Source of the DNA: a virus
IMG/VR virus record: IMGVR_UViG_3300042301_002397
Span: 1 to 43,200 of that record
Reading direction: 5' to 3' (one strand)
DNA: 43,200 nucleotides
Shown: positions 1 through 43,200 of the stretch, in pieces
Numbering within the stretch: the first letter of the stretch is position 1
Layout: each line of letters opens with the position of its first letter
Program-made: the position numbers and the translations under genes
Notes under the pieces: generated by a model
What the model was told of the DNA's origin: nothing
The model's database searches: none
Seen by the model: the letters and a program-made list of their open reading frames with translations, nothing else

Positions 1-120
1 CCGACATCGTCAACGGATTTCGCGTTTTTTTTCAGATATTTTTTTTGCGTTTGCGCTTGACAACCGGCCTGGAGTCAAGGAAAAAAGCGTACAAAAAAGA
101 AAAATTTTTCTACAAAAAAA
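1..120. promoter_or_regulatory. Upstream half of regulatory module copy 1
   Basis: Non-coding stretch with two T8 tracts (A8 on the minus strand), an inverted repeat CTTGAC...GTCAAG around 56-77, and the palindrome GAAAAATTTTTC near 100-111. The order T8-spacer-T8, GCGTTT, CTTGA, GTC, AAAAA is also seen at about 890-960, so this is a diverged copy of the same element. It probably lies upstream of a minus-strand gene that continues left of the window. Function is inferred. Confidence 0.4.
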
Positions 121-122
121 GC

Positions 123-151
123 TTGACGTGGCGAGCAAAACATGGTAGACT
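123..151 (+). promoter_or_regulatory. Sigma70-type promoter, copy 1
   Basis: TTGACG at 123-128, a 17-nt spacer and TAGACT at 146-151, preceded by TGG as in an extended -10. The second copy at 1000-1028 keeps the -35, the spacer length and the -10 block, while the spacer start differs, which is what selection on a promoter would leave. It points along the plus strand, antisense to the neighbouring small genes. Confidence 0.6.
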
Positions 152-156
152 TACAA

Positions 157-185
157 GGTGGGGGGACCCCCCCTTCCCCCCCACC
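157..185 (+). ncRNA. G/C hairpin at the predicted 5' end of a short RNA
   Basis: GGTGGGGGG at 157-165 can pair with CCCCCCACC at 177-185. It starts about six bases after the -10 of the promoter at 123-151, so it would sit at the extreme 5' end of the transcript. The equivalent hairpin follows the second promoter at 1035-1060. The complementary strand has two G7 runs. Whether it makes a stable RNA, or what it does, cannot be told from sequence. Confidence 0.4.
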
Positions 186-197
186 TGTAACTCTATA

Positions 198-237
198 GGC
201 TGTACTAGTACAACCGAGGCGCTATACTAGTACAACC
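198..237. repeat. Two tandem TGTACTAGTACA-type stem-loops
   Basis: Two adjacent imperfect stem-loops (198-215 and 221-237) share the core TACTAGTACAACC, and a third decayed copy follows at about 244-256. Related perfect hairpins lie at 1099-1118 and 1463-1482. In the minus direction they fall just after the stop codon of the gene at 250-438. Confidence 0.5.
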
Positions 238-249
238 GGGGGCGATATA

Positions 250-438
250 TTAGTACGTCTGCATATTATATAACTTGTTTAACAATTCGGTATTTCTAAC
301 AATAGCTTCTTGCCAATATAACTTACTAGTAATGTCATTCGTTTTTTCGCAATTTTTAACAATTTCATCCATCTTATCTATCTTATCCATTAAAGCGATA
401 CGAAGGGTGGCGAGTTCGTTGTTGTTAATGTCTTTCAT
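250..438 (-). CDS. Small helical protein, paralogue A
   Basis: A 62-residue protein I do not recognise. It is rich in charged and hydrophobic residues in a helical pattern, with LR near residue 12 and a C-terminal LLNKLYNMQ. It resembles the products of 1249-1440 and 1498-1701, which have the same LR...L arrangement near the start and an MLN/LLN-type end, so the three look like a small family, probably two-helix hairpins. It is the third gene of a minus-strand set (656-844, 447-611, 250-438) with a gap of eight bases after the previous stop. Stem-loops follow its stop. No enzyme motif, signal peptide or membrane segment is visible. Confidence 0.65.
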   Translation of the reverse strand: MKDINNNELATLRIALMDKIDKMDEIVKNCEKTNDITSKLYWQEAIVRNTELLNKLYNMQTY

Positions 439-446
439 ATTGTTAT

Positions 447-611
447 TTAATTAAGGTGTTCGACGATATTGTATGTACCAAAAGGATCGAGCTTCAAACA
501 ATTATTAAACAGTTCGTAAGCTTCATCAATTGACTTGAGGTCACGCTTGAGAATAAGCTTCCACACATTATTCTCAAAGATCTGTACGTTGTATGTAGAA
601 TAGAATTTCAT
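447..611 (-). CDS. Small hypothetical protein, 54 residues
   Basis: Hand translation of the minus strand gives an intact 54-residue frame from ATG at 611 to TAA at 447, beginning MKFYSTYNVQIFENN and ending GTYNIVEHLN. The segment LKSIDEAYELFNNCLKLDPFGTY resembles a single TPR-like helical hairpin (DEAYELFNNCLKLDP), though one repeat is too little to assign. It fills the space between two other minus-strand small genes with no wasted sequence, which supports it as real. Partner and function are unknown. Confidence 0.6.
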   Translation of the reverse strand: MKFYSTYNVQIFENNVWKLILKRDLKSIDEAYELFNNCLKLDPFGTYNIVEHLN

Positions 612-655
612 GTATTAAAAAAAGGTTATTGTAGTATTACTACTACTGTTGTTGT

Positions 656-844
656 TTAGTACTTCCTGTTGAACTCCAATTCGTACATCTCGCGAGAGAA
701 CTTCGCAGTGACCGCCTCGCACTCATCTTCCGTGAGTTCCCGATTCAGCACCTTGCTGAATGCGCTGGTCACATAAGCGACCGTTGAAGTACCGCCGCAC
801 ACTTCGATGTCCAGCAGATCCGACCATTTGATTTCGTTTTCCAT
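656..844 (-). CDS. Small acidic hypothetical protein
   Basis: A protein of about 62 residues starting MENEIKWSDLLDIEV and ending MYELEFNRKY. I chose the ATG at 844; a TTG at 850 in the same frame would add two residues. The middle has AYVTSAFSKVLNRELTEDECEAV, a helix-turn-helix-like alternation without enough signal to call a DNA-binding motif. It is the first gene downstream (minus direction) of regulatory module copy 2, and an A8-GTA-A8 tract lies about 45 bases upstream of the start. Function unknown. Confidence 0.6.
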   Translation of the reverse strand: MENEIKWSDLLDIEVCGGTSTVAYVTSAFSKVLNRELTEDECEAVTAKFSREMYELEFNRKY

Positions 845-999
845 GCCCAAAGATTAGACGAAAGGCTGAGATTCGTCCACATCTTTCGTATATTTTTTTT
901 ACTTTTTTTTGAGCGTGGACCTGGCGTTTACACTTGAAATCTTCGCGCGAAGTCGAGAAAAATCGTGCGAAAAAAGACGATTTTTTTCTGAAAAAAGTG
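845..999. promoter_or_regulatory. Upstream half of regulatory module copy 2
   Basis: Contains the paired T8 tracts at 893-910, the 12-base palindrome CTTCGCGCGAAG near 939-952, and an AT-rich stem (AAAAATCGT with ACGATTTTT) around 958-985. The order of elements matches 1-120. It lies between the minus-strand gene at 656-844 and the plus-strand promoter at 1000-1028, so it probably controls one or both directions. Confidence 0.4.
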
Positions 1000-1028
1000 T
1001 TGACAACCATCGCGAAACATGGTAGACT
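1000..1028 (+). promoter_or_regulatory. Sigma70-type promoter, copy 2
   Basis: TTGACA at 1000-1005, 17-nt spacer, TAGACT at 1023-1028 with TGG in front. The block AACATGGTAGACTTACAA is identical to copy 1. The consensus -35 and exact 17-base spacing make this the better of the two. It reads away from the gene at 656-844 and antisense to the genes at 1131-1701. Confidence 0.65.
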
Positions 1029-1034
1029 TACAAT

Positions 1035-1060
1035 GAGGGGGGACCCCCCCTCTCCCCCCC
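1035..1060 (+). ncRNA. G/C hairpin after promoter copy 2
   Basis: GAGGGGGG at 1035-1042 is followed by two C6-C7 runs able to pair with it (1044-1050 and 1054-1060), giving alternative stems. It is followed by CCTGTAACTCTATA, identical to the sequence after the hairpin at 157-185. Probable 5' structure of a short plus-strand transcript; role unknown. Confidence 0.4.
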
Positions 1061-1098
1061 GCCTGTAACTCTATACGCTATACTACTATAAGGAATCA

Positions 1099-1118
1099 GG
1101 GCTGTACTACTACAGCCC
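1099..1118. repeat. Perfect 8-bp stem-loop GGGCTGTA-CTAC-TACAGCCC
   Basis: Perfect inverted repeat in the 3' region of the minus-strand gene ending at 1131. A nearly identical hairpin lies at the same place after the gene ending at 1498. There is no strong U run on either strand, so it may be a weak terminator, a processing site or an RNA-stabilising 3' structure. Confidence 0.55.
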
Positions 1119-1130
1119 CGACTATTGTAT

Positions 1131-1232
1131 TTACTTAGCCTTGTGGTCTCTAATGATATCCACACCTATCACACAGATAGTGATACAGATAGTGATACAG
1201 ATGAGCGCCGCGTTTGATATATGTATGTCCAT
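1131..1232 (-). CDS. Putative 33-residue membrane microprotein
   Basis: Hand translation of the minus strand from ATG at 1232 to TAA at 1131 gives 33 residues: a short polar start, a hydrophobic run ALICITICITICVIGVDII and a charged tail RDHKAK. This is the pattern of a single-pass membrane peptide. The hydrophobic run is coded by a threefold near-repeat of AGTGATACAGAT (plus-strand reading, about 1178-1201), so it may have grown by slippage. It sits between the gene at 1249-1440 and the hairpin at 1099-1118. It could be a chance frame, but its snug fit in the gene row argues for it. Confidence 0.45.
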   Translation of the reverse strand: MDIHISNAALICITICITICVIGVDIIRDHKAK

Positions 1233-1248
1233 GTTATTATATATATTA

Positions 1249-1440
1249 TTACAATCCCTGCATATTATTAAGTAGATTAGTATAGTAATCCAGGTCTCTT
1301 ACATACTTAATTGTACCGGCCTTATCACTATTAGCTATTGCTCTATCTATACGGTGTTCTAACTCATGCTTCATTCCTATTACTAGAACGCGTAGGTTAC
1401 TATAATCAGTAGATGTCAATTGTACTTTGTTGTTATTCAT
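1249..1440 (-). CDS. Small helical protein, paralogue B
   Basis: A 63-residue protein with LRVLVIGMKHELEHRIDRAI in the first half and LDYYTNLLNNMQGL at the end. It aligns by eye with the product of 1498-1701 (LR..LE.RM.EL..RID) and more weakly with that of 250-438 (LLN.MQ end). Probably a two-helix hairpin. It lies in a minus-strand row with 1498-1701 upstream and 1131-1232 downstream. The conserved hairpin at 1463-1482 separates it from the upstream gene. No catalytic motif; function unknown. Confidence 0.65.
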   Translation of the reverse strand: MNNNKVQLTSTDYSNLRVLVIGMKHELEHRIDRAIANSDKAGTIKYVRDLDYYTNLLNNMQGL

Positions 1441-1462
1441 GTTGTTATATAGTTATTGTAAA

Positions 1463-1482
1463 GGGCTGTGCTAACACAGCCC
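1463..1482. repeat. Perfect 8-bp stem-loop GGGCTGTG-CTAA-CACAGCCC
   Basis: Perfect inverted repeat between two minus-strand genes, 15 bases after the stop at 1498. The flank TGTTGTATTACC matches the flank of the hairpin at 1099-1118 (TATTGTATTTAC), so the repeat unit is larger than the stem. The base changes between the two stems are compensatory (A-T to G-C), which supports selection on the RNA fold. Confidence 0.55.
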
Positions 1483-1497
1483 CTGTTGTATTACCTG

Positions 1498-1701
1498 TTA
1501 TTTAAGAGTTACGTAAGAGCAAGCGTTTAACATATTTTGCATTGCAGTCGCCTCATTTAAATCCATTTGAAATAGATTAGCAGTACCGGGCAAGTTAATG
1601 TGATGACAATCGTCAATGCGCTTTTGTAGTTCGGCCATACGTAGTTCTAGACCTTGGCGCAATTGGATGATTTGATTTACAGAAAGTGTTTGTTGTGACA
1701 T
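1498..1701 (-). CDS. Small helical protein, paralogue C
   Basis: A 67-residue protein beginning MSQQTLSVNQIIQLRQGLE with the core LELRMAELQKRIDDC and a second helix ending MQNMLNAC. It matches the product of 1249-1440 in length, in the LR...RM.EL..RID core and in the MLN end, so the two are paralogues. It follows the 1734-1904 gene on the minus strand after 32 bases. It resembles the many short uncharacterised proteins of phage early regions, some of which bind host proteins, but nothing here shows a target. Confidence 0.65.
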   Translation of the reverse strand: MSQQTLSVNQIIQLRQGLELRMAELQKRIDDCHHINLPGTANLFQMDLNEATAMQNMLNACSYVTLK

Positions 1702-1733
1702 ATTGTTATTGTATTAAAGTTGTTGTTGTTGTG

Positions 1734-1904
1734 TTAGATGTTGTCGACGTATTCAACAAGGCGATCCCATGCCGCTTCGACTTCGTCGAATTGAGCGGAA
1801 ACCATGTCGAACCATGCGTTCGCTTCGGTGATTTCTTCGAAGCTCAGGGTGATCATGTCGCTCATGTTGCTCTCTGCGCTGATGTTGGCGAATTCGTTTG
1901 TCAT
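1734..1904 (-). CDS. Small acidic hypothetical protein, 56 residues
   Basis: Hand translation of the minus strand from ATG at 1904 to TAA at 1734 gives MTNEFANISAESNM at the start and AAWDRLVEYVDNI at the end, 56 residues, strongly acidic and helical (SFEEITEANAWFDMVSAQFD). An AAGG lies about 9 bases before the ATG. An A8-GTG-A8 tract lies about 40 bases upstream, like those before 656-844 and 1959-2198. Codon use is GC-rich and like its neighbours. A plus-strand frame over the same bases (1686-1922) is its shadow. Function unknown. Confidence 0.6.
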   Translation of the reverse strand: MTNEFANISAESNMSDMITLSFEEITEANAWFDMVSAQFDEVEAAWDRLVEYVDNI

Positions 1905-1958
1905 GGTGTTACCTTAGTCTAGTTGGCGTTTTCTGTCTACTTTTTTTTCACTTTTTTT

Positions 1959-2198
1959 TCAGACCTCAACCATCGTTCCGTTGTTGTTGCGGAAGTAGCT
2001 TCCGCTGCTGCTGCGCTTTGCAAGCGGGGCGAAGTCAACCGTTTTCGCAGGAACCGTCACGCTGATGTTGGCGATTGCTTCCGCCTCAGTCTTGCCGTGT
2101 GACACGCCAGTCGTGCCGTCCGCGTTGCGGTACGTCACGCCAACCAGCGCAACCGTCTTGAACTTGCTCACCTTCAGAATCACAATCTCGTTTTGCAT
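1959..2198 (-). CDS. Small basic hypothetical protein
   Basis: About 79 residues from ATG at 2198 (MQNEIVILKVSKFKTVALVGV). In-frame starts at 2204 (ATG) and 2213 (GTG) would add two or five residues. The centre reads VTYRNADGTTGVSHGKTEAEAIANI, a beta-turn-beta-helix pattern with the G-x-T-x-x-E-A-x-x-N form of small HicB-like or double-stranded-RNA-binding-like folds; this is only a suggestion. The end is polar (KRSSSGSYFRNNNGTMVEV). An A8-GTG-AGA7 tract lies about 40 bases upstream. It is the first gene of the minus-strand row. Confidence 0.6.
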   Translation of the reverse strand: MQNEIVILKVSKFKTVALVGVTYRNADGTTGVSHGKTEAEAIANISVTVPAKTVDFAPLAKRSSSGSYFRNNNGTMVEV

Positions 2199-2213
2199 GT
2201 ACATACAATGCAC

Positions 2214-2543
2214 GAAATTTTGCAGGTCGTCAATTTTTATCTGCTTTTTTTCTCACTTTTTTTTGATGGCCTGGCCGCAGTAGATTGGCACACATCCTGC
2301 TCCCAGCACACACCGTGCCAACCCCCCCCCATTTTTCAAAAAATTTAGACCTTGACATTTTGGGACTAGGGGGGAGGGGATTAATCTCATTCTCCCCAAT
2401 GCACAAAACTAAGCCCCCATTCTCACCTAACTTCCTAAATACATAAACATCTATCTATATATGTTCTATTCATGTATATGTATAAATATGACCATGCCCC
2501 CCATTTTTAGAAAAAAAAGAAAAAGGTGTTTCTCTAAATGCAT
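2214..2543. other. 330-base gene-free spacer between small-gene region and endonuclease gene
   Basis: Holds a paired A-tract on the minus strand (about 2245-2264), a long-range inverted repeat TTGGCAC/GTGCCAA (2284-2320), a run of nine C (2322-2330), a G-rich stretch GGGGGGAGGGGATTAATC (2370-2387) that can pair with CTCCCC at about 2391-2396, then AT-rich sequence with repeated ATATATG/CATGTATATG. I found no open frame, tRNA-like fold or U-tailed terminator in it. It marks the change from GC-richer to AT-rich sequence. Confidence 0.5.
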
Positions 2544-2915
2544 TCATATACAAAAATCGGGAACGATGTTTTTCGAAGATTCGCCTTGTAGATATATCAT
2601 TGCTTTTTTCAAAATCTCTATATCATCATAAAATCGCCCAATACCTAAATTACAATTGTTACATATATATCCTCTAAAGTTGTGCGAATAATGACAATGG
2701 TCTAATATCCATTTTTCTGTATATACATTACAAATCGGGCAAAATCCTGAAATTGGGGGTGGATTTTCGATTCGTAATTTGTTTCTTAACTTTGATAATT
2801 TACCGCTGCAAATCTTACATGTATTTTTGCGCCCACATTCTGATGTTGAAAAATACGGATATTCATCTATATTTTTAATTTCACCACAATTTCGACATTT
2901 TTTGGAAACCACCAT
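2544..2915 (-). CDS. Recombination endonuclease VII-like (HNH/zinc) nuclease
   Basis: A 123-residue protein with the signature of the T4 endonuclease VII family, which cleaves Holliday junctions and branched DNA before packaging. Residues 59-62 form CPIC, 72-75 DHCH, 81-82 RG and 85-89 CNNCN, followed by LGIG..YDD...LKKAMIYL. The two CxxC pairs hold the structural zinc and DHCH carries the catalytic Asp/His. An additional N-terminal Cys set (C7, C10, C27, C33, C36) looks like a second zinc ribbon, often seen in phage homologues. It is divergent from the PhoH-like gene across only 30 bases. On its strand, TATAATAAATAA runs directly up to the ATG, resembling the AT-rich motif seen before late genes. 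Confidence 0.9.
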   Translation of the reverse strand: MVVSKKCRNCGEIKNIDEYPYFSTSECGRKNTCKICSGKLSKLRNKLRIENPPPISGFCPICNVYTEKWILDHCHYSHNFRGYICNNCNLGIGRFYDDIEILKKAMIYLQGESSKNIVPDFCI

Positions 2916-2945
2916 TTATTTATTATAATACAACATCTACTTAAG
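2916..2945. promoter_or_regulatory. 30-bp divergent intergenic region
   Basis: Only 30 bases separate the start codons of the divergent endonuclease and PhoH-like genes. The sequence TATTATAATA at 2921-2930 reads as a TATAATA-type element on both strands. Any promoter here would give a transcript with almost no leader, or the plus-strand genes are transcribed from farther left. The minus-strand reading resembles the motif before 11648 and 18708. Confidence 0.4.
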
Positions 2946-3665
2946 ATGAAACAAAAGAAAAAAGACGAATCTCAAAAGATAGCACAAAGAGAAAAAATCA
3001 AAGACTCTTTAAATGTGAGATCGTTAAAATGGACTGAAAAGCAAAAACAGTTTATCGAATTAGCGACAAATAAAGATACTCGTATTATATTTGTAAATGG
3101 CCCCGCTGGCACTTCTAAAAGTATTATTGCGACTTATGTATCATTGTTATTGTTGAATGATAAGAAAGTGTCTGATATTATATATGTTCGTTCTGCTGTT
3201 GAAAGTAGCGACAGTAAAATTGGATTCTTGCCTGGAGATGCAAGTGAAAAGTTGCAATTCTACAATTTGCCATTTTTGGAAAAGCTAGATGAATTGTTGT
3301 CTCGCGCCGAAGTTGATAAATTGGAAAAAGAAGAGCGGATTTCGATGTATCCAATCAATTATGCGCGAGGTATGAGTTGGGCGGCAAAATCTATTATTCT
3401 CGACGAATGTCAAAACAGCACGAAAAAAGAAATAATCACAGTTCTTACTCGTCTAGGTGAATTTAGTCGTTGTTTCGTTCTTGCTGATCCTATGCAAACA
3501 GATTTGCCATCTAATAAAGCTGGCGGCTTTGAAGATCTGTTTCATTTATTCTCTGATGAAGACAGTAAATCTATGGGTATTTATACGTTTACATTCGACG
3601 AAGAAGATATTGTAAGATCCAAAATTGTAAAATTTATTGTTAATAAACTAAAATCTTCAAAATAA
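2946..3665 (+). CDS. phoH: PhoH-like ATPase
   Basis: A 239-residue protein with the P-loop of the PhoH family: GPAGTSKS at residues 52-59 (Walker A), the family mark KIGFLPGD at 91-98, and SIILDECQN at 149-157 (Walker B). The family is common in marine and other environmental phages; cellular homologues are predicted ATPases linked to phosphate starvation or RNA metabolism, and the phage role is unsettled. The N-terminal 25 residues are Lys-rich. The P-loop reads GTSKS where GTGKT is usual, which is seen in some phage members. First gene of the plus-strand row. Confidence 0.93.
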   Translation: MKQKKKDESQKIAQREKIKDSLNVRSLKWTEKQKQFIELATNKDTRIIFVNGPAGTSKSIIATYVSLLLLNDKKVSDIIYVRSAVESSDSKIGFLPGDASEKLQFYNLPFLEKLDELLSRAEVDKLEKEERISMYPINYARGMSWAAKSIILDECQNSTKKEIITVLTRLGEFSRCFVLADPMQTDLPSNKAGGFEDLFHLFSDEDSKSMGIYTFTFDEEDIVRSKIVKFIVNKLKSSK

Positions 3666-3682
3666 ACACTGTATAATATGTT

Positions 3683-4078
3683 ATGAAGATATACTGCCAA
3701 AAATGTGGGTCGCCGCACGAATCGGCTAATAAACCGAATTTCTGCTTTAATTGCGGAAATTCTTTCGGGATAAAATCTGTGGCATCTTCACCTGTGCAAA
3801 GTAAACAATCGCCGAAACCCATACGGTCGCAATATCGATCTTCAGCAGAAGAAGATGATTATGACGAAGACGAAGATGGATCGCCGATAAACACAGATTT
3901 GGCATTTAGCGCTTCTAAGTTAGATGTTGAAATTGAAAAAGATCATAACTCAACAATAAAAATTGAAAACGTTATTGGATCTTCAACAGGCGGCGAAGTT
4001 TTCCAAAGAAACAATGAAAATGGCGGATATTCAATGGACGATTTTAGAAGAGAAGCAGGTTCGATTAAAAAGCAATAA
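3683..4078 (+). CDS. Zinc-ribbon protein with disordered acidic tail
   Basis: A 131-residue protein. Residues 5-24 form C-x2-C-x12-C-x2-C (YCQKCG ... FCFNCG), a classic zinc ribbon. After it come a Ser/Pro/Gln-rich linker, an acidic tract (about 56-66, EEDDYDEDEDG) and a low-complexity C-terminus. It overlaps the next gene by one base, so it is probably co-expressed with the sigma-like factor. Such phage zinc ribbons may bind RNA polymerase or nucleic acid, but no specific function can be read. CTGTATAATATG stands just upstream of the start. Confidence 0.75.
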   Translation: MKIYCQKCGSPHESANKPNFCFNCGNSFGIKSVASSPVQSKQSPKPIRSQYRSSAEEDDYDEDEDGSPINTDLAFSASKLDVEIEKDHNSTIKIENVIGSSTGGEVFQRNNENGGYSMDDFRREAGSIKKQ

Positions 4079-4767
4079 TGAAAAAGAAACAGTCATCGCC
4101 TTCTTTCGAAGAATCGATAAGTATTATCGATAACGAAATAAGCAAAAGAAGGAACAAATGGAATCTATCTAGCCTAACTTGGATAGATTTTGATGACGTA
4201 TCACAAATCATTAGAATTCATATTTATAAAAAGTGGCATCTTTATAATCCTAAACAGCCTTTGGCTCCTTGGGTAAATAGAATAATATCAAATCAGATAA
4301 AAAACTTAATTCGTAATAATTATCTGAATTTTATAAAGCCGTGCGCCCAATGTCCAGAATCTGAACCTGATGAAGGATGCAAGAAGTTCGGAAAACAATG
4401 TTCGGATTGTCCGTTGTTTAAAGAATGGGAAAGAAACAAAAAGCAAGCATATAATTTAAATATGCCCATTCCTTTCGAGTCTTTGGAAAATTGTTTAGAC
4501 ACAAGTTATCGCGACTCTATTGACATCGACAAGTTTAAGTTGGATTTAGACATCAAGATGAAAGGGTTTTTAAAACCTTTAGAATGGAAATTGTATGAAA
4601 TGTTGTATATCAAGAAAATGACGGAAAAACAAGCGGCTAAAAAAATGGGTTACAAGAGTACAGAAGAAAATAGAAACCCTGGGTATAAGCAGATAAAGAA
4701 TATGCAAAAAGCCATTATAAAAAAGATAAAGATAAGTATTCATAACGGAGATATAGACGTTTACTAA
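4078..4767 (+). CDS. Sigma-like transcription factor with internal Cys cluster
   Basis: A 229-residue protein with the layout of a sigma70-family factor. Residues 35-82 (WIDFDDVSQIIRIHIYKKW...PLAPWVNRIISNQIKNLIR) match region 2: an acidic DD followed by a helix, then a W/R/N helix. Residues 165-212 form a region 4-like helix-turn-helix (LEWKLYEMLYIKKMTEKQAAKKMG). Between them is a Cys cluster, C89, C92, C101, C108 and C111, probably a zinc knuckle. Phages use such factors to direct host RNA polymerase to late promoters. The GTGTAA motifs before downstream structural genes are candidate targets, by inference. It overlaps the zinc-ribbon gene by one base and is followed by the next gene after one base. 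Confidence 0.75.
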   Translation: MKKKQSSPSFEESISIIDNEISKRRNKWNLSSLTWIDFDDVSQIIRIHIYKKWHLYNPKQPLAPWVNRIISNQIKNLIRNNYLNFIKPCAQCPESEPDEGCKKFGKQCSDCPLFKEWERNKKQAYNLNMPIPFESLENCLDTSYRDSIDIDKFKLDLDIKMKGFLKPLEWKLYEMLYIKKMTEKQAAKKMGYKSTEENRNPGYKQIKNMQKAIIKKIKISIHNGDIDVY

Positions 4768-4768
4768 T

Positions 4769-5848
4769 ATGTTAACCGAACAACAACAAAATGTTATTGT
4801 CGATGAATGGAATAATCGCCCTGATGATCCTCCTTCTTTAATAGAGTTAATTAAAATAGCATATCCAAATCAGCCAGAGTTAGATGGTCGTTGTAAAGAA
4901 GGTAAATATGTTCAAGCGTTTTTAGCGAAAAAAAGTTTAAAAGCAAGAGGCGCTCATGAATATAAATCAAAAAAAGCGCCCGATATTTCGGATGAAAATA
5001 GACAGTTTATTTTAAACAACGCCAAAACGATGAAGGCGTTAGAAATAACACGAATTATCTTTGACAATCCCACATTGTCTAATTTAAACAACGAAACTAG
5101 AATTGTCGCCAAATTTATATCTGAGAACGTGCTTCCAGCAGAAATTTATAAAGAACAAGAAGAAATAGCTCAAGAAGATTATGTATCTCCTCGATCTTTA
5201 GACAAAGCGATAAATAAAGTTAATAGATATGTATATGATTTAAATTTAAAACGCGAAACTTTAAACTCTAGACATAAAAGAGATTTAGAATGTTTATTAA
5301 AGTATATCAATACTTATAGATTCGTGCATCAAATTAATTCTTATGATGGTAATGTAGATAGAGATCTTTTTGAAAGTTCTTTCGTTCGTTATACATATGA
5401 TAAAAATGATCTTACAGAAGAAGAAGTAGATCAATATATTATATTAGCGTCAGAAGTAGTTATCGCTTCTAGCATACAAAGAAGAGTTGAGAAGTTGCAA
5501 AGGTTGTTAGAAGGAGCAGCGGACAACGATGCGAGAATTTCGATGGGTTTAGTCGAATCTATAAATACCGCACAACAAGAATATAATCAATGCGTCGGTC
5601 GTCAGCAAAAACTTGTTAACGATCTTAAAACAAAGCGTTCTGATAGATTGGGAAGTCAAATCAAACAAAATGCTAGTATTGTTAATCTTATTCAAGCTTG
5701 GAAAGAAGAAGAATCTAGAATAAAGATGATCAAATTGGCTGAAATACGCAAAGCGACTTTGGGAGAAGAGATATCTAAGCTAGAAGGCATGGACGAATTA
5801 AAGTGCCGTATATTAGGTATTTCTAAAGAGGAGATATTAAATGGTTAA
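4769..5848 (+). CDS. Hypothetical protein, small-terminase candidate
   Basis: A 359-residue, largely helical protein I do not recognise by motif. The N-terminal 60 residues (LTEQQQNVIVDEWNNRP...LIELIKIAYPNQPELDGRCKEGKYVQAFL) could form a helix-turn-helix with the look of DNA-recognition domains in small terminase subunits. The C-terminal third is a probable coiled coil (about 235-340). Its place, one gene before the ERCC4 nuclease and two before the large terminase in an overlapping row, fits a packaging role. The overlap of 8 bases with the next gene includes its ribosome site. The assignment rests on context and is uncertain. Confidence 0.4.
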   Translation: MLTEQQQNVIVDEWNNRPDDPPSLIELIKIAYPNQPELDGRCKEGKYVQAFLAKKSLKARGAHEYKSKKAPDISDENRQFILNNAKTMKALEITRIIFDNPTLSNLNNETRIVAKFISENVLPAEIYKEQEEIAQEDYVSPRSLDKAINKVNRYVYDLNLKRETLNSRHKRDLECLLKYINTYRFVHQINSYDGNVDRDLFESSFVRYTYDKNDLTEEEVDQYIILASEVVIASSIQRRVEKLQRLLEGAADNDARISMGLVESINTAQQEYNQCVGRQQKLVNDLKTKRSDRLGSQIKQNASIVNLIQAWKEEESRIKMIKLAEIRKATLGEEISKLEGMDELKCRILGISKEEILNG

Positions 5849-6770
5849 TTGCAAATTTTGTAATAAAGATTTTGATAACGATAAAAGTCTACATGCTCAT
5901 TTAAAGTCTCATAAAATTTCAGTGGGTGATTATTATCAACATTATTACCCTCGTAAAGACTTGTTAACTGATGAGCTTATTGAATTCAAGAATAAAGATC
6001 AATACTTTGATTCTGATTTTAACTCGAAAATAAACTTTAAAAAATGGGCGAAAACCTCTGATCCTAAGATGGTCGGAGATTATTGCAAAGGGTTGCTGCA
6101 AAAACGTCAAGAAAAGAAGAAGTCTATATATCCATTCTCTCAAGTAGAGTTAAAGTCTTCTGGAATTCCTAGCATTAACTTTTTAGAGACCGTTATCGGT
6201 GATTATTATGATTACTGCGACAATAATGGTTTTGAAAAGAAGTTTTTAAATCCAAAAAATTTACTTCTAATTGATTCAGTAAAGGATGACTATTGCATTT
6301 ATGTAGACACAAGAGAACAAAAGCCTTTAGAGTTTTCTAGATTAACTCAAGTAAAGAAGTTGAACTTCGGCGACTATTGTTTTGAGAATTTGGATGTATC
6401 AGGAAACACTTTTATCGAAAGAAAGTCGCTTAAAGACTTTATTGGAACTTTGGCCGGGGGATACGACAGATTTTGCCGAGAGATAGAAAGAGCCGCTGAG
6501 AGCAATAGTTCTGTTGTTGTGGTGGTTGAGAATGATTTGGCGACGTGTTTAAGATTCAATTATCTTCCGTATATTGCTAGAAACACAAAAGTCAATCCTG
6601 ACTTTATCTTCCACAAAGTCCGGTCGTTAATGACATTGTACAAGAACGTGCAGTTTTTATTTGTAGATGGTAGAGAAGAATGCGTAAGAGTAATAGAAAA
6701 AATCTTTATCAATAAAGATATATCATTAAATTACGATCTTCAGCTATTATATGATATAGAGAAGTTATGA
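5841..6770 (+). CDS. C2H2 zinc-finger ERCC4-type nuclease
   Basis: A 309-residue protein combining two recognisable parts. Residues 4-24 are a C2H2 finger (C4-x2-C7-x12-H20-x3-H24) followed by YYQHYYPRKD, a pairing also seen in other phage proteins. Residues about 150-285 are an ERCC4/XPF nuclease: VDTREQKP (155-162), GDY (177-179), and the catalytic ERKSLKDF (193-200). XPF-family nucleases cut branched or flapped DNA. The gene overlaps the next, the large terminase, by an ATGA, so translation is probably coupled. The finger may direct it to DNA structures or a packaging complex; that is inference. GAGGAG lies at a good distance before the start. Confidence 0.88.
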   Translation: MVNCKFCNKDFDNDKSLHAHLKSHKISVGDYYQHYYPRKDLLTDELIEFKNKDQYFDSDFNSKINFKKWAKTSDPKMVGDYCKGLLQKRQEKKKSIYPFSQVELKSSGIPSINFLETVIGDYYDYCDNNGFEKKFLNPKNLLLIDSVKDDYCIYVDTREQKPLEFSRLTQVKKLNFGDYCFENLDVSGNTFIERKSLKDFIGTLAGGYDRFCREIERAAESNSSVVVVVENDLATCLRFNYLPYIARNTKVNPDFIFHKVRSLMTLYKNVQFLFVDGREECVRVIEKIFINKDISLNYDLQLLYDIEKL

Positions 6771-8593
6771 TTTACTGCCCTGAAAAGTATAAAGGAACCT
6801 TTACTGATCTAAATCAAGAATATAAACTTCTTAAAGGAGAACTTGATGATAAAGAAGCTCGTATTACTCTCGCGAAGTTTCTAAGAAACAATATTGGCTT
6901 TACAACTGAGTTGTTGTCAGGAATAAAACTCGCTCCTTATCAAGAAATGATTCTCAAAGGAATGATGAATCGTAATTTTTGCTTGAATGTACTTGGTCGT
7001 GGTTGCGGCAAAAGCTTTTTAGGCAGCGTTTTTTGTTTTCTTCAATGTGTATTTGAGCCTAACACAAAAATATTAATTGCCGGTCCTACGTTTAGAACTG
7101 CGCGTTTTATTTTTAATTATTTAGAAAAGATCGTCGATTCAAAAGGCGGCGAACTTCTTCAACAAGCTTTTGGCGTGAAAGCTAAACGAAACGATCAATA
7201 TGAATGGCAAATTAATGGAGGGTCCATTACAGCTATTCCTCTTAATGGAGAAAAGATTCGTGGTTTTCGCGCCAATATTCTTTTATTAGACGAGTATCTT
7301 CTATTGCCTGAAGATATTATTAAAAATGTATTGATGCCATTCCTTGTCGCTCCTCAAAATATGAAAGAGCGCATGGAGATAAGAGAAATTGAAGATAATT
7401 TGATTAAAGAAGGACATTTGACTGAAACAGAAAGAATGGTGTTTCCAAACACGTCGAAAATGATAGCTCTTTCTTCAGCTTCTTTTACATTTGAGAATTT
7501 ATATAAAACTTACAAAGAGTGGAATGATAAGATTTATTCTAATGAAGATGGCGAAGCTAAATATTTTATAGCTCAAATGGGTTATGAAGCTTTGCCGAAA
7601 CACATGATTGACAACACTGTTATTGAGGAAGCTCAAAATGGTGGCACTTCTCATAGTTCGTTTTTACGAGAGTATTGCGCTCAATTTACAGATGGTAGTG
7701 ATGGATATTTCAGCGCAAAAAAGATGCATGAATGCACAATTCCAGATGGAGAAGCTCCGTACACTTTGATTAGAGGAAAATCTAATGCTAAATATATTTT
7801 AGGAATCGATCCTAGTTTTTCTAATAGCCCAAGTTCTGACTATTTTGCTATATCTGTTTTCGAATTAGACGAAGAACGTAAACAAGGAACATTGGTTCAT
7901 GGATACGCTGTTGCTGGTGGTAATTTAAAGTCTCATATTACTTATTTATACTATTTGATGAAGAGCTTCAATGTGATTATGATTTGTATCGATAATGCAG
8001 GATATCAATTTATTGATAGTGCAAAAGAAAGCGAATTGTTTAAAAAATCCAATATCAATTTAGAGTTTTTTGAATCTGATACTTGTCTTGAAGGAAACGA
8101 ATATATATCTATGACTCGTAAGGCCGCAAGAGACTATAATGTGGAAAAAGGCGCGATTTGCTTTAAACAAAATTTTACGACAGACTTTCTTCGTAAAGCA
8201 AACAATTACTTGCAAGCTTGCATTGATCATAAAAAAGTTTGGTTCGCGTCTAGAACTTCTGCTAACAACGAAGCTTTTGATATACAAAGTTCTTGTCATG
8301 TTAATTTAGATAACGTCGGGCATGAATCTGTTTTAGATTTCATCGAATTCCAAGATAATATCATATATCAAACGAAAAAGCAGTGCGCGTTAATAGAAGT
8401 GAGATCTTCTGCCAAAGGATCTCAGTCTTTTGACTTGCCTCAACATCTAAAAAGAGACATGTCTCCCAATAGAGCTAGAAAAGATAATTACACAACTTTA
8501 ATGTTAGCAAATTGGGCTACAAAGTTTTATTTTGAACTTGAAGCTTCATCAAAAATTAAAGAAGTGTGTACTTTTTCGCCAAGAATGATATAA
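6767..8593 (+). CDS. terL: Terminase large subunit
   Basis: A 608-residue protein with the two domains of the DNA-packaging motor. ATPase: Walker A GRGCGKS (77-83), Walker B ILLLDE (171-176), coupling motif SSAS (236-239). RNase H-like nuclease: GIDPSF with D348, a second acidic strand ICIDNAG with D409, and a late RARKDNYTTLMLANW segment supplying the third acidic site (near 575). It pumps DNA into the prohead at the portal and cuts the concatemer. Size and order fit T4/marine-phage type large terminases. It starts inside the nuclease gene stop (ATGA), and the downstream gap of 19 bases carries a GTGTAA motif. Confidence 0.95.
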   Translation: MIYCPEKYKGTFTDLNQEYKLLKGELDDKEARITLAKFLRNNIGFTTELLSGIKLAPYQEMILKGMMNRNFCLNVLGRGCGKSFLGSVFCFLQCVFEPNTKILIAGPTFRTARFIFNYLEKIVDSKGGELLQQAFGVKAKRNDQYEWQINGGSITAIPLNGEKIRGFRANILLLDEYLLLPEDIIKNVLMPFLVAPQNMKERMEIREIEDNLIKEGHLTETERMVFPNTSKMIALSSASFTFENLYKTYKEWNDKIYSNEDGEAKYFIAQMGYEALPKHMIDNTVIEEAQNGGTSHSSFLREYCAQFTDGSDGYFSAKKMHECTIPDGEAPYTLIRGKSNAKYILGIDPSFSNSPSSDYFAISVFELDEERKQGTLVHGYAVAGGNLKSHITYLYYLMKSFNVIMICIDNAGYQFIDSAKESELFKKSNINLEFFESDTCLEGNEYISMTRKAARDYNVEKGAICFKQNFTTDFLRKANNYLQACIDHKKVWFASRTSANNEAFDIQSSCHVNLDNVGHESVLDFIEFQDNIIYQTKKQCALIEVRSSAKGSQSFDLPQHLKRDMSPNRARKDNYTTLMLANWATKFYFELEASSKIKEVCTFSPRMI

Positions 8594-8597
8594 AAAG

Positions 8598-8612
8598 GTG
8601 TAATTAATAAAA
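8598..8612 (+). promoter_or_regulatory. GTGTAA motif, site 1
   Basis: GTGTAATTAATAAAA directly before the ATG at 8613, with no Shine-Dalgarno sequence. Same motif and spacing class as the sites at 9733, 11628, 17214, 18693, 30238 and 35453. Candidate late promoter or start-context signal. Confidence 0.45.
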
Positions 8613-9764
8613 ATGCCGCAAAGTCTTATAGGTTTAAAGCAGATCAAATCTGGCGAAATTGGAAATTATATAACTGGAGCTTTAGGAGTGTCAAGCACTG
8701 GCTCAACAGTATATACTTCCAAGCCTTCTGTCTTTAATGACTCTCTTACGGTCAGCGGGGCGGCTGATTTAAAAGACACTTCTTACGCTAGAGAAGATTT
8801 TCAAATCGCTTCTGGATTGTTAGTGTCTGGAAATATAACAGGATTAGGAACTTTAAATATTACTGGCGTTGCTAGATTTGATGGAGACGTTTCTTTCGAT
8901 AATCCAGTTATAATGGAAGATACTTTTATTGTATCTGGTGCTGCTGGATTTTCTGGAACTTCTAGATTTGATGCGGCGGCTACATTTAATTCCACAACTA
9001 CTTTTAATGATCCGATAGTCGTAACTGACACTTTAAGCGTCGGAGTTGTTAATACGGTTTTTAGCGGAAGCTTCCAGTCTTTGGGAGACGTGCGTCTTGG
9101 AACAAGCGCGGGCGGAACTACAAATACATATCTAATTGGAAATAATATTTTCTCTGGAAATGCTAATTTTTCTGGGATTAATTATCATGGAGGATCAAAT
9201 TACTTTTCAGGAATAACAAATTTCAATAGCGGAGTGTCATTTAATAGTGGAAACATTATTTTTAGCGGAACTGGTCAAGCTTTCGCTACAAAAACAACTT
9301 TTTCAGGAGATGTTTCTTTGTTAGGAAATACGACTGGATTATCAGTTGTAATAACTTCTTCTTTAGGGGTTTCAAGTAACGCCGTACTAACTAATAGCGG
9401 TCAATCATTTTTTTATAATGATGTTTACGTATCTGGAAATGGCAATGATTTAATACTCAGAGGAAATTCACTGCAATTATCAGATTCTGACGTAGCTCAA
9501 TTAAGCGGCGTTTCAGATTATAATGAATCTTATATTAATTTAAACAGCGGCTCATTTTTAGAAATCAAGAGCGGATCAAAAGAAACTTTATATAAAGATT
9601 CTAATTTTACCGTTAAGAGTGGCGCAAAATTTAATATAGAAACAGGATTTTATACTCAAGCTTTTGGGTCTATTCCCGGTACAGGCTCTGTTCCAAGTGG
9701 GCAATTGTACGTTCAGCAGTTAACTATAAACAGTGTAACATATAATGTTCTCGCCATCAGATAA
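8613..9764 (+). CDS. Beaded beta-repeat fibre-like protein (paralogue of 17228-18691)
   Basis: A 383-residue protein of short beta-repeats with recurrent FSG/VSG/FNSG units, poor in Cys and charged residues, the look of a trimeric fibre shaft. Its first 12 residues (MPQSLIGLKQIK) are identical to those of the 487-residue protein at 17228-18691, and both have the order YITG/YVTG near residue 20, AATFN..TTFNDP, then NYLIG/NYFVG-NN-FSG blocks. They are paralogues. The shared start may be a virion docking segment. Its place between terminase and portal, where head genes are expected, suggests a head or neck fibre, but this is not shown. The end overlaps the portal gene. Confidence 0.65.
   Translation: MPQSLIGLKQIKSGEIGNYITGALGVSSTGSTVYTSKPSVFNDSLTVSGAADLKDTSYAREDFQIASGLLVSGNITGLGTLNITGVARFDGDVSFDNPVIMEDTFIVSGAAGFSGTSRFDAAATFNSTTTFNDPIVVTDTLSVGVVNTVFSGSFQSLGDVRLGTSAGGTTNTYLIGNNIFSGNANFSGINYHGGSNYFSGITNFNSGVSFNSGNIIFSGTGQAFATKTTFSGDVSLLGNTTGLSVVITSSLGVSSNAVLTNSGQSFFYNDVYVSGNGNDLILRGNSLQLSDSDVAQLSGVSDYNESYINLNSGSFLEIKSGSKETLYKDSNFTVKSGAKFNIETGFYTQAFGSIPGTGSVPSGQLYVQQLTINSVTYNVLAIR
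9733..9744 (+). promoter_or_regulatory. GTGTAA motif, site 2
   Basis: GTGTAACATATA directly before ATG 9745, inside the end of the preceding gene. Its presence favours 9745 over the in-frame ATG at 9766 as the portal start. Confidence 0.35.
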
Positions 9765-11616
9765 AATGAAATCAAAACTTAAATCTCAAGAAATAGAGCC
9801 TTTGATGGTTTCGACAGCTTCTTCTAACACAAGCATGAGAAGAAACAAGGCTGGATCTATAGAAAGAACAGACAAGTTTAAAAATATTGATGACGGATTG
9901 ATGCCGTTTAAATATACTCGTACTAATTTCGCGGACAGAAGTACAATTGACATTAAAGATGCTACTATTTTATGTCAAAAAGCTTATTATAATTTTGCTC
10001 AATTTAGAAACGTTATTGATTTGATGACGGAATTTTCTGTTAGCAATTTATATTTCCAAGGAGGAACAAAAAAAGCGCGAGATTTCTTTCAAGCATTATT
10101 TAATAAGATTAATCTTTGGAGTTTTCAAGATAGATTTTTTAGAGAATATTACCGTTCAGGAAATGTATTTATTTATCGCTTCGACGGAATTCTGCAAGAA
10201 GAAGATACAAATAGGCTTGTTCAATTGTTAGGAAAAGGACCATTAAATACTTCTAATGTTAAAATTCCAGTTCGTTACGTTATTATAAATCCAGTTGATA
10301 TTCAATTTTCTAGCGGTACATCTTATCTTACTGGCAAATATTATAAAGTTCTTAGCGAATATGAATTAAGCAAATTAAGGGTTATTACCACAGAAGAAGA
10401 TCAGCAAATTTTCGATAGTTTCGACGCTGAAACTCAGAGACTTATAAAAACTTCTAAGATCGGTTCTTTGAGAATTGTTCTTGATCAAGAAAGATTTACA
10501 TCTGTATTTTACAAAAAGCAAGATTATGAACCTTTCGCTGTCCCTATGGGATATCCAGTTCTTGAAGATATTAACTTTAAAGCTGAGTTAAAGAAGATGG
10601 ACATGGCTATTGCTCGCACAATGCAGCAAGCCATTTTGTTGGTTACAATGGGCGCTGAACCGGAAAAAGGCGGCATCAATCAAAAGAATCTAGAGTCGAT
10701 GCAAAAGTTATTTGAAAATGAATCTGTTGGTCGTGTTCTTATTGCTGATTATACTACTAAAGCTGAATTCGTGGTTCCTAAGATTGCTGACTTATTAGAT
10801 CCTAAGAAATACGAAACAGTCAATAACGACATTAACCTTGGTCTTAATAATATTTTAGTCGGAGGAGAAAAATTCTCTAATCAAGAAGCTAAAATAGAAG
10901 TGTTCTTAGCGAGATTAAATCAAGGTCGCCAAGCTTTCTTGAATGACCTTTTAATTCCAGAGATAAAGAGAATATCTAAAGCTCTTGGATTTAGGGGATA
11001 TCCTGTTCCTTATTTTGAAGAAGTAAACTTGAAAGACAACACAACTCAAAATCGTGTTTATACAAGACTTTTGGAGCTTGGCGTTCTTACTCCAGAAGAA
11101 ACTCTCAAGGCAATCGAAACTGGTGTGCTTCCAGATTTAGAGTCTTCTGTCGAATCTCAAAGAGCGGCTAAGACTTTAAGAGACGAAGGACTTTACGCTC
11201 CAATTATTGGCGGAGCTAAATCTGCTCCAGAAGCAGGAAGACCAGCAGGAACAACAAAGATTAAACAACAAGTTAAAGCTGAAGAAAACGCTTATAGCTT
11301 TACGAACGCTTATAGCTTTACAAAGATAAAAGAAAATATCTTTAAATTTCAGCAGCTTCAAGGTTCAGTAGAAGGCTTTTTAAAGAAGAAGCATAATAAG
11401 AAAAAATTAAATGATAGTCAAAAACAAATTGCTGAAGAGATTTCTAAAATAATTATAGCAAATGAAGTCTCGGAATCTTGGGATCAAAACGTCGAAAAAT
11501 ATTGTAATAATCCTATAGATTCAAATGCAACTAGAATAAACGAGATAAATAATATTGCAGTTGAGCATGGGCTTGATCCATTTATGGCGTCAATTTTATT
11601 AAATAGTAAATTATAA
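9745..11616 (+). CDS. Portal protein
   Basis: A 623-residue protein placed two genes after the large terminase. Features expected of portal proteins are present: an N-terminal wing/clip segment with FRNVIDLMTEFSVSNLYFQGG (about 90-110), FREYYRSGNVFIYRFDG (about 135-150), and a central crown-side stretch NINLGLNNILVGGEKFSNQEAKIEVFLARLNQGRQAFLNDLLIPEIKRI, which resembles portal stem helices. It would form the dodecameric ring through which DNA enters. The C-terminal 150 residues are an extra Lys-rich, helical extension after an Ala/Gly/Pro linker, with a tandem NAYSFT duplication. An alternative ATG lies 21 bases downstream. Assignment rests on size, order and these segments. Confidence 0.85.
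   Translation: MFSPSDKMKSKLKSQEIEPLMVSTASSNTSMRRNKAGSIERTDKFKNIDDGLMPFKYTRTNFADRSTIDIKDATILCQKAYYNFAQFRNVIDLMTEFSVSNLYFQGGTKKARDFFQALFNKINLWSFQDRFFREYYRSGNVFIYRFDGILQEEDTNRLVQLLGKGPLNTSNVKIPVRYVIINPVDIQFSSGTSYLTGKYYKVLSEYELSKLRVITTEEDQQIFDSFDAETQRLIKTSKIGSLRIVLDQERFTSVFYKKQDYEPFAVPMGYPVLEDINFKAELKKMDMAIARTMQQAILLVTMGAEPEKGGINQKNLESMQKLFENESVGRVLIADYTTKAEFVVPKIADLLDPKKYETVNNDINLGLNNILVGGEKFSNQEAKIEVFLARLNQGRQAFLNDLLIPEIKRISKALGFRGYPVPYFEEVNLKDNTTQNRVYTRLLELGVLTPEETLKAIETGVLPDLESSVESQRAAKTLRDEGLYAPIIGGAKSAPEAGRPAGTTKIKQQVKAEENAYSFTNAYSFTKIKENIFKFQQLQGSVEGFLKKKHNKKKLNDSQKQIAEEISKIIIANEVSESWDQNVEKYCNNPIDSNATRINEINNIAVEHGLDPFMASILLNSKL
11287..11322 (+). repeat. 18-base tandem duplication inside the portal gene
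   Basis: Two consecutive 18-base units differing only at the last base (AACGCTTATAGCTTTAC plus G or A). They encode NAYSFT twice, in frame, at the start of the C-terminal extension. Recent slippage product. Confidence 0.85.
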
Positions 11617-11627
11617 TTAATAAATTA

Positions 11628-11647
11628 GTGTAATATAATAAAAATAA
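11628..11647 (+). promoter_or_regulatory. GTGTAA motif, site 3
   Basis: GTGTAATATAATAAAAATAA before ATG 11648. GTGTAATATAATAAA is identical to the site before 18708, and AATATAATAAA recurs before the start at 43197. Confidence 0.5.
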
Positions 11648-12319
11648 ATGAACTCGGAAGCATTTAACGATCCAATTGAGATCGAGTATAAAAAACAGGA
11701 GATTAAATCTCCCGTTGAAGACGTTATTATCTCTGGAGAAAATTTTGTATTGCCAAAATTAGAGAAACTTGACGTTGAAATAGAAGCTAAAAGATCTGGG
11801 CCAAAAAGTGGGGCGCAAACTCCATCTAAGCCTTCTGAGAAAAAGAAAGGGTCTTCTAAAAATAAGCCTGGATCTGCTGGAACAAGCGGTGACGCAATAA
11901 CTTTTTCAACTAAAGTTATAGAGATGCTCAAAAACAAAGTAAAAGATCATAACTCTAATCATTCTAGAAAAGTTAATTTAACTCAGTTAAAAAAGGTATA
12001 TCGCAGAGGCGCTGGTGCATTTAGTTCTTCTCATAGACCGGGAATGACTAGAGGCGGTTGGGCTGCGGCGCGGGTGAATATGTTTTTGAGAATGATGGCG
12101 GGTAAATCTGTTAAAGATTCTTACAGAAAAGCTGATTCTGATGTTGCTCGCAGTTCGGCTTCTATTGATATATCAGATTCTTGGGAATTAGAAGATGTAG
12201 ATTTTGCTCAAGCTGAAATTGATATAAAAGAATATGATTTGAATTATGATTTTGAAAATGTAGAAGAACTTTATTTAGACGAAGAAAACAACTCAAGCAA
12301 ATTCTGGTATGAACTATAA
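11648..12319 (+). CDS. Structural-module protein with RGxGA-HRPGMT domain
   Basis: A 223-residue protein. The first 90 residues are charged, Ser/Lys/Pro-rich and probably disordered. Residues about 105-165 form the only folded-looking part, with VYRRGAGAF...HRPGMTRGGWAAARVNMFLRM. A similar short domain (RG.GA...HRPG.T...WA.ARV..FL) recurs in many phage structural and unassigned proteins; I believe it corresponds to a domain of unknown function (DUF5824-like), but could not check. The C-terminus is very acidic. It overlaps the next gene by 11 bases. It lies between portal and protease, so a head or packaging-accessory role is likely but unproven. Confidence 0.6.
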   Translation: MNSEAFNDPIEIEYKKQEIKSPVEDVIISGENFVLPKLEKLDVEIEAKRSGPKSGAQTPSKPSEKKKGSSKNKPGSAGTSGDAITFSTKVIEMLKNKVKDHNSNHSRKVNLTQLKKVYRRGAGAFSSSHRPGMTRGGWAAARVNMFLRMMAGKSVKDSYRKADSDVARSSASIDISDSWELEDVDFAQAEIDIKEYDLNYDFENVEELYLDEENNSSKFWYEL

Positions 12320-13481
12320 TAATTCTGTAGAACTAGATTTTTCTAGTCAAATATCTTTAGCTGCTAACGAGAAAAAGACTTTGAACAAGCCTTTTAGAAC
12401 TCCCAGTGGTCCTAAGAAGTTTTCTGTATATGTAAAAAACGAAAAGAGCAATGTCGTCAAAGTAAATTTTGGCGATCCAAACATGGAGATCAAGAGAGAT
12501 GATCCTGCTAGAAGAAAAAGTTTTAGAGCAAGGCATGGTTGCGACAAAAATCCCGGCCCTAAGTGGAAAGCTAAATATTGGTCATGCAGACAATGGAGAG
12601 CTGGCGCGCCAGTTGAAGGTTCAGTTATTGTAGAATCAGAAGCTAATAAAGGTCTTTGGTATAATATCCAAAAGAAAAAAGAAAAAATGGGCAAAAATTA
12701 TAAACCTGCCCAACCTGGAGATAAAGATTTTCCCAAACAAGACGCTTTAAAAAAAGCTCAAGCTGAAGAAGGCGAATGGGATGGAGTAACTTTCTGGGAT
12801 CAAGCTGAATTGCTTAAAATTTGGCCTGATTTATCTAAAGCTCAAGAAGTACAAGATGATTCAGAAGAGTTAGATGAATATAAAGGCGATTTTCTTGGAA
12901 TGTCAATTGGCTCTTTAAGATCTATACAAGCTCATGTAACTGCAATATTAAATAATATAGAAGATCCTAATGTTAAAGAAAATTTAACTGAATCATTTTT
13001 ACAAGGTAGAATTGCTATTACAGAAGATTATGTATTGATGATTCATAATTATGTTATGTTTAATAAAGAAGATGAATATTCTAACGCTGATGATAATGGC
13101 GAAATGCAAGATGAGGAAGACGATTATGAAAATGGCGCGATGGTTAAGAACATTAATCCTTCTTGTGATCATTACGGAAGCGAGGGAATCGTTCAATCAG
13201 TAGAAGACTTGCCTAATAAAATGGGTAAAGTAGTAAAATATAAAGTTACTAATGATGGCTCTGCTTATAAAATAGGCGACGTATTAACTAAGACAAAAGA
13301 TCAATTAAGAAAATATGATCCTAAAAAATTTAATCCTTCTACTCTTTCGCCTGAAGTTCTTAAAAAGCTTAAAAAAATTACTGAGCAAATTAATCCAGAA
13401 GAAAAAGAGCATGGTGGAGGCAACGGATTTTCAGAAGACGAAAAAGAATATCAAAAAAGATACGATCAAGTTCAATGGTAA
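12309..13481 (+). CDS. Multi-module phage protein of unknown function
   Basis: A 390-residue protein made of short modules. Residues about 66-96 have RRKSFRARHGCD...KYWSCRQW, a Cys/His motif that recurs in many phage head-region proteins. Residues about 120-180 are Lys/Pro-rich with GEWDGVTFWDQAELLKIWPDL. Residues about 278-340 (MVKNINPSCDHYGSEGIVQSVEDLPN...GKVVKYKV....YKIGDVL) look like a small SH3-like beta-barrel, also seen as an add-on in other phage proteins. The C-terminus is charged. It starts inside the end of the previous gene. Head-region position suggests a minor structural or assembly factor; I cannot name it. Confidence 0.6.
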   Translation: MNYNNSVELDFSSQISLAANEKKTLNKPFRTPSGPKKFSVYVKNEKSNVVKVNFGDPNMEIKRDDPARRKSFRARHGCDKNPGPKWKAKYWSCRQWRAGAPVEGSVIVESEANKGLWYNIQKKKEKMGKNYKPAQPGDKDFPKQDALKKAQAEEGEWDGVTFWDQAELLKIWPDLSKAQEVQDDSEELDEYKGDFLGMSIGSLRSIQAHVTAILNNIEDPNVKENLTESFLQGRIAITEDYVLMIHNYVMFNKEDEYSNADDNGEMQDEEDDYENGAMVKNINPSCDHYGSEGIVQSVEDLPNKMGKVVKYKVTNDGSAYKIGDVLTKTKDQLRKYDPKKFNPSTLSPEVLKKLKKITEQINPEEKEHGGGNGFSEDEKEYQKRYDQVQW

Positions 13482-13498
13482 TTAAATTTTAAAATAAT

Positions 13499-14959
13499 AT
13501 GAATGACTTTCCGTTTCAATCAATTTTTAGCTCAGAAATCAAAACTCTTCATTCAGAAGAATTTGATATTAATTTGGCTATTGCTAGTTTAGAGAAAATT
13601 GGCGCATTTGTTCCTGATATAGATTCAGCGACAAATATTGATCTTTTGCCAATCGCATTTAACGCGTGTGTCGCCAACAGAGTTAATAGGAATAATGATG
13701 TAATTGACACTAAAACCGCCGTTGAGATTTATAAAAACTTTATAAATAAACCAATTAACATCGAACATAATAGAGAAAAAGTTATTGGCACAATTCTAAA
13801 AGCTGGTTTTAGTGAATTTGGCACAGATCGTCCATTGTCAGAAGAAGAAGTTTCTCAAATGGACGGACCATTTAATATTACTCTTGGCGGCGTATTATGG
13901 AAAGTTGTTAATCCCAGAATTACTAAATTAGTAGAAAATTCTTCAGATCCTTCAAGCGAAGATTATCTATCTATTTCTACTTCTTGGGAATTAGGATTTT
14001 CTAATTATAACCTTATATTACTTGACAATAATGAAAAGAATATAGCTTCTGCGGAAGTTATTTCTGATCCAGATCAAGTCGAAAAATATAAAGGATATTT
14101 AAAAGCTTTCGGCGGTAGCGGAATGACAGATGGCGGTAAAAAAATATATCGCAAAATTATTGACAAAGTTGTTCCTCTTGGAGTTGGTATAACCGAAACT
14201 CCTGCCGCTGATGTCAAAGGAATTCTGACAATTAAGTCTGAACAAGACGTAAAAGTCGGAGCTTCTGAGGCGACAGAACAAAAAGATATTTCACAAAATA
14301 ATAAAAATACTGTAGATAATAATAATAAAGTTATGAAGATTAATAGCATTTCTGATATTACTGACGAAAACCTCAAGCAGGTTTCCGCGTCAGTTATCTC
14401 TGATTTCATTACTGAGGAAATTAAAAAAGCCTCAGATCAATTTGAAGTAGAGAAGAACCAATCACAAGAGGCCGTTAAAGCTTCTATCGAAAAGGCCGAA
14501 TTGTTGTCCAAAGATCTTGAGACATTGAAGGCTGAATATGAAAAAGTAAATCAAGCTTTAGCAGAAATTCAAAAAGAAAATGAAGCTAAAGCAAAGCAAG
14601 AACTCTTTAACCAAAGAATGACTGGTTTCGATGGTGAGTTTGAACTTTCTTCTGAAGAGCGCGAAATCATCGCTGGAGATATCTCCGAAATGAGCGAAGA
14701 CGCTTTTGCTGCTTATAAGAAGAAGATGAATGTACTACTTAAGGGCAAAAAGCCCGCTCCAGTGGTACAAGAGGTAACGGAAAAGGGTCAAGTAATGGCT
14801 TCCGTCAACGCTTCCGAAGTTTTGGATGCAGTTGAAAATGCCATCGATAACGCTGTCATCACTGACAATGCTATTCCCAACTCTAGTCAAGCTTCTGAAA
14901 GTCTTGTTGATAAATACAAGAAGGCTTTTAGCGTAGAAGGATTTGATATCCAACTATAA
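13499..14959 (+). CDS. Prohead protease-scaffold fusion
   Basis: A 486-residue protein with two functions in one chain. Residues 1-240 fit a herpesvirus/T4-type serine prohead protease: IEHNREKVIGTIL with candidate catalytic H90, and YLSISTSWELGF with candidate S158/S160 after a loop. Residues 280-430 are a long Glu/Lys/Ala coiled coil typical of scaffold, ending in a short C-terminal domain. The order before the capsid gene is as expected. From about 14370 onward codon choice changes sharply towards that of the capsid genes. An in-frame ATG at 14333 (residue 279, KVMKINSISD) could start a separate 208-residue scaffold after an AT-rich stretch. Such nested scaffold starts are known in lambda (Nu3). 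Confidence 0.8.
   Translation: MNDFPFQSIFSSEIKTLHSEEFDINLAIASLEKIGAFVPDIDSATNIDLLPIAFNACVANRVNRNNDVIDTKTAVEIYKNFINKPINIEHNREKVIGTILKAGFSEFGTDRPLSEEEVSQMDGPFNITLGGVLWKVVNPRITKLVENSSDPSSEDYLSISTSWELGFSNYNLILLDNNEKNIASAEVISDPDQVEKYKGYLKAFGGSGMTDGGKKIYRKIIDKVVPLGVGITETPAADVKGILTIKSEQDVKVGASEATEQKDISQNNKNTVDNNNKVMKINSISDITDENLKQVSASVISDFITEEIKKASDQFEVEKNQSQEAVKASIEKAELLSKDLETLKAEYEKVNQALAEIQKENEAKAKQELFNQRMTGFDGEFELSSEEREIIAGDISEMSEDAFAAYKKKMNVLLKGKKPAPVVQEVTEKGQVMASVNASEVLDAVENAIDNAVITDNAIPNSSQASESLVDKYKKAFSVEGFDIQL
14333..14959 (+). CDS. Possible nested scaffold protein from internal start
   Basis: Same frame as the protease-scaffold gene, starting at ATG 14333 after an Asn/Lys/Asp linker, giving about 208 residues of coiled coil plus C-terminal domain. 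Support: the linker ends here, the codon-usage change starts within about 40 bases, and scaffolds are needed in far higher amounts than protease. Against: no clear Shine-Dalgarno site, only A/T-rich sequence. Inferred, not shown. Confidence 0.35.
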   Translation: MKINSISDITDENLKQVSASVISDFITEEIKKASDQFEVEKNQSQEAVKASIEKAELLSKDLETLKAEYEKVNQALAEIQKENEAKAKQELFNQRMTGFDGEFELSSEEREIIAGDISEMSEDAFAAYKKKMNVLLKGKKPAPVVQEVTEKGQVMASVNASEVLDAVENAIDNAVITDNAIPNSSQASESLVDKYKKAFSVEGFDIQL

Positions 14960-14990
14960 CAAACAAACAAAATATATATAAGGAAAAAAT

Positions 14991-15563
14991 ATGGCTACAC
15001 TAAGACCATTTAGACAAGTAAGCGAACATGACGTACTCGGCTTGTTCGGATATAGCACCGCAGACCTAACTACTGCTACTATTGCCACTAAAGGCATTGT
15101 AGTCAAGATCGAATCTGGATGGAAGGCGACTGATGAGTTGACTCTTGATTCAGAGATCGGAGCTTCTTTCGGAAACGTCGTTTCTCCAAGATTTAACGTT
15201 CCTGCCACAGTTACCCTTTGTGGACAAACTGATGTCCCAATCGGAATTCTTCTTCAAGACATTAAGAATCTTGATGAAAATGGCGAAGCCCTCAAGTTTA
15301 ATCCTCGTAAAGCTGCCGAACTCGGCGCTGTAATTCCTGGACAAACTGTTCCTATCGCTACAAAGGGAATGTTCCTTTTGAGCGGAATTAATGGAACTCC
15401 TGCTGCCGGTTCAAAGATTCACACCTCTGGTGCTGGTAATCTTTCAATCGGAACTGTAAGTGGAGCCAAGCAAGTCGGCATCTGTTTGGGTGCTGCTGAT
15501 GCAAATGGTTGCACTCTAGCTCTCCTAAACTTCACCTCATTCCTTGAGACATCTGTCGCTTAA
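14991..15563 (+). CDS. Putative capsid decoration protein
   Basis: A 190-residue protein directly before the likely capsid gene, with a good ribosome site (AAGGA, 7 bases before the ATG) and the same optimised codon use (many CTC, GTC, ATC, CGT), signs of high expression. It is mostly beta, rich in Gly, Thr and Ala, with ATKGIVVKIESGW, TDVPIGILLQDI and TKGMFLLSGI. Small beta proteins at this site are usually decoration (cement) proteins, which sit on the capsid lattice. No family could be named, and another abundant head protein is possible. Confidence 0.55.
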   Translation: MATLRPFRQVSEHDVLGLFGYSTADLTTATIATKGIVVKIESGWKATDELTLDSEIGASFGNVVSPRFNVPATVTLCGQTDVPIGILLQDIKNLDENGEALKFNPRKAAELGAVIPGQTVPIATKGMFLLSGINGTPAAGSKIHTSGAGNLSIGTVSGAKQVGICLGAADANGCTLALLNFTSFLETSVA

Positions 15564-15599
15564 TTAACAAGCTAAAAATTAATTTAAGGAATTCAATAT

Positions 15600-16721
15600 A
15601 TGAAAATTAAACTAAAAAATACACCCGAGCAAGTTGAGCTAATCAAGGCTATGGGTTCTCGTAACGCTATTGTTGCTAGAGAGGCTCAAGAAGCTTTCGC
15701 GGCTTTCCTCGGACCTGTCGTTCAACAACTTCTATACAAGGCTGGTACTGCCAGCACTGTTTATACCGATGCTGAGTATGATGAAGATGATAGTCCTTCA
15801 TACCCACTCGATCTATATTACAATGAGAATTCTGGTTATGTAACCGTCTACGCTCAAAATACAGCCGGTGGTCTTCCAACCTCAGAGATATCTGGTGGTG
15901 GAGAAGTTAAGTTCTCAACCTATCGTTTGGACAGCGCTGTTAGCTTCATGAAGCGCTACGCTCGCCGTTCACGTCTAGATATCGTTAGCAAGGCTGTAGA
16001 GCGTATGGCTAACGAAGTTCTAGTTAAGCAAGAGCGTAATGCTTGGGCCGTTCTTTTGAAGGCTCTCGCCACCGCTTCTACTACTCCAAAAGGTAGTTCC
16101 GCTCTAAAGCACGTTATCACAAGCGCTACAACTACATTCGGACTAGCTGACTTGAACGCTCTTATGACCCGCATGAAGCGTATCAATTCTGATTATGATG
16201 GTGGTACTCCTGCTGCTCCGTTCAGCAAGGGTGTAACTGACCTCTATTTGTCTCCTGAAGTTATGCAACGTATTCGCGCTTTCTCCTTCACCCCATTGGT
16301 AACAGGTGCTTCTGCTCCTCAATTGCCTGAAGGTGTTCGTGAAGAAATCTATCGCGCTGCTGGTGCTGGTTCAATCTTTGGAATTAACCTCACTGAACTT
16401 CTTGAACTTGGTGTTAGTAAGAAGTACAATACCTTGTTCGGTACATTCCTCGCTGGTTCAAACAACCTTGGAAATGTCGCTGGAAATGCTGACTTCTCTG
16501 CTTCTGCTGATGAAGTTATCATTGGTATCGACAACAGCAAGGGTGCATTTATCCGTCCTGTCGCTCGTCAAGCTGAGAGCGGCGGCACATTCACTGCTAT
16601 CCCAGACGATCAATTCAACAATAACAGAATTGATAAGACTGGATTCTATGGCTTCATTGAAGAAGGCCGTATGTGCTTGGATGCCCGTGCTATCGTTGGT
16701 ATCTCACTAGTTGATGCCTAA
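15600..16721 (+). CDS. Major capsid protein (probable)
   Basis: A 373-residue protein following protease-scaffold and decoration candidate, the standard place for the capsid protein. It has a strong ribosome site (TAAGGA), the most biased codon use in the window, and a following intrinsic terminator, all fitting the most abundant virion protein. The chain starts with a helical arm (about 1-45) and contains FMKRYARRSRLDIVSKAVERMANEVLVKQERNAWAVLLKAL, like the spine-helix region of HK97-fold proteins, then TDLYLSPEVMQRIRAF and a Gly/Asn-rich loop. It forms the icosahedral shell. The HK97 fold itself is inferred. Confidence 0.8.
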   Translation: MKIKLKNTPEQVELIKAMGSRNAIVAREAQEAFAAFLGPVVQQLLYKAGTASTVYTDAEYDEDDSPSYPLDLYYNENSGYVTVYAQNTAGGLPTSEISGGGEVKFSTYRLDSAVSFMKRYARRSRLDIVSKAVERMANEVLVKQERNAWAVLLKALATASTTPKGSSALKHVITSATTTFGLADLNALMTRMKRINSDYDGGTPAAPFSKGVTDLYLSPEVMQRIRAFSFTPLVTGASAPQLPEGVREEIYRAAGAGSIFGINLTELLELGVSKKYNTLFGTFLAGSNNLGNVAGNADFSASADEVIIGIDNSKGAFIRPVARQAESGGTFTAIPDDQFNNNRIDKTGFYGFIEEGRMCLDARAIVGISLVDA

Positions 16722-16737
16722 TAGTTAGTCTTTTCAT

Positions 16738-16771
16738 AATCGGGGAGGAGAAATCCTTCCCGATTTTTTTT
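16738..16771 (+). terminator. Rho-independent terminator after capsid gene
   Basis: A 12-bp stem (AATCGGGGAGGA / TCCTTCCCGATT, one G-U pair) with a GAAA loop followed by eight T. It lies 17 bases after the capsid stop codon and is a strong classical terminator. Confidence 0.92.
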
Positions 16772-16804
16772 GTTTATAAATATAAAGGTTCTATAATAAG
16801 ATGT

Positions 16805-17152
16805 ATGGCTAAGAAGAAAAAGATAGAAGAATTATCTCAATCTCATGGTATGGAACAAAAATTTACTCCTTCTACATTAGATCAAATTTGGGGAGATGAA
16901 GGTTTAACTAAATATGGAACTTTAGATGAGGATGCATACTCAGATAAGATCAACCAAATGAATAAAACTGATCTTTGGAGTCACGCTTCAAAAATAGGAT
17001 TAGTGCCAATTGATAATACATCACTACTAAAGAAGACTTTAATGTCTGAATTTAGAAAACATGTTAATGGATATAAAAGACCTGTCGAAACGAAAGTTCC
17101 TGATCCAAAGATCTCAAGAGAAGTTTTAAAGATACTATCTGAAGGTCGATAA
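16805..17152 (+). CDS. Small SAP-like head-region protein
   Basis: A 115-residue protein between two strong terminators, so it is its own transcription unit; CTATAATAAG lies about 15 bases before the start. Residues about 55-88 (MNKTDLWSHASKIGLVPIDNTSLLKKTLMSEFRKHV) have the layout of a SAP helix-extended loop-helix: M..DL...A...GL.......L...L...F. SAP motifs bind DNA. The N-terminus is Lys-rich and the C-terminus basic. Similar short proteins follow the capsid gene in other phages, where they may be head-completion or DNA-binding factors. Role unproven. Confidence 0.6.
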   Translation: MAKKKKIEELSQSHGMEQKFTPSTLDQIWGDEGLTKYGTLDEDAYSDKINQMNKTDLWSHASKIGLVPIDNTSLLKKTLMSEFRKHVNGYKRPVETKVPDPKISREVLKILSEGR

Positions 17153-17174
17153 CAAAAATAATAAACAAAAAGCG

Positions 17175-17202
17175 AAAGGCCGTCAGAAATGATGGCCTTT
17201 TT
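17175..17202 (+). terminator. Rho-independent terminator after SAP-like gene
   Basis: An 11-bp stem (AAAGGCCGTCA / TGATGGCCTTT, one G-U pair) with a GAAA loop, running into five T. It lies about 23 bases after the stop at 17152. Confidence 0.9.
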
Positions 17203-17213
17203 CGATATATATA

Positions 17214-17227
17214 GTGTAATTTAATTT
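17214..17227 (+). promoter_or_regulatory. GTGTAA motif, site 4
   Basis: GTGTAATTTAATTT directly before ATG 17228 and only 12 bases after the terminator at 17175-17202. A gene placed right behind a strong terminator needs its own promoter in this small gap, which supports the motif as a promoter. Confidence 0.55.
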
Positions 17228-18691
17228 ATGCCGCAGAGTTTAATAGGTCTTAAGCAGATAAAAGTCGAACAGATTGGAAGTTACGTTACGGGGTTTTTAG
17301 GTGTTGGCGCAACTGGCGCAAATTCTGTATCTATATATAAAGATTTATTTGTTACTGGTAAAGCTAATTTTAGCGGCGATACTAGCTTTGCTAATGATGT
17401 TACTTTTATACAAGAAGCTCTTTTTTATTCTGGCGCGAAATTCTCTGGAAATATAACTGGATATAAAAATTTAATTATTAGTGGCGATTCTTTGGTTTCA
17501 GGAATCTCAACATTTAAAACGGGATACTTTGAAAAGGATTTAACTGTTTCTGGGGTTTTTACTTCCGATGGCGCGGCGACATTTAATGATCCAACTACTT
17601 TTACTGATACTGCTACTTTTAATAGCGCAGTAGTTGTTAATAATACTTTTACCGTAGGAGCTAGTGCTTCTACCTTTAATGGCAACACTAATTTATTAGG
17701 AAATAACGTATTTGGTGTTAGTGCAGGAGGATCTACTAATAATTATTTCGTAGGCGACAATAGATTTTCAGGAACTTCAAATTTTACTGGAACTGTTTAC
17801 GCCGCTGGACAAAGTAATTTCAGCGGAAATGTTAATTTAACTAGCGGAGTTAATTTTACTTCTGGAGCAGTTATTTTTTCTGGATCTAAACAAGATTTCT
17901 TAACTCCTACTAATCTTTCTGGATATACAAAAATTAATAGAACTGGTGAAGCTGAAAATTTCATTGTTAATCAAACTTTAAATCTCGGATCATCAAGTTT
18001 ATTTAATTTCAGTGGTAGCGGTGTATTTTCTAATGATTTATACATTTCTGGATCTAATAATGTTTCAGTTATAAATGGAGCTTATCAGTCTTTTAAAGCG
18101 TCTTCTCATAATGATTTTAATAGCGGCTCTTATGAATTGTTTGATAATAACTCTTATCTAAGAATAAAAACTGGCGCATATATTGATCTTGAAGGAAGTT
18201 TATATGCTAAATCTACTTCAAAAACTTATTATAATTCCGGCTCAAATATTTATTATAATTCTGGATCAGCGGCCAGTGGTATACTTTATTTAAAAAGCGG
18301 AAGTTCAATTGGAATCGGAACAACAATACCTTCTCAAGCTATTGACGTTCAAGGATATAATATAAATGTAAATGGTACTGGATTTTTTAAAGCGATTAGA
18401 ATAAGTGGATATGAACCAGTTACTGAATATACATTTAATGCTAAATCATATTCTTTAAGCGCGGCAGACTCTTATAAAATAATAACTTACAACGCCGTAA
18501 GCGGAACTCCTATAATAAATCCGAATATTAGAGCAACTGGAACTGCTGCGGAAATTACGAACTCAGATTTATACGCAACAATAATTTCTGGAGTTCCTAC
18601 AACCACAAGTGCAACTATAATGTTTTCCGCCCCAATATCAACAAGTGATAGATATTTACTTGATGTAATTATCGCATCTCCAACCTTTTAA
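17228..18691 (+). CDS. Beaded beta-repeat fibre-like protein (paralogue of 8613-9764)
   Basis: A 487-residue protein with the same first 12 residues (MPQSLIGLKQIK) and the same order of repeats as the 383-residue protein at 8613-9764, plus about 100 further residues. It is built of short beta-units with FSG, NSG and SGS, then a GIGTTIPSQAIDVQG unit like those of the giant fibres, and a C-terminal beta domain (about 385-487) ending in TSATIMFSAPISTSDRYLLDVIIASPTF. Probably a trimeric fibre on head, neck or tail. It begins the adhesin block and has its own GTGTAA site. No enzyme motif seen. Confidence 0.65.
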   Translation: MPQSLIGLKQIKVEQIGSYVTGFLGVGATGANSVSIYKDLFVTGKANFSGDTSFANDVTFIQEALFYSGAKFSGNITGYKNLIISGDSLVSGISTFKTGYFEKDLTVSGVFTSDGAATFNDPTTFTDTATFNSAVVVNNTFTVGASASTFNGNTNLLGNNVFGVSAGGSTNNYFVGDNRFSGTSNFTGTVYAAGQSNFSGNVNLTSGVNFTSGAVIFSGSKQDFLTPTNLSGYTKINRTGEAENFIVNQTLNLGSSSLFNFSGSGVFSNDLYISGSNNVSVINGAYQSFKASSHNDFNSGSYELFDNNSYLRIKTGAYIDLEGSLYAKSTSKTYYNSGSNIYYNSGSAASGILYLKSGSSIGIGTTIPSQAIDVQGYNINVNGTGFFKAIRISGYEPVTEYTFNAKSYSLSAADSYKIITYNAVSGTPIINPNIRATGTAAEITNSDLYATIISGVPTTTSATIMFSAPISTSDRYLLDVIIASPTF

Positions 18692-18692
18692 C

Positions 18693-18707
18693 GTGTAATA
18701 TAATAAA
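18693..18707 (+). promoter_or_regulatory. GTGTAA motif, site 5
   Basis: GTGTAATATAATAAA directly before ATG 18708, identical over 15 bases to site 3 at 11628. No Shine-Dalgarno site. Confidence 0.5.
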
Positions 18708-21700
18708 ATGGCACAGGCATTTAGGACTCAAAATTTACGGCTATTAGCTTCTATTCTCGATGCAAACGATAATGAGTTAATTAAATCTCCATCGCTTGTT
18801 ACAAGTGCTGTAAATGAGTTAACAATAAGCAATGCGGCGACTACTGTTTCTCCTTCGATTTCAGCAACTGGAGACGATGCAAATATTAGTTTAAATTTAA
18901 TATCTAAAGGAACTGGTAATATTTTAATAAATGGTAAAGCTATTTCTTTAGCAAATAGTTTTACTACTGCTGGAAATTTTTCTTTATCTTTTACAACTAC
19001 TGGTAATACAAGTTTAACTCTTCCAACTTCTGGTACTTTAGCTACAACTTCTCAGATTCCTACTGTATACGATAACACTTTAACTTTAGCTGGAAGTGGC
19101 GGCGTTTCAGTTAGCGCGACTCCTACTTTTACAGCAAATGCTTCTGCTGATAAAACAATTACGATTACAATAGCAGATGCCGCATTAACTCTTGGTAAAT
19201 TAGCAGATATTGGTGGGTCTACAATTTTAGGCAACAGCTCTCCAAGCTCTGCGGGCGCTCCTGCTGCTTTATCGGTTGCAACTGTAGCTTCAATGTTAAG
19301 CAATCAGACAATGAACATTGTCGGTACTGCTACAAGCGTAACGGACATAGTTTTAGTTGCAAAAGGTGGAACAGGAGTCGCGACAGCAAACGCAAATACG
19401 ATTTTCGTCGGACCATCTAGTGGTTCTGCTGCCGCTCCATCTTTCAGAGCGATGGTCACGGAGGATATTCCTACTGGTATTGTTACTTATGCTAAAATAC
19501 AATACGTCGCTAATACTGCTAGAGTTTTAGGAAGAATATCTAGTTTATCTGGAGAAATTGAAGAATTAACTGGGGCGAACATTGTTACAGTTATAGATAC
19601 AAATGCTGTATCTAGAGCTACAAATCTTGCGGGGGGAATAGCTGGACAAATTCCATATCAATCAGCCGCAAACACAACAGCTTTTAGCGCGGCTGGAACT
19701 GCAAGTCAAGTTTTGCTTTCTGGTGCTGCTGGTGCGCCAACTTGGGCAAGTCAATCTTCATTAAGCGTAGGAAGTGCTACAACTGCTGGTTCAGTTACAA
19801 ATGCGTTGACCATTAGTTCTCCATTAACTGGAACTAGTTATAATGGATCTGCCGCAATTTCTATTGGATTGCCAAACGCATCTGATACTGTTGTTGGTGC
19901 TGTTTCTATTGGCGCTCAAACTTTCGGTGGAAGTAAAACTTTTAAAGATGATGTAATTGTATCTGGTAATTTAACAGTCAATGGCACTACGATTACCATT
20001 AATTCAAGTACTCTATCTGTTGATGATAAAAATATTGAATTGGGCGCGGTAATAGCTATCGCATCTTTATCTTCTACTTCAGATATAACTGCTACTAGTA
20101 ATATAGTTAATGTAGCCAGTACAAGTGGATTGATAGTCGGTCAAGCATTAACTAAAACTACTGGTACAGGAGCTTTTGGAACAAATCCAATTATCGCTAG
20201 TATAGTTAGTTCTACTCAATTTACAGTGTCTCCTGTTCACGTCACAACAGGAAGTATTGTTTTTAGTGTTAGCGGCGCAACAGATATTACCGCCGATACC
20301 GGCGGAATAACTTTAAAAGGAGCTACAGATAAAACTTTCAATTGGCTTAATGCGACTTCATCTTGGACAAGTTCTGAAAATTTAAATATTGTTACTGGTA
20401 AAACTTATAAAATAAATAACGTTGGAGTTTTAGATGCAACTACATTAGGAAGTTCAGTTGTTAATTCAAGTTTAACAAGTGTTGGAACTTTAGTTAATTT
20501 AACAGTTACAAATGCTATAAATGGAAGTGTGACTGGATCTGCTGCAAGTTTATCTACACCACATACTTTTTGGGGACAAACTTTTAATGGAACGCAAGAT
20601 GTCAGTGGAAATTTAACATCTGTTGGAAATATAACTGGTTCAAGTGGATTAACAATAACTGCTGGAGGATCTAATCAAAATGTTGTTTTAACTCCGAGCG
20701 GTACTGGATATACATTATTAAATGGAAATGTTGGTATAGGTACATTAACTCCTGGTACCAAACTTGAAGTAACAGAAAATTTAACTTCTGCTGCTGTTCT
20801 AAGAATAAAAAATTTATCATCTACTGGTTTTTCTGGAACTGAATATTTAGACCCAAGTGGAAACGTTGATTTATATATTGGATTGGAACAAAATGGAGGC
20901 GCTGGTAGATATAACAGTTTAGATGGGGGACATCGTTTTTATGTTTCTTCTACAGAAAGAATGCGTATTGCTAGTGATGGTAATGTTGGTATTGGAACAA
21001 TTGCTCCTGCTGCTAAGTTACATATTAATTCTACAACATCTGGTGCGGCTTTACTTAGAGCAGATGGCACAAATGGAACGTTGTTTAGCGTTGTTGATGA
21101 TCTTAGTGATAGTTTAATGAGTGTAAATAACAGCGCGGGACTTCCCGTGCTTGAAGTATTTGCAGATGATAGAATCGTCGCGGGACAATATGGACAAAAT
21201 GATTTAGTAGTTATAAATAATAAAGTTGGTTTAGGCGCAAATAGCCCAATAAATAAATTAAGTGTAATTGGGTCGGCGAGTATTGGAGATTCAACTTATA
21301 ATGTATCAGCGCCAACTAATGGATTGATTGTTCAAGGTAATGTCGGTATAGGAACAGTAAGTCCTACGAATGGAACATTGCAAGTATACAATGCTTCTGG
21401 TAACACGCTATCTCTACAAAAATCAGGCGGCGCAGCCGCATTAGCAATTGGTTCTGAAACAACCGTTTATGCATTGATTGAATCTATTAATACCGGCGGT
21501 ATAAAATTTTATACTGGTAATGGCTCACAAACAGAAAGATGGAAAATAACTAGTGCTGGAATTTTAGAATCAAATGGCGCGCAAACTATTCGTACTAGCA
21601 TTGATAGTTTAACTTTAGCAACAAATGGAAATAATGGTCACATAGTTTTGTCTCCTCATGGAATTGGTAACGTGGGTATAGGAACGGCAACTCCTGGTGC

Positions 21701-24290
21701 TAAATTGGATGTAATTGGTGGCTTGAGAGTAAAATCTGCGGGTGCGGCTATTACATTAGATACTTCAACTACCAGTGATGGTAGAATGGAATACAAATAT
21801 AATGGCACCAGAAAAGCTTTAATTGGAGTAGATAGTGATAATCTTCAAATAGCAGTTGATAGTGGTAATTATTTACAATTCAGAACTAATAGCAGTGAAA
21901 GAATAAGAATTACCAATGATGGTAGTGTAGGTATAGGTATAACAAGCCCTGCGACCACTTTAGACGTTAATGGTACAACGTTTTTAAGAGGAAGCTTAGA
22001 CGCAGGTAGAACCGGAAGCCTTAATACGACAACTGCCGTTAATGGTACGGGTGGCGGCAATAGAGAATTCGTTACTTTTACGGGTGCAAGCGCAACAGGT
22101 TTTACAGGAACAGATAATGCAGACCAAGGGTATGGCTATTTTGCTGCTACTATTGTTTCAGGTAAGTCTTATGAAGTTTCCGCGACAATGGTCGTAACCA
22201 ATGGCGCGACACTAGATTGGGTAACATCGACAGTGTTAAGCTCTCCCTCTGTACCTGTACAATCAATAATAAGCTCACCAGTATCTAATACGATTTATCG
22301 TTTTGTAGCTACAGCCAATGCTGCGTTCGTTGGTCTTGGATTTTCCTGGACAAGCGGCACTATGACAGCAGTTGTTTCTAACTTCTCAATCAAAGAAGTC
22401 TCAATTTTAGTTACGTCAAATAGCAATGTTGGTATAGTAACAACAAGTCCTACTGATACTCTTGATGTAAATGGAACTGCTAGAATTCGCAGCATATCAG
22501 CTTCTGGGTCTGCCGCCACAATATTTTTAAGTACTGGTGCAACTGGTGTATTAGTTTCAAGAACTGCCGCAGAAGTTAGAAGTGATATCGGTGCAGGAAC
22601 TGGAAATGGCACAGTAACAAGCGTAACTGCATCTACTCCTCTTGAGGCCACCGCAGGAAATGCACCTGTTATTTCTTTAAGTGGGATAGTTCCTATAGCA
22701 AATGGTGGCACTGGAATCGGCACTACAATTGCAAATGCATTTTTTGTTGGACCAAATGGTTCTACTGGCGCTCCGACATTTAGATTGATGGCTTCAGAAG
22801 ATATTCCTGCTGGTATTGTTACTCTTGCTAAAATACAAAATATTGCAGTTAGTACAGTTTTAGGTAATAGTAGTTCCAGTGCTGCTCAAGCTCCTCTTGA
22901 AATTAGTATGACTACATTAGCAGCTATGCTAAATGGTAAAACGATGGATATTGTAGGTAACGCTACAAATGTTACAGGAACAGTTTTAGTAGCAAATGGC
23001 GGCACTGGAGTAACAACAGCAACTACAAATACATTCTTTGCTGCTCCAAATGGTTCTACTGGCGCTCCATCTTTCAGAGCAATTGTCTCAGCAGATATTC
23101 CTAGTAGTATAACTTTAACTACTCCAGTTATTGGCAATATTAAAATGGGTTATACAACCACGGCTACGGCTGCTGGAACTACTACATTAACTGCATCTAG
23201 TAATCATTATCAAAGATTTACAGGATCAACTACTCAAACGATTACTTTGCCAGTTACAAGTACATTAGTAGCTGGAATGAGTTATGTTATAGAAAATGCT
23301 TCCACTGGTCTTTTAACAGTAAATTCTTCTGGAGGTAATTTAGTGATAACGGTAATTCCTGGAGTTTCTGTTAATTGTTTATGCGTAGGAATTACTTTAA
23401 CTACTGCGGCAGATTGGGATGTAGAATATGATGAATTTGCTTCTATAACTGGAACTGGATCTGTTGTATTATCAATAAGTCCAGCTTTAGTAACTCCAGC
23501 TTTAGGTATTCCAACTAGTGGTACTCTTACAAATTGTGATGGAACTGCTGCTAATTTAACTGCTGGCAACGTAACAACAAATGCAAATTTAACTGGCCCT
23601 GTTACTTCAAGTGGAAATGCTACTGCAATTACAAATTCAGCAGTTATTTTCTCTAAAATACAAAATGTTACTGGCCCTGTTGTAATAGGAAGATTAACTT
23701 CTGATGCTGGAGTTGTAAGCGAATTAACCGGAGCAAATATCGCTTCAATTATAGATGCAAGCGCAGTAACAAATTCAACAAACGCCGCAAATGTAGCTAT
23801 AGCAACTGACGACACAACAAATTCATCATATTATTTATATTTTGGCGCGAATATTACTGGCAATACCGCATTAAAAGCTAGTACAAAAATTAGATATAAT
23901 CCAAACACTGGCGCATTTTCAGCAACAACAAAATCATTTAGAATACCTCATCCAACTAAACCACAACATGATTTAGTATACGGATCTCTTGAATCTCCAT
24001 ATCATGGAGTAAGATTAACTGGCAAAGGAAAAACAAAAGGAAATCGCGCCGAAATATTTCTTCCTGATTATGTAAAATCTTTAATAGACGAAGAAACGGT
24101 GAATATACAATTAACGGTTATAAAATGCGCGAAAATACTTTATATAGAAAATATAATTATACACGATAATAAATTTACTGTTAAGTATGATAAATCTTGG
24201 TATGAAAAATCTAAAGATGTTGAATTTTATTGGGATTTTACTGCCGAAAGAAAAGATGTTGCGAAATTAATAGTGGAGGAAAAACTATGA
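18708..24290 (+). CDS. Giant tail-fibre protein, 1860 residues
   Basis: A very long Thr/Ser/Gly/Ala-rich beta-repeat protein. In order: N-terminal unit found in many fibres (RLLASILDANDNELIK), shaft repeats with KGGTGV/ANGGTG...NTFFVGP...FRAMV.EDIP units, a NGTTITINSSTLSVDDKNIELG unit (about 425), six VGIGT..P..KLDV units (nt about 20730-22450), one SVVDDLSDSLMSVN...VFADDRIVAGQYGQND module (nt 21061-21235), an inserted beta-sandwich-like domain (nt about 22025-22410), and a C-terminal domain (nt 23935 onward) with FRIPHP....LVYGSLESPYHGVRLTGKG...IFLPDYVKSLIDEE. That end resembles a terminal domain in fibre proteins of cyanophages and other marine phages. It probably forms a long trimeric fibre. 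It shares near-identical DNA with the 2125-residue fibre. The stop overlaps the next start (ATGA). Confidence 0.8.
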   Translation: MAQAFRTQNLRLLASILDANDNELIKSPSLVTSAVNELTISNAATTVSPSISATGDDANISLNLISKGTGNILINGKAISLANSFTTAGNFSLSFTTTGNTSLTLPTSGTLATTSQIPTVYDNTLTLAGSGGVSVSATPTFTANASADKTITITIADAALTLGKLADIGGSTILGNSSPSSAGAPAALSVATVASMLSNQTMNIVGTATSVTDIVLVAKGGTGVATANANTIFVGPSSGSAAAPSFRAMVTEDIPTGIVTYAKIQYVANTARVLGRISSLSGEIEELTGANIVTVIDTNAVSRATNLAGGIAGQIPYQSAANTTAFSAAGTASQVLLSGAAGAPTWASQSSLSVGSATTAGSVTNALTISSPLTGTSYNGSAAISIGLPNASDTVVGAVSIGAQTFGGSKTFKDDVIVSGNLTVNGTTITINSSTLSVDDKNIELGAVIAIASLSSTSDITATSNIVNVASTSGLIVGQALTKTTGTGAFGTNPIIASIVSSTQFTVSPVHVTTGSIVFSVSGATDITADTGGITLKGATDKTFNWLNATSSWTSSENLNIVTGKTYKINNVGVLDATTLGSSVVNSSLTSVGTLVNLTVTNAINGSVTGSAASLSTPHTFWGQTFNGTQDVSGNLTSVGNITGSSGLTITAGGSNQNVVLTPSGTGYTLLNGNVGIGTLTPGTKLEVTENLTSAAVLRIKNLSSTGFSGTEYLDPSGNVDLYIGLEQNGGAGRYNSLDGGHRFYVSSTERMRIASDGNVGIGTIAPAAKLHINSTTSGAALLRADGTNGTLFSVVDDLSDSLMSVNNSAGLPVLEVFADDRIVAGQYGQNDLVVINNKVGLGANSPINKLSVIGSASIGDSTYNVSAPTNGLIVQGNVGIGTVSPTNGTLQVYNASGNTLSLQKSGGAAALAIGSETTVYALIESINTGGIKFYTGNGSQTERWKITSAGILESNGAQTIRTSIDSLTLATNGNNGHIVLSPHGIGNVGIGTATPGAKLDVIGGLRVKSAGAAITLDTSTTSDGRMEYKYNGTRKALIGVDSDNLQIAVDSGNYLQFRTNSSERIRITNDGSVGIGITSPATTLDVNGTTFLRGSLDAGRTGSLNTTTAVNGTGGGNREFVTFTGASATGFTGTDNADQGYGYFAATIVSGKSYEVSATMVVTNGATLDWVTSTVLSSPSVPVQSIISSPVSNTIYRFVATANAAFVGLGFSWTSGTMTAVVSNFSIKEVSILVTSNSNVGIVTTSPTDTLDVNGTARIRSISASGSAATIFLSTGATGVLVSRTAAEVRSDIGAGTGNGTVTSVTASTPLEATAGNAPVISLSGIVPIANGGTGIGTTIANAFFVGPNGSTGAPTFRLMASEDIPAGIVTLAKIQNIAVSTVLGNSSSSAAQAPLEISMTTLAAMLNGKTMDIVGNATNVTGTVLVANGGTGVTTATTNTFFAAPNGSTGAPSFRAIVSADIPSSITLTTPVIGNIKMGYTTTATAAGTTTLTASSNHYQRFTGSTTQTITLPVTSTLVAGMSYVIENASTGLLTVNSSGGNLVITVIPGVSVNCLCVGITLTTAADWDVEYDEFASITGTGSVVLSISPALVTPALGIPTSGTLTNCDGTAANLTAGNVTTNANLTGPVTSSGNATAITNSAVIFSKIQNVTGPVVIGRLTSDAGVVSELTGANIASIIDASAVTNSTNAANVAIATDDTTNSSYYLYFGANITGNTALKASTKIRYNPNTGAFSATTKSFRIPHPTKPQHDLVYGSLESPYHGVRLTGKGKTKGNRAEIFLPDYVKSLIDEETVNIQLTVIKCAKILYIENIIIHDNKFTVKYDKSWYEKSKDVEFYWDFTAERKDVAKLIVEEKL
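22967..23080 (+). repeat. 114-bp dispersed repeat, copy in first giant fibre gene
   Basis: Matches 40911-41024 with a single substitution (position about 23030, A versus G). It codes for the NVTGTVLVANGGTGVTTAT...FFAAPNGSTGAPSFRA unit. Flanks diverge on both sides. Confidence 0.9.
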
Positions 24291-25987
24291 GCGTACAACA
24301 TGCCAACCGAGGAATAGTAAAGAAAGATTTACAGTTATATTATAACCGTGAATATAATGGCAGTTTCTTAGGAGAAGCTGCAATGAATTTTTTTAGTATA
24401 CCTGTAGCGTATTTACAAAAAGAAATAAATCATTCTACATCTTTTATTACTTCTACTACGTCTGGAATACCTGATTTAGTAGTTTCAGGAAATAAACAAG
24501 TATATTACGCTCCTGAATATTATACTCTTGTTGCTACAGGAGCATGGGTTGGAGAATCAAATAGATTAATTATTTATCCAAAACAAGGTAATGGAAATAA
24601 CAGTTTTGCGCCAAATGGAACATATAGAATTTCTTTTTATGCAAGAAGTTTAAGCGGCAATACTGCTCTAGGATATGCTTTTTATGGCAGTTCGATAAAT
24701 AATACCGTAACATTAACCAATAAATGGCAGAGATTTAGCGCAAATTCTACAAACGCTGGATTAATGGGTGTAGAATTCGGCAATAAAAATGCTGGTAGTA
24801 TGGTTTGTCAAATTGCTTGTATACAAGTTGAAACTGCTAAATCATATGCAACTCCATTTACTGTGCCTGTTCTTTGGACTCCAAATTTATATAATGTTAC
24901 TAGTACAAGTGGTCATACCACAATGACAAAAAATCCAGTGGGTAATGGTTGGAATACTGCTAGAGTATATAGTTCAGAAGGGTATTCTGTTCCATGTTAT
25001 GTAAGTTTTAAATTGTCGCAAACTACAGCAGCAGTAATGATAGGTTTAAATAGTGATCCATCTATAGGTGTAGATTATACATATTTAGATTATGCGTTTT
25101 ATCTTGATAGTCCCGGTTATACTGCTATATATGAATCTGGAGCAAATCCTGTAACATTTGGTAATTCAACATATACGACATCTACAATTTTTGAAATTAT
25201 ATATGATGGTACAAATATAAATTATTATATGGATGGTGTTTTAAAAAGGACTGTCGCAAGAAGTGGATCTGGACCATTGTATTTAGATAGTTCTTTTTGG
25301 AGTAATAACGCCGTAATTAATAGTTTATCATTTGGCCCATTATCACAAATGAATAGATTTTCAAATTATAAAATTGGTGGTGGTGGTTTATTAGATATAA
25401 GTGGAAATAATTATAATATTGATCTTACTAGTACGGCTATAGCATTTGATAGTGGAGGATATTATTTTAATGCAAATGCTCAAGGAGCTATAACAACTCC
25501 AGTAGCTAATTCTGTATTGGATAATTTAAGCAACAATAGTCATACATATGAATGTTGGTTTAAATTATTGGGAACTCCGCCGGGATTATATGGAGGATAT
25601 TTTTTTGGAAGACAAGGATACCATAGTGGATTTTATCATGATAAAGGAACTCCAAATGCTATTTATACAACTACATGGTATAATGATGTAACAAATACGG
25701 CTTTAGGCGTAACGTTGAGTTTAAATGTATGGTATCATGGTGTTTTTGTAACTGATGTGGAAAATGCTATGAGATATTTATATGTAAATAACGTTTTGCG
25801 GGACAGCGCAACGTTAACAAAACAATTAAGGCAATACGCATCAGCTACTCCATATTATATTGGAGCAGCGTCTACAGATTATGCTAGTAATAGCATTGTA
25901 TCAAGTGCAAAGGCTTATAACAGACCATTAACTGCCGCAGAAGTATCTCAAAATTTCAATGCAACCCGTACAACTTATGGAATATAA
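24287..25987 (+). CDS. LamG-type adhesin with beta-sandwich cassette
   Basis: Start at ATG 24287 (MSVQHANRGIVKKDLQLYY), with GGAGGA at the right distance and an ATGA overlap with the fibre gene; the in-frame TTG 57 bases upstream is not needed. 566 residues. A first strand (GIVKKDLQLYYNREYNGSF) is followed by two inserted beta-sandwich-like segments: about 60-190, carbohydrate-module-like (NGTYRISFYARSLSG...WQRFSANS), and about 200-360, with FEIIYDGTNINYYMDGVLKR. The LamG/concanavalin-like domain resumes at LLDISGNNYNIDL (nt about 25390) and ends YNRPLTAAEVSQNFNATR. Glycan binding is inferred from the fold. First of six tandem proteins of this design. Confidence 0.7.
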   Translation: MSVQHANRGIVKKDLQLYYNREYNGSFLGEAAMNFFSIPVAYLQKEINHSTSFITSTTSGIPDLVVSGNKQVYYAPEYYTLVATGAWVGESNRLIIYPKQGNGNNSFAPNGTYRISFYARSLSGNTALGYAFYGSSINNTVTLTNKWQRFSANSTNAGLMGVEFGNKNAGSMVCQIACIQVETAKSYATPFTVPVLWTPNLYNVTSTSGHTTMTKNPVGNGWNTARVYSSEGYSVPCYVSFKLSQTTAAVMIGLNSDPSIGVDYTYLDYAFYLDSPGYTAIYESGANPVTFGNSTYTTSTIFEIIYDGTNINYYMDGVLKRTVARSGSGPLYLDSSFWSNNAVINSLSFGPLSQMNRFSNYKIGGGGLLDISGNNYNIDLTSTAIAFDSGGYYFNANAQGAITTPVANSVLDNLSNNSHTYECWFKLLGTPPGLYGGYFFGRQGYHSGFYHDKGTPNAIYTTTWYNDVTNTALGVTLSLNVWYHGVFVTDVENAMRYLYVNNVLRDSATLTKQLRQYASATPYYIGAASTDYASNSIVSSAKAYNRPLTAAEVSQNFNATRTTYGI

Positions 25988-25990
25988 AAT

Positions 25991-28162
25991 ATGAGTACAG
26001 TAAATAATGGGCCGCAAATAGTAAAAACTTCACTAGCTTTTGTTTTAGATCCTACAGTTAGCACTGGATATATTAAAACTCCTAAACAAATTAGCAATTG
26101 TATTACTTGGTTTGACGCTGATGATTTATCCACAATCACAACCGAAACGTCTACTAGAAATGTAAGATTTTGGGCGGATAAATCCGCTAGTAATTTAGTA
26201 TTAACAGGAGGTGGATTAACGCTTGCAAATGAACCATTGTCTGTGCTTGCTGGCATGAATGGTAGAAATACAATGAGATTTGATGGAGCAGATTATATAT
26301 ATGGCGCATTTACTACATCATATACAGAATTTACCATATTTTTAGTTTTGAAAGGTGACATAAGTACCAATAATTATCAGTATCCATTTACTATATGGAA
26401 TGGAACTAATACAAATAATTTTCATTTTAATGTTAACGATCCAGACGGTTCAAATTTTGCAAGAACATTGTGGGTATATTGGAATAGTAGTGGATCGCCA
26501 TATTCAATACTTCCATTAACCAGTCCAAATGCAACTTCAGACTTTTTACAAGGATCTCCAACTTTATTAACATTTTCACATACAAATGCGGGAAGTGGAA
26601 CAAATGTAATTTATGTAAATGGCAAGGCTAGATCAGATCAATCAAATGTTGGTACGCAAACAATAACAATAGGAGGGTCTGGATTTAATTTGTATATGGG
26701 AGCAAGAACCACAGGACTGGCAGGTCCATATTATGGTGATATTTGTGAGTTAATTATTTATAGTAGACAATTATCTACAACTGAAAGATCTCAGATTCAT
26801 AATTACTTGTCTAATAAATGGAGAATTCCACTTCAACAAACTACATTAATAAATAGAGATTTAATTTTTGGCAAATTAGCGACATGCCAGAACAATAATA
26901 TTCCTGTTCTTGATAAGTCTTATAGAGTAAATCCTGCAAATGCAACAGGATCTCCGCTTCAAAGTAATTTTTATTTTGCAGACTCTGTTTCTTGGATGAG
27001 TTCTGTGATAACTACAACAATTACATTAGAAGCATGGGTTAAGCCAAATAGTTTTACATTTTATGGAACATCGGGAACTGATTTAGGCACAATAATGATT
27101 GCTAATAGCAATTTTTATTTATCAATTGACGGCAATGGAAAATTTAATACATATTTAATTGGATCAGGAGGTAATGTGGGAGGAAGTCATTTACCAAGTA
27201 CGACTTCGGTAACAAGACACGCATGGAATCATGTTGTTGTAACTTTTGATGGTTCATATATAAGATGGTATTTGAATGGAGTTTTAGATAAAACATCTTC
27301 GGTCACATATGCTTTGGGGACATTGCTTCTTACAAATTATTTAGGAATAGGATCTGAAGGTGCTGCTGGATTTGGAAGATTTTTAGATGGTTATGTTGCT
27401 GGTTGTAAGATATATGGAAAAGCATTAACTACAACTGAAGTATCGCAAAATTACGAATCGTCAAAAACAGAATTTTCTAATTTGCCTAATATAATTACTT
27501 CAGGATTAACTGCATATTTGGATACAGATATTTATTCTAGTTATATTGGAAGTGGAACAACTTTTAATGATTTAACTGGTAATGGTAATTATTTTCAATT
27601 AACAAACAGTCCTTCTTATGTTTCAACCGAACCTAAAAATTTTGGTTTAGCTTCTGCAAGTAGTCAATATTTTCTATACTATGCTTCAATAGGAAGTCCT
27701 ACTGGAAATACTGGTATTTCATTGCCTAGCGCAAATTCTTGGACTTGTGCATTTTGGTTTAGAACCACAACTAATACAACATACAATCCATTCCTATCTC
27801 ACATGGGAAGTGGCCCTGTGTATTGCATAATGGGAACAACAGGTACGACTCTTACATATTATCATTATAATGGTGGATTTTACTTTAAAAATGGAACTAC
27901 AAATATCTTAGATAATATTTGGCATCAAGCAGTCTTTGTTAATACCGCTAACACAATGATAATTTATTTAGATGGCGTAGTAGAAAAAGCTTCATTTGAT
28001 TCTACTGTAAGCGGCCCTTCAAATTTAGTAAATGGTTTTGGAGGTAGTTGGATAGGAACCTTCACGGGTAATTTGAGTAATTTCATGTATTACAATACGA
28101 ACTTATCTGCCGCTCAAGTTTTACAAAATTACAACGCACAAAAATTTAGATTTGGAAAATAA
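25991..28162 (+). CDS. LamG-type adhesin with two or three LamG-like domains
   Basis: A 723-residue protein. It starts GPQIVKTSLAFVLDP, then a LamG-like cassette (about 30-285) marked by ITWFDADDLSTI, VRFWADKSASN and QIHNYLSNKWRIP. Next is an outer LamG segment (EAWVKPN, WNHVVVTFDGSYIRWYLNGV, YGKALTTTEVSQNYESSK) and a last uninterrupted domain starting ITSGLTAYLDT.....SYIGSGTTFNDLTGN and ending YYNTNLSAAQVLQNYNAQK. The W.H.V...D....YLNG strand is typical of LamG. Likely virion surface lectin. Three bases separate it from both neighbours, so the adhesin genes form one tight row. Confidence 0.75.
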   Translation: MSTVNNGPQIVKTSLAFVLDPTVSTGYIKTPKQISNCITWFDADDLSTITTETSTRNVRFWADKSASNLVLTGGGLTLANEPLSVLAGMNGRNTMRFDGADYIYGAFTTSYTEFTIFLVLKGDISTNNYQYPFTIWNGTNTNNFHFNVNDPDGSNFARTLWVYWNSSGSPYSILPLTSPNATSDFLQGSPTLLTFSHTNAGSGTNVIYVNGKARSDQSNVGTQTITIGGSGFNLYMGARTTGLAGPYYGDICELIIYSRQLSTTERSQIHNYLSNKWRIPLQQTTLINRDLIFGKLATCQNNNIPVLDKSYRVNPANATGSPLQSNFYFADSVSWMSSVITTTITLEAWVKPNSFTFYGTSGTDLGTIMIANSNFYLSIDGNGKFNTYLIGSGGNVGGSHLPSTTSVTRHAWNHVVVTFDGSYIRWYLNGVLDKTSSVTYALGTLLLTNYLGIGSEGAAGFGRFLDGYVAGCKIYGKALTTTEVSQNYESSKTEFSNLPNIITSGLTAYLDTDIYSSYIGSGTTFNDLTGNGNYFQLTNSPSYVSTEPKNFGLASASSQYFLYYASIGSPTGNTGISLPSANSWTCAFWFRTTTNTTYNPFLSHMGSGPVYCIMGTTGTTLTYYHYNGGFYFKNGTTNILDNIWHQAVFVNTANTMIIYLDGVVEKASFDSTVSGPSNLVNGFGGSWIGTFTGNLSNFMYYNTNLSAAQVLQNYNAQKFRFGK

Positions 28163-28165
28163 TAT

Positions 28166-30235
28166 ATGGCTTTACAATATTCACCAAAAATTATTACGGA
28201 TAGTTTAGTGATGTGTTTAGATGCATCACAAAATAAATCATATCCAACTGATTTACCTGTAAAAAATGGATTGTTGGTTTGGTTAGATGCTGCTGATGAT
28301 ACAACTTTTAGTTATAGCTCTGGAACTATAGTGAGTCAATGGAGAGACAAAAGTGGATTAAATAATCATTCATCGCAAGCAACTGTCGGAAATCAACCAA
28401 GTAGAAGTACGTTCCAAAATAGTAGAAAAACTGTAAATTTTGACGGCACAAATGATTTTTTAAATGGGACCAGTGCTTTGACTCTTGCAAATGGTTATAC
28501 TGCTTTTACTATAGTTAAATCATCGGCTACTGGCGAAAAAGTTATTATTTCATCTACACCTTATGTCCAAAGTGCTGATTTTTATTTATATCAACAAGCT
28601 TCTTCTGGAAAACTTGGCAATTGGTCTACTGTTTATACTTCCAATCCAATATCTTTAAATGTCTGGTACTTGTTTTCTACAAATGTTTCATCCGTTGGAT
28701 CAGAAACATTGTATTTAAATGGATCTTCTCAAACAAGTAATTCAAGATCATTAACAAATACAAGAGGTTATAGAGTGGGCGCATACGATTCAGGGTCATC
28801 AAGCGGAGAATATTGGAGCGGCGAAATTGCGGAAATCCTTATTTTTAATAGAGCATTAAGTGCTACAGAATTAAAACAAGTCCACACATATCTTGGACAA
28901 AAATGGGGTATATCTAATACTGATAGAAGTATAGTTGATTTGAGTAACAATAATAATAATGGATTGTTAGGCAACGGAACTGTGGCAAATATGCCAGATT
29001 ATGATTTTTACAACAAAGGAACATTCTCTTTTACTCAAACTTTAAATGATACTATATTAACTTCTTTACCAATTACATCTACACCAGCATTATCCAATTT
29101 TACATATGAAGTTTGGACTAAATTGAATAAATTTCCAACCGCAGTTTCTCCAGCAAATGGATCTGGAAACACCTATAGAGTAGGATTTTTATTTGGCGCT
29201 GGTCATTATTCAGGTGCAGGGCTTTTATGGTATGGTTACCCTACGGGAGATGCTTTTAGTTTATATGCATTCATTAGAGGAAATGACGCTTACAGAAGCA
29301 CAAATGGTTACCCATTTGCGTTAAACCAATATTATCATTGCGTAATGGTCAATAATTATGGCGCAAATAAATTACAACTTTATATAAACGGAACTCTTTA
29401 TCATGAAGTTGACGCTGCAACTCAAGAGTATAATTCATCACTTGCATCAGACGCAGGTAATATTGGAATTTCTAAAGCTCAAGTAGACGGTGGAGGAACT
29501 GCAAACTATTCTCATTATGATGGAATTGTAGCGGTTGCCAGAATATACAATAGAGGATTAAGTCCCGCAGAAGTATTACAAAATTACGAAGCTCAAAAGT
29601 CAAAATTTGCAAATACAATTGTACAACAAGGATTAGTATTAAATCTTGATGCTGGTAATAATTATAGTTATGCTGGAGCAGGAACAACATTTTATGATGT
29701 AAGTGGAAATAGTAATAATGGAACATTAACAAATGGACCAACTTATAGTTCTGATGTTGGTGGCGCTATTGTATTTGATGGCACGAATGATTATGTATCA
29801 ATCCCTGATATAAATTTTACAGCAGCAACTATTGATATTTGGGTATATATTAATGCATATGATGTTGGGGGGTCCGTATTTGTATATCAATCAAGCAGTG
29901 GTTTTGAAGTGTGGTCAGATTTGAATGGTTTAATACGCTACAATAAAAATTCTAGCGCGGGTCTTACATCAGGTCCGGGTTTTACATTAAATTCTTGGAA
30001 CAATATAGTAGTAACGTCTGACGGAACAATAAATAAACTTTATTTAAATAATGTAAACATAGGTTCAACTAATGGTGTGATATTCGATAATACTGCTGGA
30101 GATATAAGAATTAGTGGTTATGGTAGTTACATGGTGAATGGTAAATGTGCAATGTTAAAAATGTATAACCGGGCGCTTTCCGCTACAGAAGTATTACAAA
30201 ATTACAATGCTACAAAAGGAAAATTTGGATTATAA
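28166..30235 (+). CDS. LamG-type adhesin with LWLDAADD cassette
   Basis: A 689-residue protein. Start SPKIITDSLVMCLDASQNKSY is followed by a full LamG-like cassette (about 30-250): LLVWLDAADDTTFSYSSG, VSQWRDKSGLNNH, FDGTNDF, LYLNGSSQ, ELKQVHTYLGQKWGIS. The outer domain resumes at DLSNNNNNGLLGN and ends YNRGLSPAEVLQNYEAQK. A second uninterrupted domain follows: IVQQGLVLNLDA...SYAGAGTTFYDVSGNSNNGTLTN up to YNRALSATEVLQNYNATKGKFGL. The cassette is close to that of the gene at 31906, with 35 identical bases in one place. Likely glycan-binding tail adhesin. Confidence 0.75.
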   Translation: MALQYSPKIITDSLVMCLDASQNKSYPTDLPVKNGLLVWLDAADDTTFSYSSGTIVSQWRDKSGLNNHSSQATVGNQPSRSTFQNSRKTVNFDGTNDFLNGTSALTLANGYTAFTIVKSSATGEKVIISSTPYVQSADFYLYQQASSGKLGNWSTVYTSNPISLNVWYLFSTNVSSVGSETLYLNGSSQTSNSRSLTNTRGYRVGAYDSGSSSGEYWSGEIAEILIFNRALSATELKQVHTYLGQKWGISNTDRSIVDLSNNNNNGLLGNGTVANMPDYDFYNKGTFSFTQTLNDTILTSLPITSTPALSNFTYEVWTKLNKFPTAVSPANGSGNTYRVGFLFGAGHYSGAGLLWYGYPTGDAFSLYAFIRGNDAYRSTNGYPFALNQYYHCVMVNNYGANKLQLYINGTLYHEVDAATQEYNSSLASDAGNIGISKAQVDGGGTANYSHYDGIVAVARIYNRGLSPAEVLQNYEAQKSKFANTIVQQGLVLNLDAGNNYSYAGAGTTFYDVSGNSNNGTLTNGPTYSSDVGGAIVFDGTNDYVSIPDINFTAATIDIWVYINAYDVGGSVFVYQSSSGFEVWSDLNGLIRYNKNSSAGLTSGPGFTLNSWNNIVVTSDGTINKLYLNNVNIGSTNGVIFDNTAGDIRISGYGSYMVNGKCAMLKMYNRALSATEVLQNYNATKGKFGL
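28862..28896 (+). repeat. 35-bp exact repeat shared with 32617-32651
   Basis: Identical 35 bases coding ATELKQVHTYLG in two LamG genes 3.8 kb apart; the surrounding cassette is similar but not identical. Confidence 0.85.
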
Positions 30236-30237
30236 TA

Positions 30238-30253
30238 GTGTAAACAATAATAC
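30238..30253 (+). promoter_or_regulatory. GTGTAA motif, site 6
   Basis: GTGTAAACAATAATAC before ATG 30254, at the widest gap inside the LamG row (18 bases). Confidence 0.4.
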
Positions 30254-31903
30254 ATGCAATACGGCCCCCAAATAGTAAAGAATGGATTAGTGTTAGCGTT
30301 GGATGCGGCGGAGGCAAATTCTTATGGTCCAATTAAAGCTGAAGTGTTAGTTGTCGCTGGTGGTGGCGGTGGAGGCGGCAGTTACGGAGCGGCTGGTGGG
30401 GGAGGAGCAGGTGGATTAGTATATCATTCTGCCAAAGGAATTACTCCTGGTTCTACAATTACAGTAACTGTTGGTAATGGAGGTCAAGGAGGAAGATATT
30501 ATAGTGGTTCTAGTACTGGCAGTTATGGAGCATCAAACAACTCACACGGATTTCAAGGAGGAAATAGTTCTTTTGGCGATATTATAGCAATCGGTGGTGG
30601 CGGTGGAAACGAGGCGTTTTATACAGATAGTATCTATAAAAATGGTGGCAGTGGTGGCGGTGCTGGAGATTATTATTTTGGTGTTGCCAATCCTGGTGCG
30701 TCTAGAGGTGGATTAGCAACGCAAACTAATAGTGGCGGTGGTATCGGATATGGATTTCCTGGTGGAAGTAGAGGACCAGGAGGGCCAACAACAGCAGAAG
30801 ATACTTCACACGCAACACCACACGAAGGATCTGGTGGTGGTGGTGCTGGAGGAACTGCTACTGGAGGCGGTCCATCCCAACCAAGTGATGGTGGAATTGG
30901 CAGATATTATCCACAATTTATTAATGCAGGAAGCCCAGCAGGTTGGTTTGCTGGTGGCGGAGGAGGTGGATACTATTATTATGGACCATTCGCATCAACT
31001 AATGCGCCAAATACCGAGACAGGTTGGAAAGGTGGTGGTGGTAGAGGGTGCAATGGAAATACAAATTACGACGCACAAGATGGTGGAACTTATGCCCGTG
31101 GTCGAGGAGCGACTGCTGGAACTGCAAACACTGGAGGAGGTGGTGGTGGGGGATCAGGAAATAATACTACTGCAAATGCACCAGATGGCGGCTCTGGTAT
31201 CGTTATAGTTCGTTACAAAGGCCCACGAAAAGCAACAGGCGGAACAATCACTACTGTAGATAATGAAACGGTTCATACGTTTACTAGTAGCGGTTCATTT
31301 GTCGCAGGTACAAATTTTGCAGATTTGAGTGGTAATAATATAACATGCGATTTAGCTAATAGTCCTGCTTTTAACTCTGCTAATAATGGTAGTATTGTAT
31401 TTAATGGCTCAAATAATTATGGATCAAATACGAACTTCCTTGGACATCAAACAAATGTGGGAACAATAATCGCGTGGGCATATCCTTCGATAATCACTAG
31501 TGGAGATAGATATTTAGTTGGTGCAGGTGGATCTTTGACATCTGGTGCGACCCGGGCAATACGCATCTATAATGGTTATTGGAGTACTGTCTCTTATGGG
31601 TCATCAACTGAAGATTATAACTCTATTGTTGCTGCAACACTTGATACTTGGCAACATGTTGCGTTTGTGTGGAATGGCACAACCGTCAATTTTTATTTAA
31701 ATGGAACTCTATACAGTGTTACTCGTAGCGGCATGATTACTCCTTCATCTACTACATTTAGTGTTGGTTGTCCACCTTGGTCTCCTCTCGGCAGTAATAG
31801 TTGGAACGGAAGAATAGCAAATGTTCATTTATATAATAAAGCGTTATCTACATCAGAAATATCACAAAACTATAACGCAACAAAAGCAAGATTTGGATTA
31901 TAA
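30254..31903 (+). CDS. LamG-type adhesin with glycine-rich cassette 1
   Basis: A 549-residue protein. Residues 1-25 (GPQIVKNGLVLALDAAEANSY) are the LamG first strand. Residues about 29-325 form a glycine-rich domain with VLVVAGGGGGGG, TITVTVGNGGQGG, repeated GGGGGG runs, and the closing SGIVIVRYKGPRKATGG plus VHTFTSSGSF. LamG resumes at DLSGNNITCDLANSPAF and runs to LYNKALSTSEISQNYNATKARFGL. Glycine-rich domains of this kind in phage adhesins (Salmonella phage S16 Gp38) pack as polyglycine II helices and bind the host receptor. That fold and role are carried over here by inference. A plus-1 shadow frame runs through the GGX repeats. Confidence 0.75.
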   Translation: MQYGPQIVKNGLVLALDAAEANSYGPIKAEVLVVAGGGGGGGSYGAAGGGGAGGLVYHSAKGITPGSTITVTVGNGGQGGRYYSGSSTGSYGASNNSHGFQGGNSSFGDIIAIGGGGGNEAFYTDSIYKNGGSGGGAGDYYFGVANPGASRGGLATQTNSGGGIGYGFPGGSRGPGGPTTAEDTSHATPHEGSGGGGAGGTATGGGPSQPSDGGIGRYYPQFINAGSPAGWFAGGGGGGYYYYGPFASTNAPNTETGWKGGGGRGCNGNTNYDAQDGGTYARGRGATAGTANTGGGGGGGSGNNTTANAPDGGSGIVIVRYKGPRKATGGTITTVDNETVHTFTSSGSFVAGTNFADLSGNNITCDLANSPAFNSANNGSIVFNGSNNYGSNTNFLGHQTNVGTIIAWAYPSIITSGDRYLVGAGGSLTSGATRAIRIYNGYWSTVSYGSSTEDYNSIVAATLDTWQHVAFVWNGTTVNFYLNGTLYSVTRSGMITPSSTTFSVGCPPWSPLGSNSWNGRIANVHLYNKALSTSEISQNYNATKARFGL

Positions 31904-31905
31904 TT

Positions 31906-33927
31906 ATGGCAATATCTAGAGGACCAAAAATAGTAACAAATGGATTGGTGTTAGCATTAGACGCTTCTGACAATAATAGTTTCGCCGCAATAGATTTACC
32001 AATTAAAGATGGATTGGTATTGTGGCTAGATGCTGCTGATGATTCTGCTTTTAGTTATAGTTCTGGAACTGTTGTAAGTCAATGGAGAGATAAAAGCGGA
32101 TTAAACAATCATGTCGGTCAATCAACTGTCGGGTCGCAACCAAATAGAAACGTTGTTAAAAACTCAAGAAAGTCAATCTATTTTGATGGCGGTGATAGTT
32201 TATTTAATGCAGGGGACGTATTTCCATCAAATACAACCGACTATACAAAAATAGCAGTCGTATATCAAACTTCAACATCTAATAGCGGAAACGTAATAAG
32301 TAGTAAAACAAATAATTCTGGAACTAATTATGCTCATGCATTTTATTTCGACTCTTCTACAGCTATTAGATTATGGCATAGTAGTCAATTTGTGTCTTCT
32401 GCAAATGACTTAACTCTAAATACTTTAGGAATTGTATCCGGAACTTATATAAATTCATCTGGTTTGGGATCTTTATATGTAAACGGCACGGCTTCTGGTA
32501 CAGGAACGGCTGGAAATAGAAATATAGTAAGAGATATACAAATTGGCGCAGTTGTTGATAGTAGTTTTTTTATAGGAGAAATTTGTGAAGTATTAGTATT
32601 TAGTAGAGTTTTATCAGCTACAGAATTAAAACAAGTCCACACATATCTTGGGCAAAAATGGAACATCTCTAATACTGATAGAAGCATAGTCGATATATCT
32701 GGAAATAATAATGCTGGATCATTTGGTGGAGCGGCAGGTAGTCAAACAGTTGCAAATATGCCAGTTTATGATTTTTATAACAAAGGGTCTTTGAAATTTG
32801 ACGGAGGTGATTACGTTTTAACATCAATACCAGTTTTGCCATCTCCACATACATCTCCATTTACACTAGAATCATTTTGTTGTCCATCAACTGTATCTGT
32901 AGCTTATCAAACCGTTTTGGGTACAATGAATTCTTTTAGTCAAATAGGTTTTGTTAATAATACTTTTGCTGCGGGTAGAAATGGCGGAGGCGGCGGCTTT
33001 TTGCGTAATTCATTGGCTGCTGTTTTTGCAAACACATGGTATCATATTTGTATGACGTATGATGGAACGAATGCTAGTTTTTATTTAAATGGTAGTTTTC
33101 TTTCTACACAAACAATAGGCACAAATGGAATTAATAACGGCGTCAGTTTATTAGGATCATATACATCAAGCGCTCCGTCAGAAACGTTTAATGGTACTAT
33201 AGGGTCTGCAAGAATTTATAACAGAGCATTAACCGCCACAGAAGTTCTTCAAAATTATAACGCGCAAAAATCTAAATATACAGATACAATTGTACAAAGT
33301 GGTCTTATGCTTCATCTTGACGCTGAAAATCCATCTAGTTATGCTGGAGCAGGTACGGTTTGGTATGATGTTAGCGGAAATGGATATAACGCAGGTATGA
33401 ATAATATTACTCCGTCTAATTGGGTAACTTATAATGGCGTTAAAGCATTTGAAACAAATGATACTAATAATCAAAATTTTACAGTTGGATCTTTCCCGTT
33501 TCCTCAATCTGGAAGAACGTATGAAATATGGATAAATAGTAAATCATTTAGTATCGGTTGGCAAAGTTGGTTTGATGATGGCAATGGAGAAAGAGTGTTA
33601 TTTGGCACATCCACAAACACTATACATGTATATCCAAGCGTTGAAGTTTCAGCAAATTTAGTTGCAGGACAATGGTATCAATTATTATATACTATGGTGG
33701 GAGGAAACGGCACAGCGGTTGTGGTATATAAAGATGGACAAGCTATTGGAAGCGGAACTTATGGTTATGCTCTTTCGTCTGGCACCGGAACTCTTTTCAT
33801 TTTAGGTGACGGCGGTAGTGAAATTACTTCTTGTTATTGTTCTACAGTAAGAGTGTACAATAGAGTGTTATCTGCCGCCGAAGTATTACAGAATTACAAC
33901 GCGACAAAATCACGATTCGGATTATAA
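31906..33927 (+). CDS. LamG-type adhesin with LWLDAADD cassette, second copy
   Basis: A 673-residue protein with the same order as the one at 28166: GPKIVTNGLVLALDASDNNSF, cassette with LVLWLDAADDSAFSYSSG, VSQWRDKSGLNNH, ELKQVHTYLGQKWNIS (about 30-258), outer domain from DISGNNNAGSFG to YNRALTATEVLQNYNAQK, then an uninterrupted domain (IVQSGLMLHLDAENPSSYAGAGTVWYDVSGN to YNRVLSAAEVLQNYNATKSRFGL). The centres of the domains differ much more than the edges, as expected for adhesins sharing a frame but binding different ligands. Two bases separate it from the previous gene. Confidence 0.75.
   Translation: MAISRGPKIVTNGLVLALDASDNNSFAAIDLPIKDGLVLWLDAADDSAFSYSSGTVVSQWRDKSGLNNHVGQSTVGSQPNRNVVKNSRKSIYFDGGDSLFNAGDVFPSNTTDYTKIAVVYQTSTSNSGNVISSKTNNSGTNYAHAFYFDSSTAIRLWHSSQFVSSANDLTLNTLGIVSGTYINSSGLGSLYVNGTASGTGTAGNRNIVRDIQIGAVVDSSFFIGEICEVLVFSRVLSATELKQVHTYLGQKWNISNTDRSIVDISGNNNAGSFGGAAGSQTVANMPVYDFYNKGSLKFDGGDYVLTSIPVLPSPHTSPFTLESFCCPSTVSVAYQTVLGTMNSFSQIGFVNNTFAAGRNGGGGGFLRNSLAAVFANTWYHICMTYDGTNASFYLNGSFLSTQTIGTNGINNGVSLLGSYTSSAPSETFNGTIGSARIYNRALTATEVLQNYNAQKSKYTDTIVQSGLMLHLDAENPSSYAGAGTVWYDVSGNGYNAGMNNITPSNWVTYNGVKAFETNDTNNQNFTVGSFPFPQSGRTYEIWINSKSFSIGWQSWFDDGNGERVLFGTSTNTIHVYPSVEVSANLVAGQWYQLLYTMVGGNGTAVVVYKDGQAIGSGTYGYALSSGTGTLFILGDGGSEITSCYCSTVRVYNRVLSAAEVLQNYNATKSRFGL
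32617..32651 (+). repeat. 35-bp exact repeat shared with 28862-28896
   Basis: Second copy of the 35-base identity, at the same place in the cassette of the gene at 31906-33927. Confidence 0.85.
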
Positions 33928-33933
33928 AAATTT

Positions 33934-35427
33934 ATGGCTGCATCATTAGGACCTGATTTAATAGAAGATGGATTGGTATTATCTCTAGACGCTGGAGATA
34001 TAAATAGCGTAATGGGATCGACTGTGGAAGTCCTCGTTGTCGCTGGTGGCGGCGGTGGAGGTATGGATATGGGCGGCGGCGGTGGCGGTGGCGGCGTGAT
34101 TTATAATTCGTCTTATGCTGTAACTCAAGGAGCGGCGGTTACAGTTACTGTTGGAAATGGAGGAACAGGAGCGCCAGCAGCAGGAACAAATGGACAAAAT
34201 ACAGCACATCAATATAATATTTCAGCGACTCAAGGTGGAAACAGTGTATTTGGATCAATTACGGCGACTGGTGGTGGATATGGTGGAAGTTCTTATTTCG
34301 GATATACACCTAATAATGGATATGGTGGAAATGGTGGAAGTGGCGGTGGTGCATCTGGATATAGTGACGGAAATACAGGAAGAAATGGCACCGGATCATC
34401 TGGACAAGGATTTAATGGTGGTGGAAGCGGTGGACAATATTATTCCGGTGGTGGTGGTGGTGCAGGAGGGGCTGGTAGTTCAGGACCAAATATACCAAAT
34501 GGTGGTCCTGGTTTACTTTTTTCTTCAATGAGTCCATATTATTTTGGAGGTGGAGGTGGCGGTTCTGCATATTCAGTGTCACCCGGTGGTAATGGTGGTA
34601 TTGGCGGTGGTGGTGGTGGCGCGGTTGGAATCACAACTGGCGGCGCTGGTTTAAATAACGGTTCGCCTGGTGGTGGTGGCAGTCCCAATGCACAAGCAAA
34701 CACTCCCGGTGGAGACGCAGGGACGAATACTGGCGGTGGTGGTGGCGGCGGCAGTCATTACCAAACAACAAATAACAAAGGCGGCAATGGTGGTTCTGGC
34801 ATTGTTATAGTTCGTTATTCTGGTCCACAAAAAGCAACTGGCGGCACGATTACTACTGTTGCTGGATATACAATACATACATTTACTAGCAGCGGAACTT
34901 TTACTCCTTTTTTAAATTGGTATGATATTAGTGGAAATAATAAAACTTTCGGCTTAGATAGTTCAGGAATAACTTGGAATTCTGGAAAATATTTTTCATT
35001 AGCAGATGGAGGAGCCATTCTTTCAAGTAACGCTATAACAACTAGTACTACATGCACAGTTATAATCTGGATAAGAACTACAGATACGCAAGCATTAACG
35101 TTTAAAGGTAATAATAGTGGAAGTTTTTATTTAGCTGCGTATTATGTTGGATCTGGATTCTATAGTGACAATTGTGGAACTCCTACTTATTGGATAGATA
35201 CTCTTTCAGTATCTAATCCAAATCCTACATATTTAGATGGAAATTGGCATATGTGGGAAATGAAAAATGTAAATTTCAGCAGTTGGACAACTTATGAATT
35301 TAATAGATACTCTGGTTATACTTTCGGAAATGGCGCAGTAAGTAAAATTATGATATATAATAGAAATTTATCTAGCGGTGAAAGTTTGCAAATTTATAAC
35401 GCCACTAGACCGAGACACTTAGTTTAA
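33934..35427 (+). CDS. LamG-type adhesin with glycine-rich cassette 2
   Basis: A 497-residue protein laid out like that of 30254-31903: GPDLIEDGLVLSLDAGDINSV, glycine-rich domain (about 30-305; VLVVAGGGGGG, GAAVTVTVGNGGTG, many GGGGG runs, SGIVIVRYSGPQKATGG, IHTFTSSGTF), then LamG from YDISGNNKTFGLD to YNRNLSSGESLQIYNATR. The framing strands match the other copy closely, while the glycine-rich core differs in length and in the residues between Gly runs. Probably surface-exposed receptor-binding protein. It is the last of the six tandem LamG genes. Confidence 0.75.
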   Translation: MAASLGPDLIEDGLVLSLDAGDINSVMGSTVEVLVVAGGGGGGMDMGGGGGGGGVIYNSSYAVTQGAAVTVTVGNGGTGAPAAGTNGQNTAHQYNISATQGGNSVFGSITATGGGYGGSSYFGYTPNNGYGGNGGSGGGASGYSDGNTGRNGTGSSGQGFNGGGSGGQYYSGGGGGAGGAGSSGPNIPNGGPGLLFSSMSPYYFGGGGGGSAYSVSPGGNGGIGGGGGGAVGITTGGAGLNNGSPGGGGSPNAQANTPGGDAGTNTGGGGGGGSHYQTTNNKGGNGGSGIVIVRYSGPQKATGGTITTVAGYTIHTFTSSGTFTPFLNWYDISGNNKTFGLDSSGITWNSGKYFSLADGGAILSSNAITTSTTCTVIIWIRTTDTQALTFKGNNSGSFYLAAYYVGSGFYSDNCGTPTYWIDTLSVSNPNPTYLDGNWHMWEMKNVNFSSWTTYEFNRYSGYTFGNGAVSKIMIYNRNLSSGESLQIYNATRPRHLV

Positions 35428-35452
35428 TATTTAAATTATATATTTGTTTTAA

Positions 35453-35475
35453 GTGTAAATAAAATATAAGGATAT
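35453..35475 (+). promoter_or_regulatory. GTGTAA motif, site 7, with ribosome site
   Basis: GTGTAAATAAAATATAAGGATAT before ATG 35476. Unlike most sites, an AAGGA Shine-Dalgarno sequence lies between motif and start, and the spacing is longer (23 bases). Confidence 0.4.
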
Positions 35476-38400
35476 ATGCCAAGCGACGTACTAATAACAC
35501 CAGCGACTAGTAAAATAGATTTTACTGATGCTTCGAACTCTACAAAAAAATTAAGTATATCTGGAACAACTTTTAGCTTTAATAGTAATCTTAACGTACT
35601 ATCTACAACATCTTTAAGTTCAGCGTTCAAAGCAGAAGGTGTAAACGGCACTCTTTTCGAAGTAACAGACGATCTTTCAAATTCTTTGATGAGCGTTAAT
35701 ACAATTGGCGGTTTGCCAGTTTTTGAAGTTTTCGCAAATAATAGTATAATTGCTGGACAATACAACGCGAATGACTTTGTAATAAGTGGAAATAAAATTG
35801 GTCTCGGTTATGCAAATCCAGTTAATAAATTGTCGATTTCTGGATCTGTTAGTATTGGTGCTTCGTATAATGTCGCCGCGCCGAGTAATGGTTTGATAGT
35901 GCAAGGAAATGTTGGCATAGCAACGAATAATCCTGGTTATACATTAGAAGTTAACGGGACGCAAAGAGTCGTTGGTAATTTTTATCTATTTAATACCGTT
36001 GTAAATCCTGCTACAAATTTTTCAAATCAAAGAGGCGTTGGTTTTGAAGCCTCTACAGGTAAATTAGAAGTAGCTGCTTCTGCGTCAACTGCATTAGCTA
36101 TAGGAAGATTTGGTAGTACAGGTCAAATATTAGATTTTAGATACGAGGGTACACAAATTGGTAATTTTAGTTTAGATTCGACTGATTTAACTCTTGCAAC
36201 ATCTAGACATTTAATATTAAATCCTACTGGTAATGTTGGTATAGGCATAGCAATTCCAACTGCTCCGCTTGAGGTTCAATCTAATATTGGTGGAACCGGG
36301 ATCATCATTCGTGGCCGTGCCGATAATTCCACTGCGCTTCGATTTTACGCAAATAATGGAACCACGCAGCAATTATATATTGGGACAGACGATACCAATA
36401 TTGATTTTGTTTCCGTATCTACTAGACCGATCCGATTTATTGTAAATGATTTATTACAGTATCAAATAAGTCAGCTTGGAGTATTCTCTTGGAAAAACGG
36501 CGCAGGTGGTGACCGCATGAGGCTCAATAGCACGGGGTTGGGTATAGGTACAACAAGTCCTAACACATTGTTAAATGTGCATGGTGACAATCCATTTGTT
36601 AGAATTAATAATACAATTACGGGTGATCATGGAATTAAAATTAGTTATAATAATTCTGACACACATGGTTTGCATTTACTTTACAATGCAAACAATGCTC
36701 TATCTTTTATAGATAACACTTATCCTACTAGTTCTGGTCAAGTATATGGTGATATCTATTTTAGACAAAATGTAGCGGGAACAATGACTACCCGCATGAC
36801 TATCAAAGCGGATGGTGGCGGTAATGTTGGTATAGGTACAACGAATCCTGTTGGTAAATTAGATGTAAGAGCAGGCAGTGGAGGTGAAATAATATTTGGA
36901 TCTTTTGATGCGAATTATGTTGTAAAAATTCAAAGTGGAGATCAATTAAATTTTTATAATGGCGCATCTGCTGGTGCAGGATATATAAATTATGGTGGCG
37001 GAGCTACAGTATTGAGTCAAAATTTACATGTAGAAAAAGCTACAGGAGCTACTACTGGATTAGTTAGAATTAATTCTAATGGCAGTGTTGGTATAGGTAC
37101 AACAGTTCCAAGTGGTCTATTAGATGTTTATAACGGAGCAGGAAGATATTTAAATTATGGTACTACTGGATTATTAAAAGTACAAAGAAATGTTGCTACA
37201 TCTGATGGAGCTACTCCAGTTTTACATTTAATTAATACTCAAGGTATGGAAAGTAGCACCGGCCTTGGTACAGGTATACAAATGGATTTGGGTTATGGTG
37301 GATTTACTACTAACACTGTTGGTACTGCTGCAAGGGGAACACGAATTTCTGCGGTAAATGATACTCTTTATACATCAACAGCATCAACTCAAAATGCATC
37401 GCTTGTATTTTATACATCCACTGCGGGTAGTTTGACGGAAAAATTAAGAATAAGATCGGATGGTTCGTTAAGCCCAGTATCAATTAGTTCAACAACTGCT
37501 GGTGCAACATTATTAAGAACAGATGGAACTAACGGGACATTATTTAGTGTTGTTGATGATTTAAGTGATAGCTTGATGAGTGTAAACAATAGTGCTGGTT
37601 TACCAGTATTGGAAGTATTTGCTGATGATAGAATTGTTGCGGGACAATATGGTCAAAACGATTTTGTTGTAGTTAATAATAAAGTAGGTATTGGAACAAA
37701 TAGTCCAGCTTATAAATTGGACGTAAGAGGATCTACTGTCAATGCCAGGGTTGGTGTAATGGAGTTTGGAAGTTGGCCGTCTACTGCTACTTATGTTTAT
37801 TTGCAGAATAATACTTTGCCTTTAATTGACGGAAATTATGCATTATTGCAAGGCCCTACTGGAGAAACATTTGTAAACGCAGCGTCTGGTCAAACGTTGC
37901 ATTTTAGAACTAATAATACTGAAAGATGGGCTATCCTTGCTGCTGGTATTTTGCAGTCAGATGGCGCACAGACTATTCAGACTAGCACTGGACCTTTGAC
38001 TTTAGCTACAAATGGAAATAATGGTCATATAGTTTTGTCTCCTAATGGAACTGGTAATGTTGGTATAGGTACAACGGTTCCATCTGCTTCATTGCATGTA
38101 AGGGGTGCGTCTTTTAGATTTGAAGATTCTTCTGCCGATACTAATATTCGAATTGGTCCGATGGATAACATATATCCATATAGAAGATTTGATAGTTATA
38201 TAAGTGATAATAGTGGATATTTTTGGGGATTCGGGCAAAAAACTGCTGCTGGGGCCACAAGAGTTAATGCCTTTTTTTATGACAATAGTAGAGGTTGGTA
38301 TTCAGCAGATCAATTGGCGGTAGTTACATTTACTGCTAATGAATACAATAGTTCTTATACTACATTTTCAGAGCCAATAAAATTAAGAGCAAGTGGAGCG

Positions 38401-41400
38401 ACTTATTTTAACGGAGGTAATGTTGGTATAGGTACAACAAGTCCTGGTTATAAATTGGATGTAAATGGAAACAGCGCTTTCAGAGATACTGTTAATTTTG
38501 GTCCGAGTGTAGGCTTAATTAGTTGGGGTTCAATGGGTGGTGGAACTGGATTTGGAATTAGAGGAGAGAGCGGAAGAGGATTTAGTTTGGGAGCTAATGG
38601 AAGTTGGGATTATTTAGTTATAAATACATCAGGTAATGTTGGTATAGGTACAACAAGTCCTACGTCATTATTACATTTAGCAGGTGTTGGTGGTGACGGT
38701 GTCGCTTTTTTAAGAATAGCAGGAACTGCATCAGATGCATTTAATTGGGGATCTTCAGTGATGTACGCAAATTTAGCAGCAACTGAAACCGCAATAAATC
38801 TCATAGGTAAAGCACAGAGTCAATATAATTCTTGTTATATTGGTTATAGACACGTAGCTGATGGATCAGCGTCTAACATGCTTTCTTTAGGGCTATATGC
38901 AGCCGATCATCTTGTTAATATATTGGGTAATGGTAATGTTGGTATAGGTACAACTAATCCAGGACGAAAATTACATATATATGGAACACAATCAGCAATT
39001 AAACTATCAAATACCGGATCTGGTGCTTGGTCTGGATTCGAATGGTCAGTTGGTAATGGAGCTTATACAGCATATTCTGGATTATTAGATGACACTGGAA
39101 GATATTTTATTGATGTTGGGTCAAATGGCGATGATTTTACTATACTACAAAATGGTAATGTTGGTATAGATAATATTACTCCAGTCAATAAATTAGCAGT
39201 TTCTGGCTCTGTTAGTGTAGGTAGTAATTACAATGTCGCGGCTCCGGCAAATGGATTAATTGTAGAAGGAAGTGTTGGAATTGGAGTGAGTTCTTTAAGT
39301 GCAGGTGTAAAATTACATGTTGATGGTTTTTTCATAAGTAAAACTTTATGGAGTGATGTTGCCGCACATTCTTACTGGGGAAATTATTCAACGGCGTATG
39401 GACGTTTGACTTGGGACACTGGTTTAGCATGGATAAATGCTACAGCAGGAAATGTATTATACTTAGGCGCTGATGGTGGAAATAAACACGTAACAATAGC
39501 AACATCAGGTAATGTTGGTATAGGTACAGTTACTCCTACTTCTAAATTACATTTAAATTCAACTACATCAGGCGCGATATTATTAAAAGCTGACGGCACA
39601 AATGGAACATTGTTTAGTGTTTCTGACGATCTTTCAAATTCATTAATGTCGGTAAATACAATCGGCGGCTTGCCTGTATTTGAAGTTTTCGCTAATAATA
39701 GCATTATCGCGGGGCAATATGGGCAAAATGATTTTGTTATAAGTGGAAATAAAGTGGGAATTGGAAAATCGAATCCTGCTTATAAATTAGATGTAAATGG
39801 AACAGGAAATTTTAGTGGAACATTAATTGTCAATGGAATCTCAATCAATCAAGAACGGGCTAATAATGCTCGTATGTATGGAGCAGATACTGGTGCGTTT
39901 GGTTTACTTGGTCTTGATAGCGCAGGATCATTTCGTTGGCAGGTATATGGAGAATCTGGTAATTATGGGTTCCTAGACTCTACTTGGGGTAATTGGGACA
40001 TAAAAAAGGCTGTTAATGGTCAATTGGATTTACGAGTAAGCGGAGTGACGGTTAGAGTATTGAACGCGGGAAATTACCAGGACTATGCTCTGCCTTTGGC
40101 TGGTGGAACGCTAACAGGCGCTCTCAGCGGAACCACAGCGACGTTTAGCGGAGCAATCGTGCAAGGCAGCAGCCAAGTCCTCCACGCTGGTAACGTCGCA
40201 ACGTATGCCCTTCCGATTGGCGGGGGTACGCTGACTGGAGCATTATCAGGAACCAGCGCAACATTTAGCGGAACAATATCAGAAGGCGGTTATCTAGCGT
40301 ATCCTCTTCGTGAATATGTAATTAATTTATCATCTCAATCAACAGCAAGTTTTTATCCAGTTGCAATAGATAATTCTCCAGGAACGGATGCAACTTGGCA
40401 TCATCAATTTTCTGTAGACATGGTTGGTCAAAGTGGTGATGCTGCATATAACATGCATAGCATGTATGGCGAAGTTAGAGGTCAAGGGTGGACAGATCAA
40501 GCTCAATTTTATAGGGTATTTCATAATTTTTATGACAATGCTGAAAGATCAATTTTAGGCATTTGGAGAGGTACGCAAACTTTTTATGGAGTTGTAGTAT
40601 ATCTTCGTGGTGGAAAAAATTATTACGTTAGAACCACATCAAGAAGTGTTGTAGGATATTCAGCCGCTCAAGCTTTAGGAAATGCTGTATTTGCTATTAA
40701 AAATGCAGCGGGTGCGGATGTATCAGGAACATCTGCAAATATCGGAGAAATGTTCAATTTAATAAATAATCCATCAGGATTTTATCATAGTGATAATGTT
40801 TATGCAAATTTAATTGGAAATGTTACGGGAAATGTAAGCGGCAGTTCTGGTACTTGTACTGGGCTTGCCGCCAGCGCTACTACCGCTGCTGCTTGTACTG
40901 GTAACGCCGTAAATGTTACAGGAACAGTTTTAGTAGCAAATGGCGGCACTGGAGTAACAACAGCAACTGCAAATACATTCTTTGCTGCTCCAAATGGTTC
41001 TACTGGCGCTCCATCTTTCAGAGCGATGGTTTCAGCGGATATTCCAGCTAACGCCGTTACTTTCGCTAAATTTCAACAAATGCCAACGGTAAGCGTACTC
41101 GGCGTAAGTGGCGCTGCAACCGCTGATGTTGCGGCAATTACTGGTGGTGGTGATCAAGTATTGCGAATGAATGCCGGTGCCACTTTTCTTGGGTTTGGCG
41201 CGATAAATTTAGCGAGCAGTGGTGCCGTAACTGGAATATTGTCGGTTGCTAATGGAGGCACTGGATCATCTACTAGTGGGGGGGGAGGAAGCGGAACAGT
41301 TACAAGTGTATCTGTAGTTAGTGCTAATGGTTTTGATGGTTCAGTTAATAATAATACTACCACACCAGCAATTACACTCACGACAACTATAACAGGCATA

Positions 41401-41853
41401 TTAAAAGGTAATAGTACAGCTATTTCTGCCGCAACAGCAGGAACTGATTATTTAGCGCCTAATACAAATATCACTGTAGACAAAATAACAGCTGCGAAAG
41501 CTATAATACAAAAGAAAGAAGAGCAAACCAATATAAGTGGTGCGGTAACTATCGATGTATCTACTGCGAATGTTCATGTTTTAACTTTAAATAATGGCGC
41601 AAATGTAAGTAGTATTACTTATAATAATAGAGCGGCAGACCCCGCAGTAAATACAATTCTTTTAGTTATAAAATATCTTGGAACATCAGCAACAATAGTT
41701 TGGTCAAATGTTATTTGGGCTAATGGAAACGATCCAACTTTAACAAAAGTTAATGGATACGCTGACGTTTACGCTTTAACATCATATAAAGGAGCGTCAG
41801 GATACTGGATAGGAACAGTAGTCGCTCAAAATTTAATGAGTACAAATCTATGA
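35476..41853 (+). CDS. Giant tail-fibre protein, 2125 residues
   Basis: The longest gene in the window. At least twelve VGIGT..P...L.V.G units run from nt about 35908 to 39770, separated by varied 40-150 residue beta domains. Three copies of the TNGTLF.V.DDLS.SLMSVN...EVFA....AGQY..NDFV module lie at nt 35634, 37520 and 39588. A GC-rich shaft unit follows at nt 40081-40260 (LAGGTLTGALSGTTATFSG, QVLHAGN), then a 160-residue globular domain (ATWHHQFSVDMVGQ...FYGVVVYLRGGKNYYVRTT), ANGGTGVTTAT repeats shared with the first giant fibre, and a C-terminal beta domain (VHVLTLNNGANVSSITYNN...YWIGTVVAQN). No peptidase S74 end is visible. Probably a long trimeric fibre with several globular knobs. Confidence 0.8.
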   Translation: MPSDVLITPATSKIDFTDASNSTKKLSISGTTFSFNSNLNVLSTTSLSSAFKAEGVNGTLFEVTDDLSNSLMSVNTIGGLPVFEVFANNSIIAGQYNANDFVISGNKIGLGYANPVNKLSISGSVSIGASYNVAAPSNGLIVQGNVGIATNNPGYTLEVNGTQRVVGNFYLFNTVVNPATNFSNQRGVGFEASTGKLEVAASASTALAIGRFGSTGQILDFRYEGTQIGNFSLDSTDLTLATSRHLILNPTGNVGIGIAIPTAPLEVQSNIGGTGIIIRGRADNSTALRFYANNGTTQQLYIGTDDTNIDFVSVSTRPIRFIVNDLLQYQISQLGVFSWKNGAGGDRMRLNSTGLGIGTTSPNTLLNVHGDNPFVRINNTITGDHGIKISYNNSDTHGLHLLYNANNALSFIDNTYPTSSGQVYGDIYFRQNVAGTMTTRMTIKADGGGNVGIGTTNPVGKLDVRAGSGGEIIFGSFDANYVVKIQSGDQLNFYNGASAGAGYINYGGGATVLSQNLHVEKATGATTGLVRINSNGSVGIGTTVPSGLLDVYNGAGRYLNYGTTGLLKVQRNVATSDGATPVLHLINTQGMESSTGLGTGIQMDLGYGGFTTNTVGTAARGTRISAVNDTLYTSTASTQNASLVFYTSTAGSLTEKLRIRSDGSLSPVSISSTTAGATLLRTDGTNGTLFSVVDDLSDSLMSVNNSAGLPVLEVFADDRIVAGQYGQNDFVVVNNKVGIGTNSPAYKLDVRGSTVNARVGVMEFGSWPSTATYVYLQNNTLPLIDGNYALLQGPTGETFVNAASGQTLHFRTNNTERWAILAAGILQSDGAQTIQTSTGPLTLATNGNNGHIVLSPNGTGNVGIGTTVPSASLHVRGASFRFEDSSADTNIRIGPMDNIYPYRRFDSYISDNSGYFWGFGQKTAAGATRVNAFFYDNSRGWYSADQLAVVTFTANEYNSSYTTFSEPIKLRASGATYFNGGNVGIGTTSPGYKLDVNGNSAFRDTVNFGPSVGLISWGSMGGGTGFGIRGESGRGFSLGANGSWDYLVINTSGNVGIGTTSPTSLLHLAGVGGDGVAFLRIAGTASDAFNWGSSVMYANLAATETAINLIGKAQSQYNSCYIGYRHVADGSASNMLSLGLYAADHLVNILGNGNVGIGTTNPGRKLHIYGTQSAIKLSNTGSGAWSGFEWSVGNGAYTAYSGLLDDTGRYFIDVGSNGDDFTILQNGNVGIDNITPVNKLAVSGSVSVGSNYNVAAPANGLIVEGSVGIGVSSLSAGVKLHVDGFFISKTLWSDVAAHSYWGNYSTAYGRLTWDTGLAWINATAGNVLYLGADGGNKHVTIATSGNVGIGTVTPTSKLHLNSTTSGAILLKADGTNGTLFSVSDDLSNSLMSVNTIGGLPVFEVFANNSIIAGQYGQNDFVISGNKVGIGKSNPAYKLDVNGTGNFSGTLIVNGISINQERANNARMYGADTGAFGLLGLDSAGSFRWQVYGESGNYGFLDSTWGNWDIKKAVNGQLDLRVSGVTVRVLNAGNYQDYALPLAGGTLTGALSGTTATFSGAIVQGSSQVLHAGNVATYALPIGGGTLTGALSGTSATFSGTISEGGYLAYPLREYVINLSSQSTASFYPVAIDNSPGTDATWHHQFSVDMVGQSGDAAYNMHSMYGEVRGQGWTDQAQFYRVFHNFYDNAERSILGIWRGTQTFYGVVVYLRGGKNYYVRTTSRSVVGYSAAQALGNAVFAIKNAAGADVSGTSANIGEMFNLINNPSGFYHSDNVYANLIGNVTGNVSGSSGTCTGLAASATTAAACTGNAVNVTGTVLVANGGTGVTTATANTFFAAPNGSTGAPSFRAMVSADIPANAVTFAKFQQMPTVSVLGVSGAATADVAAITGGGDQVLRMNAGATFLGFGAINLASSGAVTGILSVANGGTGSSTSGGGGSGTVTSVSVVSANGFDGSVNNNTTTPAITLTTTITGILKGNSTAISAATAGTDYLAPNTNITVDKITAAKAIIQKKEEQTNISGAVTIDVSTANVHVLTLNNGANVSSITYNNRAADPAVNTILLVIKYLGTSATIVWSNVIWANGNDPTLTKVNGYADVYALTSYKGASGYWIGTVVAQNLMSTNL
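38416..38445 (+). repeat. 30-bp exact repeat, copy 1
   Basis: Identical to 38632-38661; codes GNVGIGTTSP. A shorter version (GGTATAGGTACAAC) recurs at about 36541, 36830, 37090, 38060 and 38941 in the same gene. Confidence 0.9.
38632..38661 (+). repeat. 30-bp exact repeat, copy 2
   Basis: Identical to 38416-38445; a direct repeat 216 bases apart, a multiple of three, so exchange between copies would delete or add 72 residues in frame. Confidence 0.9.
40911..41024 (+). repeat. 114-bp dispersed repeat, copy in second giant fibre gene
   Basis: One mismatch against 22967-23080, 18 kb away, in the same reading frame. The two proteins are otherwise only loosely similar around it. Confidence 0.9.
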
Positions 41854-42602
41854 TTTCGACAATAATACAATCATCAAAATCTTTTAGTCTTCCTAAATTA
41901 AATTCTAATGAGCCTCTCGTAAGATATGATTTTACAGAAGGGTATGGAGGACAAGTTCCAATCGGCAGAAACCTTCAAGGAGCTTCATATAACGCGACTC
42001 TTTCAGCAGGATTTACGTCTTCTAATTATAAACCTAATGAATATGCTGGAGTATTGCATTTTAATAATGCTTCTTGTAATGGAGTAGGAACAAGTACTCC
42101 TTATTTTATGACCGTACAAACTCCTAATATTGATAATTATAGTTTTTTTATGGGTTTCACTCTAGAAGCTATATTAGGAGCGAGTTGCTTTGGCGCAGAA
42201 ATATTTACAGGTAGCTACGCTTATAGTACTCATGATTGGTGGTGTGGATTAAATAGCGGTCAATTAATTTTTTCTAGAAATGGAAATACATTAAACACTG
42301 GAATTTATCCTACGGTTGGAACTAGGTATATAATTGGAGCGTCAAATAATTATGCTCAATTTTTTGGAAAATTTTGCGTATGGGGTAGCGATGGTACTAA
42401 TTATACTATAACCAGCAATGTCGGATATCCAGCTTCTACAGCTGGAATTTTAGGAATAGGTAAATATGGTGGTTACTCTAACACTTATCTTGTCAATATT
42501 AAATTAGGGCATTATCATTATTGGTCTGGGGAAGCGTTAGAAATTTCTACTTTTACAAATTTAAAAAATCAATATAAAACAAAATACGGAATAACAGTAT
42601 GA
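41850..42602 (+). CDS. Small LamG-like adhesin domain protein
   Basis: A 250-residue protein that overlaps both neighbours by ATGA, so translation is coupled to the giant fibre before it and the chaperone after it. It begins with a short linker, then EPLVRYDFTEGYGG...LQGASYNATLS (a LamG-type opening), FFMGFTLEAILG, WWCGLNSGQLIFSRNG, RYIIGASNN and a closing HYHYWSGEALEISTFTNLKNQYKTKYG, as in single LamG/concanavalin-like domains. It might be a separate tip domain for the 2125-residue fibre; the coupling suggests it but does not prove it. Confidence 0.6.
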   Translation: MISTIIQSSKSFSLPKLNSNEPLVRYDFTEGYGGQVPIGRNLQGASYNATLSAGFTSSNYKPNEYAGVLHFNNASCNGVGTSTPYFMTVQTPNIDNYSFFMGFTLEAILGASCFGAEIFTGSYAYSTHDWWCGLNSGQLIFSRNGNTLNTGIYPTVGTRYIIGASNNYAQFFGKFCVWGSDGTNYTITSNVGYPASTAGILGIGKYGGYSNTYLVNIKLGHYHYWSGEALEISTFTNLKNQYKTKYGITV

Positions 42603-43162
42603 GTATGAACCAATATTTTTTAATCTACATTAATAATTCGCAAGAATGCGTTATAGAAAATGGTCCAATTAATTTACCAGAAAATTATAAAGGCATTTCT
42701 GGTTTTGCTGATTTAGAAAAATCTGCGCCCGAATTACTATTAGATTTAACTTGGGCGGGAATATTAAATTATGGATTTTGGAAAGCAGTTTTTTTAGAAA
42801 AGCCATCTATAACTTGTTATCAAAAAATAACTTTAGTAAATACAATTGATAAAGATAAAAAAATTGTAATCGTTTCTTATTTAATAGAAGATTTGACAGA
42901 TCAAGAGTTAAAACTAAGAAAAGAATCTTTTATTGACAATTTAAAATTTATTAGAAACAGATATCTTGCGATGACTGATTTCACGCAATTGCCTGATGCC
43001 CCAATTTCAAATGAATCGAAAATTGAGTTTTTAAATTTTAGAAGTCATCTACGAGACATGTTCGAAGCAGAAAATATATTCTCTGTTTCTTGGCCGGTTA
43101 TTCCTAGCTCTGCAAATAATATAAATTTGCCTTCTTTTCCTCCTACACCTTCTTGTAATTAA
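42599..43162 (+). CDS. Phage tail-assembly (fibre) chaperone
   Basis: A 187-residue protein. The C-terminal part has the pattern of the phage tail-assembly chaperone family (Pfam Phage_tail_APC): IRNRYLAMTDFTQLPDAPISNESKIEFLNFRSHLRDMFE, then VSWPVIPSS and a Pro-rich end. In known members the motif is R..RN..L..TDWTQLPD.P......W..YR..LRD......WP..P. The N-terminal half (INNSQECVIENGPINLPENYKGISGF) varies among relatives. Such proteins help fold and attach fibres and sit after fibre genes, as here. It starts inside the stop of the LamG-like gene. Confidence 0.85.
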   Translation: MSMNQYFLIYINNSQECVIENGPINLPENYKGISGFADLEKSAPELLLDLTWAGILNYGFWKAVFLEKPSITCYQKITLVNTIDKDKKIVIVSYLIEDLTDQELKLRKESFIDNLKFIRNRYLAMTDFTQLPDAPISNESKIEFLNFRSHLRDMFEAENIFSVSWPVIPSSANNINLPSFPPTPSCN

Positions 43163-43200
43163 TTTACATTTAAAATAAACATAATATAATAAACAAATGA
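43163..43200 (+). promoter_or_regulatory. AT-rich motif and start of next gene at window edge
   Basis: After the chaperone stop comes AAACATAATATAATAAACAA and then ATG at 43197. The core AATATAATAAA equals that at sites 3 and 5, so a new gene probably starts at 43197 and runs out of the window. Only one codon is visible. Confidence 0.4.

Follow-up and report, generated by a model that had tools for sequence, protein, structure and literature searches.

What two non-coding modules at the left end of a viral genome are for, when the promoters predicted in them point against the genes around them, is the question raised by this locus. The DNA analyzed here (the window) is an entire virus record of 43,200 bases, whose nearest relatives are solely environmental contigs (L numbers below). 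No DNA match to its bases 1–8000 was found among 50,697 named phage records, and its large terminase shares at most 26% identity with named phages among the 20 of 38 matches listed, none of which is a T4-type phage. Protein comparison gave PhoH and sigma-factor matches; a rightward gene block, which comprises a PhoH-like protein, a sigma-factor-like protein, and the terminase, begins at 2946, and the region before it is occupied by small leftward early genes, one of which encodes a recombination endonuclease VII-like protein. A tRNA search of the window returned none. The window is an uncultured tailed phage, and its small leftward genes are early genes.

The cores of the two modules lie at 123–197 and 1000–1075 on the plus strand (Table 1). 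The original prediction held that both share an ordered list of parts, and all of these parts are present; the alignment between the two modules spans 134 nt at 78% (E ~1e-22), and the repeat families D1 and D2 within them are 83–90% identical. The whole-record search for the shared sequence that had been suggested located AACATGGTAGACTTACAA solely at 139–156 and 1016–1033 (up to three mismatches), with a chance expectation of 0.11 and two occurrences reached in 1 of 100 shuffles. A run of at least five G beside a run of at least five C is likewise found at just two places in the 43.2 kb, both of which are these modules. The GCGTTT listed among the parts is present in both, but it is a weak shared part because it sits within the poorly aligned stretch between two promoters. 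Both modules are among the three TG-extended promoter matches in bases 1–3000, and the promoter of module 2, with 10 of 12 matches, is tied for best in that region; as 17 promoter-like sites were found there vs 8.7 expected, the promoter scan of bases 1–3000 is weak on its own. The small stem-loops, which had been counted as a part of the module, sit where early genes end (3′); similar ones recur in further gaps, and they are therefore not module-specific.

Stem-loops of the form GGGCTGTA-N4-TACAGCCC, mostly without a U-run, follow early-gene stop codons at 198–238, 1099–1118, and 1463–1482. A protein reading of module 1, in an ATG frame running from AACATG to the TAG in GTAACTCTATAG, was considered and rejected; the same frame in module 2 ends at a TGA after five codons.

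Table 1. Predicted features of the two modules and their neighboring genes (window coordinates).
Feature	Position	Strand	Basis or context
Module 1, start of minus-strand promoter: TTGACG (13–8), with upstream A-tracts (T8, 25–46)	8–46	−	Read directly
Module 1, A/T-tract UP-like element of the plus-strand promoter	79–122	+	Read from sequence
Module 1, sigma70-type promoter TTGACG-N17-TAGACT, TG before −10 (TTGACG at 123; TAGACT at 146, preceded by TGG)	123–151	+	Promoter pattern
Module 1, G/C hairpin GGTGGGGGG..CCCCCCCACC and second C7 tract (order G6-A-C7-TT-C7)	157–185	+	Predicted RNA 5′ end
Module 1, GTAACTCTATA	187–197	+	Right arm of imperfect dyad with TAGACTTACA (146–155)
Small stem-loops, TGTACTAGTACA type	198–238		3′ end of gene 250–438 (−)
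Early gene, 62 aa	250–438	−	3′ end points at module 1
Early gene, 62 aa, MENEIKWSDLLDIEV..	656–844	−	Predicted to be driven by the module 2 leaderless promoter
Module 2, leaderless promoter: TGGACG (879–874), N17, TAATCT (856–851), N6, ATG (844–842)	842–879	−	
Module 2, A-tracts (T8-AC-T8 on plus) upstream of the leaderless promoter	893–910	−	Sequence
Module 2, A/T-tract UP-like element of the plus-strand promoter	955–999	+	Read from sequence
Module 2, sigma70-type promoter TTGACA-N17-TAGACT, TG before −10 (TTGACA at 1000; TAGACT at 1023, preceded by TGG)	1000–1028	+	Promoter pattern
Module 2, G/C hairpin GAGGGGGGACCCCCCCTC and second C7 tract (order G6-A-C7-TCT-C7)	1035–1060	+	G/C-run scan, folding
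Module 2, GTAACTCTATA	1065–1075	+	Sequence
Small stem-loop GGGCTGTACTACTACAGCCC	1099–1118		3′ end of ORF 1131–1232 (−)

The T8 tracts had been assigned to the plus-strand promoter; viewed from the minus strand, they are instead the A-tracts of a leaderless promoter, in which A8-N-A8 lies directly upstream of TTGAC(-like)-N17-[TC]ANNNT-N6-ATG. Leaderless starts of this pattern occur in the window at 844, 1904, and 2198, i.e., three on the minus strand within the first 2.3 kb vs two on both strands of the remaining record. The minus-strand gene of module 1 falls beyond the window edge, with the T tracts and TTGACG alone inside, and the arrangement cut there stands complete in L027, L180, and L183. 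Since the T8 tracts serve the opposite-strand promoter, the module is a divergent promoter pair, and the cassette as a whole is a predicted divergent promoter pair placed between two early transcription units. Its plus-strand promoters are followed by the 3′ ends of minus-strand ORFs. In early genes of the window, L027, L086, L180, and L183, which appear to start without a leader, 5–7 nt separate the end of the −10 from the ATG; A-tracts lie upstream, and a CCAGG box is often found still further up.

The modules had been regarded as a duplicated pair; they prove to be members of a recurrent cassette, of which the relatives add 21 copies in the same direction as those of the window, together with one convergent copy. 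L180, for instance, holds seven same-facing copies and one that faces them. All 23 cassettes face against the early genes, as had been claimed for the two in the window. Pattern scans of viral contigs yielded L016/L085 (one contig), L027, and L086, and a further copy was found in L095; these carry the version of the window, referred to as type A, with TAGACT as the −10 (nine cassettes: two in the window, one in L016, two in L027, three in L086, and one in L095). A fragment at the extreme end of contig L094 is additional to the nine. Type B, which was found through a search with a conserved early protein (18 loci), has the same layout and a different −10 and hairpin; its 14 cassettes (L176, one; L178, two; L179, one; L180, seven; L183, three) consist of TTGAC-N17/18-TACAAT (13/14; TACACT in 1/14) followed by C- and G-runs, frequently with a GGGGTATCCC-AAG-GGGATACCCC hairpin ahead of these runs. 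The two types are distinct sequences that are both compatible with a sigma70 −10 at 17–18 nt spacing, and the predicted cassette promoters have −35 and −10 elements near consensus, 16–18 nt apart. A/T tracts upstream of the −35 are found in other cassettes as in the two modules. A leaderless start lies opposite 19 of the 23, at 35–123 nt measured from −35 to −35; the four without one are module 1 (gene off the contig, TTGACG kept), L180-16677, L180-11773, and L183-10637. Relatives of the gene at 656–844 adjoin the cassette in type A and type B alike. In L180, where 8 of 10 promoter matches scoring at least 10/12 are cassette promoters, an extra sigma70-type promoter of opposite direction runs into one of the cassette hairpins, so that this hairpin has promoters on both sides.

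The list of 23 cassettes was chosen by promoter pattern, and its promoter conservation is therefore partly built in. When 14 contigs were scanned for neighboring G and C runs irrespective of promoters, 22 of 32 clusters lay directly after TTGAC-N16-18-TANNNT; L024, L023, and L187, three of the 14, had no such clusters. Of the other ten clusters, five are a PhoH-proximal element at ~9842–9844 (in L180, L183, L178, L176, and L190), one abuts the edge of its contig (L183 13067), and the remaining four lack a sigma70 promoter (two in L172, one in L030, and one in L180). Those at L180 ~17957 and L172 ~11013 sit at the meeting point of rightward and leftward genes. The L172 copy is the same as that of L095 and was counted once, and L164 corresponds to L030. 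Long unbroken C-run/G-run tracts, as in L183, may have been altered by assembly; L180 has the same cassettes with interrupted tracts, and hence the element is not an artefact, though the tract lengths may be.

Several candidates were set aside. L099 contains a different element and was left out of the count, and the L084 match, inside coding sequence, is due to chance. A host or prophage copy was rejected, as the sole match among genome contigs (L087) sits in a putative methyltransferase-like coding stretch with the rest of the module missing. Eight of ten contigs from one pattern match were chance by context; among these ten, the element is present solely in L164 and L172.

The strongest evidence comes from four cassette positions, recognized by their flanks and neighbor gene, which are occupied by type A in some phages and by type B in others. 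At position 1, the window and L183 agree at 112 of the 126 bases aligned between −122 and the −35 element and diverge thereafter; L086 and L183 are alike in 102 of 114 at position 3, and L027 and L183 in 107 of 121 at position 4, with position 2 being weaker (69–81 of 84–110 aligned, many gaps). On the 3′ side of the −35, alignments of type A with type B mostly collapse, the C/G runs giving some matches (e.g., 42/57). None of the six contigs with at least two cassettes is mixed (type A: window 2, L027 2, L086 3; type B: L178 2, L180 7, L183 3). As the flanks are alike up to the −35 and the types are unmixed within a contig, the −10 and hairpin block has been replaced or homogenized as a unit. 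Architecture, orientation, recurrence, and block exchange of the hairpin type are features of these cassettes as judged from their sequences. What is conserved is the predicted promoter together with a stable hairpin, rather than the hairpin sequence, and it is the type exchange that argues most strongly for this. Such exchange amounts to a natural experiment at matching positions, in which a predicted promoter and a highly stable G/C hairpin persist while the hairpin sequence does not, and suggests that the cassette has a real job in early infection.

The original prediction further proposed a reversed sigma70 promoter followed by a structured RNA. This arrangement is well supported at the sequence level, as its layout is kept in the 9 type A and 14 type B cassettes in different sequence. 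The RNA may act as a regulator, or the act of transcription or the hairpin itself may be what counts. The 80 nt after the −10 have a mean predicted folding energy of −40.9 kcal/mol in 24 cassettes vs −12.9 kcal/mol at 44 other promoter matches in the same contigs, two of which fold as stably as the weakest cassette. In comparison with dinucleotide-preserving shuffles, which retain much of the G and C runs, type A shows a modest excess (z −0.24 to −3.07, n = 8), and the type B values are mixed (z −0.67 to −4.56, n = 8). The type B hairpin beside the −10 shows two double compensating changes, derived from two distinct sequences, a value equaled by shuffles in 134 of 500 cases. Given the mixed z-scores and compensating changes within reach of shuffling, the G/C hairpin is credible as a modeled RNA fold without being proved. 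The customary distance from −10 to start places the RNA start at the left arm of the hairpin or no more than a few bases away; for type B, such a start would leave a portion of the first small hairpin upstream. The claim that the product is non-coding is reasonable because no ORF in the transcribed direction is common to the copies: some of the cassettes compared have plus-strand ORFs, none at shared positions. Rfam covariance models at gathering score gave no match in the window, L086, L095, L027, or L016.

We propose, as the likeliest if tentative reading, that the cassette is a boundary element between early units, which would make a short hairpin RNA and stop transcription. Its left half, a leaderless sigma70-type promoter with A-tracts, would start the next early gene, and its right half, a second sigma70-type promoter, would run in reverse into the 3′ end of the gene before it, yielding a short RNA whose 5′ end would coincide with, or directly adjoin, an exceptionally stable G/C hairpin. 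Host polymerase would presumably use both promoters early, the backward transcript would be short and non-coding, and opposed transcription together with the G/C hairpin would halt polymerase between the units, thereby preventing upstream transcripts from entering the next leaderless start. The placement of the cassette, where one early unit stops and the next leaderless unit starts, fits such a boundary, as do the versions lacking a sigma70 promoter in L180 and L172, which sit where converging genes already imply opposed transcription, the TTGGCAY-N6-KGCW sites of type B described below, which point at the hairpin from its other side, and the L180 hairpin with sigma70-type promoters on both sides. 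Against it, intrinsic terminators with a U-run are absent at the G/C hairpins, terminator-like sites in bases 1–3000 of the window (two) are at chance level, and the folding in excess of shuffles is modest or mixed, as given above. Moreover, an ordinary U-tract terminator already ends the preceding gene at L180-12168 and L183-11034, so that a second stop is not obviously needed there. A plain insulator would also need no uniform hairpin type within a genome.

The last point makes a trans-acting small structured RNA the main rival, since a plain boundary needs no single hairpin type per genome. Several copies per genome would supply an abundant RNA, protected by its 5′ hairpin, that binds a phage or host factor with which the type co-evolves. 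The uniformity of the six multi-cassette contigs, despite flanks that are alike between types, favors this explanation, together with a hairpin that begins at or beside the predicted RNA start, the two double compensating changes seen in that first hairpin of type B, and z-scores down to −4.6. However, the type A and B sequences are unrelated, the G/C tracts differ freely in length, just two distinct sequences supply the compensating changes, which shuffling also reaches, Rfam matches are lacking in the five contigs searched, copies without a promoter exist, and gene conversion alone could yield uniform types; overall, we consider a trans-acting RNA somewhat unlikely. Type exchange and uniformity also supply the chief hint that a partner is shared. 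The specific version in which the backward promoters make one genome-specific G/C-hairpin RNA with a partner in trans, the whole set switching by gene conversion when the partner changes, is rather less likely still. RNA-based anti-CRISPRs (Racr, solitary repeat units) are short phage-encoded hairpin RNAs (PMC10651486). The RNA predicted here would resemble them as a short hairpin RNA from a phage, but each contig has several hairpins, and their tract lengths and sequence vary, unlike a mimic of one CRISPR repeat.

It is distinctly unlikely that the cassette acts as a DNA-level site, in which the G/C palindrome (in type A with TAGACTTACA/TGTAACTCTA arms) would form a cruciform, triplex, or operator that the promoter exposes or reads. 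The outer dyad is kept in six of nine type A cassettes (in L095, G-C replaces A-T), the three-tract designs G-C-C, C-G-G, or G-G-C are compatible with triplex DNA, and dyads without a sigma70 promoter exist in L172 and L030. The outer dyad is broken, however, in the other three (L027a, L086b, and L086c), and the type B arms are unrelated, which makes a sequence-reading protein unlikely; the promoter is, in addition, still kept in 22 of the 32 clusters. Hairpins as recognition elements are familiar from the virion RNA polymerase of phage N4, whose promoter hairpin lies upstream of the start and for which −35/−10 elements are unneeded. The cassettes share with N4 a few early promoters with a hairpin, but their hairpin begins downstream of a complete −35/−10.

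Arbiol (in 2010) and Comeau (in 2014) reportedly described promoter early stem-loops (PeSLs) as mobile regulatory cassettes of T4-type phages. A PeSL combines a host-type early promoter for the downstream gene with an adjacent stem-loop terminator of the upstream gene. By analogy, PeSLs are the nearest known kind: the cassette, too, is a repeated intergenic unit of stem-loop and predicted early-gene promoter among small early genes, and a leaderless sigma70-type promoter lies beside 19 of 23 cassettes. PeSLs occur in several copies between small variable genes; the cassettes are repeated and exchange type at the same positions. In contrast to PeSLs, each unit here has an extra opposite-facing promoter with a G/C hairpin, its gene promoter is of the leaderless kind, and the stem-loops present include G/C ones that have no U-run; in addition, a single hairpin type is used within a genome, and the type is swapped from one genome to another. 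The stem-loop and early promoter units between small early genes of T4-type phages are proposed to serve gene shuffling (PMC4503421). Because they are short and repeated and carry predicted promoters, the cassettes may double as recombination joints for early-gene exchange, as proposed for PeSLs. That they are mainly such joints, with a backward RNA of no strong regulatory role, is improbable: small early genes flanked by cassettes and an exchange breakpoint near the −35 agree with it, but the keeping of a wrong-facing, near-consensus promoter in unrelated sequence versions stays unexplained. T4 R-loop origins likewise place a promoter beside an unusual sequence, and the cassettes have a promoter followed by a G-rich stretch and, in the window, a GC-skew sign change near 3000, yet transcription-primed replication origins are highly improbable given the copy number (seven same-facing and one convergent in the L180 early region), the placement at gene boundaries, the absence of cassettes from the ~40 kb of rightward genes in the window, and the absence of an unwinding element downstream.

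A description of the backward promoter and G/C hairpin arrangement was not found in searches of openly licensed papers. Repeated, putatively regulatory cassettes with a conserved predicted backward promoter exist in a group of uncultured phages, and the block exchange of the hairpin at matching positions makes the role of opposed promoters and G/C hairpins at phage gene boundaries testable in reporters. Contigs end at or beside cassette G/C runs in L174, L175, L181, and L094, and cassettes lie near the ends of L179 and L183, which suggests that they break metagenome assemblies; as several contigs stop at cassettes, such regions may be under-represented in databases.

Ten of the 14 type B cassettes carry a further site, TTGGCAY-N6-KGCW, which lies on the opposite side of the hairpin and is directed toward it. 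This site occurs 97 times in 28 contigs with a gap of 6, compared with 0–8 times for any other gap between 3 and 11; shuffled contigs gave 0 to 0.15 occurrences each. The sites, found at 2285–2321 of the window, in L095 (4208–4413 and 5627–5665), in L180 (9848–17900), and in L183, mostly form inverted pairs, close to the early/late junction and next to cassettes of type B. Their spacing and letters are those of a sigma54 −24/−12 promoter; it would be unusual for a phage to use, oppose, or titrate host sigma54.

Adjoining module 2, the ORF at 1131–1232 (minus strand) encodes 33 hydrophobic residues, likely a small membrane protein, and a 31-residue counterpart lies next to the cassette of L016. 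Between the early region and PhoH, a conserved non-coding block, C6-7 ATTTTTCAAAAAATTT..GGGGGGAGGGGATTAA..TTCTCCCC, occupies 2322–2400, near the sign change of the GC skew (~3000), and is present at the same place in L006, L016, L027, L030, and L094.

Follow-up and report, generated by a model that had tools for sequence, protein, structure and literature searches.

The window analysed here, a 43.2 kb IMG/VR virus record that is probably a fragment of a phage genome, carries six neighbouring genes on the plus strand between positions 24287 and 35427, downstream of a PhoH-like gene and a terminase gene. An earlier sequence-only reading had described them as six tandem LamG genes, and all six open reading frames were confirmed on that strand and with the same bounds. 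Each begins with ATG, and they are spaced by 2–18 nt, except that gene 1 overlaps the stop of the upstream gene. Pfam searches identified Laminin_G_3 (PF13385) in five of the proteins (genes 1–5), with 11 stretches above the curated cut-off, and 11 LamG stretches were also observed at the DNA level. Gly_rich_2 (PF21722) was found in genes 4 and 6 (41.3 and 43 bits, respectively, against a cut-off of 24.3), and the LamG body of gene 6 was detected only by a family HMM built in this analysis. The array lies among tail fibre genes, being flanked by homologues of the tail fiber proteins of the cultured Flavobacterium phage immuto. The 12 kb upstream of the array gave no near match. The features are as follows, where the first strand is the segment GLVLxLDAxxxSY, the body is the part of the LamG domain beginning at WxDLSGN, and the cassette is the domain between them.

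18708..24290, + strand: upstream tail-fibre-like protein, 1860 residues; C-terminus similar to the immuto tail fiber-like protein (35% over 141 aa, E 3e-19)
24287..25987, + strand, gene 1: degenerate first strand 24287-24367; two-part beta-rich insert ~24368-25384; LamG body ~25385-25984 (body HMM 94 bits; Laminin_G_3 at residues 412-554; phrog_19691 at residues 211-352)
25991..28162, + strand, gene 2: weak first strand 25991-26071; LamG cassette with WFDADD start ~26072-26830; body with eroded start ~26884-27475; plain LamG 27476-28159 (three Laminin_G_3 stretches; HMM matches; orthologous slot holding other cassettes)
28166..30235, + strand, gene 3: first strand 28166-28243; LWLDAADD LamG cassette 28244-28933; body 28937-29608; plain LamG 29618-30232 (Pfam match; first-strand and body HMM matches)
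30254..31903, + strand, gene 4: first strand 30254-30325; Gly_rich_2 cassette 30326-31315; body LamG 31319-31900 (PF21722 and PF13385 above cut-off; first strand 36.2 bits, body 146.6 bits, gap 330)
31906..33927, + strand, gene 5: first strand 31906-31980; LWLDAADD LamG cassette 31981-32679; body 32692-33279; plain LamG 33292-33924 (Pfam match; family HMM matches; comparison with contig L009)
33934..35427, + strand, gene 6: first strand 33934-34008; Gly_rich_2 cassette 34009-34914; body LamG 34918-35424 (PF21722; body HMM 37.5 bits; body core 66% identical to a plain LamG in L113)
35476..41853, + strand: downstream tail-fibre-like protein, 2125 residues; segments 43–70% identical to the immuto tail fiber protein (E down to 5e-15)

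A split LamG domain with one insertion site

In all six genes, the first strand and the body are separated by a domain of 230–340 residues, within the 200–350 residues estimated from the sequence alone. The earlier assignment of the inserts also held, with LWLDA-type LamG domains in genes 2 (in the WFDADD form), 3, and 5, Gly_rich_2 domains in genes 4 and 6, and, in gene 1, a pair of beta-rich segments, one of which matches phrog_19691. The uninterrupted second LamG domains, placed previously at about 27500, 29630, and 33300, start at ~27476, 29618, and 33292, respectively. The proposed split of the N-terminal domain after its first strand was clear in genes 3–6 and less so in genes 1 and 2, whose first strand is degenerate, and the indistinct downstream edge noticed in gene 2 corresponds to its eroded body start. 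An orthologue of gene 1 (L014, 7022-8236) carries a shorter insert, with 76% identity in the best segment; in the near-identical contig L013 (7992-9159), this orthologue is broken over two reading frames, reflecting either a sequencing error or a broken gene.

Two HMMs were built from 97 plain (uninterrupted) proteins, with 23 columns for the first strand and 197 for the body. At the N-termini, the first-strand model scored 40.1, 36.2, 34.9, and 24.6 bits in genes 5, 4, 3, and 6, respectively, with only 3.7 bits in gene 2 and no match in gene 1; for these two, the strand was assigned via orthologues (L033_2193, MSTVNNGPQIVTNGLVLNLDA, for gene 2; L014, L033_582, and L012_8279 for gene 1). Among the plain relatives in viral contigs are many single-domain genes that run uninterrupted from GLVLxLDAxxxSY via PGSGTT to WxDLSGN, some with the same N-terminus as the array genes (e.g., L015, MQYGPKIVRDGLVLHLDAADRKSYSGSGTAWNDLSG). 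A degenerate DNA pattern for the first strand occurred five times in the window versus 0.00 times in shuffles, and because the plain form is also a large family, a chance origin of the strand is excluded.

In a census of 255 strand/body pairs, the gap was exactly six residues in 183, while a separate group of approximately 25 pairs had gaps of 120–330 residues. A further 15 pairs carried LWLDA-type LamG cassettes that were seen by the body HMM itself, and these were paired anew with the true body. For most inserted proteins, the model of the first strand ended at column 22–23 of 23 and the body model resumed at column 1–5; the two models meet almost end to end, and thus little or no scaffold appears to have been lost at insertion. 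All 13 clear split matches broke at columns 23–28 of the 226-column scaffold and none elsewhere. With looser limits, 13 of 14 fell at the same loop, and the additional case (L100) has an eroded downstream edge like that of gene 2 in the window. The first-strand residues are invariant in the inserted proteins. A scan of the plain family recovered 174 plain and 15 inserted domains in the 65 loci with a usable pair, where the inserted share is probably underestimated, as the scan favoured plain-like matches; the 15 inserted domains sit in 11 loci, all of which also contain plain copies.

The same architecture might be read as domains in series, in which GLVLxLDA is a short leader or docking peptide retained for assembly, and the cassette and the LamG domain that come after it in turn are each complete. 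The Pfam Laminin_G_3 model, which matches without the first strand, and the very low confidence of the gene 4 structure model at its N-terminus would both be compatible with this arrangement. We nevertheless consider it improbable, since the same segment lies exactly six residues before the body in more than 180 domains, occurs internally ahead of plain second domains, and remains attached to similar body cores that exist as plain domains; the inserted bodies also appear to have no other strand of this type in the model of gene 5. That AF2 model (15 sequences, moderate confidence with pLDDT 63) places a lone strand at residues 14–19 and a complete cassette at 37–251, with a body from ~271 that has no start strand of the kind seen at 467–472 in the plain LamG domain, and by strand counting it fits an insertion socket. 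The model of gene 4 (8 sequences) had a pLDDT of 54, falling to ~36 at the first strand, and was set aside as evidence on the N-terminus. Foldseek matched the gene 5 model to laminin LG domains, sialidase lectin domains, and phage LamG proteins in BFVD, with low whole-chain TM-scores. Profile searches against the PDB returned the LamG family, with 4qvs as the best match, and the best alignments began after the first strand.

Another arrangement, in which the first strand is part of a longer cassette ahead of a truncated LamG domain, had been named beforehand as an outcome that would overturn the socket, and it now seems very unlikely, given that none of the cassette families needs the strand to be complete. 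The strand and the Gly-rich cassette are indeed co-inherited between the window and L009, which favours that arrangement, but the same type of strand precedes at least four unrelated cassette families and also none at all, and each family matches outside profiles that do not include it: Gly_rich_2 and phrog_2295 from residue 26–29, phrog_10356 over residues 35–255, and phrog_22177 over residues 47–187. Relatives of the LWLDA-type cassette (L115, L116, and L120-L122) mostly match only from query residue 32–39.

Cassette diversity and core replacement

Searching viral contigs for the same scaffold with other cassettes, as suggested previously, yielded CBM-like, discoidin-like, and profile-less domains in addition to the LWLDA-type LamG and Gly_rich_2 types. 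The CBM-like cassettes showed weak similarity to CBM_4_9 (E 0.012–0.013), and the discoidin-like cassette in L076 matched F5_F8_type_C below the cut-off (E 2e-4). A cassette common to L100 (3026-4327) and L012 (7032-8294), with DYPEGSYGGDAANR and LRLNGHCYDNY motifs, had no match in Pfam, PHROGs, or the PDB; a possible resemblance of the L100 cassette to the ILEI/PANDER domain was rejected for lack of a sequence match in these databases.

A gene with an N-terminus of the MSTVNNGP type (the MSTV/MSTI slot) lies directly upstream of the LWLDA-type gene in seven contigs (the window, L100, L101, L106, L110, L111, and L112). Five cassettes occupy this slot: the window has a LamG cassette and L101/L033 a Gly-rich one, L106 and L112/L013 share one CBM-like type, L110 and L111 share another, and the cassette of L100 has no profile match. 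A gene in L107/L021 that resembles the slot gene also has a Gly-rich cassette. As far as sequence comparison can tell, this diversity is the strongest evidence for the exchange of cassettes at a fixed place. Nine pairs of LamG cores with 45–80% identity differ in cassette state, the best being L009_243 (Gly-rich) and L055_5603 (CBM-like), with 80% identity over 168 residues; likewise, the body of gene 4 shares 56% identity with the body of an L012 protein that carries a CBM-like cassette, and the body core of gene 6 resembles the plain domain in L113 listed above. Closely similar LamG domains therefore occur with and without inserts. Taken together, the HMM junction, the 13 of 13 splits at one loop, the five cassettes at one slot, and the presence of the same body with different or no cassettes support, at the level of homology, a single insertion socket taking whole unrelated domains, as the sequence-only reading had supposed.

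The DNA of genes 4–6 was compared with that of the closest relative, L009. Blocks mostly 95–100% identical, with one short block at 84%, are interrupted by four segments in which identity drops to background. These correspond to four of the five LamG cores compared, which have been replaced in the window relative to L009 (24–43% amino-acid identity):

31418..31830, + strand: replaced LamG core, gene 4 body; upstream DNA 95–100% identical
32171..32596, + strand: replaced LamG core, gene 5 cassette
33374..33849, + strand: replaced LamG core, gene 5 plain domain
34926..35430, + strand: replaced LamG core, gene 6 body

The identity breaks lie near conserved domain edges. The only unchanged core is the body of gene 5, where the first strand (25 of 25 residues) and the body (203 of 205 residues) are identical to those of L009 and the cassette core between them has been replaced. 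The Gly-rich cassettes are 96–100% identical between the window and L009. Judging from this comparison, LamG cores, whether scaffold or cassette, are exchanged no less readily than cassettes. The earlier picture of a shared scaffold with interchangeable cassettes thus stands in that cassettes vary at one slot, but not in its constant scaffold, since the LamG cores are replaced relative to L009 while the Gly-rich cassettes remain constant. The downstream fibre-like protein, which contains NVGIGT repeats, shows mosaicism as well (window 35430-41564 versus L009 5515-12051; blocks of 97.5, 91, and 99.8% identity), and L009 has approximately 600 extra bases (8162-8761) in the middle of this gene. 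In L199 (7221-10115), genes corresponding to SWZG_00008 and SWZG_00007 of S-SKS1 adjoin and show the same pattern as the array, with near-identical LamG starts and C-terminal ends and diverged cores.

The nested architecture could instead be real but old and mostly static, with recent recombination limited to the LamG cores, and the near-identity of the Gly-rich cassettes beside differing bodies in the window and L009 agrees with this. An AU test on the body tree also left a single clade of inserted forms unrejected (p 0.316), so the body phylogeny gives no proof of independent insertions; changes between inserted and plain states numbered 26 among 250 rows, and 16 among 88 rows, where shuffling gave a mean of 29.7. 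We give this possibility some weight but regard it as unlikely, considering that one syntenic slot, with its N-terminus conserved, holds five types of cassette, that 80% identical bodies bear Gly-rich and CBM-like cassettes, and that the gene 5 cassette core is replaced between unchanged halves. Hypervariable cores beside conserved ends in lectin-type adhesins might also recall a diversity-generating retroelement as the source of variation in place of recombination. This is highly improbable, as the changes are whole-core replacements with indels at 24–43% amino-acid identity; moreover, no reverse transcriptase (RVT_1) match was found in the window or five related contigs, all of which are possibly fragments.

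Relatives, host, and implications

In immuto, homologues of both flanking proteins also flank LamG genes, in the order tail fiber-like, two plain LamG genes (gp220 and gp221), gp222, and tail fiber. The plain proteins gp220 and gp221 are annotated as structural proteins, and in gp222 a long segment, CBM-like by eye, parts a strand-like start from the body, so that a cassette-bearing form lies beside plain ones. The family, with GLVLxLDA...SYPGSGTTWxDLSGN in neighbouring genes, also occurs in immuto (Immutovirus) and the cyanophages S-SKS1 and S-PM2 as LamG/ConA-like proteins, which in the cyanophages are annotated as hypothetical or virion structural proteins, and on a few MAG contigs, several of Bacteroidota. 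Plain members were found on contigs binned as Bacteroidota MAGs (L200-L203), possibly phage contigs, and the same family is present in a 735 kb uncultured phage record (LR756501 / LR756503, ~395592-399238). Based on synteny with one isolate and the few MAG contigs, the host of the window phage is probably a member of Bacteroidota. From this context, we infer that the six array proteins are host-binding adhesins.

Among known systems, siphophages of Gram-positive bacteria have evolved Dit proteins, in which CBMs are inserted either in the Dit arm or between the belt and galectin domains (PMC8540738 and references therein). The array may resemble these in having accessory carbohydrate-binding modules inserted in a conserved beta-rich tail protein, with inserts varying by phage; its cassettes lie inside the LamG loop, but the CBM_4_9 similarity is weak. 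The array differs in that its scaffold is LamG in tandem rather than Dit with belt and galectin domains, its cassettes include LamG, Gly-rich, and profile-less domains, and the scaffold cores are swapped too; searches of the six proteins against Pfam and PHROGs gave no Dit-type match. Phage receptor-binding proteins in general undergo ongoing domain shuffling and show domain mosaicism (PMC10684548), and the array shares with them the exchange of domains in host-interaction proteins, but here it includes insertion at a single, constant loop position in one fold; that paper makes no mention of LamG, lectin, or jelly-roll. The gene 4 and 6 cassettes are members of the Gly_rich_2 phage domains, but the array copies sit inside a LamG domain. 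We found neither the LamG socket nor its exchange of cassettes described in the literature searched, most subscription papers lying outside its reach.

We consider it likely that the six genes encode virion adhesins whose LamG socket is loaded with domains, and that cassettes and cores are exchanged separately by recombination. Under this explanation, the genes would form a virion adhesin set adjoining the tail fibre genes. Each protein would start with a LamG (concanavalin-A-like) domain into which an entire additional domain has been inserted, at the loop following the first strand, three of them carrying a further plain LamG, and the set may bind glycans or other surface structures. Recombination at conserved edges, namely, the first-strand, LWLDA, and DLSGN blocks and the ALSxxEVLQNYNA block at the C-terminus, would exchange the cassette, whether LamG, glycine-rich, CBM-like, or other, separately from the LamG core. 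Repeated blocks in the array (a 72-nt C-terminal block in nine copies and a 40-nt first-strand block in seven) could provide the homology. A lineage would thereby alter its binding faces with assembly unbroken, presumably under selection for host range, and the array appears to be a collection of host-binding proteins undergoing rapid reshuffling.

Adhesins largely determine which hosts a phage can infect, and the question is how they gain new binding domains while assembly stays intact. A broader proposal, which we favour by a modest degree, is that the LamG adhesin loop is a phage-wide, naturally evolved plug-in site that tolerates unrelated folds, with cassettes and cores exchanged independently to give combinatorial host-binding sets. 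An insertion-tolerant loop together with the separate swapping of lectin cores would amount to a concrete rule for adhesin evolution in many phages, and the presence of plain and loaded forms in a cultured Flavobacterium phage makes this rule testable.
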